Below, piece after piece: positions 1-64,000 of a DNA stretch of 64,000 nt. Source of the stretch: Halorubrum sp. DM2 (GTDB lineage Archaea > Halobacteriota > Halobacteria > Halobacteriales > Haloferacaceae). Below the pieces are notes generated by a model. That model was not told where the DNA came from and searched no databases. It was given only the letters and a program-made list of their open reading frames with translations. Numbering within the stretch: position 1 is the first letter of the stretch; the number at the start of each line of letters is the position of its first letter. The stretch lies in assembly GCF_901686465.1 (NCBI RefSeq), contig NZ_LR594487.1:1671650-1735649 (forward strand). Direction: 5' to 3'. The position numbers were made by a program, and so were the translations under genes.

Positions 1-713
1 TCGTCCCAGTCAGGTTCTGCTGTTGGAGCAGTTTCGAGCAAGTCTTGTTCTAGTGCTTCTGGAAAATCAAAAACAGATGATCTAGGATCCTCATCATTCC
101 ATAATCGGTTAAATTCGTCAATTTGCTCTTGTAGGCGGGTTTTTTCATCCCACTCTTCGCCCTCCATCTCTATCCAGCTTCGAAATAGGCTGAAACTCTC
201 TCGATTCTGTTTTAATGCTTTGAATGATTCATTAGGGGATCCAGACACCCCAACAATATTTCCTTCATCATCTCCGAAAATTGCAACTTTTTGATGCCAC
301 TCTGCTTCTTGTTTTGTCTGTAATCTCCCTAAGTCATCAGTTACAACGCCGATTTTGATATCGAGAATTTCTTCTGCAACCAACCACGCAAGTGCTTCCA
401 TAACTTCATCCCGATTCCCGTTCTTTAATTCCTCCCACTCTATGTGATTTTTAATAACATCGCCGGATCGACCTTGTTCTATCGCTTCAATATCATGTTC
501 ATAGAGTTCGATACCTGGCATTAGGCGGATTGTACCACCGTTCTCAATAAATTCTGGTAGTCCCTCAGAGAACAACGCTAATACCGATGCTGAAAAGCTA
601 CCTGTAATGCGATCATATGAAGTTGAATGTTTTAGAGCAGGTATGAAAAATTCATTAAGCAGATCTTCGTGACCGGCATAGTACCCTTTCCAAGGATAAT
701 CCCGTAACGACAT
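1..713 (-). CDS. PLD-like nuclease domain, N-terminal part of a helicase-type protein (partial)
   Basis: The ATG is at 711-713 and the frame stays open for 237 codons to the window edge, so the C-terminal part is missing. The protein begins MSLRDYPWKGYYAGHEDL. It carries a phospholipase D type HxKxxxxD motif near residue 157 (WHQKVAIFGDD) followed by GSPNES, the usual Gly-Ser-Asn tail of that motif. PLD domains of this kind often sit at the start of large SNF2 or DEAD-box proteins of bacterial and archaeal defence islands, which fits the neighbourhood. That a helicase follows is inference, because only the first domain is in the window. Codon use is AT-richer than in the core genes to the right. 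Confidence 0.7.
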   Translation of the reverse strand, partial: MSLRDYPWKGYYAGHEDLLNEFFIPALKHSTSYDRITGSFSASVLALFSEGLPEFIENGGTIRLMPGIELYEHDIEAIEQGRSGDVIKNHIEWEELKNGNRDEVMEALAWLVAEEILDIKIGVVTDDLGRLQTKQEAEWHQKVAIFGDDEGNIVGVSGSPNESFKALKQNRESFSLFRSWIEMEGEEWDEKTRLQEQIDEFNRLWNDEDPRSSVFDFPEALEQDLLETAPTAEPDWD

Positions 714-815
714 CTAGGTGGAACGAACATCCGGAACAGTATAGAGATTGTCCCGTTTTAGTAACATACCAGTATGATCGGATCACTCTAGCACTGAACC
801 CACCCAAATTTAAGA

Positions 816-1058
816 CTACATCTCAGTGTTAGTCTCACCCGGATACCACCAAACAGTACTTCTCGCACCCGCCTTCTTCGACTGGAGAACGCCCTGCTCC
901 TCTAATGAGCGGAGGCGATTATACACCGCCCTGCGCCCGATAGGGAGAGATTCTGCAACCTCATCAGCCATCAGTACAGGATCTTCTGCATTCACGAACA
1001 CCGTCAGTATCTCCTCATCCGATACCGTCGGTTTGCGACCGGGGCCATCGCTACCCAT
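816..1058 (-). CDS. small winged-helix DNA-binding protein
   Basis: This 80-residue protein has a winged-helix pattern: ADEVAESLPIGRRAVYNRLR as helices 2 and 3, then SLEEQGVLQSKKAGARSTVWW as wing and strand. It looks like the short haloarchaeal regulators annotated as helix-turn-helix or MarR-like proteins. No effector domain is present. It lies between the partial PLD protein and the Cas4-like gene, is transcribed away from the latter, and could regulate either. An antisense reading frame of similar length covers the same bases but has no recognisable features. Confidence 0.75.
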   Translation of the reverse strand: MGSDGPGRKPTVSDEEILTVFVNAEDPVLMADEVAESLPIGRRAVYNRLRSLEEQGVLQSKKAGARSTVWWYPGETNTEM

Positions 1059-1143
1059 TCACCTCAAAACGCGAGATGTGAGGGGCTAAATCTATTTATT
1101 CCACCAACGGAATTGTTATATTGCTTCCCACCTAGGAAGTAGA

Positions 1144-2286
1144 GTGAAACACCGATCACACTCTCGTAACGGCGATCGCACACTGACTTCTCCCGTGGGA
1201 TCAGGGAGACCTGCCACGGCACTCACTGCGATCACTACCACGGACTTTCAGGAGTGGCGACGGGCGTCGAACGCCCGTGAGAACGTTGAGGAAGGCCATG
1301 CGTACTACAACGACCCGAGTCCGGTGCCTCCGCCCGAGAAGCATACACCGAGCAGTCTGTTGCAGTGCCACCGAAAGCTCGTTTATCGGAAGGAGAACGC
1401 GCCGGCAGAGACCGAGATGGCCCAGGGCATTCTGTGGGTCGGCACGCGTTTCGAGGAGGATGTCGTACTACCGTACCTGCGCGACGCCGTCGACGATGAC
1501 GGCCTGCTTGTCACGAACTCCCTGTACGTCGACTTCGAAATCGAGACGGACGCCGGCGCACTCGTGGTTAAGGGGTCAACTGACCCTGTCGTCGTTGACG
1601 ACAACGGCGTGCCAATTCTCCCGACTGAAGTGAAGACGAAGGGTTCGTTGGAGTACCTCGACGAACCGAACGAGCACCACAAGGCACAGCTACACGCCTA
1701 CATGGTCGGCCTCTCGCAGAAGTACGACGTCGACGTGAAACGCGGATGTCTCATCTACGGGGGTCGCGACTCGTTCGATCTCAAGGTGTTCGATGTCGAG
1801 TTCGACACGGAATTCTGGCAAGAGACGGTCGTCAGCTGGGCGACCGAACACACAGAGTACCGCCTTGACGGCGAGCTCCCGCCGGCAACCCCCCGATTCG
1901 GATGGGAATGTGATTTCTGCTCGTACCGTGAACGGTGCGGGAAGAGCAACAGACCGGTATCGGACCGGGGGTCCCGTGGATTCCTTCCCCTCATGGAATA
2001 CCCCCGCTCACAGGTTGTTGAGCACCTAAAAGCGGAGCCGGACGCGATGCTCACTCCGACCCTCGCAGAAAGGTATCCAGACCTCGCTGCTGAACACGGG
2101 GTCTCCCAGTGGCGCTGTACGGCCTGTAGTAAGCAGTTTGATCATGACGAGGTAGATTGGGGTGGTGACACCGACACCCCTCCTCTATGCGCCTGCTGTG
2201 TCCGTGAAGACACCCCCGCCCCGCTGACTGGACCCTGGCCACCAGCTTACTCCGATGAGATTGCTGAAGGGGAGCGTTCCGAATGA
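1144..2286 (+). CDS. Cas4-like PD-(D/E)XK exonuclease with C-terminal zinc-finger extension
   Basis: The 380-residue protein has the hallmarks of the Cas4/RecB-like nuclease family. C75 (SLLQCHRKL) and C256, C259, C265 (ECDFCSYRERC) would hold the iron-sulfur cluster. The nuclease core is D147, E162-V-K164 and a QLHAY motif at 182-186. Cas4 enzymes are usually about 200 residues; here an extra tail carries C325, C328, C349 and C351/C352, probably a zinc finger. The GTG start at 1144 lies about 25 bp after a TTATATTG box. The end overlaps the next gene by ATGA, so the two are probably cotranslated. There is no CRISPR array or other cas gene in the window, so this is a stand-alone mobile-element nuclease. 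Confidence 0.85.
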   Translation: MKHRSHSRNGDRTLTSPVGSGRPATALTAITTTDFQEWRRASNARENVEEGHAYYNDPSPVPPPEKHTPSSLLQCHRKLVYRKENAPAETEMAQGILWVGTRFEEDVVLPYLRDAVDDDGLLVTNSLYVDFEIETDAGALVVKGSTDPVVVDDNGVPILPTEVKTKGSLEYLDEPNEHHKAQLHAYMVGLSQKYDVDVKRGCLIYGGRDSFDLKVFDVEFDTEFWQETVVSWATEHTEYRLDGELPPATPRFGWECDFCSYRERCGKSNRPVSDRGSRGFLPLMEYPRSQVVEHLKAEPDAMLTPTLAERYPDLAAEHGVSQWRCTACSKQFDHDEVDWGGDTDTPPLCACCVREDTPAPLTGPWPPAYSDEIAEGERSE

Positions 2287-3221
2287 TGATCGACGACCAT
2301 GCGGTCCCGCGGACAATGTCGCCGAGTGGGGGGTCAACAAACGAAGACGATCCAATCGAATACGCCGCAATCTACGCTCGAACCTCGTCCTCAAGCCAGC
2401 GATTCGGTTATTCAATCGGTGAACAGGTCGATCGTTGTTCCAAGCAGTGCGAACAGATGGGGTGGAACGTTACGTTCGTGTTCACCGACGAGGCAGAATC
2501 AGGTCGGAACACGGATCGGCCTAAGTTCCAAGAGATGCTGGATCGTGCTCGCGCTGGCTGTTTCGACGTCGTCGTCTTTTGGAAACTTGACCGGTTCTGT
2601 CGGTCGCTTGTCGACCTCGTAAAGACTGAGGAACGATTGAACGAGTGGGACGTGAGTCTCCAGAGTGTCACCGAATACATCGATACTACATCGCCGGTTG
2701 GTCGGTTCAACTTCAGAAACCTCGCATCGGCAGCAGAGCTCGAGAGCGATCTGACCAGCCAGCGTGTTCGAATGGGGATGCACGGGCTTGCGAAGGAGCA
2801 CAAGTGGCCAAATGACAAGCCTCCTCTGGGGTACGAAAAGACAAGCGAGGGGAAGCTCCGCGTGTTAGCAGACGAAGCGTCGGTCGTTAAGACGATATTC
2901 CGCCTCTATCTCCGCGAGAAATCAATGCCCCGCGTCGCGAGTCTACTCAACGAGAGTGGGCTTCGAACGAAAGCTGGTGAGCTGTGGTGTCGTCAATCTG
3001 TTCGAAAGGTCCTCACCAACGAGATCTACACCGGCAGCTACCAAGTTGCTGACTACCACGCACAAGTTGAAGACTATCGTATTCTCGATGATACACTCTT
3101 CGCAGCCGTCGTTGAGACACGTTTCCGGTATCAGCATCAGAAAGGACGGATGGAGCGCGTTCGGAAGCAGAGAAAAGCAGAGAGAATCCTATCCAACTAC
3201 CGTGAATGGAGGGATCTCTAG
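2283..3221 (+). CDS. serine recombinase, resolvase plus recombinase domains
   Basis: This 312-residue serine recombinase has the catalytic block YARTSSSSQ at 31-39, with S35 the likely nucleophile. The conserved arginines of the resolvase fold follow in FWKLDRFCRSL near residue 100. A Recombinase domain starts around PPLGYEKTSEG (about 180), and a basic helical tail may be coiled coil. It overlaps the Cas4-like gene by four bases and is followed with no gap by a TFB-type gene, so the three genes form one transcription unit. It is shorter than large phage integrases, which reach 450-600 residues. The substrate site is not evident. Confidence 0.88.
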   Translation: MMIDDHAVPRTMSPSGGSTNEDDPIEYAAIYARTSSSSQRFGYSIGEQVDRCSKQCEQMGWNVTFVFTDEAESGRNTDRPKFQEMLDRARAGCFDVVVFWKLDRFCRSLVDLVKTEERLNEWDVSLQSVTEYIDTTSPVGRFNFRNLASAAELESDLTSQRVRMGMHGLAKEHKWPNDKPPLGYEKTSEGKLRVLADEASVVKTIFRLYLREKSMPRVASLLNESGLRTKAGELWCRQSVRKVLTNEIYTGSYQVADYHAQVEDYRILDDTLFAAVVETRFRYQHQKGRMERVRKQRKAERILSNYREWRDL

Positions 3222-3986
3222 ATGTCATCAGAGGTTCCAGCGTGTCCGAGTTGTGGCGCGGTCGATGTGGATGACCGCTTCGATTTCACCGACGGGTTCT
3301 GTGGAGCGTGTGGATTCGTTCTCGACAAGGACAATATTGAGCAATCAAAGCCAGCTGCGGATGATTCGGATTCACAGACGAATCTCGAGATCGATGACTG
3401 GATCGAATCAGTACACCCACGTGACTCGTCTGAATCTGTTCTCGTTGAGCTGCTCGCCACCTTAGACCGGTCTAGAGCAGACCTGTTTCTCACCAAATCT
3501 GAGCTAGATCACTCGACAAAACTCTTGGTCAAAACTTGGGAGAAGACTCTCTTTCATGGTCGGAAAAGCGAGCACGTGATTGGTGCCGTACTGATCATCG
3601 TGCTTCGACGAGCCGAGGCCCCACGACCAGTTGGCGTGATCGCAGAGTCTCTCGGGTGCGAGAGGACGGCACTACAACGGACGATGAAGAAGCTCAAGCA
3701 GGAGCTCGGTATGGCGTTGTTGCCGCCGGTTCCAGAAGATTATCTGCCGTTCCTCGCGACGAAGTTAGCGCTTAAGGAATCGACAGTCAAAGCTGCGAGC
3801 AGGATCCTCAGCCGTTTCGACTCAGGCTCAGGTGACCCAGCCTGTACAGCCGCTGCGGCGCTTTACTTGGCTGCTAAGCCCCAGGGCGTATCGATCACCT
3901 ACGATTCCGCAGCTCGAGCCGCTGGATCGACAAAAGAGACTGTCTGGAGACGCTCACAATCCCTTACCGACCATCGTAATCCGTGA
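3222..3986 (+). CDS. TFIIB-like transcription factor (TFB family)
   Basis: The 254-residue protein opens with a zinc ribbon, C8-P-S-C11 and C27-G-A-C30, and continues with two cyclin-like repeats (about 90-170 and 175-250). This is the domain order of archaeal TFB, which places RNA polymerase on TATA-bound promoters. It is shorter than the usual haloarchaeal TFB of about 320 residues, and the B-reader region after the ribbon looks divergent and acidic. The ATG directly follows the stop of the recombinase gene. Its last 23 bases overlap the end of the opposite-strand recombinase. A TFB paralogue inside a mobile cassette could redirect transcription of the element itself; that role is inferred. 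Confidence 0.82.
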   Translation: MSSEVPACPSCGAVDVDDRFDFTDGFCGACGFVLDKDNIEQSKPAADDSDSQTNLEIDDWIESVHPRDSSESVLVELLATLDRSRADLFLTKSELDHSTKLLVKTWEKTLFHGRKSEHVIGAVLIIVLRRAEAPRPVGVIAESLGCERTALQRTMKKLKQELGMALLPPVPEDYLPFLATKLALKESTVKAASRILSRFDSGSGDPACTAAAALYLAAKPQGVSITYDSAARAAGSTKETVWRRSQSLTDHRNP

Positions 3987-5310
3987 TCGCGGATTGTGGG
4001 TCGCCCTCCTCATCGTCGTCACCATCGTCATCCTTGCTGTCTGTGTCGTCACCGTCCTCGACGTCGAATCCGAGGTTTGGGTGGCTGAATATTCGCTTCA
4101 ACCGGTCTGGACACAAATCACATCCAAATGACAGGCCGCAGTTCAGGCACTCATACGCGTAGTCGAACTGCATGCCGAGTTGTCGCCGAGTACTTGAGCG
4201 AAAGTTCTCGGTTGAGGTACAGAACGGACACCGCACTGGGACGGTCTGGTGGAGCGATTTAAGCTCCTGTTCAGTCATTAGTGGTCCTTGGTATTCGCAC
4301 TCTTGGCATCGGTACTTCGCTATCGGAATTCCCCAAACCTCCTTGGACCCGTGGCGTTCGAGGTCTCCGTCGCACTTCCGGCAGCGGAATGGTTTGAACG
4401 ACTCGAACTGCTCCATGACGAACTCAAGTCCGTACTGCTCCACGGCATCTGCGACGAATTCCGGAACTTCAGGCGTTGTGGGATGGTCTTCTTGGCCGGA
4501 AAGGATCGACTGTACCTCCTGGAAGAGTTCCGTATCCACCTGACGCAACTCCGGCATTTCGGTGACCACTTCTCCCTTGTAAGTCAGCCGCCCTAGGCAT
4601 AGCGGGCTCTGTAGTACGGTCTTGACACGTGAGTAGCTGATCGGGCCCAAACCATGCTCTTCGAACTTGTCGTTGAGCTGCCTCATCGTTTCCTTTCGAT
4701 TCTCGGTCTTTGCGTAGATCTCGAAGAAATCCTCGACAAACGGTGCGTAATCCTCATCTAAGAGCAGTTCATCGTCTTCGTTGGTTCGGTACCCGACCGG
4801 TGGATTGCCTCCGTACGGCCATTGACCATCTTTCAACTTCTGATGGCATCCATCGCGAGCACCTTGGCGGATCCGATTCAGATGTCGACGTGCGAATACG
4901 GCCTCTCGTGCGAGGATTTCGAGGTCGAAGTGTTCATCCCAGTCGAAGTAACCGTATGAGTCCGCATATAGCGTGATGCCCGCTTCACGGAGGTCATTTA
5001 GATAGCTCAGTGTCTCCCACGGGTTTGCTCGGCTCAAGCGGTCAACCTCGTAGATCATGAGAACATCGTAATCACCTTTCCGTCCTCGTTCAAGAGCGTC
5101 ATTTAGCTGGCTGCGTTCAATTTTGGCGGCAGACTCCTCGGCCTCCAGTATGGCGGTCGTCTCCAGATTAGCACCCTCTGCTGCCGTCTCAAGGTACTCG
5201 CGTTGGGACTTTTTGCTGGAGTTGTTTCCTTGAGATGTCGTACTCACTCGGGTGAGAATGAGTGCACGAGAACCATCGATCTCGTCTTTTCTCAAGAGCC
5301 CGAGCATCAT
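3964..5310 (-). CDS. serine recombinase with C-terminal zinc ribbons
   Basis: I chose the start at 5310, which gives 448 residues beginning MMLGLLRKDEIDGS. It places the nucleophile motif ILTRVST (S23) at the usual distance from the N-terminus and has a purine-rich GGATGGAG about 10 bases upstream. The frame is open to an ATG at 5532, which would add 74 residues with one hydrophobic stretch (AGIALFLIPFIYLIYAES). The resolvase domain is followed by a Recombinase domain (NPPVGYRTNEDD). Two zinc-ribbon pairs follow (CRKC/CQEC and CPFC/CLNC), then a very acidic tail. It converges on and overlaps the TFB-like gene. Confidence 0.85.
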   Translation of the reverse strand: MMLGLLRKDEIDGSRALILTRVSTTSQGNNSSKKSQREYLETAAEGANLETTAILEAEESAAKIERSQLNDALERGRKGDYDVLMIYEVDRLSRANPWETLSYLNDLREAGITLYADSYGYFDWDEHFDLEILAREAVFARRHLNRIRQGARDGCHQKLKDGQWPYGGNPPVGYRTNEDDELLLDEDYAPFVEDFFEIYAKTENRKETMRQLNDKFEEHGLGPISYSRVKTVLQSPLCLGRLTYKGEVVTEMPELRQVDTELFQEVQSILSGQEDHPTTPEVPEFVADAVEQYGLEFVMEQFESFKPFRCRKCDGDLERHGSKEVWGIPIAKYRCQECEYQGPLMTEQELKSLHQTVPVRCPFCTSTENFRSSTRRQLGMQFDYAYECLNCGLSFGCDLCPDRLKRIFSHPNLGFDVEDGDDTDSKDDDGDDDEEGDPQSAITDYDGR

Positions 5311-5565
5311 CGGAAGGCCCACTCCATCCTTAAGTAGGGTGCAGATTGAGGTGGTACAGCCTCCCGGTACGGTCAGACCACTTTCTGCGTAGATCAGATA
5401 TATAAACGGGATGAGAAACAGAGCTATACCTGCTTTTCGTATCCCCTTTTTATAGTATACATATGTAGTATATATACTAGAACTGGCAGTCGTAGACTGT
5501 GCGCTCGTCGTTTGGTCGTGGCTGTCGCTCATAATTTGAGATTGGCTCAGTAGAGAACTGCCTGG

Positions 5566-6687
5566 TCAGGTGCCGGCCTGACTGAATGCTCCGTGATTCG
5601 CGCCGACTTCCTCAAGAATCCGGCGGCGGAGGTCTCGTTTTTCTTCGGGGGTTCGTTCGTCGTAGTGCTTTTCGAGGATCGCCCTTGTCACGTCACAGCG
5701 CTCACTCAACGCCTCGGCGGGAATCCCATCTCGGAGGCACTCCGTGAGGTAGGTGTGCCGGATGTCGTGAGGCGAATGCGAGCCTGGACACTTTGAGTAT
5801 TTGTCAGGCGATGCTGCCGGGCCACAGCCCTCGGAATCGTGTCCATCCGGACAGTCTTGACCGAGGAAGCACGGACGGCTCCATTTGTACACGTATTTTC
5901 GCATCGTGCTTTTGCCCAGTCGTCCGTACGATGTTGAGAGAAGCGGGGAACGACCGTTCTCAGTCGTACACTCCTTTCTATTGTACGTAAGGTACGTGTC
6001 CAGAACAGTACAGAGCGACTCCGGGATGTTGACCTTCATTTCGCCTTTCACACCGTTTTTCAGGCTGGTCTCAGGTGGGTCGTGACGGAACTCTAGGAAC
6101 GGATGCTCTGCGTCGAGGTGAACGTCATCACAGTCGAGAGAGTGAATGCAGCCGAGTCGACGTCCAGTTTCGGCGAGAAGCACCCACACGACGTGCTCCC
6201 GGCTCGCATACGCTCGCTTGTGGATCTGGTCGAGGATCAGCCGCAAGCGCTCCGCGTCGATTTCGACGTCGCGAACACCCTCTCCATCAGTCAGCTTCGG
6301 GATCGAGATCTTGTCTGGGACATCGCAGTTGACAGCGTCGATCGTCGCGGCGTACCGAATGAAATCGCGAACGACGTACCGAACGTCGCGCATTGTGTTT
6401 GTACTCAGTTGCGTGTCGTACGAGTCTTCCCTACGCCAGGTGAAGTAGTCGTCTAGATCGCGGTTTCGTACGTCGTTTAGATCTTGAATGCCGTTCTGTT
6501 CGAGGTGGAGTTGAAAACGCAGCAGTTCGTTTTCGTATTCTTCGATAGTTGTCGGGCGAAGACTTCCAGAGCGGGTTTTCAGATACCGCTGGATGCCTTC
6601 GTCCACCATCATGGGATCCAGTGTGACTCGCCGCTCTCCCAAGATGTCTTCTAGCAATTCGTCTAGGTCTTTGTCGTTAGTTTCCAT
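5566..6687 (-). CDS. tyrosine recombinase/integrase
   Basis: The 373-residue protein has a SAM-like N-terminal core-binding domain (about 28-115) and a catalytic domain with R177 (ETGRRLG), H307-D-I-R310 and Y342 (EKHYDERT), the R-HxxR-Y set of tyrosine recombinases. A longer frame starts at 6780, but a TATA-like GGTATAAAAA lies inside it at about 6763-6773. I therefore place the start at the ATG at 6687. A cysteine-rich insert (CFLGQDCPDG, EGCGP) lies between the conserved boxes, as in the second integrase of this island at 22059-23069. Three degenerate repeats lie just upstream and could be arm-type binding sites or promoters. Confidence 0.88.
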   Translation of the reverse strand: METNDKDLDELLEDILGERRVTLDPMMVDEGIQRYLKTRSGSLRPTTIEEYENELLRFQLHLEQNGIQDLNDVRNRDLDDYFTWRREDSYDTQLSTNTMRDVRYVVRDFIRYAATIDAVNCDVPDKISIPKLTDGEGVRDVEIDAERLRLILDQIHKRAYASREHVVWVLLAETGRRLGCIHSLDCDDVHLDAEHPFLEFRHDPPETSLKNGVKGEMKVNIPESLCTVLDTYLTYNRKECTTENGRSPLLSTSYGRLGKSTMRKYVYKWSRPCFLGQDCPDGHDSEGCGPAASPDKYSKCPGSHSPHDIRHTYLTECLRDGIPAEALSERCDVTRAILEKHYDERTPEEKRDLRRRILEEVGANHGAFSQAGT

Positions 6688-7337
6688 TTTTGCTCTATTA
6701 CCGTGTTCTTTCACCGTCTTCGATGGTGTTCTGTACAAGAGACGCTTCTCTGGGTTCTTTCTATTTTTTATACCTCCCACCTCAATCGAGGTTTACAAAC
6801 TCTCCTTCTGGGGCTTTCCAGAATTTCTGTGTCTTCTTCTCTTACTCAATCTCCTCCACCCCAACCGGGATCTAAAAACACTCCACGGTTGGGCCTATGA
6901 CCATCAACTTAGCATTTTATTGTTTGTTTGGCACATTGCTTATTTCATGTATGATCTTACGCTATTTCCAAGTCTAGCCATCAACCCAATCGGGTTTTAA
7001 AAACTATCACTCTACGAGAATTTTTTAGATTACTATTTCGAGTAATACAAACCCACTAGCGCTCTAGAGTTTTTATGTATATTGTGGTGGCTACGGTTAA
7101 TTAAGGCTAAATTTGGGTAGACCAGATGTGGTAGCATTTAGCATGAATTCGCAGTTTGTATTCCAGATATTGCCATCTTTTATATCCATAATATACTCTA
7201 AATTATTCAAAACTAATATGAGCAAAAGGCTGCTTCTCGCGTACGCTTATTGATTTCCATCAGGTACGGTCAGCTAGTATACTCGTTAATTGTCGGCACC
7301 TTTGAAACTCTTCAGTTTGAAATTCACAACTGATTGC
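6688..7337. other. AT-rich intergenic region upstream of the integrase
   Basis: I see no credible gene in these 650 bases. The overlapping plus-strand frames (6593-7000 and others) encode low-complexity Phe/Leu-rich strings and have no motifs. The left third holds the probable integrase promoter and three degenerate 23-bp repeats. The right part is strongly AT-rich, without clear palindromes. It separates the recombinase block from the Argonaute operon, whose helicase gene ends at 7338. Confidence 0.5.
6783..7010. repeat. three degenerate 23-bp direct repeats
   Basis: Copies start at 6783, 6862 and 6987, all in one orientation. The shared core reads CAAYCGGG, then a T-rich step, then AAAAACWCTCC. 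Copies 1 and 3 match at 18 of 23 positions, copies 2 and 3 at 17 of 23. Spacing is 79 and 125 bp. They lie immediately upstream of the integrase start, where recombinase arm sites or excisionase sites are common. Read on the minus strand, each contains a TTTTTA-like stretch, so they could instead be promoter repeats. Confidence 0.5.
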
Positions 7338-9359
7338 TCACAGTTCTGTCGTTGGATTCGCCAGATCGATTATTTCTGGAACGTGAATCAGATAGACTTT
7401 AGATCCCGTCCTGAGCATGTAGTTCGCTCGAGCATCGCGATCGTAATATGGTGATAAAACACACTCACCAGACCATTGATAGAGATCTGCGCTACCCTTC
7501 CCGGCATCTTCCCGAACCTCGATCACGTCGGAAAAACTCTCGTCTGAGACTACCTTCCGGACTGTCTCATCACTAACAGTCTCATTCTCTAGCCGCTCGT
7601 TTATTCTATCCTGTAGCGTCCTCTGAGTTTGCCAGCTGATTCCCCCGTCGTACTTCGCCCGGAGTAATTCTTCTAGAACGTGAATCCGTTTTCCATTGTT
7701 ATCAAAATCGTGAATAGTTATCTGTGAAGTCGAGATCCACTCCGGGATCGCTTGTGTGTTCACATAGACTGATGTGGGTCGTCCTCGTGCCTGCTTGGTC
7801 CGTCCAAAACGAAGGATCGCTTGGAACACTTGGCCATGTGTGAGGTGTCGATAAATCTCTTCGCCGAACCCAGTAAACCCGTCCAACGAACCGGAATTGC
7901 CATCTCCAGTGCGTTCTGGCTCGGTTACCTCACCACACAACGCGGCCCACTGCTTGACAACATCGTCCCCCGGAAACGGCGATCCGGACACGAATCCAAC
8001 GGATTCGTTCTTGAACAGGTTTGAGCTCAGTACCTTCGCATAGTTCCGGGCGAAATAGCCCTCTAGGTCCGTCTCTGTCTCTTGATCATCTACCTCGATT
8101 ACGCACTTTTTCAACCAAGACTCAGAGGCGTAGTTGTCTAGGGCTCTTTTCCGTGATATGATCGGAAAACGCTGCTCCTCCAAAGAACGAACCGTGAACA
8201 TTCGCTGCCGATCTCTAGAAGATGTCTTGCCTGAGGAATAGTGGTTCATTCCCTCTGTCATCTGTGTGATCTTGAACCCTAGTCCCTCGGAGAGATATCG
8301 ATCGAGTTCTTTGCGCTCAATCACCCGTGATAGCGTGAAATCGCACCCAAGAACTGCTTCCCAGAGTCGCTGGACCGGGAGTGCGTCAAGGGCAATAACT
8401 TGCTCTGCGTGACTTAGATCGGGTGGAGTAAGTACGAGTATCTCGCCGGAGTTACGATCCCTCACGCAGCGCACGTTGGGATCTACACCACAGGCTTCCC
8501 AAAGGTCTGGATCGTGAGCCAGTTCGATACCCGCCCCAACTTTCTCCATAATCAACAGAGCACAGGTGAGTAGTGCGGCGTATTGGTGAGAGTTGTTGTA
8601 CGGGTGGGGTGTGATCGTGACCTGCTCTATTGAGGTGCTCTTTTTTGCGCCATTCTGCTTGAACCACTCAATAGTCGTTTTCCAAGAGTCACCCTTCTCA
8701 ACTCGTGCTTCGATGAGATCCGTGAGATCGGACAGTGGGATATCGTCAACGGCCTCGAGAAAGGCTCCAATAATATTGTGTGGGATGTTTCGTCTTTCTC
8801 CCGACTTCGTTCTCTGTGGAAATCGGGTCAGAAAGGGGTTGATGTTGAACTCGTCGAACACCACCGTTCGCCCCTGTAGATACCGAGGAACGTGTGCATG
8901 CTGATGATTTCCGATGAGTAGGTCGATCTGATCAGCGTTCTCTTTGAGCCTATCTCGCTTTGTGAGATACGGACAGGTGGACCACGGACTTTGACACGGC
9001 GTGTTGACCGTACTCCAAGGCTTGTAATGAATCTCTTCTCCGCTCAGGCCCTTCTGATAGAGCTTCCGTGCCTTTTCTGCTTCTCCGTCGTTCTCGTCAG
9101 CAAATGTAGGGCAGTCTCGGTACGGACTGGGAATTACCATCGCGTCGATCCCCCCGGCTTTCTCCGCTTCTTCGATCGCCTGAGCGTAAAGGTCTCGACG
9201 GGCGGTTAGGTAGAGTATCTTTTGTCCGTCTTCTGCGGCGAGCCGGACTGAATTGTATGTTTTTCCGCTTGCCGGAGGTGCTTCAACTAGGACGGGGTTC
9301 TCTCGATCACAAGCATCAACAATCGTCTCAGTAGTCCTACTTCGGACGGCGTCCTGCAT
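7338..9359 (-). CDS. superfamily 2 helicase-like ATPase, third gene of the Argonaute operon
   Basis: The 673-residue protein has Walker A APPASGKT at 27-34 and a Walker B-type VVFDEF at about 166-171. A motif III-like SGSPF and a motif VI-like QAILRFGRTKQARGR occur in the second half. Three cysteines (C83, C122, C129) lie between Walker A and B, the region that carries the iron-sulfur cluster in XPD/DinG helicases, but I see only three of the four usually needed. The gene follows the PIWI gene on the same strand after 119 bp. It could supply unwound target DNA to the Argonaute complex; that is inference. An independent plasmid- or virus-type helicase is the alternative. Confidence 0.72.
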   Translation of the reverse strand: MQDAVRSRTTETIVDACDRENPVLVEAPPASGKTYNSVRLAAEDGQKILYLTARRDLYAQAIEEAEKAGGIDAMVIPSPYRDCPTFADENDGEAEKARKLYQKGLSGEEIHYKPWSTVNTPCQSPWSTCPYLTKRDRLKENADQIDLLIGNHQHAHVPRYLQGRTVVFDEFNINPFLTRFPQRTKSGERRNIPHNIIGAFLEAVDDIPLSDLTDLIEARVEKGDSWKTTIEWFKQNGAKKSTSIEQVTITPHPYNNSHQYAALLTCALLIMEKVGAGIELAHDPDLWEACGVDPNVRCVRDRNSGEILVLTPPDLSHAEQVIALDALPVQRLWEAVLGCDFTLSRVIERKELDRYLSEGLGFKITQMTEGMNHYSSGKTSSRDRQRMFTVRSLEEQRFPIISRKRALDNYASESWLKKCVIEVDDQETETDLEGYFARNYAKVLSSNLFKNESVGFVSGSPFPGDDVVKQWAALCGEVTEPERTGDGNSGSLDGFTGFGEEIYRHLTHGQVFQAILRFGRTKQARGRPTSVYVNTQAIPEWISTSQITIHDFDNNGKRIHVLEELLRAKYDGGISWQTQRTLQDRINERLENETVSDETVRKVVSDESFSDVIEVREDAGKGSADLYQWSGECVLSPYYDRDARANYMLRTGSKVYLIHVPEIIDLANPTTEL

Positions 9360-9478
9360 ATCTCGTCTTACCTAGTCGGTCACCAGAAACGAGATATAAC
9401 TCCTCGGTGGTGGCTCTCAGATCCGATAACATGAGTGTTGATTTCATTTTGTTTAAACAGAACTCGTACCGAGCGAGT

Positions 9479-10906
9479 TCACATGTAATAGTAATAGTGG
9501 TAAGGGAACGCCCCGTCCGGAAGGTTCTGCGCCATCGGTTCTGCAAGAATGTCGCTAACGGCGTCAGCAATTCCGACCGTCACAGGGAGTTTCTTACAGA
9601 AGTCAGAGCTGTTCCAATCGAGTTTCGAGAATGAGAGTATCTCTTCACATATTTTCCGGTATGAGGTAGCGTTCACCTCTTCATGAGGACGGACGACGAT
9701 TGGGTTTGGTGTCCCAGGCTCAGCATATGCGGAAATCTCTGGGATGAATCCCTTCGTATAGAGATAATATTCACTCTTTCCCGGTGGCAGCGCAACTGTA
9801 CCTCTCAGAGGCGGGTATTGCGTATTGCTGAAGAGGCGAATTGGGTGATGCTCTCGGATGGTAATGAAGTCTCGCTGTCTCACGTCTGCGGAGCCAGATT
9901 TGAATCCTTCTGTCTCCTGCTTCCAGAAGTTGGAGGACTTGTGAATCACCAACCGGTCAGGACGATCCTGCCTTCGGTCGCCGTACCGCTGTAAGATGGT
10001 TTGGATTAGTAGCTCGGCATCTCCAGCTGACAAATGTGTCCGTCCCGTATCGGCATCGCTGGCGATGTCGGTGACCGGGTCACCACGGATGACGAAATTC
10101 TCTCCGGTCTCCATGAACACCTGCGCGATCGACGCTCTGGTGTCCGGATCCGTTCCGCGCTCATCGTAGAAGGATATGCCAGCGTAGCAGGTGTTCGATT
10201 TTAATTCAGTGAGCTTCCATGGTCGTCCTCTTCGAGCCTTGTAGAGTAGACCTACTGCGAGATTCCACGCTACCTCCCGGCGTGGTTGGACATCCTCTCC
10301 ACGGAGGGTCTTGGGGCCGATCAACTGAGTTGGGGTCTGATTCAGCATCCCCAAGAGCTTGATGCGGCTTCTGAAGTCGGTGTCGGCCGTCCGAATGGTA
10401 TCTGCTTTCTTGCCCCCTGTGAACAGCTCAGCGAGGTTTTCCGGGATGCTTACAATGATCACGTCCGGACTCGGGGTTGTCGAGCAGACACTCTCTATCT
10501 GGTACTTGATATAATCCAGTGCCATCTCAACACGCTCGGCATCATCGCGGACGTCGCTCAGTGAGTCGATGTCATCATATTCTATTTCGCCCCGCCACAT
10601 CGGACGCTGATCGAACGACATCTTGAGCTCAGAGTTAGGGCCAAGTCCTGGGAACGGCTGATTCCACCGCTGTCGGTCGTCTCCCTCGGGGAGGATCCCA
10701 TACCGCATGTCCTCAAGCAGGTCTCGCATCGCCGAGATAGACCAGCTATCACCAATCAGTCCGACTCGTACCACCTCATGATTAGAGCCGTCACGCGGTG
10801 GGCACGGCCCGTACTTTAGTAGTCCGCTCCGCGGATCCTTCGCCGTATTGTCACCGGCGAAGACGAGCTCCGGCTCCGAGAGGTAGTCCACTCTGAACCC
10901 AGACAT
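9479..10906 (-). CDS. short prokaryotic Argonaute (MID-PIWI, catalytically inactive)
   Basis: The 475-residue protein matches short pAgo proteins along the PIWI domain. The landmarks are NTCYAGISFY at 238-247, VIHKSSNFW at 320-328, YPPLRGTV at 364-371, and a C-terminal run ending HYYYYM. A MID-like segment lies at 177-201 (DFRSRIKLLGMLNQTPTQLI). The positions of the first catalytic Asp (IGxD) and of the second (HRDG) are Ser here, so slicing is not expected, as in other short pAgos. These act as guide-dependent sensors that activate a partner. The start codon overlaps the stop of the upstream APAZ gene by one base (TGATG), so the partner is next door. Confidence 0.85.
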   Translation of the reverse strand: MSGFRVDYLSEPELVFAGDNTAKDPRSGLLKYGPCPPRDGSNHEVVRVGLIGDSWSISAMRDLLEDMRYGILPEGDDRQRWNQPFPGLGPNSELKMSFDQRPMWRGEIEYDDIDSLSDVRDDAERVEMALDYIKYQIESVCSTTPSPDVIIVSIPENLAELFTGGKKADTIRTADTDFRSRIKLLGMLNQTPTQLIGPKTLRGEDVQPRREVAWNLAVGLLYKARRGRPWKLTELKSNTCYAGISFYDERGTDPDTRASIAQVFMETGENFVIRGDPVTDIASDADTGRTHLSAGDAELLIQTILQRYGDRRQDRPDRLVIHKSSNFWKQETEGFKSGSADVRQRDFITIREHHPIRLFSNTQYPPLRGTVALPPGKSEYYLYTKGFIPEISAYAEPGTPNPIVVRPHEEVNATSYRKICEEILSFSKLDWNSSDFCKKLPVTVGIADAVSDILAEPMAQNLPDGAFPYHYYYYM

Positions 10907-12360
10907 CAGTACGCGTCCACACCTCGTTGCATGAGAAGTTCTCGCTCGGTTCCGTCTTTCGGAGGCCGCACGCGAAGCTCTAACCCATCTTCGTGCTCGA
11001 ACTCTAGTCGTTGGGTGTCATCCTCTATATCTGTCTCCTCAAGCGGTGGTGATTCATCCATTCCAAGGTATGCGCGCCACTGTCGGAATTGTGCCTTCAG
11101 ATTATTTGGACGGTAATGGCCGCTACTTTGGAGTTTGTCATGGAGTTTGCTGGCGGTGTCGCCTTTTAGGATATCGGTCCCCCGACCGGACCGGGAGAAC
11201 ATCCATCCAGTGTCGATGAAGACGTAGAATTGCTCCTTATATTGCTTGACAACCGGTACCGCGTAGCGATGGGCGGTATATGCGCCCCAATCTATCGCAA
11301 CGTCCCATCCCTCGACCCTCGTCTTTGCCGGAGAATCGTCGTCTTCGCTAGATATCTCGCCTTCGTGTTTGAAGAGCAGGCGATTCTCGTACTGGTGGCG
11401 AACCATTCTACAACCTTCGTACCCGTCGACTGCGCGTCGTCGTATCTCGCGGTTGAACAATCGCTTCGCAACATTGGGAGCTGCATCTTCGCTCTCTAGC
11501 CAGCTGCCGAACGGTCGGCTCTGAACAGACTCTCCATCGATGAACGGACGGAGCGAGTCAGGTATCTCTTCCATTGGAATCAGGCTGTAGAACAGGCCTG
11601 ACTCGACCCAGATGGGTAGGTACCGAGGATTATCGACGTAGATGTCCTCAGGATGGTCTGCGAGGTTTTCACCGATGTAGATTGATTCTGGTAGCCCACT
11701 AATACGGAGGAAGTTAGCGACGAGAGTCTCAGTTTCTCGCGAGGGTGAGTTCTCTCGAGTGTAGAAGTCCCATTTAGAACGATTCACAGACCGCTCATCC
11801 TCTGCCATCTGTCCGAGACGGTTCCAGCTGGCGCGGTGGACGAAGACATCGGCAAGAAACCACTCGAAATCTTCTACTCCAAGGTTTTGGAGGGCTGCTT
11901 CCTCGGCGTCATTCAGCTTCTGCCTCTCTCTCAGGGTATCGAAGTAGTCTTTGATGTACTCCGGGCTGTTCGTTCTGGGATCGAATATTCGCTCCCACTT
12001 GTCAAAGGCTTGGAGATACGATGCGTAAATGTGGTATTCGAATCCTCCGCCCTGCTCACAATAGTCGATGAAGACGCGAGCTAGTTCAGTGAGGAAGTCG
12101 TCATCCAGTCGGGACAGTTTGGTTCCCTTGGCCTCCACCCGCACAAATTTCTTGATGTCGTCACCTACCTTCTCGCCGCTGAGATAGTAGAAACCCTCGT
12201 CGACAGTAACCGCAGCCAAGTCTTCGGTCGTACTGTGATGATTCGATCGTCGTTCGATGCTGTATCCACGAGCCCGGAGGTATTCTTCAATCGCCTGCTT
12301 ATACTTCTCACCCTTGTCCCCACTGGCCTCGCTCGTTCCTTCGTGATTGTATATCGGCAT
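10906..12360 (-). CDS. PD-(D/E)XK nuclease-APAZ protein, partner of the short Argonaute
   Basis: The 484-residue protein starts with a restriction-endonuclease-like fold: a helix around E25, D47, then VRVEAKGT with E76 and K78. The C-terminal half (about 230-450) has features of the APAZ domain, such as HRYAVPVVKQYKEQFYVFID and a late NNLKAQFRQWRAYLG. APAZ resembles the N-PAZ part of long Argonautes and binds short pAgos. In known SPARDA (DREN-APAZ) and Mrr-APAZ systems, guide and target binding by the pAgo unleashes the nuclease on cell DNA or RNA. This gene is first in the operon. The assignment rests on motif reading; the exact nuclease subtype is uncertain. Confidence 0.78.
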   Translation of the reverse strand: MPIYNHEGTSEASGDKGEKYKQAIEEYLRARGYSIERRSNHHSTTEDLAAVTVDEGFYYLSGEKVGDDIKKFVRVEAKGTKLSRLDDDFLTELARVFIDYCEQGGGFEYHIYASYLQAFDKWERIFDPRTNSPEYIKDYFDTLRERQKLNDAEEAALQNLGVEDFEWFLADVFVHRASWNRLGQMAEDERSVNRSKWDFYTRENSPSRETETLVANFLRISGLPESIYIGENLADHPEDIYVDNPRYLPIWVESGLFYSLIPMEEIPDSLRPFIDGESVQSRPFGSWLESEDAAPNVAKRLFNREIRRRAVDGYEGCRMVRHQYENRLLFKHEGEISSEDDDSPAKTRVEGWDVAIDWGAYTAHRYAVPVVKQYKEQFYVFIDTGWMFSRSGRGTDILKGDTASKLHDKLQSSGHYRPNNLKAQFRQWRAYLGMDESPPLEETDIEDDTQRLEFEHEDGLELRVRPPKDGTERELLMQRGVDAY

Positions 12361-12455
12361 TTAGTTATTAGATGTCCGTACTCTTTGATAGATAGTGTTT
12401 GTCATACACCCACAGCATAATAAAAGCCTGATTCTTATACTATGTTGACGAATCG

Positions 12456-13316
12456 ATGCAAGGAAAACTGAGTGTGGGTGAGGTGGTGTCACTTCTCTTC
12501 GACGAACACAGGTACGACAGTCCCCTCTCCCGAAAAGCGGTTCATAAGCTGCTCTATTTCGTTAAAGATGAATTAGACAGTGAGCAGGTTACGACAGACA
12601 TCCCGACCTTCTGGTATATGTATGGCACAATGACGGCGACGGTCAATACCGGCGTTCACACCGGAGGCGAGCCAAACGAAGATCCGGTAACTTGCGACGT
12701 CGCTGCTGCTGACATCGACAAACCAGAGGGGACGATTCGACGGGGACGTCAAGCGGCAAGCCGGGCCCTTGAACGGTACTACGACCTTGGGCTTGAGGGA
12801 CTCACCGACCAGATGTACGACGATGCGCCATACGAAATACAGCGACACTACCGGCGTCTGGATAAGCAGTTGGGTACTGCAGACTCGGCCCAGATGACGC
12901 TCTCCTTCGACCAGAATGCTGGACCGACGAGAGAGACGCTGTACGATTTCATTGAGGATTTCCCAACTGACTCCTTCCCCGACTACGAGGACGACCTTCA
13001 CATCTGGTACCGATTGATGAGCGCTGAATTAGATTCATCGGAGTATAACCCTAAAGAGGCTAAAAAGTATTCTAAGGTCTTCTGGCGGCTATTCTGCTTG
13101 GAGCTAGCGGTTCGTGAGAATGACGGTCTAACACGTATACAGATTGAGGGTGAATTAAACCTCGACAGCATTGATGAAGCTAAGAGACAACTTCGCTCTC
13201 AACTCCGTAGCTGGGAGCGTGACAAGGCGGAGGCGAACGCTCGAGACAACAGAACCTCGAGAAGAGCTGCAGATGCACTTATTTTACCTTTCATTGATTT
13301 CGAGGTGACTGGATAG
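12456..13316 (+). CDS. Panacea (SocA/DUF4065)-like protein, possible antitoxin
   Basis: The 286-residue protein has an N-terminal segment, KAVHKLLYFVKDEL followed by FWYMYGTM, that resembles the Panacea/DUF4065 domain (consensus QKLLYFA..., then KYGPV). That domain is known as a promiscuous antitoxin module. The rest is acidic and unrecognised. It is divergent from the Argonaute operon, with only 95 bp between starts, and is followed after 4 bp by a PIN-like gene. The pair therefore looks like antitoxin-toxin, or accessory genes of the Argonaute locus. The Panacea match is by eye and weak. Confidence 0.5.
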   Translation: MQGKLSVGEVVSLLFDEHRYDSPLSRKAVHKLLYFVKDELDSEQVTTDIPTFWYMYGTMTATVNTGVHTGGEPNEDPVTCDVAAADIDKPEGTIRRGRQAASRALERYYDLGLEGLTDQMYDDAPYEIQRHYRRLDKQLGTADSAQMTLSFDQNAGPTRETLYDFIEDFPTDSFPDYEDDLHIWYRLMSAELDSSEYNPKEAKKYSKVFWRLFCLELAVRENDGLTRIQIEGELNLDSIDEAKRQLRSQLRSWERDKAEANARDNRTSRRAADALILPFIDFEVTG

Positions 13317-13320
13317 GTCT

Positions 13321-14085
13321 ATGGTGCGCTATTTCCTTGACACCGGCCCACTCGTCGGGGTAACATTCCTTCACGACTTATGGCGGGACGAAGCCAAACG
13401 ACTCTTCGAGACAGACAACTCACTCTCGACAAGTCGGGCGGTGATTTACGAGTACTGTAACAGCACCTCGAAGAACTCACTCGAGTCGGAAGAGGTGAGC
13501 TGGGAGGCTGATGAGGGGAGATTCGGCGATAAGCTTTCGAAAATTCGGGCTGCGCAAACCAACTTAGGAATTAAACTTCGAAGTTACGCTGATGAGGAAC
13601 TTGATTTGGAAACGCTCGTTGACGAGTTTATCGCTGTCACTCGCATTGAAGAAAACGTTTATCCTCAGCGTCTGATCCGGGAGATTATTCGCCCCAATGT
13701 TCGGAGCTTTCTCCGAGACGAGATCGACGACCAGCAAGTGACCTGTAGAGTGGCGCGTGAGGCAATGGATGCGCTCTGCGACACCATCATTGCCGATGCA
13801 CTTGAGATGCGAGATTTACTTCAAAATCGGGTTATGTGGGGGCCGACGAATGAATGGGCTGAGGAGGATAGGAACCGACGTCTCTCGTTTGTTGATGGGA
13901 ATATTGACAGAGTGATTCTATGCGATGCAAATCACCAGCGCAACAGAAACATCATCGGAAAAATTGTGACCTCGGACAAGTCACACATGTACGGAAATCG
14001 CGACCGGATCAAGGCTGTGCTAGGGCTTCCGGTCGTATATGTCAAAGACGAATTTGCTGACCCCGACCTACCTACCGGCGACTGA
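13321..14085 (+). CDS. PIN-like domain protein, possible toxin
   Basis: The 254-residue protein begins MVRYFLDTGPLVGVTFLHD, the normal opening of a PIN nuclease with D7 as first acidic residue. An acidic YEYC follows near residue 43 and a late IVTSDKSHMYG near 220 gives another Asp. It is much longer than VapC toxins (about 130 residues), with a helical insertion between the conserved parts. It starts 4 bp after the Panacea-like gene. A ribonuclease toxin partner is the simplest reading; a nuclease effector of the nearby defence genes is also possible. Confidence 0.6.
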   Translation: MVRYFLDTGPLVGVTFLHDLWRDEAKRLFETDNSLSTSRAVIYEYCNSTSKNSLESEEVSWEADEGRFGDKLSKIRAAQTNLGIKLRSYADEELDLETLVDEFIAVTRIEENVYPQRLIREIIRPNVRSFLRDEIDDQQVTCRVAREAMDALCDTIIADALEMRDLLQNRVMWGPTNEWAEEDRNRRLSFVDGNIDRVILCDANHQRNRNIIGKIVTSDKSHMYGNRDRIKAVLGLPVVYVKDEFADPDLPTGD

Positions 14086-14322
14086 AACTGTCGTTAAGTG
14101 GTGACCTAGCTCGCCTATTTAATCTAACAACAGCTCGTCGACAGGTTACGATATCAGTCCGCATACCTTTTCGTCACGGTCGAATGTAGTAACGGAGCGA
14201 AGCAGTACAGTTGCCATTGTCATGCCTATCCATCCGAGTGATTTTCACTGTTTGAAAGGAGTCCAATAGTACTCTCGCACAATGACATAGATTTTAGTAA
14301 CTGGAGAGATTATGTCAAAATA

Positions 14323-15423
14323 ATGGTTACTGTCACTGAATTCGCGGAATATAATTGTCTCACCGGCTCAGATGACCAATCAGTAGAAGAGATTGTACAC
14401 TTTGATAAGTCGGAATTAGAGGGAGTTGATGTCTCTGACAGTAAGAATGACTTGGACCAGAGTGACATCCTGTCACGGCTAACGGGAACTCTATCAAGGC
14501 TGAAGTCTAAGCAGTTCCATACGGCGGAAAACTCACGAGCCCGCATTCATACGCTCGAATCAGTCACTACCGATGGTGTGGAATCCGATGACGACACAGA
14601 AGAGACCAGCACACACCCACTGAAACAGGTATATGACAGTGATTCATTTGCGGATGCTGCCGAGTCACTGGCAACCCAATATTCTGAAACCAATTTCGCG
14701 TTAGATGCAGTACTGTTCTTTTTTCGTTTCGAGTCACAGAGCGTTGACGAGGACCGAATCGCTGTCATTCAGGAGATCCATCTCTCAGATGCCTACCGAC
14801 CGAGCGCAGATGAAATCCTTGACCCAGCGGAACAAGTAGTCCGGCAGCGCATGGAGAAAGGGTTGGTATATCCAGCACGTGCACTCCAGGAACCAAACGA
14901 CGAAGACACAGAGGAAGAAATCTACCTCAATAAGGATCGCACAGCCGTCTATCAACGGAGCCACGCGAATTATTGGAGTACGTTTGCTCAATTGGAAAAG
15001 GAATTAAAAGCAAATGAAATTCTATGGAAAGGCGATAGTGACGACGAAAGGGCAGACGATGCAGGTAGACTGGACGAGGTGAAACAAGCCCGAGACGACG
15101 TGTCCGAACTTCAGCCTGTGGACGAACTCCCTGACGTATACACTGACCTGTCTGATCTTGAAGTCACGATCACCCCGGACGGTGAGAAGTCTGTCTCCGG
15201 ATTCACAATTGAGCAACTCGTAGAAAGGGATGGAATCAATATAGTCTGTGACAGCGGTGGTCGGCACCATATTATTATCACCAAAGGCCGTCCTGAAATC
15301 CGCCATGTGAATGAAAGCGACACGCTTGAAACTGATAACGAAGATATCGACTTGTTCCCCGAGATCGACGCGTACGACTCGCCAGATGACGTTCCGGGGC
15401 TCGCAGACGAAAACAGCCAATAA
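14323..15423 (+). CDS. unrecognised acidic cytosolic protein, first gene of a two-gene unit
   Basis: I do not recognise this 366-residue protein. It is Asp/Glu-rich, with no membrane segment and no signal. The middle has a hydrophobic strand (ALDAVLFFFRF, about 126-136) followed by a basic-acidic helical region, and the C-terminal third has short strands. It overlaps the following membrane protein gene as TAATG, so the two products are probably made together. The arrangement is reminiscent of two-gene membrane defence systems such as Kiwa, whose KwaB is a DUF4868 protein. I cannot show homology. An inverted repeat, TGACATA/TATGTCA (14283-14317), lies just upstream. Confidence 0.65.
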   Translation: MVTVTEFAEYNCLTGSDDQSVEEIVHFDKSELEGVDVSDSKNDLDQSDILSRLTGTLSRLKSKQFHTAENSRARIHTLESVTTDGVESDDDTEETSTHPLKQVYDSDSFADAAESLATQYSETNFALDAVLFFFRFESQSVDEDRIAVIQEIHLSDAYRPSADEILDPAEQVVRQRMEKGLVYPARALQEPNDEDTEEEIYLNKDRTAVYQRSHANYWSTFAQLEKELKANEILWKGDSDDERADDAGRLDEVKQARDDVSELQPVDELPDVYTDLSDLEVTITPDGEKSVSGFTIEQLVERDGINIVCDSGGRHHIIITKGRPEIRHVNESDTLETDNEDIDLFPEIDAYDSPDDVPGLADENSQ

Positions 15424-17336
15424 TGGATTCTACAGCGGTTAGATTTCTCGAAGAAACCCCTTCATATCTCGACACAGAGACGGACGCAATCATACGAGTT
15501 GAGGCTGAATCCGAACTGACCCCCAGGGTAGAAGACTTTCTTGAAGACTTGGCCGTAACCTGTGCGGCATATCCATCTTGGTTCGACCCTGGCGGAACAA
15601 TCGAAGCAACTCAATCCAACATCGAACTTGAACTTGGAACTAATGGCATTAGAATCCGTTCGTCAAATGGACTCCCTGGCGATCCAGTACGGTATCAGGA
15701 TTTCTCAGGTGGTTCAGAAGATCAGGATCGCGTTTCGTCGCTCGTTGATGACTTTACCGACGTAATTGGTAGTGACGAATCTATCAACATCCACTACGAA
15801 TTAGCAAAACAAAATCTTAGTCGCTCGGTTGTGGACTCTCACGACATTGCTGCTTCAGTCCATGTCTGGACTGCCAAAGATGTCTTAGCTGATTGGTTAG
15901 AAGATACAAACCCGGAACACATCGAAGACCAGTATGTCGATCCACAACAACCGCTCTTACTGTTTATCGGGAGTGATGACATTGAGTTCGAACCTGATCC
16001 CTCCTGGATTGCCCTCGCACCTCTATCAGCGGTAGACAACGTTTGTGACGAGTACACCCAACCGACCAACCCAATTGTTGAAACAGTAAATTACACTAAT
16101 CAATGGACAGACGAGAAATTCGAGCAGTCTCAGCACTCATTATTATTTAATTCCGCACAGATCCGAGAACTATTCGACACCACATTTTTACACACAGCAT
16201 TCAGGACTCTATCAGACGAATCTCCCATCCAGCAAAACCCTCACAAATGGACGTACACTATCTCAAACCAAGATCCACCACTCACATCAGATGTTGATTA
16301 TTCCGAGTATGCGTTACAGTCAGAGAATCTAACAGAAATATACCATATTATTTCTGGATTTCACACAGTTCCAACAAAGAATCTACAAAGATACTGGTTA
16401 CAGGCTATCTCTCGGAGCTGTAACTCACATAAAAAAATCCCATACAATCGCGATCAAATTGAGAAATATTTCAAAATATTTGAAGATGGCGTACTACAAG
16501 ACACATTAGCTGAAGCAACTGAAACAGCTGACAAACTACACGAATTAGTTAGCACACTCCAAAAGGATCTGACTGATTCTACACAGTCAGTTACCAATCA
16601 GGTTAAAACGATTATTTATGGACTTGTTGCAGCTGTTATTACTAACACATTTCTGGTCATCCGGTGGGGAGATATCAGCCAGACCTTGCCGTTCTCTCTC
16701 TTTATTATCTCGATCGGCTTACTCGCCTATCTCCCAATCACGGCCGCACAACTAAGAGATACAGACAAAAATATCAGTCAAAGCATCTCGAACTTCCGAT
16801 CAACATATATGAGAATATACAACATCTCACAGGCAGGACTCAACGAGTACGAATTTGCAGATGGAGAGCAACTACTCACACACAAAAAAATCCGTGATAG
16901 CCTCCAAGGAGGGTTCTGTGGGTCACAGAGCCTACTGAAAGAACTCAAATGGGTTTGTTCATCAACAGATACTGACAGAGTCTCACTTCCAACAGACGCT
17001 GATCATATCGGTCAAAAAAACGCAGCTGTAACTAATACTCAAAATCGCATCACTTGGTCAATCAAATACCTTCACCGACTCTACGTAATCCTTGCACTCA
17101 GTTGGATAGTTATTGCTGGCTTCTCACTCACCGTATATACCCCATCAACTGCCCCTTATATCGGCACTACTTTATCTACTATACCAGCTCTTGTACTCCT
17201 TATTCGAGACTCAAGACTGAATTCAAGTACAGTCCCCTTCGCCCGTAACATCATTACAATTCTATTTACAATATTATTATTAATAGTTATATTTAATATT
17301 GTCATAGATTACGGACTGATGGTGCGTATATTGTGA
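15423..17336 (+). CDS. large protein with soluble N-terminal domain and about five C-terminal membrane segments
   Basis: The 637-residue protein has a soluble, acidic first 390 residues. Hydrophobic segments follow at about 394-413 (IIYGLVAAVITNTFLVI), 421-442, 552-572 (VILALSWIVIAGFSLTVY), 580-596 and 610-633. A helical loop of some 110 residues separates the second and third segments and contains a coiled-coil-like stretch. A likely coiled coil also precedes the first segment (ETADKLHELVSTLQKDL). I recognise no family. Codon use is AT-rich compared with its neighbours, suggesting recent transfer. With the preceding gene it forms a self-contained operon inside a defence-rich island. Confidence 0.68.
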   Translation: MDSTAVRFLEETPSYLDTETDAIIRVEAESELTPRVEDFLEDLAVTCAAYPSWFDPGGTIEATQSNIELELGTNGIRIRSSNGLPGDPVRYQDFSGGSEDQDRVSSLVDDFTDVIGSDESINIHYELAKQNLSRSVVDSHDIAASVHVWTAKDVLADWLEDTNPEHIEDQYVDPQQPLLLFIGSDDIEFEPDPSWIALAPLSAVDNVCDEYTQPTNPIVETVNYTNQWTDEKFEQSQHSLLFNSAQIRELFDTTFLHTAFRTLSDESPIQQNPHKWTYTISNQDPPLTSDVDYSEYALQSENLTEIYHIISGFHTVPTKNLQRYWLQAISRSCNSHKKIPYNRDQIEKYFKIFEDGVLQDTLAEATETADKLHELVSTLQKDLTDSTQSVTNQVKTIIYGLVAAVITNTFLVIRWGDISQTLPFSLFIISIGLLAYLPITAAQLRDTDKNISQSISNFRSTYMRIYNISQAGLNEYEFADGEQLLTHKKIRDSLQGGFCGSQSLLKELKWVCSSTDTDRVSLPTDADHIGQKNAAVTNTQNRITWSIKYLHRLYVILALSWIVIAGFSLTVYTPSTAPYIGTTLSTIPALVLLIRDSRLNSSTVPFARNIITILFTILLLIVIFNIVIDYGLMVRIL

Positions 17337-17485
17337 ATCCTCCGGGCAACGTGTTCGAATCTATTTTCCTGAATTCATAGATGAATTGTGCTGTGGTATA
17401 GTTTTTAGGAGTCTAATATTTGCTAGTTCAGATCACACTATAGAAAATTCTGAACAGAAACGGTGCGGAAGACATTATTAGTTGC

Positions 17486-18877
17486 TTATGATTCGAGCGC
17501 GGCGACAGTATCGTTGATCGTATAGAGACGTAAGTCGGCACGCTCGGTGGCAACATCGCGGATGCTGTCCGTAAACCCGCTCCGAGAGAACAGCGCGTAT
17601 TCGACGGTTCGCGTGCCACCGCCCGAGGGCTGCCATCGGAGTTCCTCGACGTGCGCCTCTAGTGACGCCAGCGCGCTGTAGTCGAGTGGCGATTCCTGAT
17701 ACTTGCACTCACCGACGACGAGCGTGTCCTCGTCAGTGAGCCCGACGACGTCGATCTCGTGGTCCTGATACCACCACTGCCCAACGTCGACGATCGGCGT
17801 CTCGTCGTACAGCGTCCACAGGGCCTCACAGCACAGTTGCTCGAAAGCGGGAGCGACGAAATCGGCCAGCTCCGGTTCGACGAGTCGTTCGTAGGCCTCG
17901 TCGCCGAACTGGTCGTAGCGATCCGAACTCCCGTACAGGAACCGGAACCAGAACCGGAACAAGGGGTCACGCAGCCGATACTGACTTCGCTTGGATCGCT
18001 CCGGCTTCTCGGTCACCGGCACGTGCCGTTCGATGAGTCGAAGCCGTGAGAGTCGGTCCAAATACGTCGATAGCTGGTTGTAGTCGATACCGGTCACGCC
18101 AGCGATTTCGTTGCGGCCGGTTGCCCCGCCGGCGATCGCTTCGAGGATCGAGAAGTAGCGCGTCGGCTCCGTCAATTCCATCCGGAGGACGTGCTCCGGC
18201 TCGTTGCGGAGTGACCCGTGACGAGTCAACACCGTCTGTTGGATATTCTCGCCGAGCGATCGATCCGCGTCGAGTTCTTCGAGATAGTAGGGAACGCCTC
18301 CGAACACACTCCACGCGCGAACGTCCTCGTCTGCCGTCGCATCGTCCGGGAGAAACTCCGTTGTGGCGTCGAACGAGAGTTCACGGATGTCCAGTGTGAG
18401 GGACGTTCGCCCATATAGCGGACTATCTCCGAGCAGCGTCGCTTCCTCCATCATGCTGATCGACGACCCGACGAGAACGAACGTCGTCTCCGACTCGTCG
18501 AACTCGTGATCGAACAGCGCCTGTAACACGGACGGGAGGCTCTCGTCCTGTTCGATCAGGTATGGAAACTCGTCGAGGACGACGATCGCATCCTGATCGG
18601 CCAGATACCGGAACAGGCGCTCCCAGTCGGGACGGATATCCTCGATACCGGGAACCGTGTCAGCCGCGGCCTCGACGAACTGTTCCAGCTGGAGCTCCCG
18701 CGTCTTCTGTCGTGCCTGATAGAAGACCGTGTTCTCCCGTCCCTCAAGCGCTTTTTTGACGAGTCTCGTCTTTCCCAGGCGTCGCCGCCCATATACGACA
18801 GCGAGATCTGCGTTCTCTGAGTCGAACAGGTTGTGAAGCCGATCTAGTTCCTCCGATCGGTTCACGAAGTCTGTCAT
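17486..18877 (-). CDS. archaeal ATPase_2/DUF234 family protein
   Basis: This 463-residue protein shows Walker A GRRRLGKT near residue 29-36 and Walker B IVVLDEFPYL near 98. A sensor-type VLVGSSISMM follows, then a winged-helix region around 240-300 and a C-terminal DUF234 domain. The last part carries a nuclease-like EIDVVG...VVGECKY pattern (D, E-x-K), seen in many members. The family is common in archaeal mobile elements; its biochemical role is poorly known. It stands alone and is transcribed away from the regulator gene at 19090. A perfect 14-bp palindrome lies 45 bp upstream of its start. Confidence 0.85.
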   Translation of the reverse strand: MTDFVNRSEELDRLHNLFDSENADLAVVYGRRRLGKTRLVKKALEGRENTVFYQARQKTRELQLEQFVEAAADTVPGIEDIRPDWERLFRYLADQDAIVVLDEFPYLIEQDESLPSVLQALFDHEFDESETTFVLVGSSISMMEEATLLGDSPLYGRTSLTLDIRELSFDATTEFLPDDATADEDVRAWSVFGGVPYYLEELDADRSLGENIQQTVLTRHGSLRNEPEHVLRMELTEPTRYFSILEAIAGGATGRNEIAGVTGIDYNQLSTYLDRLSRLRLIERHVPVTEKPERSKRSQYRLRDPLFRFWFRFLYGSSDRYDQFGDEAYERLVEPELADFVAPAFEQLCCEALWTLYDETPIVDVGQWWYQDHEIDVVGLTDEDTLVVGECKYQESPLDYSALASLEAHVEELRWQPSGGGTRTVEYALFSRSGFTDSIRDVATERADLRLYTINDTVAALES

Positions 18878-18921
18878 AGCACTGATTTAGAGGGTATCAG
18901 ATAAAAATATTCTGAATAATC

Positions 18922-18935
18922 ATATTCTAGAATAT
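18922..18935. promoter_or_regulatory. 14-bp perfect palindrome upstream of the ATPase gene
   Basis: ATATTCTAGAATAT reads the same on both strands and lies in an AT-rich stretch 45-58 bp before the ATPase start at 18877. The related string AATATTCTGAATAAT lies next to it. It could be an operator or part of the TATA/BRE region of the minus-strand promoter. Confidence 0.4.
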
Positions 18936-19038
18936 CATATCTGGGAGTATCTGTGATCGAGGATTCTATTAAATCAAGATTAGAACAGATTCGGGCCAAC
19001 CAGATACAGTGCCAATCATATTAGAAATTCTATCTTTC

Positions 19039-19086
19039 GTCTCAAATCGCAAAACTATTTTATAAATTACTTGCGTTATTTGAGAC
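19039..19086. promoter_or_regulatory. palindromic operator enclosing the TATA box of the two-winged-helix regulator
   Basis: GTCTCAAATCGCAA (19039-19052) and TTGCGTTATTTGAGAC (19071-19086) form a dyad, apart from small internal differences. The TATA-like TTTTATAAAT sits between them at 19058-19067, and the regulator ATG is 3 bp after the right arm. A protein bound to both arms would block TBP/TFB or the start site, so autoregulation by the gene product is likely. The binding itself is inferred. Confidence 0.6.
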
Positions 19087-19089
19087 AAT

Positions 19090-20040
19090 ATGATGTCCAA
19101 GAGTCACTTACGGGTAATCTCTCAGCTCATAGATGGGGGTGACCCGGAAGTGAGTATCAGTACACTCGCTGATCAACTCGAGTGGAGTACTAGTCACGCC
19201 TCACGGATCATCACCGAATTAGAAGCCTACGGCTGCATCCAAACCAAACAAAGCGGTCGAGAAAAGCCGGTTTCTCTTACTGAAATCGAACCGATAGAGC
19301 AGCTCGAGGGACTCCTCACGGAATATCGTCATATGGACCTACCGGCGCTCATTGCTGGCTCCGGATTACAAATTCTCTATTATCTTGACCGAGGACGGAC
19401 GGCTACCGAATTAGCTGAGCGAAGTGGCGTTAGTCGGGCAACAGTCTACCGTCGGTTAGACGATTTCCAGGTAGTCGGTGTCATCGGCAAATCGAAATCT
19501 CGGTATCGTCTCAACGAGCCATTTACCGTATTGGCCTCAATCGCACGAGGACTGTTCCATCAGAAGCATCGCCGTGAAACAAGAGAGCACGTCGTTGGAC
19601 TCAATTTCCTCTGGGAAACACACGACGAGTATCTCTTTGCGTGCGACAGCGACATCAATACTGAAGGGTTTCAGCTGACCGGACCAGCACTGTTCGGTGA
19701 GTTCGGCGTTCCACTGCTTACCCGCGACCGTCGCCACTACTTCCGAACCGATCGAGTCACCGAGGTCGACCCTGTAGAGTTAGTCTGCCATGCCCTCCTG
19801 ATCGATGATGGCTCTCGGTACAGAACGTACTGTCTGTTACTGATACAGAAACAGGATATTGATCGAACGGCATTACGAGACCGCGCTGAATACTATCATC
19901 CTGAGGCAACGATCGATCTACGCGACATCGTCCACGATCTCATTGAATACTTGGAGACAAGCGGAGAAACGACGGCTGAGTTCCTCCCCAACTGGGAAGA
20001 GTTCAAGCAAACAGCTAGGGAGTATGAGGTCACTCTATGA
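19090..20040 (+). CDS. transcriptional regulator with two winged-helix domains
   Basis: The 316-residue protein has an N-terminal MarR-like winged helix (SISTLADQLEWSTSHASRII, about 22-41). A second helix-turn-helix (TATELAERSGVSRATVYRRL) lies near 110-129. An unrecognised mixed domain follows. Haloarchaeal proteins of this layout are often coupled to a nucleotidyltransferase gene in a toxin-antitoxin-like arrangement. Here the stop overlaps an ATG (ATGA at 20037) of a gene that survives only as a 40-codon stub. The operator-like dyad directly upstream suggests it represses itself. A start three bases further on (19093) is equally possible. Confidence 0.78.
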   Translation: MMSKSHLRVISQLIDGGDPEVSISTLADQLEWSTSHASRIITELEAYGCIQTKQSGREKPVSLTEIEPIEQLEGLLTEYRHMDLPALIAGSGLQILYYLDRGRTATELAERSGVSRATVYRRLDDFQVVGVIGKSKSRYRLNEPFTVLASIARGLFHQKHRRETREHVVGLNFLWETHDEYLFACDSDINTEGFQLTGPALFGEFGVPLLTRDRRHYFRTDRVTEVDPVELVCHALLIDDGSRYRTYCLLLIQKQDIDRTALRDRAEYYHPEATIDLRDIVHDLIEYLETSGETTAEFLPNWEEFKQTAREYEVTL

Positions 20041-20159
20041 GTTCTCGTGAACGATTCGGCTGTGGTTATATTGAGGCGACTCTGTTGAAATCCTATTTTT
20101 CGGATAGATTATCGTCTGAAACACCTGTTGCTAAAGACTGCGAATCGATTGCTGGTTAG
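20037..20159 (+). pseudogene. truncated partner of the regulator, possibly nucleotidyltransferase N-terminus
   Basis: The frame opens with an ATGA overlap and encodes 40 residues starting MSSRERFGCGYIEATLL before a stop. Haloarchaeal DUF6036-type nucleotidyltransferases coupled to such regulators begin in a similar way, from memory, but run to 200 residues or more. The resemblance ends at about 20080, exactly where a 15-bp inverted repeat starts. The gene was therefore probably cut there and now reads into foreign sequence. Confidence 0.5.
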
Positions 20160-20191
20160 TCGTCTGTTCGCTCTCTAATACTAAATAGCAC

Positions 20192-20662
20192 TTAACGGGA
20201 CATCCAGTAATTAGACGGTGTGACCTCTACTACCATCAGGCAGAAGGATATGAGAATCAACGCCACAATACTCATTTCTCGGTATGGTAGGAGAATACCG
20301 CCCAAGAATGCTCCGAGAAAGGCGACTGCACCAAGCCAACCACTCCCTTCCACCATCTTTCCAACTCCGAATAGCAGTTCCAGAACCGTTCCTATCTGAA
20401 CGATCCGAGATACTACACCCACATACTCAGAGTGTAGAAGGGTGGACAGCGGGACCAGTTCGGCGGCTATTGTACTCATTGGTGCGATGCCAATACCAAT
20501 TACGATGCCATTTGCCACCGCTACCGATGTCAGCACCCGCTTTTGTACATCTGGGGTATTAATTGTCACCGCCTTCTCAAAAACTAAGACCAAGAAAAAC
20601 GCTGCAAAACCACCAATCACCAAGTCTTGAATGGCTTGAACGGATTCAACCTCTACAGCCAT
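20192..20662 (-). CDS. small hydrophobic membrane protein, unknown function
   Basis: This 156-residue protein has about four hydrophobic segments: around 13-30 (LVIGGFAAFFLVLVF), 42-62, 85-125 and 133-150. Short charged loops separate them. There is no signal peptide and no recognised family. It is transcribed alone, away from the nucleotidyltransferase gene, and lies inside the segment bounded by inverted repeats. It may be an immunity-like or a purely passenger protein; the sequence does not decide. Confidence 0.6.
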   Translation of the reverse strand: MAVEVESVQAIQDLVIGGFAAFFLVLVFEKAVTINTPDVQKRVLTSVAVANGIVIGIGIAPMSTIAAELVPLSTLLHSEYVGVVSRIVQIGTVLELLFGVGKMVEGSGWLGAVAFLGAFLGGILLPYREMSIVALILISFCLMVVEVTPSNYWMSR

Positions 20663-20884
20663 AGGAAGTAATTCTCGTTCAAATTACTTTTTGTCATCGG
20701 TTCTTTCTACTGATAGTGGCTTAGTGATTACGTCTCTGTATTGCTCGATCCATGAGCCTTCTGTACTGAGCGATTGAGGGAGCAAGACCATCAACTACTG
20801 AAGATCTCAACAAAGCCGGGTTCCCTAAGTATAGGCCGGTGTTTCCATATAAACTTCATATAATAGTGAGCCGTGACATAAAAC

Positions 20885-21580
20885 ATGAGCCATAAGACGG
20901 AATCAAAAGGCACACAGGGTGTGTCCATATCCGTTCCAATACCCGCCACAAATGCGGATTTATTCAAAAGCAAGGCAACAAACGACATCTTGCTATTTTT
21001 AACGAACCACCGATTCAAACAGTTCTCACAGCGCGAGGTAGCTAACCAGATTGACCATTCCCAACAGACGGTTCGGAGAGCGGTCAATACCCTCATAGAG
21101 AACGGATTAGTGGTTGAATCGCCCGAGGGTAATCAACGGCTCGTTCAGATTAACCGCGACCGACTCACTGTTCCAGACGACCCTCTCCTCCAAATCCCGC
21201 AACTGGATTTCCAGAAGCCTGTGAAGGCCGCAGTCGACGAACTTACTGACTGTCTTGACGGCATCATCGGGATCATTCTTTACGGAAGTGTGGCGCGCGG
21301 CGAAGCCGATCGTCGCAGTGATATTGACCTCTGGGTGCTCACGACGACCGATCGAGCCCCAAACCAACGAGCGGCGAACACTGTCGGTCGCGACCTTGAA
21401 GATGCCGAGTTCGGCGGGAACAGGTATGCTTACGACATCGACGTTGAGGCGGTTCAAGCGATTCCCACGTACACAGAAGACATCCGAGAAATTGTCGTTT
21501 CAGGAATCCCGATCTACAGCACTGACAAGTTTGAGACGGTCGAAAAGCTCCTCCTCGAGGAGGGTGGTGACGATGAGTGA
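20885..21580 (+). CDS. winged-helix plus MNT-type nucleotidyltransferase
   Basis: The 231-residue protein has an N-terminal winged helix (FSQREVANQIDHSQQTVRRA, about 46-65). A minimal nucleotidyltransferase domain follows, with GSVARGEADRRSDIDLWV near residue 135-152, including the GSxxxG and DxD motifs. MNT proteins usually act as antitoxins or modifiers of a HEPN ribonuclease encoded next to them. The start of such a downstream gene overlaps the end of this one, but it survives only as 17 codons. A TATA-like CATATAAA lies about 30 bp upstream. The protein may have lost its partner or act elsewhere. Confidence 0.8.
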   Translation: MSHKTESKGTQGVSISVPIPATNADLFKSKATNDILLFLTNHRFKQFSQREVANQIDHSQQTVRRAVNTLIENGLVVESPEGNQRLVQINRDRLTVPDDPLLQIPQLDFQKPVKAAVDELTDCLDGIIGIILYGSVARGEADRRSDIDLWVLTTTDRAPNQRAANTVGRDLEDAEFGGNRYAYDIDVEAVQAIPTYTEDIREIVVSGIPIYSTDKFETVEKLLLEEGGDDE

Positions 21581-21626
21581 TGGGTCTGTACTGACCGGAC
21601 CGAGGTTAGATTTTGTCACATTCTGA
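21573..21626 (+). pseudogene. 17-codon remnant of a gene coupled to the MNT gene
   Basis: An ATG inside the end of the MNT gene opens a frame of 17 residues (MSDGSVLTGPRLDFVTF) and stops at the right-hand inverted repeat. By analogy with HEPN-MNT pairs this is probably what remains of the toxin gene. The length is too short for any family match. Confidence 0.35.
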
Positions 21627-21741
21627 GGATTTCAACAGAGCATAGTGAACAGAAGATGATCCGGTCGCGAGCGTATTCGTCGAGTGCGTCGAGTTGTCTT
21701 TTCGACCGATCGGTGAGCTTCCAGTCCCACCCCTCGCTCAT
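21616..21741 (-). pseudogene. truncated RelE/ParE-type toxin
   Basis: Its start overlaps the stop of the antitoxin gene as ATGA. The product begins MSEGWDWKLTDRSKRQLDAL, continues DEYARDRII, and then changes into unrelated residues and stops after 41. The opening resembles haloarchaeal RelE-type toxins (W-x-L-T-x-x-x-x-R-Q-L-D), which need about 85-95 residues and late catalytic Arg/Tyr. The break lies within about 20 bp of the inverted repeat at 21640, so the same rearrangement probably destroyed it. Confidence 0.65.
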
Positions 21742-22016
21742 CGCTCACTCGTATCTTCACGTCCGTACTCCGCTTTGATCTCCTCGCTGGAGTGTGTCCG
21801 GCCTTCCTGAATGTCGACCTCACTCGCAGCGATAGCCTTGAGATCTGCACGGTTGAACTCGGGATGTTTCACCGCGTCACGGAGTACGTCGCGAACGAAC
21901 TCGCTACGGCTGTTGTACCCCAACTCTTCCCACGTCGCGTCGACGTCGGAGAGAAACGTCTCCGTTATTCGGATGTTGACCGTCGTTTTTTCGGGTGGTG
22001 AACTGGCTTCGGACAT
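21738..22016 (-). CDS. ribbon-helix-helix antitoxin (CopG/ParD type)
   Basis: The 92-residue protein has the ribbon-helix-helix pattern near its N-terminus: strand TVNIRITETFLSDVD, helix A to about residue 36, turn YNSRSEF, then helix VRDVLRDAV. An acidic tail (SSEEIKAEYGREDTSER) would neutralise a toxin. It is coupled by ATGA to the RelE-like gene, now truncated, so this is an orphaned antitoxin. It may still bind its own promoter and could cross-neutralise related toxins encoded elsewhere. Confidence 0.78.
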   Translation of the reverse strand: MSEASSPPEKTTVNIRITETFLSDVDATWEELGYNSRSEFVRDVLRDAVKHPEFNRADLKAIAASEVDIQEGRTHSSEEIKAEYGREDTSER

Positions 22017-22058
22017 GCTACTGTGTTGAAATTGTGTAGCAATAACCGTTACGCCAAA

Positions 22059-23069
22059 TCAGATATTGTCGAGATACCCCCGTCGCTGTTCCATCCTTTC
22101 GCGCTGACTCCGCCGGTCGTAGTGTTCGTCGAGAACACCTGCAGTCACGTTTGCACGGTCACTGACGACATCTTTTGGAACATCGCTGTTCAGGTGGTGG
22201 GTGATCCCACCACGCCGAAGTGCGTGTGGACTGACGCTCGAGGGACAGCCGAAGGCGGCGGTATACTCCATCGCTTCGCAACGCTCTGGATCGCGGTCGT
22301 GTGGACACTCTCCAGTGGAAACACAGGGCCTTGTGTATCTGTAACAATCTCCTCGAAGCGTCGATCGATGCGCACGCCCGTCTACTGTCGATACGAGCGG
22401 TCGCCTGCCGAACTCGTCGTCGACGTCGGGTCTCCGATCTGCGATCCAGTCGTCAAGAAGCTGGCACACGTCGTTCGATAACGCGATCAGTCGCTCTCCA
22501 CCCGTTCCGTTCTTGATCGTTGTTCTCTCCTCAGGTCGATGGACGACAGCGATGTACTGCCCATCCGGGTCGTAGTCGTCGACATCCAGCGAGTGGACCG
22601 CACCGGTCCGCATCATCGTGTGCCACATCAGCGTGAGAACGACGTGAGGACGGGAGGCGTACTCGTACTTCGAGAGATGGTCGAGAACCTCCTCAGCACG
22701 GTCGGACTCAAGCATCACGTCGCGGACGTTCTGCCCGTCTCGCAACACGGGCGACCGCACCTTCGTGTGGAGGTCGTCGACGACGGCGTCGATGCTTTCG
22801 AGCCACTTCACGAAGACACGGAGCGTGTCCATCTGCGTCTTCTCGGTGGCGGGCGCGAGATCACCGTCACGACGTCGCCAGAGGCGGTAATCGTGTAGTG
22901 TCCGTCCGCTCAGCTCGTTCAGGTTGTCTATGTCTTCCTCGTCACACCAGCGAACGAAGTGACCGAGGCGAGAGCTGTGCGAGTACAGCGTTGCCTTGGC
23001 CACCTCGGCTTCGCGATCGGCGAGGTACAGTTCCACGGCTGTTTCCGGGTCGATTGGTTCGAGACTCAT
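22059..23069 (-). CDS. tyrosine recombinase/integrase
   Basis: The 336-residue integrase has a core-binding domain (about 10-100) and catalytic residues R154 (MMRTGAVHSLD), H282-A-L-R285 and Y317 (DEHYDRRS). It is colinear with the integrase at 5566-6687, including the cysteine-containing insert (GECPHDRDPERC). The two are paralogues, probably from different integrated elements. The GC content is higher than that of the flanking defence genes. Possible attachment sites were not found next to it. Confidence 0.9.
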   Translation of the reverse strand: MSLEPIDPETAVELYLADREAEVAKATLYSHSSRLGHFVRWCDEEDIDNLNELSGRTLHDYRLWRRRDGDLAPATEKTQMDTLRVFVKWLESIDAVVDDLHTKVRSPVLRDGQNVRDVMLESDRAEEVLDHLSKYEYASRPHVVLTLMWHTMMRTGAVHSLDVDDYDPDGQYIAVVHRPEERTTIKNGTGGERLIALSNDVCQLLDDWIADRRPDVDDEFGRRPLVSTVDGRAHRSTLRGDCYRYTRPCVSTGECPHDRDPERCEAMEYTAAFGCPSSVSPHALRRGGITHHLNSDVPKDVVSDRANVTAGVLDEHYDRRSQRERMEQRRGYLDNI

Positions 23070-23282
23070 CGCTCTTGGGTGCGCGAATCGCAGTCAGGAC
23101 CCCGATCTGAAGTCCCCGATTTCGGGCAGTACAGGCCCGAAAGGACGATCCGTTCTCAGTATGAACTCGCGCCCGTCGCGCCCTGCCGTTTTTATAATAG
23201 TGTACTCGACCGTAACTGTTCGACAGTGGATATTCTGTCCAGCAAGAGGATTTTTGTTCAACCGTGAAAATCTCGATCTCGA

Positions 23283-24320
23283 ATGAGGGCATCGACGGCG
23301 AAAGAGGAACTGCTTGATAAGGGGCTACAGATCGACCACGAGCAGTTTGAACAGCTCTGTAAGATGGTGATCGAGCGTGCAGAACCAACTCGTGAACTCG
23401 AGTTAACGCCGTTTCGTGGCGATGGTGGAATCGATATTCACGCTGTCATTGACCGAGAACTGTTCCACGCACGGCTCGGCGTACAAGCGAAACAATACAC
23501 GACAGGTAATACCGTCGGTGCTCGAACCCTGCGCGGATTTAAAGGCGCACTCTCAGAGCAACAGTATCACATCGGAACGGTAATCACGACATCCTCATTC
23601 ACATCTGGAGCTAAAACGAGCGCAAACCAAGATTACATCCGATTGATCGACGGTGACCGACTCACGGACATCATGATCGAGAGCAGTATCGGTGTCGTTA
23701 CAGACGACGAATCATACGAACTCGATCCCACGTTTTGGAGTGCGTTCGAGAAGCCAGAGCGCACTGACACGATCCCGTCTCTAGAGGTGCCACAGGCGGA
23801 CAACTTCGACGTGATACGCACCGTCATCCGCGCGGTTGGAACGGGTTCCGACATCAAGCCCGATATCGCGGAATACGTTCGAAAGCAGACGGATTCAGAC
23901 ACGTTCGATCCGCGGCAAGCGGATTATTACGGTATCGCCGCGTGGCTTCTCCAGTTTCTCCACAAAGAACAGGAGATCGAGATCGACAACCGTACGATCC
24001 GTCGTTGGGGACTCACTCGGCTCGGTGAGGAATATCTCACGTATCTCGATCGTGGTAATCGAGAATCCGCGGATGACCTTCTCATACACCAGATCCGTGA
24101 TGTTGAGATCATCTCTCGCGTATACGCTCAGCTAGAAGCAGACGATACGCTTTTGCGACGTGATATCTCCGAGATCCTCGCTGCCGAAACAGATCTCTCA
24201 GACTCAACCACTCGTCGACGCGCCCGAACCGTTGGACAGTGGCTTATTCGCCTCCCTGAGGTCACTACGAGCGGTCGAGGGTCCGAGCAACAATACGTCC
24301 TATCTTCGACGCCACGTTGA
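23283..24320 (+). CDS. Mrr-like restriction endonuclease
   Basis: The first 130 residues of this 345-residue protein look like the Mrr_cat nuclease fold. FEQLCKMVIERA is the first helix, FRGDGGIDIHA carries the catalytic Asp, and LGVQAKQYT supplies the Q-x-K motif. GTVITTSSFTSGA closes the domain. The remaining part has winged-helix-like segments that may recognise DNA. The gene converges on a Dam-type methylase gene with only 15 bp between stops. Together they probably form a type II-like restriction-modification system. A Mrr-type methyl-directed enzyme is the alternative. Confidence 0.78.
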   Translation: MRASTAKEELLDKGLQIDHEQFEQLCKMVIERAEPTRELELTPFRGDGGIDIHAVIDRELFHARLGVQAKQYTTGNTVGARTLRGFKGALSEQQYHIGTVITTSSFTSGAKTSANQDYIRLIDGDRLTDIMIESSIGVVTDDESYELDPTFWSAFEKPERTDTIPSLEVPQADNFDVIRTVIRAVGTGSDIKPDIAEYVRKQTDSDTFDPRQADYYGIAAWLLQFLHKEQEIEIDNRTIRRWGLTRLGEEYLTYLDRGNRESADDLLIHQIRDVEIISRVYAQLEADDTLLRRDISEILAAETDLSDSTTRRRARTVGQWLIRLPEVTTSGRGSEQQYVLSSTPR

Positions 24321-24335
24321 GCGATCTTCGACGAC

Positions 24336-25205
24336 TCATTCAGTAAAGTCGGAGAGCGTCTTTCGCCGTTGTTCATCCGGTGGAACGTTCGTGATGAGTA
24401 CTTCTGAGACTTCCCCGCGACTGCTGGCATCGCTATTTATTGCACGAGTGGCGTCTACGTAGCTGATCGAGAATACGTCGTAGTTTTCGTACAATTCCGT
24501 GACTGGCGGTGAATTCGAGAGGACCACGGAAACATCCATTTCCGTAAGTTCTATGACGGTATCACGAAGCCGCCGTTGGTCCTCTCGGTCGAATCCGCCC
24601 GCCTGATATGAATTGAAATCTGCCGTTTTCGACACGCGTTCGTACGGCGGATCTAAATACACGAGATCACCGATTGAAGCCTCATCGACGACGTAGCTGA
24701 AATCCGTATTGAATACTGCTGTCTCTTGGAGAACACGTGATGCCTTTCGGATCCGCTGCTCTTGTACCCAATCTGGATTCGAATATCGTCCGAAAGAGAC
24801 GTTGAATTCGCCGTCACTATTCTCTCGATACAATCCGTTGAAACATGTCCGATTCAGGTATAACAGTAGGCTCGCCTCTCGGACTCGCTCGTCCTGTGTG
24901 AGAGTCGACTGTGTAAGGAGGGTATTGAACTCCGAGCGAGCGTTGTAGTAGTATTCTTCCGTATGCTCGTGCGTTTTGTTTTCGGTAATGAGGGCGTCCG
25001 GTTGGTCCCGAACGATCTCATAAAACGTTGTCAACCGCGTGTTCAGATCGTTAATCGTTCCGTCATCAGGATCCTGATCGAAAAAGACAGCACCACCGCC
25101 GACGAACGGCTCATGATACGCCTCATACGAGGTCGGAAACAACGCCGTAATTTCTGAGAGAAGCTGGCGTTTTCCACCTGCCCATTTTAAGATCGGCTCC
25201 ACCAT
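24336..25205 (-). CDS. D12-class adenine-N6 DNA methyltransferase (Dam type)
   Basis: The 289-residue enzyme begins VEPILKWAGGKRQLL, the S-adenosylmethionine site of the D12 class. It continues with EPFVGGGAVFF and the catalytic DPPY at about residue 182 (VYLDPPYERV). Length and order match Dam/DpnM-type methylases, which modify adenine in short palindromes such as GATC; the actual target cannot be read from the sequence. It is the likely protecting partner of the convergent Mrr-like nuclease. Confidence 0.9.
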   Translation of the reverse strand: MVEPILKWAGGKRQLLSEITALFPTSYEAYHEPFVGGGAVFFDQDPDDGTINDLNTRLTTFYEIVRDQPDALITENKTHEHTEEYYYNARSEFNTLLTQSTLTQDERVREASLLLYLNRTCFNGLYRENSDGEFNVSFGRYSNPDWVQEQRIRKASRVLQETAVFNTDFSYVVDEASIGDLVYLDPPYERVSKTADFNSYQAGGFDREDQRRLRDTVIELTEMDVSVVLSNSPPVTELYENYDVFSISYVDATRAINSDASSRGEVSEVLITNVPPDEQRRKTLSDFTE

Positions 25206-25296
25206 TCAACGTAGTGTTCCCCGGTATTAGCAAAAAACTGTCTCGTCAGGCAGTAGTGTCTCGGCGCTCAATCCGTCTTACTGAGATAGTTGGGAA

Positions 25297-26565
25297 TTAG
25301 TTACCCGCAACACCACCCTGTTCCCGAAGAACTGTTGCGACATCCCCGAGGCGCTCTGACTCCTTCGGGAGGTTCTCGAGCGCCGTATCGAGATCGACTG
25401 CGAGTGAGTACTGGTTCTCGTCGCCACGACCCCGACCCTGCCGCTTATTGAGCACGTTCGTATCAGCGAGGTCGTTGAGTCGATCACGGAACCGGCGGTT
25501 CGAGAGGACGTTCACGTCCGCGTACTCACAGAAGGTCTTGTACTGGGTGTAGATCGGCGTCGTCGTCACGGGTGTGTCGCCGTGTATCCCGTGATACGTG
25601 ACTGCCATGAGTGCGAGCATTCGCTGATTCGGAAGCGTCTGGATCCCCGACTCGATGGCCTTTGTCTCGAGAAAGTCCCGTGCTTCGCGCACGTGCTCCT
25701 CTGTGACAGTCGTTTCTCCCCTATCGTCGCCAAACCGAGTCGCACGGAACAGCAGACGGATCGCCTCGCGAGCGTCACCAGTATCCTGTGCGCCTAACGC
25801 CGCAGCAAGCGGGATCGTATCATCGGTCAGAATCTCACTTCGGAGGTGCTGGTAGTCCTCGATCCCGTCCTCGAAATACGTGTCTCGGAGGGCACCGACG
25901 GCACGCCGTGAGAGAATGTTGCGGAGCTGATCAGCGTCGTACGGCTCGAAACGGACCTCGTCCTCACCGAGGCTCGACCGAACGTCGGCGTCGAGGTTCT
26001 CGCGGAACTGAAGATCGTTTGTAATCCCGATAAGCGAGAGACGGACATCGTCCGGATTCGACCGTGGGAGCTCGTAGAGGATGTAGTCGTCATCGCCGAT
26101 GGCGTCGATCTCATCAAGGACGACGATGACCGTCCCGCCTATCTCCTCCAGATTCTCGATCACCATGTTGAGGAGAGTCTTCCGCTGGTGACCGCTCGGG
26201 AGTTCCTCACCGGGGCCGAACCGTTTCTCACGGAGTCGCTTGACGAGATGTGTCAGGACGTGGTAGGACCCGTCCATGCCCTTACACCGGATGTGAACCA
26301 CGGTGAGGTCCATCTCAGAATCATCGGCGTACTCCTGAAGTTGATCCGTCTTGAGGCGGATTCCGACGGTCTTTCCCTGGCCGGATTGACCGTATACGAT
26401 CAGATTGAGCGGCGTCGAACCCATCGTCGCTGGACGAAGCGCGGAGTGGATCTGGTCGAGTTCGACCTCGCGCTCCGGCAACGACTCGGGCTGGTACGTC
26501 TGCTCGTTGGGGTTGAGGACGTCCATGTCCTCAAAGATCGTGTCTTCGTCACCGAACGCCTTCAT
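25297..26565 (-). CDS. orc1: Orc1/Cdc6 replication initiator
   Basis: The 422-residue AAA+ protein has Walker A GQSGQGKT near 59-66, Walker B VIVVLDEIDAI near 145, a sensor 1 LIGITND, and a C-terminal winged-helix domain. This is the usual Orc1/Cdc6 architecture of archaeal origin-binding proteins. It differs from chromosomal core copies by its place in a mobile island. The 368-bp region upstream of its start is a candidate origin. TATATATAA lies about 20 bp before the ATG on the minus strand. Copies inside islands usually come from integrated plasmids. Confidence 0.92.
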   Translation of the reverse strand: MKAFGDEDTIFEDMDVLNPNEQTYQPESLPEREVELDQIHSALRPATMGSTPLNLIVYGQSGQGKTVGIRLKTDQLQEYADDSEMDLTVVHIRCKGMDGSYHVLTHLVKRLREKRFGPGEELPSGHQRKTLLNMVIENLEEIGGTVIVVLDEIDAIGDDDYILYELPRSNPDDVRLSLIGITNDLQFRENLDADVRSSLGEDEVRFEPYDADQLRNILSRRAVGALRDTYFEDGIEDYQHLRSEILTDDTIPLAAALGAQDTGDAREAIRLLFRATRFGDDRGETTVTEEHVREARDFLETKAIESGIQTLPNQRMLALMAVTYHGIHGDTPVTTTPIYTQYKTFCEYADVNVLSNRRFRDRLNDLADTNVLNKRQGRGRGDENQYSLAVDLDTALENLPKESERLGDVATVLREQGGVAGN

Positions 26566-26933
26566 ACGCTTCCGTTTTCACGGTTATATATAAACCCCCA
26601 TGTCCTACATGTCTTTCTGTCTAGAAAACGGGGTAGTGTCTGGGATGTCGGTGTTAGTTCCCCTGCGATTCTACTGTGCCTTAGGTAGAAGACAGGGACA
26701 GAGGGGGGTGCGTCCAGCAAATCATCGAGATACTAGACGGAGTTGAGTCCCGTGACAACGAGATACAGACGATCTCAGGGCTGTTTCCATAGGGGCACAG
26801 TGATCAAAGATATCGCCTTCCGGTCAATCTCCCCCGAGGTGGGGGGATGCGTCCGACAACGGGTCGCAATGAATCGCACTCTAAGAGTACACGCCTCACG
26901 GCGTTTTATCAGATTTCCCTGAGAAGGGTGTTC
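26566..26933. other. intergenic region upstream of orc1, candidate replication origin
   Basis: No gene is visible in these 368 bases. They contain the orc1 promoter and a TTTTATC box (about 26905) that fits the start of the next gene at 26934. Two same-direction G-rich repeats are present: GGGGGGTGCGTCC (26703-26715) and GGGGGGATGCGTCC (26841-26854). A string GTAGTGTCTGGG (from 26633) resembles GTAGTGTCTCGG on the other side of orc1 (from 25253). Haloarchaeal origins flank orc1 genes and carry G-rich origin boxes, but the usual inverted ORB core is not evident. Confidence 0.4.
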
Positions 26934-27887
26934 ATGGATCGGAATATCTCGCGAATCCAAGAACACGACCTCCGTTCGGTGTGGGAGAACGAGGACCGAG
27001 ATTTCACGAGATGGTTGACGGAGAATATCGACCTGCTCGCGTCGGAGTTGGGAATAGAAATCGAGGACGCACGAGCAGAGGAAGCTGTCGGCGACTTCTC
27101 GGCTGATATCGTCGCACGGGAGATGAACACGGGTGAGACCGTTGTTATTGAGAACCAATACAATCGGACGGACCACGATCACTTGGGTAAACTCTTGACG
27201 TACTCGTCTGGGAAGAACGCCGGGTTTACGATGTGGCTCGCCGAGGAGTTCCGGCCGGAGCACCGGAGCGTACTCGAATGGTTGAACGAAACCGGGCCGA
27301 GAGGTGCGAAGTTCTTCGCGATCAAACCTCGCGTCGTGAGTATCGAGGGGGCTGAGGAGCGTGGCTTCGAGTTCGAAGTTGTCGTTGAGCCCAACGAATG
27401 GGAACGAGAGGTGAGTAACGAGTCTCTCTCCGACTCCGAACAGAGCTATCGTCAGTTCTTCGCCGAGATGGTTGAGGCGTACTCCCAGAGACGACCGAAC
27501 TGGTACAAACTCAAGCCTGGGCCTCGGAACTATCTGACGTTTAGCGCTGGCATTTCTGGGGTTCGATTTGGATGGGTGTTCCATCAGGGGCCAGAGTTTT
27601 CGGTCGAGCTCTACATCTCCACGTCAGATAAGGAACGTAACGAAGAGATATTTGAGGCGTTGAAACGAGAACGAACAGATATTGAGGCCAATTTAGGTGT
27701 CGAGTTGGAGTGGGAGCGCTTGCCCGAGAAACAAGCCTCCCGGATCAAGCAGCCGAAGGATATTGACGGAACGATTACTGAATTGACTACTGATCAGCAA
27801 AATCACCTAGTTGAGTGGGGTGTGGATCTGATGGACGAATTCCAAGAGGAGTTTGAGCCTCGTCTTTCCGCTCTCAGATCCAACTGA
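26934..27887 (+). CDS. DUF4268-type nuclease-like protein
   Basis: I start this 317-residue protein at the ATG at 26934. A TATA-like TTTTATC lies about 28 bp upstream and the product begins MDRNISRIQEHDLRSVWENE; the frame is open 29 codons further. DFSADIVARE, then VVIENQYNRTDHDHLGKLLT near residue 64-83, matches the start of DUF4268 proteins, where D...E-x-Q resembles a PD-(D/E)XK site. The C-terminal part (YKLKPGPRNYLTFSAGISG) is the DUF4268 domain proper. Such proteins are common in islands and are suspected nucleases; the function is unproven. Confidence 0.8.
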   Translation: MDRNISRIQEHDLRSVWENEDRDFTRWLTENIDLLASELGIEIEDARAEEAVGDFSADIVAREMNTGETVVIENQYNRTDHDHLGKLLTYSSGKNAGFTMWLAEEFRPEHRSVLEWLNETGPRGAKFFAIKPRVVSIEGAEERGFEFEVVVEPNEWEREVSNESLSDSEQSYRQFFAEMVEAYSQRRPNWYKLKPGPRNYLTFSAGISGVRFGWVFHQGPEFSVELYISTSDKERNEEIFEALKRERTDIEANLGVELEWERLPEKQASRIKQPKDIDGTITELTTDQQNHLVEWGVDLMDEFQEEFEPRLSALRSN

Positions 27888-28024
27888 TCGCTGACTCCAC
27901 CGGTGTAATGACTCGCTACGTAGGGGTTATCCACCCTACCGACTTGTCGGACGCACTCCCCTCCCCAGCTCCATTTTGTATTAGGCTAATACCTGCCGTT
28001 CAATCTGGACCTCTCCCGTTGCGC

Positions 28025-28107
28025 CCGTGTTCTCGCGTCGCTTCGCTCGCTCGAACACGGACGCGACTGGATCCACGCTCGCTCACTGCGTTCGCTCGCA
28101 TGGATCC
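28025..28107. repeat. two adjacent hairpins in a short intergenic region
   Basis: CCGTGTTC (28025-28032) pairs with GAACACGG (28053-28060). GGATCCA (28069-28075) pairs with TGGATCC (28101-28107). Both loops are built of TCGCTTCGCTCGC-like repeats. The hairpins sit in the 286 bp after the DUF4268 gene, could act at the 3' end of its transcript, and resemble the stem-rich DNA found downstream of tRNA-Lys. Confidence 0.45.
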
Positions 28108-28173
28108 CGCTGCGGTCGTTGGCTTCTAATCTCACAACGACAGCATAACTCCACGTAACGGCCAGTAACAGTG

Positions 28174-28287
28174 TTATCCGTCTTCGAGGGCGTCGTAGAG
28201 GTCCCGGTTCGAATCGCGGTCGTCCGCCGCGACCTGCCGGACCAGATCCCGCCGGGTGTCCTCCATCACGCCGTCGAGCGGTGACAC
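28174..28287 (-). CDS. short acidic ORF downstream of the VapC-like gene, doubtful
   Basis: A GTG at 28287 gives 37 residues (an ATG at 28266 gives 30) ending RDSNRDLYDALEDG. It follows the PIN gene on the same strand, and the frame stays open upstream without a start codon, so it may be the tail of a lost gene. There is no family match. Confidence 0.22.
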   Translation of the reverse strand: MSPLDGVMEDTRRDLVRQVAADDRDSNRDLYDALEDG

Positions 28288-28324
28288 GGTTTCCGCTTCC
28301 TCTTCGGTGGATGTCTGTATTCCA

Positions 28325-28741
28325 TCAGCGTGTCTCGAACGAGCCGATCACGTCGCTCGTCGAGTACGTCTCGACCAGATTCTGCTCCTCGAAGTCGGTG
28401 TCATCGCTCCAGATCGCCGCTCCAGCAGCAATCGCACACGCAAGATAGAGCACATCGTCCGGATCGGTGTCACCGATCGCGTCGTCCGCCCGATCGATAG
28501 CCGGATAGAAGTCGTCCGCGGGGACGATATCGATGTACCGGAACAGAAGGTCGACGAACTGTGCCACTCGGTCCGGTTCCATCCCGGACTTCTCTACGAT
28601 CAGACCCCGGTAGTTCCCGATCTCGTCGCGGACGAACGCAGGTGTCAGCAGGTCCGGCTCAAGCGTGACGATGAGTTCTCGCGTCTTCGAGTCGGCGATG
28701 AGCGCCGAGATGACGACGTTCGCGTCGACAACCAACTTCAT
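28325..28741 (-). CDS. PIN-domain ribonuclease, VapC-like toxin
   Basis: The 138-residue protein has the PIN pattern: VVDANVVISAL with D6, an acidic FVRDEIGNY near residue 38, DPDDVLYLACA near 92-102, and the closing SDDTDFEE. These give the four acidic residues that bind metal. Its size is typical of VapC. The gene follows a small ribbon-helix-helix gene on the same strand after 8 bp, as expected of a toxin with its antitoxin upstream. It probably cleaves an RNA target; the target is unknown. Confidence 0.85.
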   Translation of the reverse strand: MKLVVDANVVISALIADSKTRELIVTLEPDLLTPAFVRDEIGNYRGLIVEKSGMEPDRVAQFVDLLFRYIDIVPADDFYPAIDRADDAIGDTDPDDVLYLACAIAAGAAIWSDDTDFEEQNLVETYSTSDVIGSFETR

Positions 28742-28749
28742 CGCCGAGT

Positions 28750-28980
28750 TTACGCTGATTCCTCGTCGACACGTTTGCGTCCACTTTCGTTGATCTTGTC
28801 GGCGATCTCCCGGACATCGGTCTCGGTGAGTTCGCTCTCACCGGCGAGCTCGTCCAGTACTTCGAGGGCTTCGATCTTCTCTTCTATCGCCTGTCGAGTG
28901 ACCTCGCTCCAGTTGATCTCGGGGTGTCTCTCCATACGCGCTTTCAGATCGTCGTCGACGTTGACCGTGATGCTCGGCAT
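28750..28980 (-). CDS. ribbon-helix-helix antitoxin of the VapC-like protein
   Basis: The ATG at 28980 gives 76 residues beginning MPSITVNVDDDLKARMERHP, a strand and helix of the CopG/VapB type. It continues NWSEVTRQAIEEKIEALEVL and ends with a Glu/Arg-rich tail. The frame is open 24 codons further upstream, but those residues look unrelated. The gene lies 8 bp before the PIN toxin gene, so the two form an operon and the antitoxin is translated first. Confidence 0.82.
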   Translation of the reverse strand: MPSITVNVDDDLKARMERHPEINWSEVTRQAIEEKIEALEVLDELAGESELTETDVREIADKINESGRKRVDEESA

Positions 28981-29657
28981 ACAGAAACCTATATTTTCAC
29001 AGAATACTGTGTCTTTCGGTGTTTCTATTCCTCTCGATCTCAGCCGCCTCACGGCTTACAGGTTGAGTCGTTCGACAGCGACGTAGTGCCAGTTGCGCCT
29101 TTCCCGCCGTAAATTGGTCGGCTACCGATGATGTTCGGAACGGGTCCGAGCTTCGCGTGTCTCCGTGAAATCTTGTCGACGAACCGTGGTCGGCGTCGGT
29201 GTCGCGACCGAAGCGATACCGGACGGACTCGAGTCGCGAGCGACGCAAAGAGGCGGTGACGCACGACCGCGACGAGACGGGTGCGAATAGTCGGCCTGTG
29301 CGGTCCGCGTGGGGGAAGGGCCGGACGCTCCAGTAGCGCGGCCCTCGCGAGTGGCAACACTGCCTCGATTCCTTCTTTTTGCGGCCGTTTTCGACCAGAT
29401 TGACCCTCTCGACCGGTGGAATCGAGACGATCTCGACCGCAACACAAGCGCAGATCTCGACTCGACGAGCTGCTCGTCGACGCCGAACCGACACCGGGGG
29501 GTCGGTTGGCGGTTAGAGGTGTGGCGAAGGCCACACAAGCTAAGGTACCGCATGAATTTGACGAGAAACTCTACTCTTTTAGTATGCTTGAGGAAGAGGA
29601 TTTTTCCTTGGATATCTTCCATTTATTTGGATCCGCCATGATCCCAACACATACTGA
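28981..29657. other. 677-bp region of degraded sequence
   Basis: Many overlapping frames exist but none has motifs. Base composition changes inside the region: the first 550 bases are GC-rich, the last 120 AT-rich. A plus-strand frame at 29416-29661 ends PHEFDEKLYSFSMLEEEDFS and so on. Its stop overlaps the ATG at 29658, so its last 45 codons could be the tail of a real gene whose front was lost. I treat the rest as rearranged DNA. Confidence 0.4.
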
Positions 29658-29768
29658 ATGACCTCTGAATCAAAATCAGACGCTCATGATCTCGCACTAG
29701 AAGCGCAGCAAAAAATACGAGAATACCAAATAAATGCTGCCCGGGAGATGGAGGTAGTGTTCAGATAA
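29658..29768 (+). pseudogene. gene interrupted by the IS6-type element
   Basis: The frame starts with an ATGA overlap to the preceding frame and encodes MTSESKSDAHDLALEAQQ, then a helical stretch ending EMEVVFR. The last four codons and the stop lie inside the left inverted repeat of the insertion sequence. It is therefore a 5' fragment of a gene whose remainder is not found on the far side of the element. Confidence 0.55.
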
Positions 29769-30446
29769 GCTGATTCCATGCGAAAGCGAACGATCTGATC
29801 CACTCGTTTGCTGTTTCTGCTTCGGCGTTGCTAAAACAGTTTGAGAAACTAGTAGTTCTGCGTTTTACCTCACGAAAGACACGTTCGACACTGTTCCGCT
29901 TTCCGTGTCGTTCGTATCTAAAATCGAGGTCGTGTTTGCGACAGGCTCGCTGAAGTGGAGCCGCGCCATCAACGAGAAAGATCGCGTCATCTACATCGTG
30001 TTTTTTGCGGAGTTCCGCGAAAAACCGATCTGCGAGAGCATTGTTTCTCGTCGATTCAACCTTTGTATGTAACAGATCGTTTGATTCGGGATCGACAGCA
30101 GCGTACAGCCAATATTGTTCATCGTCAAGCTGAATCACAGTCTCATCAACCGCGACGTGATTCGGCCTCCGACCAGTTTCTGGCTGTAGATCGGCTTTGT
30201 GAACCCAGTTATGAACGGTCGATCGAACTCGATCAACACCGAATACCTCAAGAAAAGAAACAGTATTCGAAAGCGATAATCCAGCCAAGTGAAGCTGAAT
30301 ACTGAGCTTCATCAACAGCTGCGGTGTTGCTTCTCGCTCCACAAACTCTAAGTTGATCTCGTCTAAACAGCCGCTGAGACGGTCGTTTTCGGGCATAAGT
30401 CACTTTGAAAACGCACCGCCTCACCTTTCAATCCTTATCTGAACAC
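29757..30446 (-). mobile_element. IS6-family insertion sequence (ISH14/15-like size)
   Basis: The element is 690 bp with terminal repeats GTGTTCAGATAAG at the left end and CTTATCTGAACAC at the right (30434-30446), a perfect 13-bp inverted match. It contains one transposase gene filling nearly the whole length, as in compact haloarchaeal IS6 elements. The eight bases on each side (TGGAGGTA and CGCGGTAA) do not match. There is no target duplication, which suggests that a deletion or recombination removed one flank. Confidence 0.85.
29761..30396 (-). CDS. IS6-family DDE transposase
   Basis: The 211-residue transposase has an N-terminal helical region (LHLAGLSLSNTVSFLEVFGV). The DDE core comprises VAVDETVIQLDD with the first Asp near residue 82, IFLVDGAAPL with the second, and NSVERVFREVKRRT with the Glu. 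HGKRNSVER is characteristic of the family. It is full length, so the element may still be active. It starts 50 bp inside the right terminal repeat. Confidence 0.92.
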   Translation of the reverse strand: MPENDRLSGCLDEINLEFVEREATPQLLMKLSIQLHLAGLSLSNTVSFLEVFGVDRVRSTVHNWVHKADLQPETGRRPNHVAVDETVIQLDDEQYWLYAAVDPESNDLLHTKVESTRNNALADRFFAELRKKHDVDDAIFLVDGAAPLQRACRKHDLDFRYERHGKRNSVERVFREVKRRTTSFSNCFSNAEAETANEWIRSFAFAWNQLI

Positions 30447-30584
30447 CGCGGTAACCGTAGCGATCGGTGATTTATGGACAGAAAAAGGGTGTCATGGAAA
30501 TCTTACCACAAATTTTATTTTATATTCTCAAAATTGAATTAATCGTGTGAAATTGCGTTTTAATACATCAAATTAGCTAGTTTT

Positions 30585-30782
30585 TCACAGACGGCGAGCG
30601 ATTTCATATGCGATTGATGTTGGGAGGAGAATAGCGAATATTACGAGGGTGATTTCTTCTATTGTCAGGCCAGATTGCGTGAGACCCGCGTAGAAGTAGA
30701 GTGCTCCGGTGGCGATCACACTAACAATAGCCGCAATGTATCGGGGATCACTCCATGAAGATGGGAACTCGGGGCCGGACAT
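30585..30782 (-). CDS. small membrane protein with two hydrophobic segments
   Basis: The 65-residue protein has segments AAIVSVIATGALYFYAG (about 17-33) and TLVIFAILLPTSIAYEIA (about 45-62), with a short polar N-terminus. Such small two-helix proteins are frequent in haloarchaea and mostly uncharacterised. The gene stands alone just to the right of the insertion sequence, at the edge of the island. Confidence 0.55.
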   Translation of the reverse strand: MSGPEFPSSWSDPRYIAAIVSVIATGALYFYAGLTQSGLTIEEITLVIFAILLPTSIAYEIARRL

Positions 30783-30974
30783 AATTCCGTATAGTTGAAT
30801 CTATATGATAGCTTCTTCGCCCACATCGAGCGATCTCGATCCGGGTGTGAGAACGCTTCTGTAACTCCCTCAACGGAAACACCATCACGACGTCGGGAGA
30901 CCGGCCACGCGATCGAGTTCGCCTTCAGTTTATAAGTAGCCGACTCGCCGACACCCCTGATCGAACGCCTCGTC

Positions 30975-31715
30975 TCAGACTTCGTCAGCCGCGTTTTGCG
31001 CCTCACGCAGCGTGAACTCGCCCTCGTATAGCGCGGTCCCGACCACGACCGCGGCCGCGCCCGCCGCCTTCAGCGCGACCACGTCGTCAATCGACGCAAC
31101 CCCCCCGGAAGCTATCACGGGGATCTCCACCGCCTCGACCATCGACTCGACCGCCGTCCGGTTGATTCCGGCCAGCTGCCCCTCCACGTCGACGTTCGTA
31201 AAGAGGATCGCCCCCGCCCCCAATTCCTCGTAGCGCGCGGCCGCCTCGGCGGGGTCGAGACCGGTCCCCTCGGTCCAGCCCGAGACGACGACCTCGCCGT
31301 CCTTCGCGTCCAGACTCACGACGACGCTCCCGGGGTGCGTCTCGTCGATCGCCGCGACAATCTCCGGCGTCTCGACCGCTGCCGTACCGAGGATCACGCG
31401 GTCGAGCCCCAAGTCGAGCAGATCGCGCGCGCCTTCCGCGGTCCGGATGCCGCCGCCGAGTTGGAGACCGACCTCCTCGGGAACGTACTCCACCACCGCC
31501 TCGATCGCCGCGGCGTTGACGCGCTCGCCCTCGAACGCGCCGTCGAGGTCGACGAGGTGGAGGGTGCGGGCCCCCGCGTCGGTCCAGCGCTCGGCGGCGT
31601 CGACCGGGTCGCCGTAGCGTTTGCCCGTGCCGCGCTCGCCGCCGACCAGCTGGACGACCTCGCCGTCCTGCACGTCGACGGCGGGGATCACCTCGAACTC
31701 GGGGAAGTGTGTCAT
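30975..31715 (-). CDS. hisA: HisA, phosphoribosylformimino-AICAR phosphate isomerase
   Basis: This 246-residue TIM-barrel enzyme performs the Amadori isomerisation in histidine synthesis. FEVIPAVDVQDGEVVQLVGG places the first catalytic Asp at the end of strand 1. LQLGGGIRT and VIASGGVAS are the two phosphate-binding loops. VVVSLDAKDGEVVVSGW carries the second catalytic Asp. The length is normal. It marks the start of the GC-rich core chromosome. No other his genes are in the window, consistent with the scattered his genes of haloarchaea. Confidence 0.96.
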   Translation of the reverse strand: MTHFPEFEVIPAVDVQDGEVVQLVGGERGTGKRYGDPVDAAERWTDAGARTLHLVDLDGAFEGERVNAAAIEAVVEYVPEEVGLQLGGGIRTAEGARDLLDLGLDRVILGTAAVETPEIVAAIDETHPGSVVVSLDAKDGEVVVSGWTEGTGLDPAEAAARYEELGAGAILFTNVDVEGQLAGINRTAVESMVEAVEIPVIASGGVASIDDVVALKAAGAAAVVVGTALYEGEFTLREAQNAADEV

Positions 31716-31776
31716 ACCGGACCGAAGCCGCGGACGAGAATTAAACGGGTCGGTTCGCGCACCGTGCGCCGCCGGC

Positions 31777-32595
31777 TCACTCCACGGCGATGAGGAGCTG
31801 CGAGACGTCCTCGTCGAAGGCGGCCGGGTCGGTCGCGAGCGCCTCGGCGGTCTCCGCGTCGGCCAGCTCCGTCACGAGCGTCTCCGCGTCCGCGAGGTTC
31901 GGCAGCGCGTCGTCGATCACCTCGATGAGCGGATCAGTCGGATACGCGCCGCCCGCGACGATCACGTCGGTCCCGTCGTGCCAGACGCCGAGCCGCGACT
32001 CCATCTCGACGGTCTCGGCGATCGACTGGGTCGAGCCGTCCGGAAGCGGCAGCTCCCCGTCGAGCGCGTACTCGCCCGCCAGCCGCCACGCCGTCGCGGT
32101 GTGGCCGGACCGGACCGTCGTCGTTCCCTCGTCGACGACTTCGACGTTCTCGATACCGCTGTTGCGGAGCTGCGCGCGGAACGCGTCGACCGCGGCACCC
32201 TCTACCTCCGCCATCAGCCGGTCGCGGCCGACATCGGCCGGCAGCTGGTCGACCGCGGGCCGGAGGTCGATCCGGGTGGCGAAGAAGACGACGGGCGACC
32301 CCGACGCGTCGAACGTCGCCGCGAGCGCCTCGGCGACGTCGACGTACTCGTAGACCCGCGTCCGCTCGCGGGCCCGGACCGTCACCGGCCCGTACGACTG
32401 TTCGAACACCGTACTCCGTGACTCGTCGATCTGCCGCCAGTCGTCGATCCGGTCGCTCGTCACTGTCGGCTCCGGGACCGGACCCTCCCGCGTGCCGAGA
32501 CAGCCCGCCAGTCCGAGCAGCCCGAGGCTCCCGGTCCCGGCCAGCAGCCGCCGTCGCGTGGGTCCCGCCGACCGTCTCATCGATGAGTCGTTCAT
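31777..32595 (-). CDS. haloarchaeal Tat lipoprotein (DUF6517-like)
   Basis: I start at the ATG at 32595, giving 272 residues beginning MNDSSMRRSAGPTRRRLL. The longer frame upstream runs through the opposite-strand transporter gene and is not real. The N-terminus has a twin-arginine motif and a lipobox, LGLLGLAGC, so the mature protein would be lipid-anchored outside the membrane. The rest is acidic with a regular strand pattern and resembles the haloarchaeal DUF6517 family, with no known function. It is divergent from the thiamine-type ABC transporter. Confidence 0.82.
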   Translation of the reverse strand: MNDSSMRRSAGPTRRRLLAGTGSLGLLGLAGCLGTREGPVPEPTVTSDRIDDWRQIDESRSTVFEQSYGPVTVRARERTRVYEYVDVAEALAATFDASGSPVVFFATRIDLRPAVDQLPADVGRDRLMAEVEGAAVDAFRAQLRNSGIENVEVVDEGTTTVRSGHTATAWRLAGEYALDGELPLPDGSTQSIAETVEMESRLGVWHDGTDVIVAGGAYPTDPLIEVIDDALPNLADAETLVTELADAETAEALATDPAAFDEDVSQLLIAVE

Positions 32596-32712
32596 GCCGA
32601 TCCGGAGGGCGGGACCGGGCAAAGCGGTGTCGGCAACGGTGTCGCCGCCGACGGGTCGACGACGACGCGACGGACACGGATCCCTTATGTAACCACCGAG
32701 TACAATAACCGA

Positions 32713-33969
32713 GTGATGACCACCGACGAGAGCGAGACGCGGCGGCGACGCGCCCGGCCACACACCCGACGGCGGTTCCTGACGGCGGCCGGGGCCGCGG
32801 GGGCCGCCGCGCTGGCGGGCTGTAGCGCCGAGCAGGTCGACGACGGCGACGGGAACGACGGGGGCGACGGAAACGGAGGCGACGGCGACGGAGGCGGCGG
32901 GAACGATACCGACGGGGACGACGGCGGCGACGGCGACGACGAGCCGCCGACGCTGACCGTCGCCACCTACACCAACTTCATCGACGCGCCCTCCGTGAGC
33001 CCCGGCGAGTGGCTCAAAGAGGAGTTCGAGAGCCGGTACGACGCCGAGTTGGAGTGGGCGACGCCCGACAACGAGGTGAACTACTACGTCGAGCGCGCGG
33101 CCTCGGGAGCCGGCATCGACGCCGACCTCTACGTGGGACTCACCACGGAGGACCTCGTACGCGTCGACGAACAGCTCGACGGCGACCTGTTCGCCGAGCG
33201 GGGCGCGGTCGACGGGTTCGACGACGTGCGAGAGGGACTCCTGTTCGATCCGTTCGACCGGGCGGTCCCGTTCGACACCGGCTACGTGAGCCTCGTCTAC
33301 GACGGGACCACGATGGAGGCCCCGGAGACGTTCGACGGGCTGCTCGACGACGAACACGCGGGCGCACTCATCGCGCAGAACCCCGGCGGGTCCTCGACCG
33401 GCCGGGCGTTCCTCCTCCACACGATCAGCCGCTTCGGCGACGGCGGCGTCGCGAGCGACGGCGACGGAGAGGCGATCGAGGGCGAGGACGGCGACGCCGA
33501 CTACGACTACCTCGACTACTGGGCGGACCTCCAGGCGAACGACGTGCGCGTCTTGGGCGACTGGGACGAGGCGTACACCGCTTGGAGCAACGGAGAAGCG
33601 CCGATGGTCGTCTCGTACTCGACCGATCAGGTGTTCGCGGACATGGAGGGACAGGACCTCGAGAAACACCAGATCCGATTCCTGAACGATCAGGCGTACG
33701 CGAACCCGGAGGGGATGGCCGTCTTCGCCGACGCCGACGAACCCGACCTCGCCCGGCAGTTCATGTCGTTCATGCTGGAGCCGGACGTACAGGGCGAGAT
33801 CGCCCAGCGCAACGTCGCGTTCCCCGCGACCGGAAACGCCGAGCTGCCGAGCGACTACGCCGAGCTGGCACAGGAGCCGGCCGACCCGGTGACGTTCACC
33901 TACGACGAGCTCCAAGGCTCGGTCGACGCGTGGGTCGAGGCCTGGGAGCGGCAGTTCGCCGGGAACTAA
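32713..33969 (+). CDS. thiamine-type ABC transporter substrate-binding lipoprotein
   Basis: The 418-residue protein has a Tat signal (THTRRRFLT-like, RRRF) with lipobox AALAGC. An Asp/Gly-rich linker follows, then a type II binding protein beginning LTVATYTNFIDAPSVSPG. DADLYVGLTTEDLVRV and VPFDTGYVSLVYD match the TbpA/ThiB branch. It would capture thiamine or a phosphorylated form at the cell surface. A second ATG at 32716 is equally possible. The permease and ATPase genes follow. I found no TPP riboswitch (THI box) in the leader. Confidence 0.82.
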   Translation: MMTTDESETRRRRARPHTRRRFLTAAGAAGAAALAGCSAEQVDDGDGNDGGDGNGGDGDGGGGNDTDGDDGGDGDDEPPTLTVATYTNFIDAPSVSPGEWLKEEFESRYDAELEWATPDNEVNYYVERAASGAGIDADLYVGLTTEDLVRVDEQLDGDLFAERGAVDGFDDVREGLLFDPFDRAVPFDTGYVSLVYDGTTMEAPETFDGLLDDEHAGALIAQNPGGSSTGRAFLLHTISRFGDGGVASDGDGEAIEGEDGDADYDYLDYWADLQANDVRVLGDWDEAYTAWSNGEAPMVVSYSTDQVFADMEGQDLEKHQIRFLNDQAYANPEGMAVFADADEPDLARQFMSFMLEPDVQGEIAQRNVAFPATGNAELPSDYAELAQEPADPVTFTYDELQGSVDAWVEAWERQFAGN

Positions 33970-33996
33970 GCGCGTGAGCGACGAGAGGCCGAGCGC

Positions 33997-35859
33997 GTGA
34001 CCGAACGCGACGACGGACGGACGACGACCGACGAGGGGCGCGAGACCGCCAACGACGAGCGGGCGACGACCGACGCCGACCTCGTCGCTCGCCTCCGTGG
34101 CGGGATCGAGGCGCGCGCGCTGACCGCGCTCGCGGTCCTCACCAGCCTCACGCTCGTCGTCGCGTTCTACTACCCGACCGCGACGGTCCTCGTCGAGGCG
34201 GTCGTCGTCGACGGCGCATTCACCCTCGGCGTCTTCGCCGAGATCCTCACCGACCCGTTCTACTTCGGCGAGTTCGCGCGCCTGCTCCGCGGGGAGTCAC
34301 CGCTCGCGGTCGCGCGGGCCCTGCTCTCGCCGGAGCGCCGGCTGGGGATCGTCGGGTTCACCGCGTATCAGGCGGTCCTCTCGACGGTCGCGAGCGTCGC
34401 CCTCGGCCTCCCTGCCGCCTACCTCCTCGCGCGCTTCGAGTTTCCGGGCCGGAAGACGCTGCGCTCGCTGACCATCGTTCCGTTCGTCCTCCCGTCGATC
34501 ATGGTCGCCGTCGGGTTCGTCGCCACCTTCGGGCAGAACGGCACCCTGAACGCCGCCCTCTCCGCTCTCAGGCTGCCGCGAGTCGACCTCATGTTCACCC
34601 TCGAAGCCGTGGTGATCGCCCACGCGTTCTACAACGCGCCGCTCGTGGCGCGCGTGACGACCGCGGCGTGGGAGTCGGTGGACGCGAGCGCGGTCGAGAC
34701 CGCCCGGAGCCTCGGGGCCGGCCCGGTGCGGGCGTTCGTCGACGTCGTCGCGCCGCAGGTGTACCCGGCCGTGCTGACGGGCGCGGCGCTCACCTTCGTG
34801 TTCACGTTCGGCACGTTCCCCATCGTCCTCGCGCTCGGCGGGTTCCAGCTTGCGACGGTGGAGGTGTTCGTCTACCGGCTGGTGCGCGACCTGAGCTACG
34901 CCGAGGCCGCCGCGCTGGCGATCGTCGAACTCGTCGTCTCGCTCGGGGTCCTGCTCGCGTACCTCCGCTACGAGGCCCGGAACGCGACCAACACGCGGGG
35001 CGCTCGTCCCCTACCGCGCCGGTCGCTCGTCCCGCCGTCGCGCTCCCTCCGCGAGCTGCTGCCGCGGGCCGGGCTGGCGGTCTACGCCGTCGTCGCCGGG
35101 GTCGTCTTCCTCGCGCCGATCGCGTCGATGGTGCTCGCGTCCGTGACGGGCGGCGACGGCGCGCTCACGCTCGACCACTACCGGTTCCTGATCGAGCGCC
35201 AGCAGACGGGGGCGGCGTTTCAGGTGCGGCCGTGGCCCGCGATCCGAAACTCGCTGGCGTTCGCGGGGGCCGCGACCCTGCTCGCGCTCCCGATGGGCGT
35301 CGTCGTCGCGGTGTTGACCACCCGCCGGTACCGCGGTCGGACGCTGGTCGACGCGGCCGCGATGGCTCCGCTGGCGGTCTCCGGGATCATCGTCGGTCTC
35401 GGACTGTTGCGGGGGCTCGTGTTCGGCGTCGAGATCGGGGGGTGGCGGATCGCCGCGAGCGGCGCGGCGGCCATCGTCGTCGCGCACGCGGTCGCGGGCT
35501 ACCCGTTCGTCGTACGCACCGTCTCGCCCGGGCTCTCGGGGCTGGATCGGTCGCTCGTCGAGTCGGCGCGGGCGCTCGGCGCGTCGCGGGCGCGGGTGAT
35601 CCGCGACGTGGAACTCCCCTTGGTCTGGCCGGCGGTCGTCGCGGGCGCGGCGTTCGCGTTCGCGATATCGATCGGGGAGTTCACCTCGACCGTGGTGTTG
35701 GCGACCGGGGCCGACGCGTACACGATGCCCGTCGCGATCGAACGGTTCATCGGGCGGCGGCTCGGACCGGCGACCGCCATGGGCGTCGTCCTGCTGGTCG
35801 TCACCGGACTCAGCTTCGTCGTCATCGAGCGGCTCGGAGGTGAACACCGTGGGCTCTGA
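33997..35859 (+). CDS. ABC transporter permease, fused two-domain ThiP type
   Basis: This 620-residue membrane protein starts at GTG. It contains two binding-protein-dependent permease units in one chain, each with the EAA-type loop: ETARSLGAGPVRAFVDVVAP near 230 and ESARALGASRARVIRDVELP near 525. About 12 membrane helices are expected. The fusion is typical of thiamine (ThiP) and iron (FbpB) importers. It lies 27 bp after the binding-protein gene and overlaps the ATPase gene by 20 bp, so all three form one operon. Confidence 0.88.
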   Translation: MTERDDGRTTTDEGRETANDERATTDADLVARLRGGIEARALTALAVLTSLTLVVAFYYPTATVLVEAVVVDGAFTLGVFAEILTDPFYFGEFARLLRGESPLAVARALLSPERRLGIVGFTAYQAVLSTVASVALGLPAAYLLARFEFPGRKTLRSLTIVPFVLPSIMVAVGFVATFGQNGTLNAALSALRLPRVDLMFTLEAVVIAHAFYNAPLVARVTTAAWESVDASAVETARSLGAGPVRAFVDVVAPQVYPAVLTGAALTFVFTFGTFPIVLALGGFQLATVEVFVYRLVRDLSYAEAAALAIVELVVSLGVLLAYLRYEARNATNTRGARPLPRRSLVPPSRSLRELLPRAGLAVYAVVAGVVFLAPIASMVLASVTGGDGALTLDHYRFLIERQQTGAAFQVRPWPAIRNSLAFAGAATLLALPMGVVVAVLTTRRYRGRTLVDAAAMAPLAVSGIIVGLGLLRGLVFGVEIGGWRIAASGAAAIVVAHAVAGYPFVVRTVSPGLSGLDRSLVESARALGASRARVIRDVELPLVWPAVVAGAAFAFAISIGEFTSTVVLATGADAYTMPVAIERFIGRRLGPATAMGVVLLVVTGLSFVVIERLGGEHRGL

Positions 35860-37015
35860 CCGCACCGACTCGTCCGACCCCGACGCCCCGGATCCCGACG
35901 CCCCCGTCGCCGTCGAACTCGACGGCGTGACGAGACGCTACGGCGACGCGACCGCCGTCGACGGCGTGAGCCTGCGGGTGCGCGAGGGGGAGTTCTTCAC
36001 GCTCGTCGGCCCCTCCGGCTGCGGGAAGACGACCACGCTCCGCCTGATCGCGGGGTTCGAGGACCCCTCGGCGGGGACGGTCCGCTTCGCCGGCGAGTCG
36101 GTCGCGGGCGTCCCCCCGGAGCGGCGCGACGTGGGCGTCGTCTTCCAGAGCTACGCGCTGTTCCCGCACATGACCGTCGGCGAGAACGTCGCGTACGGAC
36201 TCAACTTCGCCGACCCGCCCGAGGGGGTCACGCGCGACGAGCGCGTCGCCGACCTCCTCGAACTGGTCGATCTCCCGGACGCGGCCGACCGCGACCCGGA
36301 GAGCCTCTCGGGCGGCCAACAGCAGCGGGTCGCGATGGCCCGCGCGCTCGCGCCCGGTCCCGACGTGCTCCTCTTAGACGAGCCAATGAGCGCGCTCGAC
36401 GCCCGCCTCCGGGAGCGGCTCCGCGCGCAGGTCAAGCGGATCCAGTCGGAACTCGGGATTACGACGATATACGTCACCCACGACCAGGAGGAGGCGCTCG
36501 CCGTCTCCGACCGCGTCGCCGTGATGCGCGACGGGACGCCCGAGCAGGTGGCCGCGCCCCGGGCCGTCTACCGCGAGCCGGCGACTCGGTTCGTCGCGGA
36601 GTTCGTCGGCGACAACAACGTCTTCGCGGGAGCGGTCCGCGCCGCCCCCGCCGACGGCGAGTTCGCGGTCGACATCGACGACACGGACGCCACACTCCGA
36701 GTTGGAGTCGACGACGAACTCGACGCCGTCCCCGAACCCGGCGACCGCGTCGCCTTCTGCGTGCGCCCGGAACACCTCCGGGTCGCGGGGGACGCGAGCG
36801 CGACGGACGACGCGGCCGCGACGCGCAACGGCGCGGAGAACGCGCTGCGCGCGACCGTCGCCAGCGCTGAGTTCCTCGGTGAGACGACGAGAGTCACCCT
36901 CGACTGGGGCGACCGCGAACTGCTCGTCCGCGCCGTCGACCCCCTCGACGGCGAGGTTACCGTCTCGTTCGACCCCGCTGACGCGCACGTGATCGAGGTC
37001 GGATCTCGGCGGTAG
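35840..37015 (+). CDS. ABC transporter ATPase (ThiQ/PotA type)
   Basis: The 391-residue ATPase has Walker A GPSGCGKTT near 56-64, signature LSGGQQQRVAMARAL near 155, Walker B VLLLDEPMSALD near 177, and H-loop VTHDQEEAL near 212. A C-terminal TOBE-like domain follows from about 270. It starts at a GTG inside the end of the permease gene; a second GTG nine bases on is possible. The TOBE domain places it with PotA/UgpC-like importers. With its neighbours, thiamine is the likeliest cargo. Confidence 0.9.
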   Translation: MNTVGSDRTDSSDPDAPDPDAPVAVELDGVTRRYGDATAVDGVSLRVREGEFFTLVGPSGCGKTTTLRLIAGFEDPSAGTVRFAGESVAGVPPERRDVGVVFQSYALFPHMTVGENVAYGLNFADPPEGVTRDERVADLLELVDLPDAADRDPESLSGGQQQRVAMARALAPGPDVLLLDEPMSALDARLRERLRAQVKRIQSELGITTIYVTHDQEEALAVSDRVAVMRDGTPEQVAAPRAVYREPATRFVAEFVGDNNVFAGAVRAAPADGEFAVDIDDTDATLRVGVDDELDAVPEPGDRVAFCVRPEHLRVAGDASATDDAAATRNGAENALRATVASAEFLGETTRVTLDWGDRELLVRAVDPLDGEVTVSFDPADAHVIEVGSRR

Positions 37016-37033
37016 ACCACCTTCTCTACTTTT

Positions 37034-37335
37034 GCGGTGGCGCGCGCCTCCGAGGCCGCCTCGCGGCCGAGGAGCGTCGCGCGAGGGAGTCGCTGGCGGT
37101 CGAGCGAAGCGAAGACCGCCAGCGACGAGGCTGGGGAGGTGTGAGGTGCGGTTGCTGTGCGGGGTGGGACTCGAAGGGGCAGTCGGGAGGCGGGCAGAGG
37201 CGACGCAAGCAGCGTGGCGCTACGCGCCACGGGCAGCCGGCGGCAAAGCCGCCGGCGACACCGCAGGAACGAGCGAAGCGAGTGACGAGGAGCACAGCGA
37301 GCGTCTGCCCGCCTCCCGGCTGGGGCTTCGGCGGT
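37034..37335 (+). repeat. structured intergenic element, copy 1
   Basis: This copy lies between the convergent ABC ATPase and TFS-like genes. It begins GCGGTGGCGCGCGCC and ends CTGGGGCTTCGGCGGT. Inside are three stem-loops: GGCCGC/GCGGCC, GCTGGCGGTC/GACCGCCAGC, and a long outer stem GGGAGGCGGGCAGA/TCTGCCCGCCTCCC. The linkers GACGAGGCTGGGGAGG and GGGACTCGAAGGGGCAGTC are almost identical in the other copies. The distal arm holds two extra GC-rich hairpins. A second copy of the tail, CTGGGGCTTCGGCGGTC, follows at 37364-37380. Confidence 0.8.
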
Positions 37336-37449
37336 CTCGGTCACAACGTCAGCTTCGTAGTAGCTGGGGCTTCGGCGGTCGTGTCCGTAGCAGTAACCGT
37401 CTCGTAGCGAACGACGGGGAATCCGACCGATTTCACACGACACCCCTGA

Positions 37450-37764
37450 TCACTCACGCCACTTGTGGCCGCACTCGACGCAGGTGAACAGCCGGACCTC
37501 GTAGGAGCCGCCCGGCTTCGGCATCATCTCGGAGGTGGCCCGGTCGCTGTCACAGTCGGCCGCCGGACACGGCTCCTGTACCGTCTCGGCGGAGTCCTGC
37601 GTCGCGTCGGCCACGGCGGGCGCGCCGTCGTCCCGCTGTCCGTCCCGGGTCGCCATCGCCGCTTCCGCCCGCGAGTCCCGGGGCTCCTCGTTCTCGCAGG
37701 AGCGACACACCCACCTGTCGCCGTCCGTGTGCATCATCGAGCCGCACTCGTCACAGAACTTCAT
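37450..37764 (-). CDS. TFS/RPA12-like zinc-ribbon protein lacking the acidic hairpin
   Basis: The ATG at 37764 gives 104 residues beginning MKFCDECGSMMHTDGDRWVC, the N-terminal ribbon of archaeal RNA polymerase cleavage factor TFS. The C-terminal ribbon has CPAADC and CVECGHKWRE. In TFS the loop between these Cys pairs carries Asp-Glu, which stimulates transcript cleavage. Here the loop reads MPKPGGSYEVRLFTC, so Asp-Glu is replaced by Gly-Ser. The protein may therefore bind polymerase without cleaving, as divergent TFS paralogues do. The frame is open upstream, but those residues are unrelated. Confidence 0.85.
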   Translation of the reverse strand: MKFCDECGSMMHTDGDRWVCRSCENEEPRDSRAEAAMATRDGQRDDGAPAVADATQDSAETVQEPCPAADCDSDRATSEMMPKPGGSYEVRLFTCVECGHKWRE

Positions 37765-37897
37765 ATGAAGTCGAAATACGCGGCCGTCGGATATACCTGT
37801 TAACTTCCGATCCGCGGCGGAGTTCCGGCAACCGCTTGGAGGCGTCCGATCGGGCACACGCCGACACCTCTTACCGCACCGACCCGTTAGGTCGCGT

Positions 37898-38155
37898 ATG
37901 GCCTCCGAGTCGTGCGACGTCTGCGAGCGGTCCGTGCGGATCGCCGGCGGGATCGGCGACCTGTGGAACTTCGCATTCGAGTCGACGCAGGGACTGACCT
38001 TAGAACTCACCGACGGCTCGGAGTTCTTCCTCTGTTTCGACTGTATGGAGCGGCTCCCGGACGATCACGAACCGACCGCCGAAGACGTGGCCGACCTCCG
38101 CGAGCGCACCGATCCGATCGAAGACGACGGCAACCACTTCTGGCACTGGGGCTGA
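37898..38155 (+). CDS. small haloarchaeal protein with paired cysteines
   Basis: This 85-residue protein has C6-D-V-C9 near the start and FFLCFDCMERLP near residue 48, so four cysteines could hold zinc. The C-terminus is acidic and ends HFWHWG. It looks like one of the many small haloarchaeal zinc-finger proteins with no assigned role. It is divergent from the TFS-like gene, with about 130 bp between starts. Confidence 0.7.
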   Translation: MASESCDVCERSVRIAGGIGDLWNFAFESTQGLTLELTDGSEFFLCFDCMERLPDDHEPTAEDVADLRERTDPIEDDGNHFWHWG

Positions 38156-38208
38156 CACGGGGCGGTCTCCGAATCCGGCCGAAGCGGTTCAGAAAAGCGC
38201 CGATCGCG

Positions 38209-40638
38209 TCAGTGCTCGCCCGACCGCTCGTCCGACTCCTCGCCGACCTCGGGCGTCGTCGGCTCCGGCTCGACACCGGTGTCGGCGGGCGTCGCGGTCG
38301 CGTCGGTGACGTCGTTCGACCGCGCGCCGCTCCCGAACAGCCGGTTGAGGAGTCCGCGGTCGCTCCGCGGTTCGGCGAGCAGCACGGAGCAGTTCACCTC
38401 GCCGAGCACGTCCAACACGAGCGACCCCCGCACCAGCCGCGAGAGCAGTCCCTTCTGTGTCGCCCCGATGATCAGCATCGTCGCGTCGCGGGCGGCGCGC
38501 TCGATGCTGGTCTCGACGTCGCCGGTCTCGATCCGGAGCGTCGCGTCCGAGAGGTCGTGCGCGTCGGCCCACTCGGAGAGGAACGCGCGGCCCGCCTCCT
38601 CCTCGCCCGCCTCGGTGACGTGGAGCAGCGTGACCTCGCCGTCGAACTCGACCTGGAGCATCTTCGCCACCGCGCCGGAGAGATCCGAGGCCGGACCGCC
38701 GGCCGTCGGCACGAGGATGCGCGAGGGGTCGAACCCGCGGTCGCGGAACACGAGGAAGTCGGAGGGCAGCGAGTACGCCAGCTCGTCGATGGCGGACTCG
38801 GCGCGCCCCGGAGCCCCGTGGGAGTCCTCGCCCCAGCCCATCACGGTCATGTCGGCCCCGTAGGTGCGCGCGGCGTCGAACACCTCCTCGAACACGCGGT
38901 GCGATAAGACGACGTGGGTCTCGACGTCGACGCCGAACGTCTCGGCGTCGTCGCGAGCCTTGTCAAGCAGGCTGTGTGCCGCCTCGTGTGCGCCGCGGTC
39001 GCGCGCCGCCTCCAGCGAGGTCTGGTCGGGCACGTTCGCGATGTTGACCGCGACGACGGTCCCGTTCCGCTGCTTGGCGATGGCCGACGCGAGCGTGATC
39101 AGGTGTTCCTCAGTGCGGGGGTTCGCGATCGGCACCATCACGCGGTAGTCGTCCCCGCTCGGCTGGACCGACGTGGCGGCCGACACGGCGGCCTTCGGCA
39201 GGTCGTCGGAGCGGTCGAGGATCCACGTCCCCAACACGCCGCGCGCCTCCACCTTTCCGCGGGCATACAGCAGATACCAGAGGAGCGCGAAGGCGACGAG
39301 GCCGCCGGAGATGGCGATGATCCGCGGTTCAATGTAGACGATCAGCGCGAACGACGACAGCGCACCGATTATCGGCACGGCGGGGTAGAGGGGGACCTCG
39401 AAGTCGGGGTCGTACCCCTCGACCTCCGACTCGCGCATCACGATCAGCGCGATGTTGAGCAGGCCGTAGACGATGAGGTGGAGCACGGAGCCCATCGCCG
39501 ACAGCGACTCGACGCCCCCGGCGACGAGGAAGAGGATGATGAGCGCCCCGGTGAGCGCGATCGACTTGTAGGGCGTCCCGAACCGCTCATGGATCTCGTT
39601 GAGCTTCGGGGTGACGATCTTCTCGCGGCCCATCGCGAAGTTGATCCGCGACGACGAGAGGATGGAGGCGTTCGCCGACGAGGCGGTCGCGAGCAGCCCG
39701 CCGATCAGGAGCATGCCGGCACCGACCGCGCCGAGCGAGTAGCCGAACACCTCGTAGTTGCCGAACAGCAGTCTGGCGGCGTCGACGACCGCGGTCTCGT
39801 TGTTCGCGACGAGTTCGTTCGGCACCGCCGCGAGCAGCACCAGCAGGAACAGCGCGTACACGACCGTGACGATCACGACCGAGCCGAGGACCGCGAGCGG
39901 GAGGTTCCGACCCGGGTCCTTGATCTCTTCCGCGACCGACGTGATCTGGACGAACCCCAGATACGAGACGAAGATGATCCCGGTCACCGGGAGGATCTGG
40001 CTCGTCGTGCCCGGGGGCGCGAGCGGCCGCAGCGAGTCCATGTCGGCGTTCAGCAGGCCGACGACGGTGAAGACGGCGAGGATGCCCAGAAGCGACATCA
40101 CGATGACGATCTGGAGGCCGCCGGTCTCCTTCGCGCCGAAGTAGTTGACCGCGATGAAAAGCAGCGCGCCGGCCAGCCCGATCACCTGCGCCGCCTCCAG
40201 CGTGACGGGACCGAGCCCGACCGGATCGAGGCCGACGAGCGCGTTGACGTACTCGCCGAAGCCGTACATGTAGAACGCGGAGGCGAAGGCGAGTCCGAGC
40301 CAGTTCGCCCAGCCGGCGATCGACCCGAACAGCGGGCCGAGCGCGCGGTTGACGTAGAAGTACGCACCGCCGGACTTCGGCATCGCCGTCCCGAGTTCGG
40401 AGGCGGACAGCGCGGTGAACAGTGCGATCACGCCGCCGAGGACGAACGTGAACGCGGCGAGGGGGCCGGCGCGGGCGACCGCGGTGCCGGGCAGGACGAA
40501 GATGCCCGCGCCGATCATCGTCCCGATCCCGATGGTGAGCGCCGCGAGCGGCCCGAGGTCCTTCGCCAGTTCCTCGTCTCCGCTCACGGCGGGCCACCTC
40601 GGGCGGTTGTGACTCTCCGGGCGTGTATCATACCACAT
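38209..40638 (-). CDS. APC-family amino acid permease fused to two UspA domains
   Basis: The 809-residue protein begins with a 12-helix APC transporter; [20 protein letters not shown] near 38-57 is the helix 1 substrate motif. From about 490 two universal-stress domains follow: [17 protein letters not shown] and [17 protein letters not shown], the second with the ATP-type GxxxxG...S ending. The permease probably imports an amino acid, with the UspA part as a nucleotide-sensing regulator. The ATG at 40638 lies 25 bp from a TTTATAC box. A GTG at 40587 with GAGGTGG before it is the alternative start. Confidence 0.9.
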
Positions 40639-40793
40639 TTCTCTGCTCTGTTCGTATAAACCCGGTTGATCCGGTCGACCGCGCCGTCTTCGGAAGCCGG
40701 GGCCGCCTCCGAGAGGAGCGAGCCGAATCGGATTGCGCCTTTTGAGCGGAACACAAGGTCCATACCCTCACGCGTCCCGGTACGATCTAACAG

Positions 40794-41912
40794 GTGGATC
40801 CCGTGACGAAGAAACGCGAATACCGCGACGACTACGACGACAAGACGCTGTACATCCCCGGCCCGACGGAGGTCCGCGAGGACGTGATCGAGGCGATGAC
40901 GGAATCGACGTTCGGCCACCGGATGGACCGGATGACCGATCTGTACACCACCATCGTCGAGGACACGAAGGAGTTCCTCGGCACCGACAACGAGGTCGTC
41001 ATCCTCACCGGCTCCGGCACGGAGTTCTGGGAGGCGACGACGCTCAACCTCGTCGACGAGCACGTCCTCGTCCCGACCTGCGGCGCGTTCAGCGAGCGCT
41101 ACGCCAACGTCGCCGAGCGGCTCGGCAAGGACGTCACCCGGCTGGAGTACGAGTGGGGCGAGGCCGTCAAGCCCGAGGACGTCCGCGAGGCGATCGAGTC
41201 CGCCGACGTGCACTACGACATGGTCGCCGGCGTGATGAACGAGTCGTCGACGGGCGTCCGCAATCCGATCGAGGAGATCGGCGACGTACTCAAAGAGTAC
41301 CCGGACACCTACTTCGCGGTCGACGCCGTCTCCTCGCTCGGCGGCGACTACGTCGACATCGACGCCCACGGCATCGACGCGATCTTCGCGTCCACCCAGA
41401 AGGCGTTCGCGATGCCCCCGGGACTCGCCGTCTGCGTCGTCAGCGACGACGCCTACGACCGCGAGACCGAGAAGGGCGACTCCTCGTGGTACGGCGGCTT
41501 CCGCCGCACGATCGACTACTACGACCGGAAGGGGCAGACTCACTCGACGCCCGCGATCCCGGTCATGCTAGCGTACCGCAAGCAGATGAAACACATGCTG
41601 GCGGAGGGCCACCGCGCCCGCGACGAGCGCCACCGCGAGATGATGGAATACGTCCACGACTGGGCCGACGAGCACTTCGCGATGTTCCCCGAGGCGGGGT
41701 ACGAGTCGCAGACGGTCGCCTGTATCGAGAACACGCGGGGGATCGACGTGGCCGCGACCATCGAGGAAGTGAGCGAGGAGTACGACATGGCCTTCTCGAA
41801 CGGCTACGGCGACATCGGCGAGGAGACGTTCCGGATCGGCCACATGGGCGAACACACCGTCGAGAGCGTGAAGGAACTCACCGACGCCATCGAGGACGTG
41901 GCGGACCTCTGA
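40794..41912 (+). CDS. class V aminotransferase (alanine-glyoxylate/serine-pyruvate type)
   Basis: The 372-residue PLP enzyme starts at GTG. YIPGPTEVREDV and FGHRMDRM are the usual N-terminal motifs. ILTGSGTEFWEA binds the cofactor phosphate, FAVDAVSSLGG has the PLP-facing Asp, and FASTQKAFAMPPG carries the Schiff-base lysine. It probably moves an amino group between alanine or serine and glyoxylate or pyruvate; phosphoserine aminotransferase is less likely. It is transcribed alone, divergent from the permease-UspA gene. Confidence 0.9.
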   Translation: MDPVTKKREYRDDYDDKTLYIPGPTEVREDVIEAMTESTFGHRMDRMTDLYTTIVEDTKEFLGTDNEVVILTGSGTEFWEATTLNLVDEHVLVPTCGAFSERYANVAERLGKDVTRLEYEWGEAVKPEDVREAIESADVHYDMVAGVMNESSTGVRNPIEEIGDVLKEYPDTYFAVDAVSSLGGDYVDIDAHGIDAIFASTQKAFAMPPGLAVCVVSDDAYDRETEKGDSSWYGGFRRTIDYYDRKGQTHSTPAIPVMLAYRKQMKHMLAEGHRARDERHREMMEYVHDWADEHFAMFPEAGYESQTVACIENTRGIDVAATIEEVSEEYDMAFSNGYGDIGEETFRIGHMGEHTVESVKELTDAIEDVADL

Positions 41913-41928
41913 GTCGGCCGCCCCGCAG

Positions 41929-42231
41929 TCAGTCCCCGTCGCGGTCGGCGACAAGTTCGATCCGGTAGATTCGACCGCCGGTCTCGGTTCGATCGACCCC
42001 CGCGACGACGAAGGCGTGGTCGGCGACGTCGACGATGTCGCCCGTGTCGAGCGGCTCCGTCGGGTCGTCGTCGTCCGATTCGCTCGCGTTGCCTCCGTCG
42101 TTCCCGTCGACGGCGTCCGCACCGACGCCGAGCGCGGCCTCCCCTCGGTCGATCGCGCGACGCCAGAAGGCGTCGGACGGCGGCCGCGGTCCCACCCGCG
42201 ACGCCAGTTCGCTCCGCGTGAGTCGTCTCAT
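41929..42231 (-). CDS. haloarchaeal conserved protein, unknown function
   Basis: This 100-residue protein begins MRRLTRSELASRVGPRPPSD and has an acidic low-complexity linker (DGNDGGNASESDDDD). A short beta-rich C-terminal half (DIVDVADHAFVVAGVDRTE) follows. I recognise no family. It lies just downstream of the aminotransferase gene on the opposite strand, and the DUF424 gene lies upstream on the same strand. Codon use is typical of the core. Confidence 0.6.
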   Translation of the reverse strand: MRRLTRSELASRVGPRPPSDAFWRRAIDRGEAALGVGADAVDGNDGGNASESDDDDPTEPLDTGDIVDVADHAFVVAGVDRTETGGRIYRIELVADRDGD

Positions 42232-42292
42232 CGGATTTGCCTCGTCGCGTGAGCCCTTATCGGGTTCGGATCCCGACGGGCCGGAGAAATCG

Positions 42293-42592
42293 CTACAACC
42301 AGAGCAGTTGCGCGTGCCGCGTCTCCTCGAACTCTAGGACGGTCTCCTCGTCGACGAGGCCGGCCTCGACGGCGACGCCGACCGCCTCGGTCCCGACGAT
42401 GTTCGCGACCTGCGCGCGCTGGAGGCCCGCGACGACCTCCTCGGCGGTCGCCTCGACGGCGTCGTCGCCGCCGTAGAACTCCTCGCTCACGGTGAGCGTG
42501 ACGGGACCGTCCTCGTACGTCTCGCCGAGACAATCGGGGTCGCAGACGGAGACGAGCCGTCCCTCGGCGGTCTCGCGCTCGCGGAGGAGCAT
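42293..42592 (-). CDS. DUF424 family protein
   Basis: The 99-residue protein matches the archaeal DUF424 pattern: VSVCDPDCLGETYEDG, then VTLTVSEEFYGGD and a late VGTEAVGVAVEAGLVDE. DUF424 is widespread in archaea with no proven function, and has been suggested to act in RNA or translation processes. The gene follows the TPR gene directly, with no spacer between the TPR stop and this start, so they are cotranscribed. Confidence 0.82.
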   Translation of the reverse strand: MLLRERETAEGRLVSVCDPDCLGETYEDGPVTLTVSEEFYGGDDAVEATAEEVVAGLQRAQVANIVGTEAVGVAVEAGLVDEETVLEFEETRHAQLLWL

Positions 42593-43525
42593 TCAGAAGC
42601 CCTCGGGACCCTCGCCCTGAAGCTCTCGCTCCGGCCCCTCGGCCTCGCCGTCCTGCCCGCCGCGGCCGCCGCTCTGTCCGCCCCGGTCACCGGCTCCGGG
42701 CTGGCCGCCGGGTCCGCCCGCACCGGCTTGCCCGCCGCGACCGCCCGCACCGGCCTGCCCGCCCGGACCGGGTGCCTGTCCGGTCTGTTCTTCGATCAGC
42801 TGCTCTTCCGTCTCGCGGCGGAGCTCCTCGGCGCGGTCGGCGACCTCCTCGGCCTGCTCGTGGTCGCCGGCCTCTTCGAGCGCCCGCGCCTTCTCCTCTA
42901 GGACGCCCGCGTCGCGGTAGCCGAGGCGGATCGCGTTGTCGAAGCACTTGACCGCGTCCTCGGCGAGGCCGCGCTCGACCAGCAGGAAGCCGCGGTTGTA
43001 CCACGCTTCGGCGAAGCGGGGGTCGGCCTCGACGGCGCGCTCGGCGTGTTCGAGCGCCTGCTCGCTGCGGCCGGACTCCCAGAGCGCGTACGCGAGGTTG
43101 GTCTCGGCGGTCGCGGCGTGTTCGGACTCCTCGTCGATGCGCAGCGCCTCCTGATACGCGCCGACGGCCTGGTCGAACTCCTCAAGCTGGGCGTGGGCCG
43201 CGCCCTTGTTCACCCACGCCTCCTGGGCTTCGAGCGAGTCCTCGTCGGCGAAGCGAGCGGCGCGCTCGAACGTCTCCGTCGCCTCCTCGAACTTGTTGAT
43301 CCCCATGTACGAGAGGCCGACGTCGACCAACTGCTCGACGTCGACGTCCTCGCTACCGATGTTCCGGCGGTCCAGCTCGTCGGTCAGCGCCCGGGAGTCG
43401 ACCGGATCGACGCGGCTCGGGTCCTCGCCGAGCTCCGGCGGGTCCAGCGTGAACGCGTCGTAGTCGGCGTCGACGCCCTGCCCCGAGGAGAACTCGTGGC
43501 CGTCGTCGTCGCGTTCGTCAGTCAT
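42593..43525 (-). CDS. tetratricopeptide-repeat protein with Gly/Gln-rich tail
   Basis: I start at the ATG at 43525, giving 310 residues (MTDERDDDGHEFSSGQGV); the longer frame upstream is GC-rich shadow. From about 60 to 220 there are four to five TPR units, for example AWYNRGFLLVERGLAEDAVK. These form a scaffold for protein contacts. The last 70 residues are low complexity, with repeated GGQAGAGG units, which in DNA are short tandem repeats. The family is known in haloarchaea without a specific role. Confidence 0.85.
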   Translation of the reverse strand: MTDERDDDGHEFSSGQGVDADYDAFTLDPPELGEDPSRVDPVDSRALTDELDRRNIGSEDVDVEQLVDVGLSYMGINKFEEATETFERAARFADEDSLEAQEAWVNKGAAHAQLEEFDQAVGAYQEALRIDEESEHAATAETNLAYALWESGRSEQALEHAERAVEADPRFAEAWYNRGFLLVERGLAEDAVKCFDNAIRLGYRDAGVLEEKARALEEAGDHEQAEEVADRAEELRRETEEQLIEEQTGQAPGPGGQAGAGGRGGQAGAGGPGGQPGAGDRGGQSGGRGGQDGEAEGPERELQGEGPEGF

Positions 43526-43800
43526 ACCCCTCGGTTGGCGGTCACGACGCGTAAGGGTTGCGTCGCACGGGTCCTTCGGGGGCAATTCCCACGGAAAACG
43601 CCGAAATCGGGCGGTGGCTCGGAAGGACTCGGCCGGACGCATCCGTCCCGGCGACCGGACGAACGCACCCGCCACGGCGACCCGACAGACGGGCCTCTCC
43701 GGGAGGGCCCGAGACGCTCCGGATTTTCTTCGGGGTACAGCCCCCAAGACGGCGTATCGCGGACATGCTTTTATTAGTTCGGCGCGCAGACGTTCGGTCG

Positions 43801-44496
43801 ATGACCGGTCCCCGACTCTCCACGCGGCTCCGGTTCGGCGCGGCGGCCCTCCTCGTCGCCGTCGGCGCTGCCGCGAGCGTTGCCGCCGCGCCCGACCTCC
43901 CCGCCCGAATGGTAACGACGTGGGACGCCGCCGGCGAGCCGACCGGCACGCTCTCGAAGACGGCCGGGATGTGGCTCGTTCCGGGGCTCGCGGCCGGGCT
44001 GCTCGGCCTGTTCGCGCTGCTCCCGCGGATCGATCCCCTCCGGGAGAACGTCGCCGCGTTCCGGGTCCACTACGACCGGTTCGTCGTCGTGCTCACGGCG
44101 TTCCTCGTCGCCCTCCACCTCTCGGTGCTGGCCGTCAATCTCGGCTACGCGGTCGACGTGACGACGCTCGCGGTAGCGGGCGGGGCCGCGCTGTTCTACT
44201 ACCTCGGCACGCTCTTGCCCCACGTCGAGCCGAACTGGTTCGTCGGGATCCGGACGCCGTGGACGCTCAGCGACGACGCCGTGTGGGACCGCACCCACGC
44301 ACTCGGCGGCCGGCTGTTCAAGCTCTCGGCCCTGATCGCGGTCGTCGGCCTCTTCGTCGGGGAGTACGCCGTCTACTTCCTCGTCGGCCCCGCGCTCGCG
44401 ACGGCCGCGGTCACCGCGGCGTACTCGTACGTCCTGTACGCGCGTCGCGGGGACGACGGCAGTGACCCCGACGCCGCCGGCCGGACCGCGAAGTAA
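43801..44496 (+). CDS. SdpI/DUF1648-like membrane protein
   Basis: The 231-residue protein has about six hydrophobic segments. An N-terminal DUF1648-like part (LPARMVTTWDAAGEPTGTLS) precedes the SdpI signature NWFVGIRTPWTLSDDAVWDR near 155-174. SdpI of Bacillus is an immunity protein and signal sensor for the SdpC toxin; archaeal homologues have no known toxin. I start at the ATG at 43801. An ATG at 43765 would add 12 residues. It stands alone. Confidence 0.88.
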   Translation: MTGPRLSTRLRFGAAALLVAVGAAASVAAAPDLPARMVTTWDAAGEPTGTLSKTAGMWLVPGLAAGLLGLFALLPRIDPLRENVAAFRVHYDRFVVVLTAFLVALHLSVLAVNLGYAVDVTTLAVAGGAALFYYLGTLLPHVEPNWFVGIRTPWTLSDDAVWDRTHALGGRLFKLSALIAVVGLFVGEYAVYFLVGPALATAAVTAAYSYVLYARRGDDGSDPDAAGRTAK

Positions 44497-44585
44497 GCGA
44501 CCGCCGAGCGTCGAAGGAGAGAGAGACGACGGCGAGTTCCGCCCCGGTGCCGGGCGTTTATGTCCGCGGCCCCGAAGGGAGGTGT

Positions 44586-45245
44586 ATGACCGAGGAGTCA
44601 CGCGCGGACCGGCGGTCCCCCGTCGGCGAGCCGGTCGTCCGGTCGGACCCGGCGGTGACCGGCGACCGGGCCGCCGAGGCGGTGGGGTTCGACCCGAACG
44701 ACCCCGACAGCGTCGCCGAGGCCGCGGAGACGGTGGCCCGGTTCGCGGCCGGCGACGTGGGCGACGACGACAACGTCCTCATGCTCCGCGGTGCCGCGGC
44801 CTGCGCGGCGCTCGTCCGCGGCATCGGGTCGTACAAGGAGGCGGCCGAGCGGGCGGGCGGCGACGTCTCCGTCGCGTTCATCCGCAAGTGGGCCCGGGTC
44901 CACGACCTCCCGCAGGCGATCCGCCGACAGGTCGCCAACGGGCGGATCGCGCCGAGCGCCGCGAAGCACGTCGCGCGGCTCGGCGGTCAGGACCGGTACC
45001 TGCTGGCGTGGGCGGCGATCGACGGCGACCTCACGGTTCGAGAGGTGCGCGCGATCGCCTCCGCGGTCAACGACGGGACCGACATCGAGAGCGCGGTCCG
45101 CGACGCCGGCGTCGAACTCGGGCGGCTCCAGGTCCGGCTCCCGGCCGAGACCTACGTCGAACTCCGTCGCCGCGCCTCCATGGAGAACGACGAGCCGGGA
45201 GCGATCGTCGCCGATGCGGTCGACGCGTACCTCGACGACGCGTAG
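44586..45245 (+). CDS. haloarchaeal protein with ParB/KorB-like helical domain (DUF7119-like)
   Basis: The ATG at 44586 gives 219 residues. The middle part has GIGSYKEAAERAGGDVSVAF and then IRRQVANGRIAPSAAKHVAR, which resembles the helix-turn-helix core of ParB/KorB proteins. The C-terminal part (RLPAETYVELRRRASMEN) looks like a ribbon-helix-helix. Both suggest DNA binding. I recall this family as DUF7119 in haloarchaea. It lies immediately upstream of tRNA-Lys on the same strand. Confidence 0.75.
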   Translation: MTEESRADRRSPVGEPVVRSDPAVTGDRAAEAVGFDPNDPDSVAEAAETVARFAAGDVGDDDNVLMLRGAAACAALVRGIGSYKEAAERAGGDVSVAFIRKWARVHDLPQAIRRQVANGRIAPSAAKHVARLGGQDRYLLAWAAIDGDLTVREVRAIASAVNDGTDIESAVRDAGVELGRLQVRLPAETYVELRRRASMENDEPGAIVADAVDAYLDDA

Positions 45246-45313
45246 CCGCCCGCGGACCGCGCCGCCACGGTTCTAAACGTTTATCCGTGGTCTGGTCTTA
45301 CCTGTTATCGTCT

Positions 45314-45387
45314 GGGCCGGTAGCTCAGTTAGGGAGAGCGTCCGGCTTTTAACCGGACGGTCGGGGGTTCGAATCCCTCCCGGCCCG
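45314..45387 (+). tRNA. tRNA-Lys (anticodon UUU)
   Basis: The 74 bases fold into a full cloverleaf. The acceptor stem is GGGCCGG with CCGGCCC, the D arm GTAGCTCAGTTAGGGAGAGC, and the anticodon stem TCCGG/CCGGA with loop CTTTTAA. The anticodon TTT is at 45348-45350. The T arm GGGGGTTCGAATCCCTC is followed by discriminator G. CCA is not encoded. A TTTAT box lies about 25 bp upstream (near 45287). The 3' part is repeated twice downstream. Confidence 0.97.
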
Positions 45388-45679
45388 TGACCTGTCGCGA
45401 GCACAACCGCGAGCGACAGGTCTCGAAGGAGGATTCGAAGAGGCCAGTCGCGCGCAGTGAGCGGAGCGAACGAGCACGTCTGAGCGTAGTTCGAATCCCT
45501 CCCGGCCCGTTTTCCTGCGACCAACGGGAGCAGTGAAAACGCCAGCGGGATTCGAACCAGGGAGCGGGAGGTGAGCGAGCGGAGCGAGCGAACGGGAGCG
45601 ACCGCGGTTCGAGTCCCGTCACGCCCTCCCGGCCCGTACTCCTCGCGGCGAGCGATTCCGCGAGCGGCGGAACCGTCGA
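45388..45679. repeat. two partial copies of the tRNA-Lys 3' end, with hairpins between them
   Basis: GTTCGAATCCCTCCCGGCCC and the following GT occur in the tRNA at 45367-45388 and again at 45489-45510, 22 of 22 identical. The last 14 bases, CCCTCCCGGCCCGT, occur once more at 45624-45637, preceded by a T-arm-like GGTTCGAGTCCCG at 45605. Between copies lie inverted repeats, such as ACCTGTCGC/GCGACAGGT and TTTTCCTGC/GCAGTGAAAA. Such 3' fragments are what integrases leave behind when elements insert into a tRNA gene and are then lost. No integrase gene is near. Confidence 0.75.
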
Positions 45680-46504
45680 CTACGTCGCCGTCTCTGCGAT
45701 CCACTCCAACGCCGACCGCCGGTGATCGAGCAGCGTCCCGAGGTGGTCGGTCGCGGCGGTCTCCAGCGTGCCGCCGCGCTCCCGAACGAGCGACCGAACC
45801 GGCGGAAGCGGCGTGTTCTCGTCGCTCGTGCCGTGCCACGCGCGGACGGGGACGTCGGACGGGACCGGGTCGAACGCCGCGTCCGCGAACGACCGGTTCT
45901 CGCGTTCGACGGCGCGCGCGCCGGGGTCGAGCGCCTCGTGGAAGTCGGCCGCGACCGCCTCGGCGACCGCGTCGGTGACGGATCGGTCCGTGTACTGGGA
46001 GACGACCGCGTTCGGCCCCGAAACCGACGCGAACGCCTTCGAGAGGCGGAACGTCGCGCGCAGCGCGAACGGAATCGAGGCGAGCGTCGCGAGGGCGTTC
46101 TCGGCCGGGGGGACGACGGTGCTGACCAGCCCGACGCGGGTCACCCGGTCGTCGGCCGCGGTCGCGAGCGCGAACGGACCGCCGCCCGAGAAGCCGAGCG
46201 CGCCGGCCCGGTCGACCGACTCCGCGTCGAGGAGCGTGGCAGCGTCCGCCGTCCAGTCCGACGGCGACCACTCGCTCGGCGGCGGCGAGGAACGGCCGTA
46301 TCCCGGGCGGTCGGGAACGAGGAGCCGTACGCCGGCCTCGGTGGCGGGCTCCGACAGCAGCGCCCCGAACAGCCGCGACCCCGGTGTGCCGTGGTGAACG
46401 AGGACCGGGAAACCGTCGGGGTCGCCGCCGGTCGCGTACGAGAGGGTGCGTCCGTCGGGGAGAGTACACGCGTCCGTCCGAAGGGTCGTCGATTGGGGCG
46501 TCAT
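45680..46504 (-). CDS. alpha/beta hydrolase
   Basis: The 274-residue protein shows the oxyanion loop VLVHHGTPGSRLF near 34-46 and the nucleophile elbow LGFSGGGPFA near 103-112 with Ser in GxSxG. A late D (SDENTPLPP) and the catalytic His in ATDHLGTLL complete the triad. PDRPGYGRSSP is the usual loop before the cap domain. Esterase or epoxide-hydrolase-like activity is possible; the substrate is unknown. It is transcribed towards tRNA-Lys. Confidence 0.88.
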   Translation of the reverse strand: MTPQSTTLRTDACTLPDGRTLSYATGGDPDGFPVLVHHGTPGSRLFGALLSEPATEAGVRLLVPDRPGYGRSSPPPSEWSPSDWTADAATLLDAESVDRAGALGFSGGGPFALATAADDRVTRVGLVSTVVPPAENALATLASIPFALRATFRLSKAFASVSGPNAVVSQYTDRSVTDAVAEAVAADFHEALDPGARAVERENRSFADAAFDPVPSDVPVRAWHGTSDENTPLPPVRSLVRERGGTLETAATDHLGTLLDHRRSALEWIAETAT

Positions 46505-46648
46505 GGCGGGACCTACGCGCCGTTTCTCGGAGGGGCCGAAAACGGGTTACGGTCTCTCGGTCTCGGCGTCGTGGCGGCGACGCTCACGGGCGTCGAAACC
46601 GGGGGAAAGAAAGCGTGTCGCCGTCGGAGCGGCGAGCCGTCGGCCGGA

Positions 46649-47305
46649 TCAGTAGCCGAGCCGCTCGCGCACGAGGACGAGCGTCGTCCGCCCCTCCTCG
46701 GTCTCGCGTCGGTAGACGAGCTGTTTGGCGATGGCGGACTCGACGCCGTACGCCTCCTGTGCGCGTTCGTTCTCCAGCGGGTACGCGACCGATTCGAGGC
46801 GGTCGAAGGCGTCGTCGAGCGTCGGGACGATCTTGTTGACCCCGCTGACGATGACAACGTTGCCCGCGGCGAACGGGTACGCCCCGATCCGGCTGCCGGA
46901 GAGGTCGGCCGCGACCAGCTCGCCGGTCCCCGCGATGGCGTTGATCCCGCCGAGGAAGTAGTCGGCCGTCTGCGACTCGCGGCGCGCGGTCTGTCGCTCC
47001 GCGTCGTCGTCGATGCCCCAGATCCGGTCGGGGAGGCTCTCCCAGTCGTGGTCGCCCTCGCTCAGGAACTCGTCGAACCCGATCTCTTCGAGCGTCGTCG
47101 AGTGCCCGTTCATCACGGAGACCCCCGCGGGGATCTGTGATTTCACCGTCTCTAACGCCTCGTCGGCGTCGTCGACGACGATCACGTCGAAGCCGCGCTC
47201 CTCCAGATTTGCGACGGTCTCTTCGACCGTCTCCGCGTCCGGGATGTCGTCCAACTCCGCGTCGATCTCCGCGTCGTCTGCGTAGTCTGCCTTCTGCTGT
47301 GACAT
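46649..47305 (-). CDS. LUD-domain protein (LutC/YkgG-like)
   Basis: The ATG at 47305 gives 218 residues (MSQQKADYADDAEIDAELDD). The LUD pattern is clear: VNGHST-like VMNGHSTTLEEIGFDEFL, then ADYFLGGINAIAGTGELVAA, and AGNVVIVSGVNKIVPTLDDA. LUD proteins are linked to lactate oxidation (LutBC) or quinone-linked dehydrogenases. No LutA or LutB gene is nearby, so the partner is unknown. About 310 bp upstream, to the thermosome end, holds no gene. Confidence 0.85.
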   Translation of the reverse strand: MSQQKADYADDAEIDAELDDIPDAETVEETVANLEERGFDVIVVDDADEALETVKSQIPAGVSVMNGHSTTLEEIGFDEFLSEGDHDWESLPDRIWGIDDDAERQTARRESQTADYFLGGINAIAGTGELVAADLSGSRIGAYPFAAGNVVIVSGVNKIVPTLDDAFDRLESVAYPLENERAQEAYGVESAIAKQLVYRRETEEGRTTLVLVRERLGY

Positions 47306-47617
47306 TGTGAATGGGATCGAACGGACCGCGCCGCGCGTCTGCGGCGAGTCCGTCCAGTTGATAGATCGGAGGCACGGACGACACTTAACGGCTCGCGAAC
47401 ACCCGTGTCGGGTGGTTACACCGGTGTTACCGTCGTGTCGATTCGGATACGTCACCGCCGTCGAACGCCGAGCCGGCGGCTCTTCGGTCGTGGCGTCGGT
47501 CGTCGATAAAAATCGCGTGTCGTCGAGGCCCGAAGGGGCGCGCGACGGTCGGTCTGGTGGCGGTTCGGTGAAACGGCTGCGGTCGGAATCAGGGGGCGTG
47601 TGAGTTCTCGCCGAACT
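47306..47617. other. intergenic region between LUD gene and thermosome gene
   Basis: No gene is credible in these 312 bases. They carry the promoter of the LUD gene on the minus strand and the 3' untranslated end of the thermosome gene. I see no repeat copy here. Confidence 0.5.
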
Positions 47618-49303
47618 TTACATCGCGCCGCCCATACCGCCCATGCCGCCCATGCCGCCGCCCATTCCGCCGGGCGCGCCGCCGGGGCCGCCCTCGTCGC
47701 CGCCGTCGTCGGAGCCGCCGCCCTTGAGGTCGCCGGCCGCGATGACGTCGTCGATGCGGAGGATCATGACGGCCGCCTCGGTGGCGGACTCTATGGCCTG
47801 GGTCTTGACGCGGAGCGGCTCCACGACGCCCTCGGCCTCCATGTCGATCACGTCGCCCGTGTAGGCGTCGAGACCGGCACCGAACTCGCCGCCGTCGTGG
47901 CGGGAGCGGAGGTCGACCAGCGAGTCGATGGGGTCGAGACCCGCGTTCTCTGCGAGGGTGCGCGGGACAACTTCTAAGGCGTCGGCGAACGCCTCGACGG
48001 CGAGCTGCTCGCGGCCGCCGACGGAGTCGGCGAAGTCGCGGAGCTGCAGCGCCAGCTCGGCCTCGGGCGCGCCGCCGCCGGGCAGGACCTTGCCGTCGAG
48101 CAGCGTCGTGCGGACGACACCGAGCGAGTCGTCGATTGCGCGCTCGACCTCGTCGACGACGTGTTCGGTGCCGCCGCGGAGGATGAGCGTGACGGACTTC
48201 GCCTCTTCGACGTCCTCGACGAAGATGCGCTCGTCGCCGCCGATGTCCTTCTGGGCGACGGAGCCGGCGAAGCCGAGGTCGTCCGCCTCGATGTCGTCGA
48301 GGTTGGAGACGACGCGGCCGCCGGTCGCGCGGGCGAGGCGCTTGAGGTCGTCGGACTTCGCGCGGCGGACGGCGAGGATGCCCTCCTGCGCGAGGTAGTG
48401 CTGGGCCATGTCGTCGATGCCGTCGCCGACGAAGACGACGTCAGCGCCGATGTCGACGAGGTGGTCGACCATCTCGCGGAGCTGCTCTTCTTCCTGGTCG
48501 AGGAACTGCTGAAGCTGGTCGGGGTCGGTGACGTTGACCTCGGCGTCGATCTCCGTCTCCTTGACCTCGATAGCTCCGTCGAACAGCGCCACGTCGGCGT
48601 CCTCGACGGCGAAGGGCATGTTCTCGTCGACGCGCTCTTTGTCGACGATGACGCCCTCGACGAGCTCGGACTCGTCGATGGAGCTGCCGACGACCTTCTC
48701 GACGGAGACGTTCTCCGTGTCGATGCCGTCGTCGTCCTGAACCGCGAGGACGGCGTCGACGACGAGCTCGGCGAGGAGCTCCTTGGAGTTCTCCGCGCCC
48801 TTGCCCGTCATCGCCGTCTCGGCGATCTGGACGAGCGTGTCGCGGTCGTCCGGGGAGACCTCGATGGCCTCGTCTTCGAGGATCTCCTTGGCCTTCTCGG
48901 AGGCCTGACGGTACCCCTGCGCGAGGGTCGTCGCGTGGATGTCCTGATCGAGGAGCTCCTCGGCCTGATCTAAGAGCTCACCGGCGACCACGACCGCGGA
49001 GGTGGTGCCGTCGCCGACCTCCTCCTCCTGCGTCTCGCTTACCTCGACGATCATGTTGGCCGCCGGGTGGTCGATGTCCATCTCCTTCAGGATGGTGACG
49101 CCGTCGTTCGTGACGACGACGGACCCGCCGGAGTCGACGAGCATCTTGTCCATCCCTTTCGGACCGAGCGTGGTGCGGACGGACTCCGCGACCGCCTTGC
49201 CGGCCGTGATATTCATGTTCTGAGCGTCCTTTCCGGAGGTACGCTGCGACTCTTCGGAAAGCACGATCATGGGCTGATTGCCCATCCGCTGACGCTGTGA
49301 CAT
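47618..49303 (-). CDS. ths: thermosome subunit (group II chaperonin)
   Basis: The 561-residue chaperonin subunit folds proteins inside a double-ring cage. [17 protein letters not shown] and [14 protein letters not shown] bind ATP, and [15 protein letters not shown] carries the GDGTT loop. A late [17 protein letters not shown] is also diagnostic. The tail is a Gly/Met repeat ([10 protein letters not shown]). The ATG at 49303 is about 29 bp from the TATA box; ATGs at 49312 and 49285 are alternatives. It is a single gene with a strong promoter. Confidence 0.96.
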
Positions 49304-49327
49304 TACACTCATTGATTGATTGTGATT

Positions 49328-49337
49328 CTATATAAAT
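49328..49337 (-). promoter_or_regulatory. TATA box of the thermosome gene
   Basis: On the minus strand GATTTATATAG lies about 29 bp upstream of the ATG at 49303. That is the normal spacing of a haloarchaeal leaderless or very short-leader promoter, and it decides between the nearby start codons. Confidence 0.6.
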
Positions 49338-49465
49338 CTGTCGTTGGCTTCGTGCGAAACCGCGACACGGTGGGGAGGATCGGGTAGTATGAGTCACGTT
49401 CACACAACCCTTTATATAGAAGGCCAGATCGAGTGGTGGGACGTGGATTGGCTAACGAACGTAGT

Positions 49466-49720
49466 GCGGTGGCGCGTGCCTGCGAGCGGCGCGGAGCGCC
49501 GCGAGGCAGCATGCGCGAGGGAGTCAGTCGCCGGAGCGAAGCGGAGGCGACTGACGAGGCTGGGGAGGTCTGAGGTGCTGTGCGGTTGCGGTGCGGGGTG
49601 GGACTCGAAGGGGCAGTCACGAGGCAGGCGGAGACGACGTAAGCACCGCAGGAGCGAACGTAGTGAGCGACGAGGAGCACAGCGAGTGTCCGCCTACATC
49701 GCGACTGGGGCTTCGGCGGT
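49466..49720 (+). repeat. structured intergenic element, copy 2
   Basis: This copy lies between the divergent thermosome and small membrane protein genes. It starts GCGGTGGCGCGTGCCTGC and ends ACTGGGGCTTCGGCGGT. The first hairpin is GCGGCGC/GCGCCGC, different from copy 1 but still paired. The second is CAGTCGCC/GGCGACTG with a GGAGCGAAGCGGA loop. The conserved linkers GACGAGGCTGGGGAGG and GGGACTCGAAGGGGCAGTC are intact. The third stem (GGCGGAGAC/GTGTCCGCC) is shorter than in the other copies. It sits between two start codons, so it may overlap promoters. Confidence 0.8.
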
Positions 49721-49769
49721 GCCCGTACTGCTCACGAACTTATTTTAATAGTCCCGTCGGTGTGGCCGT

Positions 49770-49958
49770 ATGGCGACGGATGGTCCCCCGGAACCGAGCG
49801 ACTCCGCAAGATTGTTTGAAGGTCGAACGGTCCCTATCGTTCTCGGAATCGGCCTCATGATTGCTGGCCTATCGTTTCTCTTCGCGATTGCGCCTCAAGT
49901 CGCGTTTGGCGTTTTTCTCGTTCTCTCTGGGGCGTTCCTGTTTACTTCGTATTCGTGA
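49770..49958 (+). CDS. small two-helix membrane protein
   Basis: The 62-residue protein has hydrophobic segments VPIVLGIGLMIAGLSFLFA (about 21-39) and VAFGVFLVLSGAFLFT (about 44-59), after a polar start MATDGPPEPSDSARLFEG. It resembles other tiny haloarchaeal membrane proteins with no assigned function. It begins 50 bp after the structured repeat. Confidence 0.6.
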   Translation: MATDGPPEPSDSARLFEGRTVPIVLGIGLMIAGLSFLFAIAPQVAFGVFLVLSGAFLFTSYS

Positions 49959-50057
49959 CATCCGACTCTGGTTAGTACGCTCCGTGAGATCATCGGTTAC
50001 GGAACACACAGAAACTAGTCGAAAAGAGGTACCGACGACTCCGGGACCAGATCTCGC

Positions 50058-50600
50058 TTACTGCGGCGCGTTGAAGCTCACGTCGTCGTCGAGCTCGTTC
50101 GACATGCGCTCCAAGTACGAGTACACCGCGCCGTGCGGAGCCCCGTCCAACAGCATCCCGACCGCCCGACGGACCACTTCCAGCTCCTCGGGCTGGCCGA
50201 CCGCACCCACGGTCGACCCGTAGACGACGACGTTCGCGCCCGACAGCTCCTCCATCAGCTCGCGCGTCCGCCCGTTCTCGCCGATGATCCGGCCCTTCTT
50301 GCGCTGGAGGTCGTTGTCGTTGCGGGTGTGCTCGGACAGGTCGATCAGGTCGAGCGTCCGGAGGTCGTGGTCGAGGATCGACAGCGCCGTCTCCGGCTTG
50401 AAGCCGCGGCCGATGGCCTTGATCACGTCCGGGGCCACCATCGCGGCCACGGGATCGTCGCGCTCCTCGATGGCGACGCTCCCCGACTCCGAGTCGATGT
50501 CGAGCCGCACGTTCGCCCGCTCTTCGATCTCCCGCATCGTCTCGCCACCAGCGCCGATGACGACGCCGATCCGGTCCTGCGGAACCGTCACGTGTTGCAT
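50058..50600 (-). CDS. KH-domain protein, Dim2/Pno1-like
   Basis: The 180-residue protein has two KH modules: RIGVVIGAGGETMREIEERA at about 10-29 with GxxG as GAGG, and GRIIGENGRTRELMEELSGA near 103-122 with GENG. It matches archaeal Dim2/Pno1, a ribosome small-subunit assembly factor that binds the 3' region of 16S rRNA precursor. It is followed upstream by a RIO kinase gene on the same strand, and in archaea these two act in the same maturation step. Confidence 0.92.
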   Translation of the reverse strand: MQHVTVPQDRIGVVIGAGGETMREIEERANVRLDIDSESGSVAIEERDDPVAAMVAPDVIKAIGRGFKPETALSILDHDLRTLDLIDLSEHTRNDNDLQRKKGRIIGENGRTRELMEELSGANVVVYGSTVGAVGQPEELEVVRRAVGMLLDGAPHGAVYSYLERMSNELDDDVSFNAPQ

Positions 50601-50700
50601 ATCAGAGAGTACCCGGCGGAGCCTTTTAACTGTGTTCCGGCGACGGCGGTGTGCGTGTGAGTACCGGGCGGCTGCGGCCCGCTGACGGGGATTTCGATCC

Positions 50701-51675
50701 TCACGCCGCGTCGGAGGTGTCGCGGTCGGGGTCCCCGCTCGACTCCCCCTCCGGTTCCCCGCTCGGGTCGGGGTCCGGCTCCGTCACGTACGCGCGGAGG
50801 TCGTCGGGGTCGACGTCGATCCCCTGTCGCGTGAAAAAGGCCGCCACGTTCTCGCAGTCGCGGTCGAGGAACTCCCCGGCGTTCGGATGATGGACCGTCA
50901 CGGCCTGCCCGAGGTCGATGATAACCAGCTCGCCGTCGTGGATGATCATGTTGTACTCCGAGAGGTCGCCGTGGATCAGCCCCGCGCCGTAGAGCCGGCG
51001 CATGTACTCGCGGACGACCTTGTAGGCGGTCTCGGGGTTCTCCACGTCAACCTCGCTCAGCCGGCGGGCGCGCTCCTCGGCGTGCCCGACCAGCTCCATC
51101 ACGAGGACGTTGCGCTGGACCGCGATCGGTTCGGGGACGCGAACGCCCGCCTTCCGGGCGCGTTCGAGGTTCGCGAACTCCTTGCGGGTCCACGCCAGCA
51201 CGACCGCCTTCTTGTCGCTCGCGATGCCCTCGAACCGCGGGTCGCCTTCGAGGTAGTCGCGCATCTGCCGGAAGTTCGAGGAGTTGATCCGGTACACCTT
51301 CACCGCGACCTCGCGCTCCGGCGTGACGCCCTCCGGCCCGCCCCCGGCCGCTTCCGACCCCGGCTCCGGGCGCTCGCCCGCCTGCCCGCCGAGCGCCTCG
51401 AAGACGCTCGCCTCTTTGCCCGTCGACACCGGCCCGCCGAAGGCGTCGATATACCCGTCCTGAACGAGTTTATAAAGGGCCGCCAACGTGGCGTCGTCGA
51501 ACACCGACTCCTGTAGCTTGAACTGCTCGGTGTCTTTGATCCGCTTGCGGAACTCGTCGAACTCGCGGTCCTGCCGCCGGGCGATCCGGTCGGCCTCGGT
51601 GTCGGAGACGTCGAGCTGTTCCCACTCGTCGCCGGGCTGGTCCGCGGGTTCGAGCAGGCCGAAGTCCTCGCTCAT
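50701..51675 (-). CDS. rio1: RIO1-type serine protein kinase
   Basis: The 324-residue kinase has STGKEASVFEAL as the flexible P-loop, VAVKVYRINSSNFRQM with the ATP-binding Lys, and HGDLSEYNMIIH with the catalytic Asp. VIIDLGQAVTVHHP carries the metal-binding Asp. RIO1 acts in late 30S maturation. An acidic, repetitive insertion (GQAGERPEPGSEAAGGGP) lies near the N-terminal lobe. It sits next to the KH gene, which supports a joint role. Confidence 0.93.
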   Translation of the reverse strand: MSEDFGLLEPADQPGDEWEQLDVSDTEADRIARRQDREFDEFRKRIKDTEQFKLQESVFDDATLAALYKLVQDGYIDAFGGPVSTGKEASVFEALGGQAGERPEPGSEAAGGGPEGVTPEREVAVKVYRINSSNFRQMRDYLEGDPRFEGIASDKKAVVLAWTRKEFANLERARKAGVRVPEPIAVQRNVLVMELVGHAEERARRLSEVDVENPETAYKVVREYMRRLYGAGLIHGDLSEYNMIIHDGELVIIDLGQAVTVHHPNAGEFLDRDCENVAAFFTRQGIDVDPDDLRAYVTEPDPDPSGEPEGESSGDPDRDTSDAA

Positions 51676-51760
51676 TCGTCACTGAGTTCGGCGGCGCGAG
51701 GGATAAGCGAGGGGGTCTGTGTCTCCCGCTGACGGCGTCCGAACGCCGACGAGCGGGCCG

Positions 51761-52309
51761 TTACAACACGTCCATCGCGTCCTCGACGGGCATGTGGCCG
51801 TCGCGGACCGCCTCCAGTATCGTCCGGCGCTCCTCGATCTCCGGGTCGCTCGCGTCCGCGTCGCTCCCGTCGTCGCCCACCTCCGCGAGCGTCACCTTCT
51901 CCGTCTCGCCGACGAACTCGGGGAAGTCGGTCCCCTCCGCGAGCGCTTTCTCCTTTTTAACCCGGTACGAGCCGGCGTCGGTGGTGTACAGGTCGCCCGG
52001 GTGGAAGAAGTACCAGTCCTCGCGGTCGAACCGCACCGCGATCCGAGCCTTCGCGCCGAAGTTGCGCGCGAAGAACAGGAGCGCCTCCACCTCCTCGCCG
52101 GTGAGGTAGATCGGGTCGCCCGCGCTCGATTTCGCCTCGATGGCGTAGAACGTCTCGCCGTCGCCCGCGAGCACGTCCGGAAGTTCGCGCTCCGTGGCGG
52201 AGCCGCTGGCCGGCGCGCGCATCACGGCGAACCCCGACTCGTCCAAGGCGTTCACCAGCTCCCGCTCGCGGCGGTCTCCCTTCCGGTTAGCGGACACGGT
52301 CGTCGTCAC
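51761..52309 (-). CDS. hjc: Holliday junction resolvase Hjc
   Basis: The 182-residue nuclease begins [18 protein letters not shown] with the first catalytic Glu. It continues [18 protein letters not shown] with Asp and [15 protein letters not shown] with E-x-K, the PD-(D/E)XK set of Hjc. Hjc resolves four-way junctions in recombination and replication restart. Its C-terminal extension (about 125-182) is acidic and longer than in other archaea, where the protein is about 140 residues. Confidence 0.92.
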
Positions 52310-52393
52310 CCGGTTCGGTCATGGGCGTCGTAGACGCGAGCCGGGCAAAAGCCCAGCGGGTCGCCGGCCTCTCCCCGAGACCGGGGCATTTCG

Positions 52394-52960
52394 TCACTCC
52401 CGCAGCCGCTTCGCGTGTTCGACGACGACGCGGCCCAGCCGCTCGGTGCGGCGGCGGATGTCGTCGTCCGTAATCCGCGGCCCGCCGTCCGGGTCGCTCC
52501 CGCTCCCGACCCCGCCCGTCTCGACGACCGAGGAGGCCCCCTGAATCCCGACCTCGTGGGGGACGGTCCACGCGTGGACGTTCCGGAACGTCGACCGGAG
52601 GTGTTCGAGCGTCCCGCCGTAGGAGCCGCCGCCCGCGGTCGCGAGCAGGCCCACCGCTGTGTTCGCGTACTCGTCGGAGCCGCAGAAGTCGTGGAAGTTC
52701 TTGAACGTCGACGAGTAGGAGCCGCGGTAGACGGGGGTTCCAGCCAGCACGCCGTCGGCCTCGCGGACGCGGCGCTTCAGCGCCTCGCTGTCGCCCTGCG
52801 CGTCCTCGTCCGGGTGGTACAGGGGGAGGTCGACCGCCCCGAGGTCGATCAGGTCCGTCTCCGCGCCCGCGTCGGCCGCGGCGTCGAGCGCGACCGACAG
52901 CGCGGCCCGCGTCGTGCTCTCCGCCCGGCGGCTGCCGGAGATGGCGGCGATACGTGTCAT
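52394..52960 (-). CDS. NADPH-dependent FMN reductase-family protein
   Basis: The 188-residue flavodoxin-like protein begins TRIAAISGSRRAESTTRAAL, where SGSRR binds FMN phosphate. It continues GVLAGTPVYRGSYSSTFKNF (about 71-90) and LLATAGGGSYGGTLEHL, both typical of the family. It probably reduces quinones, chromate or azo compounds with NAD(P)H. A divergent phosphomutase gene lies 416 bp away, beyond a structured repeat copy. Confidence 0.88.
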   Translation of the reverse strand: MTRIAAISGSRRAESTTRAALSVALDAAADAGAETDLIDLGAVDLPLYHPDEDAQGDSEALKRRVREADGVLAGTPVYRGSYSSTFKNFHDFCGSDEYANTAVGLLATAGGGSYGGTLEHLRSTFRNVHAWTVPHEVGIQGASSVVETGGVGSGSDPDGGPRITDDDIRRRTERLGRVVVEHAKRLRE

Positions 52961-53028
52961 ACCTCGCGTTCGGAGCGAGGGAGCAAAAACGGAGGCGGTT
53001 TGAAATCCGAGCGCAGCGGACCGCGGTG

Positions 53029-53280
53029 GCGGTGGCGCGTGCCTGCGAGGCCGCCTTGCGGCCGAGCAGCACGCGCGAGGGAGTCAGTCGCCGGAGCGGA
53101 GCGACGGCGACTGACGAGGCTGGGGAGGCGTGAGGCTGTGCTGTGCGGTCGCGGGGCGGGGCTCGAAGGGGCAGTCGGGAGGCGGGCGCAGACGACGTAA
53201 GCACCACAGTGAGTGAGCGGAGCGAACGAGCGAGGAGCGCAACGAGTGTGCGCCCGCCTCGCGGCTGGGGCTTCGGCGGT
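53029..53280 (+). repeat. structured intergenic element, copy 3
   Basis: The copy fills most of the space between the divergent flavin reductase and phosphomutase genes. GCGCGTGC (from 53034) pairs with GCACGCGC, enclosing GGCCGC/GCGGCC. The second stem is AGTCGCCG/CGGCGACT. The third is GGGAGGCGGGCGCAGAC with GTGTGCGCCCGCCTC, where the pairs change relative to copies 1, 2 and 4 but complementarity is kept. It ends GGCTGGGGCTTCGGCGGT. A weak second tail (CGAGGCTTCGGAGGCGG) follows near 53312. Confidence 0.8.
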
Positions 53281-53376
53281 CGTGTCGCCGACAGCGACTG
53301 CGCCGTACCGAGTGACCGAGGCTTCGGAGGCGGTTGTGACCTCTCGCAAAATGATCGCGTCGTGCCACCGGGCATT

Positions 53377-54813
53377 ATGAGCCTCGCCGTCAACGACACC
53401 TACATGAACCAGATTGCCTTCGGCACGGACGGCTGGCGCGCCACGCTCGACACCTTCACCGACGACCGCGTCCGGATCGTCGGCCAGGCGGTCGCCGACC
53501 ACCTTTCGGCGGCGGGTCACGACGAGCCGGTCGCGGTCGGCTACGACGCCCGCGAGACCTCGGAGGGGTTCGCCGAGAGCCTCGCCGAGGTGCTCGCCGG
53601 CAACGGCTTCGACGTGATACTCCCCGAGCGCGACGCGCCGACCCCGGTGATCGCCCACGCCATCGTCGCCCGCGGGCTCGCCGGCGCGTGTATGATCACC
53701 GCCTCTCACAACCCGCCCGAGTACAACGGCGTGAAGTTCATTCCCGACGACGGCGCGCCGGCGCTGCCCGAGGTCACCGAAGACATCGAGGCCCGCCTCG
53801 CCGAGCCCGACCTCCTGCCCGAAGCCGAGCGCGGCGAGGTGTCGCGCGTCGACCTCGTGAGCGACCACGCCGACAAGGCTCGCGAGGTGGTCGGGACGGC
53901 CCTCGGGGGCGACGATGGCGACGCGGTCGACCTCGACGGACTCACCGTCGCGTACGACGCGATGCACGGGAGCGGGCGCGGCGTCACCGACGCGCTGCTC
54001 GAATCGGCCGGCGCGGCGGTCGTCCGCCTGCGCTGCGAGCGCGACGTGACCTTCGGCGGCGACTCGCCCGAGCCCTCGGCCGAACACCTCGACGCGCTCG
54101 CCGAGCGCGTCACCGACCCCGAAAGCGACGTGGACCTCGGGATCGCCAACGACGGCGACGCCGACCGGATCGCGGTCGTCACGCCCGAGCGCGGCGTCCT
54201 CGACGCGAACCTGTTCTACGCGGCCTGCTACGACCGCCTCCTCGAATCCGACTCCGGGCCGGCGGTGCGCACCGTCTCGACGACGTTCCTCGTCGACCGC
54301 ATCGCGGAGGCGCACGGCGAGGAGGTGTACGAGACGCCGGTCGGCTTCAAGTGGGTCGCGGAGGCGATGGGCGAACACGACGCGCTGTTCGGCGGCGAGG
54401 AGTCGGGCGGGTTCACCCTCCGCGGGCACGTCCGCGAGAAGGACGGCGTGTTGATGGCGCTGCTCGCGGCCGCGACCCACGCCGCCGAGCCGTTCGACGC
54501 CCGCGTCGACCGCCTGCTCGACGAGCACGGGCACATCGCGGCCGGGAAGGTGTCGCTCGACTGCCCCGACGACCGCAAGGCGGGCGTCCTCGACGAACTG
54601 GAAGACCACATCCCGGAGTCCGTCTGTGGCTCCCCCGTGGCGAAAGTCGTCACCCTCGACGGGTTCAAGCTCCTCCTAGAGAACGGCTCGTGGCTGCTCG
54701 TCCGCCCGTCCGGCACCGAGCCGAAGCTGCGGGTGTACGCCGAGGCCGACAGCGACGAGGCGGTCGAGGAGCTGCTCGCCGAGGGCCGCGAGATCGTCGA
54801 ACCGCTGATCTGA
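53377..54813 (+). CDS. phosphoglucomutase/phosphomannomutase family enzyme
   Basis: The ATG at 53377 gives 478 residues; codons further upstream in the frame lie in the repeat. FGTDGWRATLDTFTDDRV opens the domain. MITASHNPPEYNG carries the phosphoserine near 109, ANDGDADRIAVV binds Mg, and GGEESGGFTLRGHV is the sugar loop. RPSGTEPKLRVYAEA binds phosphate near the end. It interconverts sugar 1- and 6-phosphates for nucleotide sugar supply. An ATG at 53404 is a possible alternative start. Confidence 0.95.
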   Translation: MSLAVNDTYMNQIAFGTDGWRATLDTFTDDRVRIVGQAVADHLSAAGHDEPVAVGYDARETSEGFAESLAEVLAGNGFDVILPERDAPTPVIAHAIVARGLAGACMITASHNPPEYNGVKFIPDDGAPALPEVTEDIEARLAEPDLLPEAERGEVSRVDLVSDHADKAREVVGTALGGDDGDAVDLDGLTVAYDAMHGSGRGVTDALLESAGAAVVRLRCERDVTFGGDSPEPSAEHLDALAERVTDPESDVDLGIANDGDADRIAVVTPERGVLDANLFYAACYDRLLESDSGPAVRTVSTTFLVDRIAEAHGEEVYETPVGFKWVAEAMGEHDALFGGEESGGFTLRGHVREKDGVLMALLAAATHAAEPFDARVDRLLDEHGHIAAGKVSLDCPDDRKAGVLDELEDHIPESVCGSPVAKVVTLDGFKLLLENGSWLLVRPSGTEPKLRVYAEADSDEAVEELLAEGREIVEPLI

Positions 54814-54960
54814 CGCCGGAACGGGGTCAAGCCGGCGGCTCCGAACGACGGGCTGATCGCCCGCCGCCGAGAGTTTCAGTTCCGCCTTGCGTTCGGCTCG
54901 TTTATTTATGAATTAACGGCATATCGTCTCGTACGGCCGGATTCCCGGCCGAGAGCGACC

Positions 54961-55305
54961 ATGATCGACGACCCGCTGCCGACGCCGAGTGGCATCGACG
55001 CCGAACCAGCGCAGAGCGAGGAAGATCCGAGCGACGAGCGCCCGAGCGGCGGGCGAGCGAGCGACGGAGAGCCGGACGCGGAACGGACGGCCCGCGAATC
55101 GGGGACCGACCGGGATCGATCCACCGATCCGCCGCCCGATTCGGAAGCGGGCGAGGGGCTCGGAGACCGCGAGTCCGAGACGGCGGCCGGCGACGACGAC
55201 TCGGACGAGTCGGAGCCGCTCGAATACCGGCTCGAACGGCTCCGGCTGTGGCGAACCGTCGTGACGCTCGCGGTGGTCGTCGGCCGCCTCATCCGGTCGC
55301 TTTGA
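54961..55305 (+). CDS. acidic low-complexity haloarchaeal protein
   Basis: The first 80 of these 114 residues are disordered and rich in Glu, Asp, Ser, Arg and Pro. The last 30 form a hydrophobic helix (LERLRLWRTVVTLAVVVGRL) that could anchor it in the membrane or in a complex. There is no known family. It starts 62 bp before the PCNA gene on the same strand and could be cotranscribed with it. TTTATTTAT at about 54900 is a possible promoter element. Confidence 0.6.
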   Translation: MIDDPLPTPSGIDAEPAQSEEDPSDERPSGGRASDGEPDAERTARESGTDRDRSTDPPPDSEAGEGLGDRESETAAGDDDSDESEPLEYRLERLRLWRTVVTLAVVVGRLIRSL

Positions 55306-55366
55306 GCGTTTCCGTGCCGGCCCGATCGGGTGTCTTTTTAGGGGATACCGCCCAAGCTGAACGTAT

Positions 55367-56110
55367 ATGTTCAAGGCCATCGTGGGCGCGTCGACGTTTC
55401 AGGACGCGCTCGATTCGGTGAGCGTGTTGGTCGACGAGTGTAAGATCCGCCTGAACGAGGAGGAGCTCTCCATCCGCGCCGTCGACCCCGCCAACGTCGG
55501 CATGGTCGACCTCACGCTGGAGGCCGCGGCGTTCGAGTCCTACGAGGCCGACGGCGGCGTCATCGGCGTCAACCTCGCCCGCTTGGAGGACATCGCCGGG
55601 ATGGCCAACTCGGGTGACCTGATCCACCTCGAACTCGACGAGGAGACCCGCAAGCTCCACATCGAGATCGACGGCCTGAGCTACACCCTCGCGCTCATCG
55701 ACCCCGACTCGATCCGGCAGGAGCCGGACATCCCCGACCTCGATCTCGCCTCCGAGATCGTCGTCGAGGGTGCCCAGCTCGACCGCGGGATCACGGCCGC
55801 CGACATGGTCTCGGATCACATCCGCCTCCGCGTCGACGAGAGCGACGAGGCGTTCTACATCGAGGCCGAGGGGGACACCGACGACGTCAACCTCAAGCTC
55901 GACCGCGAAGACCTCATCGCGCTCACCGCAGGGGCCGCCGACTCGCTGTTCTCGCTCGACTACCTCAAGGACATGAACAAGGCGATCCCCTCGGACGCCG
56001 AGGTCACCGTCGAACTCGGCGAGGAGTTCCCCGTCAAGCTCCACTACGGGTTCGCGGAGGGGTTAGGGAACGTGACATTCATGCTCGCGCCCCGCATCCA
56101 GAGCGACTGA
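55367..56110 (+). CDS. pcn: PCNA, DNA polymerase sliding clamp
   Basis: The 247-residue protein forms the trimeric DNA clamp. [20 protein letters not shown] and [20 protein letters not shown] are typical N-terminal parts. [20 protein letters not shown] lies in the middle, and [19 protein letters not shown] near the end is the conserved C-terminal strand pair. It binds polymerase, Fen1 and ligase through the interdomain connector. Length and acidity are normal for haloarchaea. A TTTTTAGG box lies about 30 bp upstream. Confidence 0.96.
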
Positions 56111-56210
56111 AGCGGTCGAAATCGGCCGATTCAAAATCACACGTTTCGAAGTCGGCGTCCCTCTCGTTTTTCGCTCGCCGCATCGCACGCAGCCGTCGGA
56201 ATCGATATCC

Positions 56211-58037
56211 TCACTCGGCCACGACCACCGGAATCGACACCCGCACCCGCGTCCCCCGCGGCTCCCGGTCGGCGTACGCGACGTCGGCACCGATCGCGGC
56301 GGCCCCCCACGCGACGACCCACAGCCCCAGCCCGGAGCCGTGTTCGAGGGCGGTCTCCCGCCCGGACTCGACCGCCTCGACCTCGTGGTCCGGGATGCCG
56401 GGACCGTCGTCCTCGACGGTGAGGACGAAGCGGGCGTCGTCATCACCGCTGGCTCTCGCTTCCCGCCGGAGTGAGGCCCTGACCCACGTCCCGCCGTCCT
56501 CGCGTTCGGTCCCCTCGCCGTCGTGGTGGTCGACGGCGTTCTCCACGGTGTTCTCGACGACCGCGCGGAGCGCGTCGGGCCTGACGTTCGTGGTCCAGCC
56601 CGCCTCGTCGCCCTCGCGCTCAGCGCCGTCCACGTCGAGTTCGACGGTCGCGTCGCCGTCACGCTCGCGGGCGTCCGCGACGACCGAACGCAGGAGGTCG
56701 CGGACGTCCGTCGGCTCGGGGTCGCTGTCGGCGAGGAGCTGCTCGACCGTACCGGCCTTCTCGCCGAGCGCGGCCAGCGCGCCCGCGCGGCGCTCGATGG
56801 CGTCGGCCATCCGCACCAGTTCCGGGTCGTCGAGGCGGTCGCGGAGGATCTCGCCGTACCCGTGGACGACCCCGGCGTCGTTCCGGAGGTTGTGACGGAG
56901 GATGCGGTTGAGCACCTCCAGCTGCTGCCGGCGGCGCTCCCGCTCGGTGACGTCGGAGAGAACGACCGTGTATCCGACGTGCGTCTCGTTGGGGTCGGTC
57001 AGCGGGGAGACCGACACCGCGTAGGTGCGGCGGCCGGCGCTCCCGGCGTCGATCCGGACCGTCTCGCGGGAGCCGCCGCCCGCCTCCTCGTCGACACCGG
57101 ACTCGCCGCCTCCCGACTCGACCACGGCGTCGTCGCCGACCCGGACCGGGAGCTCCAGGAAGTCGGCGAGCGGGCGGTCGCGCGCGGTCTCGGCGTCGAC
57201 GCCCAGCACCGCCTCGGCGGCGGGATTGAGCCGGACGACGCGGCGGTCGAGCGCGAGCGCGACGATGGGGTCCGCGAGGTCGTCGATCGCGGTGCGCTCG
57301 GCGGCGCGGCTAGTCGTCGGGTTCCGGTCGAACATCTCCGCGCGGTTGAACGCGTACGCGTCGAGGACCATGTGCGGGACGAACATCAGCGGCGCGAGCT
57401 GGAGCTGGGGGACTGAGCCGAGCTCCAGCGTCCACGCGACCAGGGCGAACCCGGGCGGCAGCGAGCTGAGCGCGACCGCCGCGCTCTCCCGGCGGTACAG
57501 CGGGCCGTAGCTGAGCAGCGTGTCGACCAGCAGGAAGACGGCGCTGGCGACGAGGACGGTCTCGACGGCGACGGTGAGGTACGCCCACGCGCCGAACGCG
57601 TACGAGACGGTCTCGACGCCGAAGGCGGGGTCGCGGGCGAGACCGGTCCAGAAGGCACCGTGGAGGGAGTTCGTGGCGACGAGCGCGGACGAGAGGAGCC
57701 CGAACCCGACGATCGCCGCGAACAGGCGGCTGCGGACGACGTCGCTGCGGCCCGTGTACTCTAGGGCGAAGCCGAGGAACGCGATCCCCGTCCAGATCAC
57801 GCCGAGCCACATCGTCGCCTCCAGCGCGACCCGAAGCGTCGGGTCCGCGACGAGCAGTCCCGTCCCGTAGGAGAGACACCACGTCGCCTGCGCGGCGAAC
57901 ACGCCGAGGAACCAGTCGACGCCGGGGCGGCCGCGGTGTTCGCGGATCGCCCACGCGAGCGCGAGCGCCCCCGATCCGCCCGCGAGCGAACCGACCGCCG
58001 GCCACGCGGGGACGAGATCGAGGGGCATGTGTTCCAT
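56211..58037 (-). CDS. membrane-bound sensor histidine kinase with PAS domain
   Basis: This 608-residue protein has about seven N-terminal helices (15-230) of the 7TM histidine-kinase sensor type. A PAS domain follows (IVALALDRRVVRLNPAAEAV, about 265). The kinase part has an H box NRILRHNLRNDAGVVHGYGE with the phosphorylated His. The ATP domain contains VVENTVENAVDHHDG, VEDDGPGIPDHE and GSGLGLWVV. No receiver gene is adjacent, so the target is unknown. ATG at 58037 or 58028. Confidence 0.9.
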   Translation of the reverse strand: MEHMPLDLVPAWPAVGSLAGGSGALALAWAIREHRGRPGVDWFLGVFAAQATWCLSYGTGLLVADPTLRVALEATMWLGVIWTGIAFLGFALEYTGRSDVVRSRLFAAIVGFGLLSSALVATNSLHGAFWTGLARDPAFGVETVSYAFGAWAYLTVAVETVLVASAVFLLVDTLLSYGPLYRRESAAVALSSLPPGFALVAWTLELGSVPQLQLAPLMFVPHMVLDAYAFNRAEMFDRNPTTSRAAERTAIDDLADPIVALALDRRVVRLNPAAEAVLGVDAETARDRPLADFLELPVRVGDDAVVESGGGESGVDEEAGGGSRETVRIDAGSAGRRTYAVSVSPLTDPNETHVGYTVVLSDVTERERRRQQLEVLNRILRHNLRNDAGVVHGYGEILRDRLDDPELVRMADAIERRAGALAALGEKAGTVEQLLADSDPEPTDVRDLLRSVVADARERDGDATVELDVDGAEREGDEAGWTTNVRPDALRAVVENTVENAVDHHDGEGTEREDGGTWVRASLRREARASGDDDARFVLTVEDDGPGIPDHEVEAVESGRETALEHGSGLGLWVVAWGAAAIGADVAYADREPRGTRVRVSIPVVVAE

Positions 58038-58110
58038 ATGACGGCGACGGACGGCGTAAAACTGTCGTGCGGCGTCGGATCGGCCGCTCGTCAGCCGGCC
58101 CAGCCACTCG

Positions 58111-59502
58111 TCAGCCGGTCCGGCGGGCGAACGCGACGGCGACGGGCACGAGGAGGAGCGCGCCGACGAGGAACGGCGACGCGACGGCGACCGTGTAGAG
58201 GACGGCCATCAGCGGCGGCCCGACTGTCCGCCCGAGGCTCGACGCGCCCTGCGTCACGCCGAACGCCGCCCCCTGCGCCGCGTCGTCGGCCGACGCGGAG
58301 ACGAGCGTCGCCAGCGAGACGTTCACGAGGGCGTTCCCCAGCGAGAGCGCCGCGAGCGCGGCGAGCAGCGCGATAAGCGGGAGCGTGAGCCACGCCGGGC
58401 CGCCGACCGCGAGGTCGCCGGTCGCGCGGTCGACGAACCCGGACGCGGGGATCGCGACGAGCGCGACCGCGAGGACGACCGATCCGGCGGCGACGAGCGT
58501 CCGCGAGGGGACGACCCGCGAGAGCCGCCCGACGAGGACGCCCTGATTTATCGCGCCGAGGACGCCGACGTAGGTGAGTAAAAACGCCGCAGCCGTCGCG
58601 TCGTAACCGAACGCGTCCGCAACGTACGGGATGAACATCACCTGGACGCCCGCGAACGCGACGGCGACGACGAAGTACGCGACCGTCAGCGGCCGGAGCG
58701 TCGCGGAGGCGAGCGCGTCGCGGAACTGCCCGATCACCGTCGTCGACCGGCCGTCGACCGCTCCTGCGGGGCGCGTCCGTGTCGGCTCGTCGAGGAACGC
58801 GAACCCGACGGCGACCGCGAGGAGGCTCATGCCGGCCGCCGCGAAGCTCGGCAGCGAGTACGCCGTCGCCGGGACGAACGCCGGGAGGAGCGCGTCGGCG
58901 CGGGCGACGACGGGGTCGGCGGCGAGCAGTCCGCCGATCGCCGGGCCGAAGACGAAGCCGAGTCCGAACGCCGCGCCGATGAGTCCGAGCGCGCCCGCGC
59001 GCCGGTCTCGGGGGGTGATGTCGGCGACGTACGCCTGCGCGGCGGCGATGTTGCCGCCCATCGCGCCCGCGAGCGTCCGGGAGGCGAACAGCGTCGCCAG
59101 CGCCGCGGCGGGACCGAACCGCGCCCCCGCGACCCCGGCGTAGCCGAACGTCACCCACGCGACGCCGGCGGCCGCGAGCGACGCGAGCAGGACGGGGCGG
59201 CGACCAATCCGGTCGGAGAGCCGGCCGAGCGTGGGGGCCGCGAGGAACTGCGCGAGCGAGTACGACGCCGCGAGCAGCCCGATGAAGGCGTCGCTGACGC
59301 CGAACGACCGCACGTAGAAGGGCAAGATCGGGATCACGATCCCGAAGCCGACGAGGTCGATGAACACGACGCCAATCACGACCGCGAGCGCGCGCCGGGG
59401 GTTTTCGACCGCCGAGGACCGCGGGGCGTCGTCGCTTGCGGCGTCGGCGGTTTCCGTCGCGTCGTCCCCGATCGACGCCGCGCCCGCTTCCGGGTGTGTC
59501 AC
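58111..59502 (-). CDS. major facilitator superfamily transporter (TetA-like)
   Basis: The 463-residue transporter has about 12 helices. Motif A GRLSDRIGRRPVLLASLAA lies near 96-114 between helices 2 and 3. FIDLVGFGIVIPILPFYVRS in helix 1 and ASRTLAGAMGGNIAAAQAYV in helix 5 match the TetA-like drug antiporters. It probably exports a hydrophobic compound in exchange for protons. The first 35 residues are a polar tail. It faces the histidine kinase gene head to tail with a short gap. Confidence 0.9.
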   Translation of the reverse strand: MTHPEAGAASIGDDATETADAASDDAPRSSAVENPRRALAVVIGVVFIDLVGFGIVIPILPFYVRSFGVSDAFIGLLAASYSLAQFLAAPTLGRLSDRIGRRPVLLASLAAAGVAWVTFGYAGVAGARFGPAAALATLFASRTLAGAMGGNIAAAQAYVADITPRDRRAGALGLIGAAFGLGFVFGPAIGGLLAADPVVARADALLPAFVPATAYSLPSFAAAGMSLLAVAVGFAFLDEPTRTRPAGAVDGRSTTVIGQFRDALASATLRPLTVAYFVVAVAFAGVQVMFIPYVADAFGYDATAAAFLLTYVGVLGAINQGVLVGRLSRVVPSRTLVAAGSVVLAVALVAIPASGFVDRATGDLAVGGPAWLTLPLIALLAALAALSLGNALVNVSLATLVSASADDAAQGAAFGVTQGASSLGRTVGPPLMAVLYTVAVASPFLVGALLLVPVAVAFARRTG

Positions 59503-59637
59503 GGTTGCGAGACGCCGCGTGCGAACTTAAAAATCCGGTGCCGGCGGGGAGTCGTTGTCGGCGAGGAGTCGTCGGCGGGGAGTCGCCGGTGGGAACGGTC
59601 GCCGCTAGTGAGAACGGCCGCCACCGATCGGACCGGG

Positions 59638-60282
59638 CTACAGGTGTCGCTCGATCACGCGTTTCGCCGACTGTCCCTTCTCCTTCCAGCCGTATCCCTC
59701 GTCGTACACGTGGCGCTTGGCGTCGACGAGCTCCTCGGGCGTCGACTCCTCGAAGCCGCCGCGGTCCCACGCGCCCGACTCGCGGAGCCACTCGATCACG
59801 TTCTCGCGGGTCTCCGGCCACGAGAGCCCAACCATCTCGTACCACGCCACCATCGCGAAGACGGCGTTGTCGTGACAGCCCGGGACGGAGCCGTGTTCGT
59901 AGACGGTCCGCATCGGCTCGCGGGTCGGCTCGGAGACCAGCTCCTTGAACTCCGCGGCGGTGAGCAGCCGGAGGCGGTCGCCGTCCTCGACGACGCGTTG
60001 ATCGCGCCGGAGCGCGCCGAGCGCGGCCTTGTGGAGTCCGCCCCAGTCGGCCGGGACCGCGTCCCGCAGCGCCGCCTCCGAGAGCCCGTCCGGCTCGGCG
60101 GAGAGCACCGACAGCAGGTCCGTGTACGCCTTCTCGACGGTCGGCCAGCTCACGCCCTCGAACTCGCAGTCGGCGTCGTGAAGGCTGTTGGTCGTCCGAC
60201 AGCCGGGACACGGGTAGCGGAACGTCGGCACGACGCGACCCTTCGACGCCGCGGGAGTTAGGGGTTTCGCGACGACGGTCAC
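59638..60282 (-). CDS. haloarchaeal conserved protein with N-terminal zinc-finger-like motif
   Basis: The 214-residue protein begins with a [17 protein letters not shown] motif near 24-40, three Cys and a His that could bind zinc. A winged-helix-like segment ([20 protein letters not shown]) follows. The C-terminal half has [20 protein letters not shown] and ends with [16 protein letters not shown] recognise no function. Alone on its strand, divergent from mdh with 57 bp between starts, it may share a bidirectional promoter. Confidence 0.72.
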
Positions 60283-60339
60283 GAACGTTCTCGGGGTTCC
60301 GAAACGTTTACTCGCCGCCCGGACGCGACTACAGACGGT

Positions 60340-61254
60340 ATGACAAAGGTCAGCGTTATCGGTGCGGCGGGGACCGTCGGAGCCGCTGCCGGCTACAACC
60401 TCGCGTTACGGGACGTGGTCGACGAGCTCGTCTTCGTCGACATTCCCGACCAGCGCGAGACGACGATCGGACAGGCCGCCGACGCGAACCACGGCGTCGC
60501 CTACGACTCGAACACGACCGTCCGGCAGGGCGACTACGCGGACACCGCCGGCTCGGACGTGGTCGTGATCACGGCCGGTATCCCGCGCAAGGAGGGCCAG
60601 ACGCGGCTCGATCTGGCCGGCGACAACGCGCCGATCATGGAGGACATCGGCTCGCAGCTCGCCGAGCACAACGACGACTTCGTCACGGTCACCACCTCCA
60701 ACCCGGTCGACCTCCTCAACCGCCACCTGTACGAGGCGGGCGACCGCGACCGCCACAAGGTGATCGGGTTCGGCGGGCGGCTCGACTCCGCGCGCTTCCG
60801 CTACGTCCTCTCGCAGCGCTTCGACGCGCCCGTCACAAACGTCGAGGCGACGATCCTCGGCGAACACGGCGACGCGCAGGCACCCGTCTTCTCGAAGGTG
60901 CGCGTGAACGGTCACGACCCGGCGTTCGACGCCGACGAGCGCGAGGAGATCCTCGGCGATCTCCAGGAGTCCGCGATGGACGTGATCAGCCGGAAGGGTG
61001 CCACGCAGTGGGGCCCCGCCACCGGCGTCGCTCACACGGTCGAGGCCGTCCTGAACGACACCGGCGAGGTGCTCCCCTGTTCGGTCGTCCTCGACGGCGA
61101 GTTCGGCTACGAGGACACCGCGCTCGGCGTGCCCGCGAAGCTCGGTTCGGACGGCGTCGAAGAGGTCGTCGAGTGGGACCTCGACGAGTACGAGTCGGAC
61201 TTACTCGACGAGGCCGCCGAGAAGCTCTCCGAGCAGTACGAGAAGATCGCGTAG
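60340..61254 (+). CDS. mdh: malate dehydrogenase (halophilic, lactate dehydrogenase-like)
   Basis: The 304-residue enzyme oxidises malate to oxaloacetate with [22 protein letters not shown] binds the dinucleotide. [20 protein letters not shown] carries the substrate Arg that favours malate over lactate, [14 protein letters not shown] is the Asn loop, and [13 protein letters not shown] has the catalytic His. Length and composition match the well-known Haloarcula enzyme family. It is followed by a small membrane protein gene after 89 bp. Confidence 0.95.
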
Positions 61255-61343
61255 CGGACGCGGTCGCGTCCGGGCACTCGGTCGGACCGCCGCGGCGACC
61301 GCCACCCGCCGGGCTTTTATCGCTGCCCCGCGCCCGGTACGGC

Positions 61344-61532
61344 ATGAACCGCGCCGAGATCGACACCGACGACCTGCTGAAACTCGTCCTGCTGCTCGTC
61401 GTGGTATGGCTTCTCGTGGAGATCGTCGAGACCGTCCTCGACATCGCCTTCTGGGTGTTCGACGCCATCCCGACGCTGATCGGGATCGCGCTCGTCGTCG
61501 TGATCGCCTTACACCTCGCGGACCGGATCTAA
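61344..61532 (+). CDS. small membrane protein (DUF7554-like)
   Basis: The ATG at 61344 gives 62 residues; the frame is open far upstream but overlaps mdh. Hydrophobic segments LLKLVLLLVVVWLLVEIVE (about 11-29) and IPTLIGIALVVVIALHLA (about 42-59) make two helices. I recall such proteins as a small haloarchaeal family, DUF7554, without known role. It ends 12 bp before the 2H phosphoesterase gene, with which it may be cotranscribed. Confidence 0.7.
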   Translation: MNRAEIDTDDLLKLVLLLVVVWLLVEIVETVLDIAFWVFDAIPTLIGIALVVVIALHLADRI

Positions 61533-61544
61533 TCTAGCGGCGAC

Positions 61545-62093
61545 GTGTTCAGCCTCAACGTCCCGCTTTCTCCCGGAGTCGACCGCCTCGCGACCGATCT
61601 CCACCCGAAACTGAAGGGCTTCGATACGGTCCGCGAGCGCCGGACGCTCGTCTGTAAGCGGTTCGGCGTCGACGACGTGCGCGACCCGGACGATGACGCC
61701 GGCGCGACGCCGACGAAAGACGACGCCCTCGACCGACTTCGCGGCCGGCTCGGTCGCCCGCTCGCGGAAATCGACCCGTTCGAGGTCGCCGTGACCGGCG
61801 TCGACGTCTTCGACGTGCCGGCCTCCGGGTCGCGCCCGGTGGTGTATCTCACGGTCGAGAGCGAGGGGCTCGTCCGGCTCCACCGGCGGCTCTGTGCCGC
61901 GTTCGGAGCCGTCGAGGGGATCGAGGGTGACGACTACGTCCCGCACGTCACGCTGGCGCGGGGCGGGAACCCCGAGCCGGGCGCGGTCGCGGGGGTGGTG
62001 GACGCCGCGTTCGAGCCGATCCGGTGGCGCGTCCACGCGCTCGACGTGTGGGATCCCGAGTTCCGCGAGGTCGCGGCGACAATCGAGTTATAG
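61545..62093 (+). CDS. 2H phosphoesterase/RNA 2',3'-cyclic phosphodiesterase-like protein (LigT family)
   Basis: The 182-residue protein starts at GTG and begins MFSLNVPLSPGVDRLATDLH. LigT proteins have two HxT motifs. The C-terminal one is present as YVPHVTLARGG near residue 131. The N-terminal one appears as RRTLVCKRFG, where Arg replaces the expected His. Activity may be weak or altered. It could act on RNA ends with 2',3'-cyclic phosphates. It follows the small membrane protein gene after 12 bp. Confidence 0.82.
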   Translation: MFSLNVPLSPGVDRLATDLHPKLKGFDTVRERRTLVCKRFGVDDVRDPDDDAGATPTKDDALDRLRGRLGRPLAEIDPFEVAVTGVDVFDVPASGSRPVVYLTVESEGLVRLHRRLCAAFGAVEGIEGDDYVPHVTLARGGNPEPGAVAGVVDAAFEPIRWRVHALDVWDPEFREVAATIEL

Positions 62094-62162
62094 GTCGTTC
62101 GCGGAGCGGGATTCGTCGATGCGGTCGCTCACCGATACGTCGTTTGTAGCTCGGTGACCGAC

Positions 62163-62418
62163 ACCGCCGAAGCCCCAGTCGCGAAACCGCCACACGCTCG
62201 CTGCGCTCCTCGGTCGTTCGCTCCGCTCACTCTCTGCGGTGCTTGCGTCGCCTGTGGCGGTTTCGCGACTGCCCCTTCGAGTCCCGCCCCGCACAGCAAT
62301 CGTACCTCAGGCCTCCCCAGCCTCGTCAGTCGCCGTCGCTTCGCTCCGGCGACTGACTCCCTCGCGCGGTGCTCCTTGCGGTCGCCGGGGGCGACCGCTC
62401 GGAGGCACGCGCCACCGC
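62163..62418 (-). repeat. structured intergenic element, copy 4 (reverse orientation)
   Basis: Read on the minus strand, the copy starts at 62418 with GCGGTGGCGCGTGCCTCC. The first hairpin is GCGGTCGCC/GGCGACCGC, different again from the other copies yet fully paired. The second is AGTCGCCG/CGGCGACT. The third stem is CGCGAAACCGCCACA with TGTGGCGGTTTCGCG, entirely unlike copies 1 and 3 in sequence but at the same place. Linkers GACGAGGCTGGGGAGG and GGGACTCGAAGGGGCAGTC are kept. It ends ACTGGGGCTTCGGCGGT. It lies between convergent genes. Confidence 0.8.
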
Positions 62419-62461
62419 CGAATCGAGTAGAAAGAATAGCAAACCGATTCAGTAGAGTCGC

Positions 62462-62671
62462 TCACGCGCTATCTGTCGCGTCCGGCTCGTCGACCGCGTG
62501 GTGCGGTCCCACCGGTCCGTGGGTCGGACAGACCCCGGCGATCGGCGTCGCGTTGAGACAGCAGGCGCGCTGCTCGCCGGCGACGAGGCCGCGAGAGAGG
62601 GGGTCACCGCAGCGAGCGCAGTAGGCGTCCGCTCCGTCGGTCCCGTCGCGGCCGCCGGCGTCCGCCGTCAC
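62462..62671 (-). CDS. small cysteine-containing protein downstream of the P450 gene
   Basis: A GTG at 62671 overlaps the P450 stop (GTGA) and gives 69 residues. CARCGDPLSRG and CCLNATPIAGVC give two Cys pairs that could bind zinc, followed by THGPVGPHH. The overlap shows translational coupling to the P450. It might be a small iron or zinc protein that assists it, but there is no recognisable family. Longer frames exist upstream but overlap the P450. Confidence 0.55.
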   Translation of the reverse strand: MTADAGGRDGTDGADAYCARCGDPLSRGLVAGEQRACCLNATPIAGVCPTHGPVGPHHAVDEPDATDSA

Positions 62672-64000
62672 GGTCGCTCGCGGAGCCGCATCGGCACCGG
62701 GTGGTTCGGGTGCATCGTCAGCGAGCCGCGCAGGGAGAGGTCCGGCCCCTCGTAATCGAGTTCGAACCGCGAGCAGACTTCCGCGAGGATGAGCTTCGCC
62801 TCCAGCAGCGAGAAGGACTTCCCGATACAGTGGCGCGGACCGCCGCCGAACGGGAAAAACGCGAACCGAGGCCGCCCGCTCCGACGCTCCGGTCGCCACC
62901 GGTCCGGATCGAACGCCTCGGGGTCGTCGTACCAGCGGTCGGAGCGGTGGACGACCCACTGGGAGACCATCAGCGCGGACCCCTCCGGGATCCGGTACCC
63001 CCCCAGTTTCACGTCGAGCTTGGGCTCGCGGAACAGCGTGTAAACGGGCGGGTAGAGGCGCATCGACTCGTTGAGCACGCGCTCGGTGTACTCCATCTCG
63101 CGGACGTCGGCCGCGGTCGGGGGACCCTCAGCTGTCGCCGCCTCGGCCTCGCGCTCGACTCGCTCGCGGGCCTCGGGGTGGTTCGAGAGCAGGTAGAAGG
63201 TGTAGGTGAGCGCGAGCGCGGTGGTGTCGTGGCCAGCGAGCAGCATGGTGACCAGCTCGTCGCGGAGGTTCTCGTCGGTCTGCTCGCCGCGGTCGCGGGC
63301 GCGGAGCAGGACGGACAGCAGGTCCATCGGCAGGTCGCCGTCGCCGTCGCCGGCGGGACCGGGCACCGCGACGCCCTCGGAGCCGGCGGGGTCGACGCTC
63401 GGGTCGCGCTCCGTGCCGCGGCGGCGGTCGACGATCCCGTCGATGACGGATTCGAGGGTGTCGATCGCCGCGTCGAACTCGCGGTTCTCGCGGGTCGGCA
63501 CCCAGTTCGGGATCAGGTACCGGCGGGGGTCCGGCTCGAACCGCGCGCCGAGCGGTTCGAGGTTCTCCTGTACCGTCTTCACTTCCTCGTCGGTGATGTC
63601 GGCCCCGAACATCGCCGAGACGATGATCTTCACGGTGAGCCGGGCGACTTCGAGCTGGACGTCGACGACGTCGCCGTCGCGCCAGTCGGCGAGCTGCGAC
63701 CGGGTGTGATCGACCATCGTCCCGTCGAGCGCGCCGATCCGCCGGTTGTGGAACGAGGGGTTCGCGAGCTTGCGCTGGCGCTGCCACGTGTCGCCGTCGC
63801 TCATGAGGAGCCCGTCGCCGAGTAAGGCGTCCATCGCGTCGTCGCCGAACTGGGGCTTCCGGTACCGCTCGGCGTCGGCGACGAGCACGCGCTCGACGTC
63901 GGCGGGGTTCGTGAGCAGGTACGTCTCGCGGGGGCCCAGATCCAGCCGCACCACGTCGCCGTAGCTGTCGGCGCAGGCGCGGAGGAACCCGAACGGGTCG
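62668..64000 (-). CDS. cytochrome P450 (N-terminus beyond the window)
   Basis: The frame runs to the window edge: residues before the first internal GTG at 63954 read FLRACADSYGDV, a normal P450 N-terminal stretch, so the true start lies outside. The I-helix is MLLAGHDTTALALTYTFYLL, the K-helix ExxR is VLNESMRLYPP, and the heme loop FPFGGGPRHCIGKSF carries the cysteine ligand. It is an unspecialised fatty-acid or terpenoid hydroxylase type; the substrate is unknown. A small zinc-finger-like gene is coupled downstream. Confidence 0.93.
   Translation of the reverse strand, partial: DPFGFLRACADSYGDVVRLDLGPRETYLLTNPADVERVLVADAERYRKPQFGDDAMDALLGDGLLMSDGDTWQRQRKLANPSFHNRRIGALDGTMVDHTRSQLADWRDGDVVDVQLEVARLTVKIIVSAMFGADITDEEVKTVQENLEPLGARFEPDPRRYLIPNWVPTRENREFDAAIDTLESVIDGIVDRRRGTERDPSVDPAGSEGVAVPGPAGDGDGDLPMDLLSVLLRARDRGEQTDENLRDELVTMLLAGHDTTALALTYTFYLLSNHPEARERVEREAEAATAEGPPTAADVREMEYTERVLNESMRLYPPVYTLFREPKLDVKLGGYRIPEGSALMVSQWVVHRSDRWYDDPEAFDPDRWRPERRSGRPRFAFFPFGGGPRHCIGKSFSLLEAKLILAEVCSRFELDYEGPDLSLRGSLTMHPNHPVPMRLRERP

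What the first reader, a model, noticed from the sequence alone, without database searches (positions are those of the whole stretch)
7338..12360. Candidate short-Argonaute defence operon with a helicase as third gene
Three same-strand genes encode a PD-(D/E)XK-APAZ protein, a catalytically dead MID-PIWI protein (landmarks CYAGISFY and VIHKSSNFW) and an SF2-like helicase. The first two overlap by TGATG. APAZ-effector plus short pAgo is the layout of known SPARTA, SPARSA and SPARDA systems, in which guide-directed recognition of invader nucleic acid triggers an abortive nuclease. A helicase in the same operon is, to my knowledge, not a standard part, and haloarchaeal examples are scarce. The helicase might feed single-stranded target to the complex or replace an effector step.
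Basis: partly seen in the sequence, partly recalled or inferred. Interest (0 to 1): 0.87.

Follow-up and report, generated by a model that had tools for sequence, protein, structure and literature searches.

The report
Argonaute defence cassette carrying toxin–antitoxin pair

Summary
The core call is right. 9479-10906(-) is a short, catalytically dead Argonaute (PADLOC pAgo_I, E 8e-133; solved SPARDA-type relatives, E down to 7e-55) and 10906-12360(-) is its PD-(D/E)XK-APAZ partner (PADLOC Aga_REase_Archaea, E 9e-169). The helicase claim fails: no other pAgo locus examined carries it, and in 391 haloarchaeal genomes APAZ and helicase occur independently (odds ratio 0.92, p = 1). Its nearest relatives mostly sit beside a tyrosine recombinase.

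The real extra parts lie on the other side, on the opposite strand: 12456-13316(+), a divergent Panacea-like antitoxin ("PAN"), and 13321-14085(+), a VapC-like PIN nuclease with conserved acidic residues ("PIN"). All 33 haloarchaeal genomes with the APAZ protein have PAN. Of 358 without, two do (Fisher 6e-46), and those two carry a different, split pAgo with a membrane protein in the same operon. All 32 four-gene loci have the divergent layout. Relatives outside Halobacteria lack the pair.

I read it as a SPARDA-like abortive system carrying its own toxin-antitoxin-like guard. The anatomy is shown; the guard function is inferred. New variant of a known kind; I found no earlier report in the open-access papers searched.

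The parts
10906..12360 (-). APAZ effector: N-terminal PD-(D/E)XK nuclease domain plus C-terminal APAZ domain (484 aa)
   Evidence: PADLOC Aga_REase_Archaea E 8.6e-169; family profile matches DUF4365-APAZ, HNH-APAZ and DREN-APAZ chains over the APAZ part, E 2e-10 to 4e-8; E11, D47, E76, K78 invariant
9479..10906 (-). AGO: short prokaryotic Argonaute, MID-PIWI, catalytically inactive (475 aa)
   Evidence: PADLOC pAgo_I E 8.3e-133; PDB short pAgos 9om4_B E 7e-55 and 9jsb_A E 4e-51; tetrad positions substituted
12456..13316 (+). PAN: divergent Panacea-like (SocA/DUF4065-like) antitoxin-type protein with C-terminal helical extension (286 aa)
   Evidence: HH comparison of all PAN with PF13274-family proteins P 89.9, E 1.7e-6, unrelated controls P 1.2 or less; model residues 3-124 resemble DarG chain 7yk3_D, Z 8.6; present in 33 of 33 APAZ genomes
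13321..14085 (+). PIN: VapC-like PIN-domain nuclease with a helical insertion; conserved acidic positions D7, E44, D196, D202, D219 (254 aa)
   Evidence: AF2 model pLDDT 90.5; VapC and other PIN structures fill the top of the list, Z 9-12; Pfam PIN hits 10 of 19 members, best E 1.1e-4; conserved acids
12361..12455 (.). 95-bp divergent intergenic region between PAN and APAZ (91-167 bp in all 32 four-gene loci), where both promoters must lie
7338..9359 (-). Helicase-like ORF: NOT part of the system; an adjacent mobile-element gene
   Evidence: absent from other pAgo loci; independence p = 1; TYR recombinase neighbour in five of six nearest homologs

Best explanation
The unit is a four-gene divergent cassette, PIN<-PAN<- ->APAZ-nuclease->AGO. 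SHOWN: gene content, layout, domain identities, intact predicted nuclease and PIN active-site residues, dead PIWI, and strict co-occurrence in haloarchaea. INFERRED FROM KNOWN RELATIVES: APAZ-nuclease and AGO form a heterodimer that uses an RNA guide to recognise invader DNA and then cuts nucleic acid indiscriminately (SPARDA, TmuRE-Ago), stopping infection at the cost of the cell. INFERRED HERE: PAN holds the PIN ribonuclease inactive as a toxin-antitoxin-like pair dedicated to pAgo cassettes. When the sensor fires, or an invader shuts off expression or removes the cassette, the labile PAN is not replaced and PIN is released, cutting tRNA, rRNA or mRNA. This enforces growth arrest and also makes the cassette hard to lose. 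The helicase is not a component.
For: APAZ and AGO identity; active-site residues. PAN in 33/33 APAZ genomes against 2/358 others, Fisher 6e-46. All 32 four-gene loci divergent, PAN-APAZ gap 91-167 bp; 12 AGO clusters at 80% identity. No other gene family occurs in more than 9 of 40 loci. The four genes diverge in step, Mantel r 0.88-0.95, 0/2000 permutations. The same PAN-PIN clade also heads operons with a split pAgo and a TM-containing protein (L161, L162, L182), so its role is tied to pAgo and not to one effector. PAN is Panacea-like and DarG-like in fold; PIN is VapC-like; order is antitoxin then toxin, overlapping or nearly so. Free-standing PAN-PIN pairs without pAgo exist (L163-L166, L172, L173) and fall outside the pAgo-linked clade, so the pair can act alone. 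In decayed cassettes APAZ or AGO is broken while PAN-PIN stays intact (L123, L124, DL31 = L177 + L181), and APAZ is interrupted by an IS630 element in L209.
Against: No experiment. The Panacea assignment is profile-level: no Pfam hit by single sequences and the fold match is modest. Nuclease-APAZ/AGO pairs outside Halobacteria (L205, L206, L207) lack PAN-PIN, so the pair is not needed for the core mechanism. Losses of PAN-PIN together with the APAZ N-terminus (L108, L112, L177-L179) are explained by position alone.
Confidence: 0.55

Rival explanations
1. PIN is the nuclease that makes or trims the RNA guides for the haloarchaeal pAgo, and PAN is its regulator or adaptor.
For: The pair is tied to pAgos of two types with different partners, which fits a step upstream of the effector; PIN folds include RNA processors, and protein-only RNase P structures are among the matches, Z 8-9.
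Against: Nuclease-APAZ/AGO relatives in other archaea have no such pair; free-standing PAN-PIN pairs exist without any pAgo; the best fold matches are VapC toxins; PAN is antitoxin-like.
Confidence: 0.13
2. PAN-PIN is a plain addiction module that hitch-hikes on pAgo cassettes and has no part in immunity.
For: TA-like identity; many cassettes are on plasmids; PAN-PIN survives when APAZ or AGO is broken.
Against: Exclusive pairing with pAgo within its clade, 33/33 retention over 12 divergent clusters, fixed divergent layout with a short shared promoter region, and other neighbours in at most 9 of 40 loci are more than chance hitch-hiking predicts.
Confidence: 0.22
3. One reading: a three-gene operon in which the helicase supplies single-stranded target or replaces an effector step.
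For: Same strand, 119 bp downstream of AGO. Helicase-containing orthogroups have been reported in some pAgo operons (PMC6299218).
Against: Absent in the 96%-identical locus and in all other pAgo loci scanned; genome-level independence p = 1; its homologs travel with a tyrosine recombinase, and L126 repeats the window's Cas4-like/TFB-like/serine recombinase/tyrosine recombinase/helicase gene set.
Confidence: 0.03

Closest known systems
SPARDA (DREN/DUF4365-APAZ + short pAgo; NbaSPARDA, TmuRE-Ago)
   Same: Inactive MID-PIWI short pAgo translationally coupled to a PD-(D/E)XK-APAZ protein; AGO matches the SPARDA pAgo 9jsb_A at E 4e-51 and the APAZ profile matches DREN-APAZ 9jsb_D at E 4e-8.
   Different: The N-terminal nuclease shows no sequence match to DUF4365/DREN; haloarchaeal loci carry the divergent PAN-PIN pair, which is not described as part of SPARDA in the papers read and which gave no PADLOC hit.
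PADLOC Aga_REase_Archaea + pAgo class I
   Same: Same APAZ-effector family, E 8.6e-169, nearly full length.
   Different: The family model describes the effector protein only; PAN and PIN match no PADLOC model.
SiAgo-Aga1-Aga2 and AfAgo split pAgo systems
   Same: The second architecture (L161, L162, L182) has a ~331-aa N-L1-L2-like protein, a 436-aa PIWI protein and a ~435-aa TM-containing protein in one operon, as described for AfAgo/SiAgo (PMC10954474).
   Different: Headed by the haloarchaeal PAN-PIN pair, which PMC10954474 does not report in the passages read.
Panacea-containing (PanAT) toxin-antitoxin systems and VapBC
   Same: Panacea-like protein beside a VapC-like PIN nuclease in antitoxin-toxin order. 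Panacea antitoxins are known for swapping toxins (PMC8832971), and PanA is among the antitoxins of tested nuclease toxins (PMC10440598).
   Different: Panacea similarity is seen only by profile comparison; PAN is ~290 aa with a long C-terminal extension; PIN has a large helical insertion; the pair is locked to pAgo.
CreTA, the toxin-antitoxin RNA pair that guards haloarchaeal CRISPR-Cas (cited in PMC11442185, reference 51)
   Same: A TA module dedicated to a defence system in haloarchaea (recalled, title seen).
   Different: CreTA is RNA-based and regulated by Cascade; here both parts are proteins and the defence is pAgo.

Membership tests
SPARDA-type short pAgo system | Short pAgo with MID and PIWI only | tested here: met
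   475 aa; full-length match to PADLOC pAgo_I and to solved short pAgos
SPARDA-type short pAgo system | PIWI catalytic tetrad lost | tested here: met
   CYAGISFY with invariant S245 and VIHKSSNFW in place of the Asp motifs across 18 homologs; motif reading from general knowledge of pAgos
SPARDA-type short pAgo system | APAZ domain in the adjacent coupled gene | tested here: met
   APAZ profile matches 9qbl_A, 9om4_A, 9qbq_A, 9jsb_D over positions 195-459; TGATG overlap
SPARDA-type short pAgo system | N-terminal nuclease of the DREN/DUF4365 family | tested here: inconclusive
   PD-(D/E)XK residues invariant but no Pfam match and PDB matches cover only the APAZ part; not modelled
SPARDA-type short pAgo system | RNA-guided, DNA-activated collateral nuclease activity | not testable with these tools
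   Needs purified complex
VapC-like PIN nuclease | PIN fold | tested here: met
   Model pLDDT 90.5; Z 10-12 to VapC structures; Pfam PIN in 10 of 19 members
VapC-like PIN nuclease | Conserved acidic active site | tested here: met
   D196 and D219 invariant, E44 and D202 at 90% or more, D7 replaced by E only in two near-identical members; assignment to the catalytic set is by position, not by superposition
Panacea (PF13274) antitoxin | Sequence or profile similarity to Panacea | tested here: inconclusive
   HH P 89.9, E 1.7e-6 for all PAN, P 43.4 for the pAgo-linked set alone, controls 1.2 or less; no Pfam hit by single sequences
Toxin-antitoxin system | Toxin inhibits growth and antitoxin neutralises it | not testable with these tools
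   Needs expression experiments
pAgo operon with helicase as third gene | Conserved linkage of helicase to pAgo | tested here: not met
   Present in the window only; odds ratio 0.92, p = 1

The most novel reading that the evidence does not exclude
PAN-PIN is a dedicated guide-supply module of archaeal pAgos: the PIN ribonuclease produces the RNA guides, and PAN gates it, serving both a nuclease-APAZ short pAgo and a membrane-effector split pAgo.
Probability: 0.12. Interest if true: 0.88.

Novelty: new variant of a known kind. Interest (0 to 1): 0.6.

Why it matters
Short Argonaute systems have been treated as two-gene units. In haloarchaea the unit is four genes, and the extra pair looks like a protein toxin-antitoxin module that has stayed with pAgos of two different types. 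Either it is a built-in backup suicide switch and addiction device for RNA-guided immunity, or it supplies guides, whose origin in short pAgos is, as far as I know, unsettled. Both can be tested directly by deleting PAN-PIN in a genetically tractable haloarchaeon. It also corrects the record on the helicase.

Tried and rejected
Helicase as partner: rejected on linkage and occurrence. Search of viral contigs with PAN found none and of phage records with PAN found none: no virus-borne antitoxin mimic seen. Foldseek alone gave no match at E 0.001 or better for PIN or PAN; the PIN fold became clear only with VIA-align, and for PAN the helical C-terminal part matched many unrelated helical bundles, which I disregard. 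Sequence search of the PDB with PAN and PIN profiles gave only chance hits. Losses of PAN-PIN in loci with truncated APAZ were considered as evidence of functional dependence and set aside, because one deletion removes both by position. Literature searches for a haloarchaeal Argonaute with PIN or Panacea partners found none, but subscription papers, preprints and supplements were not available. The 2018 pAgo survey's supplementary orthogroup table could list these genes without a name.

Full report
Observation. AGO is a short pAgo: PADLOC pAgo_I E 8e-133, and solved short pAgos 9om4_B (E 7e-55) and 9jsb_A (E 4e-51). The upstream protein is PADLOC Aga_REase_Archaea, E 9e-169. A profile of its family matches the APAZ part of DUF4365-APAZ, HNH-APAZ and DREN-APAZ chains. 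Across 18 homologs the nuclease residues E11, D47, E76 and K78 are invariant, and the PIWI motif carries an invariant Ser where active Agos have Asp. So the core is a SPARDA-like pair with a live effector and a dead Argonaute.

The helicase. In Halogeometricum pallidum the APAZ and AGO proteins are 92% and 96% identical to the window's, yet no helicase follows. None of the other haloarchaeal pAgo loci, fetched as stretches of up to 20 kb, carries it. Across 391 haloarchaeal genomes it occurs in 125, and 10 of the 33 APAZ genomes have one, just what independence predicts (odds ratio 0.92, p = 1). In five of the six loci with the nearest helicase relatives a tyrosine recombinase lies next to it. 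One of these (L126) carries the same Cas4-like, TFB-like, serine recombinase, tyrosine recombinase and helicase genes as the window. The helicase is therefore a mobile-element gene abutting the cassette.

The conserved partners. Immediately upstream of APAZ, on the opposite strand, lie PAN (286 aa) and PIN (254 aa). With profiles of the four families, all 32 loci holding all four genes show one layout: PIN and PAN on one strand, APAZ and AGO on the other, with 91-167 bp between PAN and APAZ. The loci form 12 AGO clusters at 80% identity; the minimum pairwise identity is 36% for AGO and 22% for PIN. Among 40 loci the next most common neighbour family occurs in 9, so the cassette boundary is sharp. 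All 33 genomes with the APAZ protein have PAN; of the 358 without it, two do (Fisher 6e-46). In the plasmid collection PAN and PIN hit the same 19 records, all haloarchaeal and annotated, where annotated at all, as hypothetical proteins. Distances between loci agree among all four genes, Mantel r 0.88-0.95.

A second architecture. The two PAN genomes without APAZ (L161, L162), and the Haloplanus rallus plasmid (L182), have PAN, PIN, a ~331-aa protein weakly similar to the N-terminal part of long pAgos, a 436-aa PIWI protein and a ~435-aa protein with C-terminal TM segments, in one direction. This is the layout of split pAgos such as AfAgo and SiAgo (PMC10954474). In PAN and PIN trees these pairs group with the APAZ-linked pairs, apart from free-standing pairs (99/98 for PAN, 92/91 for PIN). 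The order within the linked clade is unresolved. The pair is therefore tied to pAgos, not to one effector.

What PAN and PIN are. The PIN model (pLDDT 90.5) aligns with VapC toxins and other PIN proteins at Z 9-12, and ten of 19 members hit Pfam PIN. Acidic positions D196 and D219 are invariant, E44 and D202 nearly so. PAN has no Pfam hit by single sequences, but a profile of all PAN matches a profile of PF13274 Panacea proteins at P 89.9, E 1.7e-6, while unrelated profiles give P 1.2 or less; the pAgo-linked set alone gives P 43.4. Its N-terminal domain resembles the DarG antitoxin chain 7yk3_D at Z 8.6. Free-standing PAN-PIN pairs without a pAgo nearby exist in other haloarchaea. Together this is a toxin-antitoxin-like pair.

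Decay and distribution. In several loci APAZ or AGO is broken by insertions while PAN-PIN is intact: L123, L124, and strain DL31, where APAZ is split at residue 135/136 and the halves lie some 285 kb apart, one beside PAN-PIN and the other beside AGO. In L209 an IS630 transposase lies within the APAZ gene. No intact APAZ-AGO pair without PAN-PIN was found in haloarchaea. Loci without PAN-PIN have lost the adjacent APAZ N-terminus too (L108, L112, L177-L179), which position alone explains. Outside Halobacteria, nuclease-APAZ/AGO pairs (L205, L206, L207) have no PAN-PIN. The pair is thus a haloarchaeal addition, not a core requirement.

Mechanism. By analogy with SPARDA and TmuRE-Ago, the APAZ-nuclease/AGO heterodimer would sense invader DNA with an RNA guide and then destroy nucleic acids (PMC12205087, PMC10810196). 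I propose that PAN keeps PIN silent and that disruption of expression during infection, or loss of the cassette, frees PIN to cut RNA, enforcing arrest and retention. The guide-making rival fits the link to two pAgo types but not the absence of the pair elsewhere or the free-standing pairs. Plain addiction remains possible.

Limits. No function was tested. The DREN identity of the nuclease domain is open. Novelty rests on the PADLOC, Pfam and open-access literature searches listed here.

Noticed in passing
window 14323-17336 (+): Two-gene pair (366 aa and 637 aa with hydrophobic C-terminal segments) of unknown family also lies beside the Argonaute cassette in L102 (83% and 69% identity, next to PIN) and L113: a possible further module.
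   Followed up: partly
window 1144-9359: Cas4-like nuclease, serine recombinases, TFB-like protein, tyrosine recombinase and helicase form a gene set repeated in L126; the recombinase-helicase pair recurs in L127-L130: a haloarchaeal mobile-element module.
   Followed up: partly
window 1-31000: Low-GC (0.45-0.59) island in a host of about 0.70 GC with an Mrr-type endonuclease (23283-24320), D12-class adenine methyltransferase (24336-25205), Orc1/Cdc6 (25297-26565), DUF4268 protein (26847-27887), integrase (22059-23069) and a transposase (29761-30396).
   Followed up: no
L161, L162, L182: Haloarchaeal split pAgo operons with a TM-containing protein, SiAgo/AfAgo-like, headed by PAN-PIN.
   Followed up: partly
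L163-L166, L172, L173: Free-standing Panacea-like/PIN-like gene pairs in haloarchaea, some near other apparent defence genes.
   Followed up: partly
L177, L178, L180: Downstream of AGO lie a TATA-box-binding-like protein, a large helicase-related protein and a DUF1156 or TaqI-like specificity protein; the helicase-related family recurs in 9 of 40 loci and differs from the window's helicase.
   Followed up: no
L205 (IMGVR_UViG_3300037843_001625): A contig of the viral collection carries an intact nuclease-APAZ/AGO pair of this type (AGO 42% identical) without PAN-PIN.
   Followed up: partly
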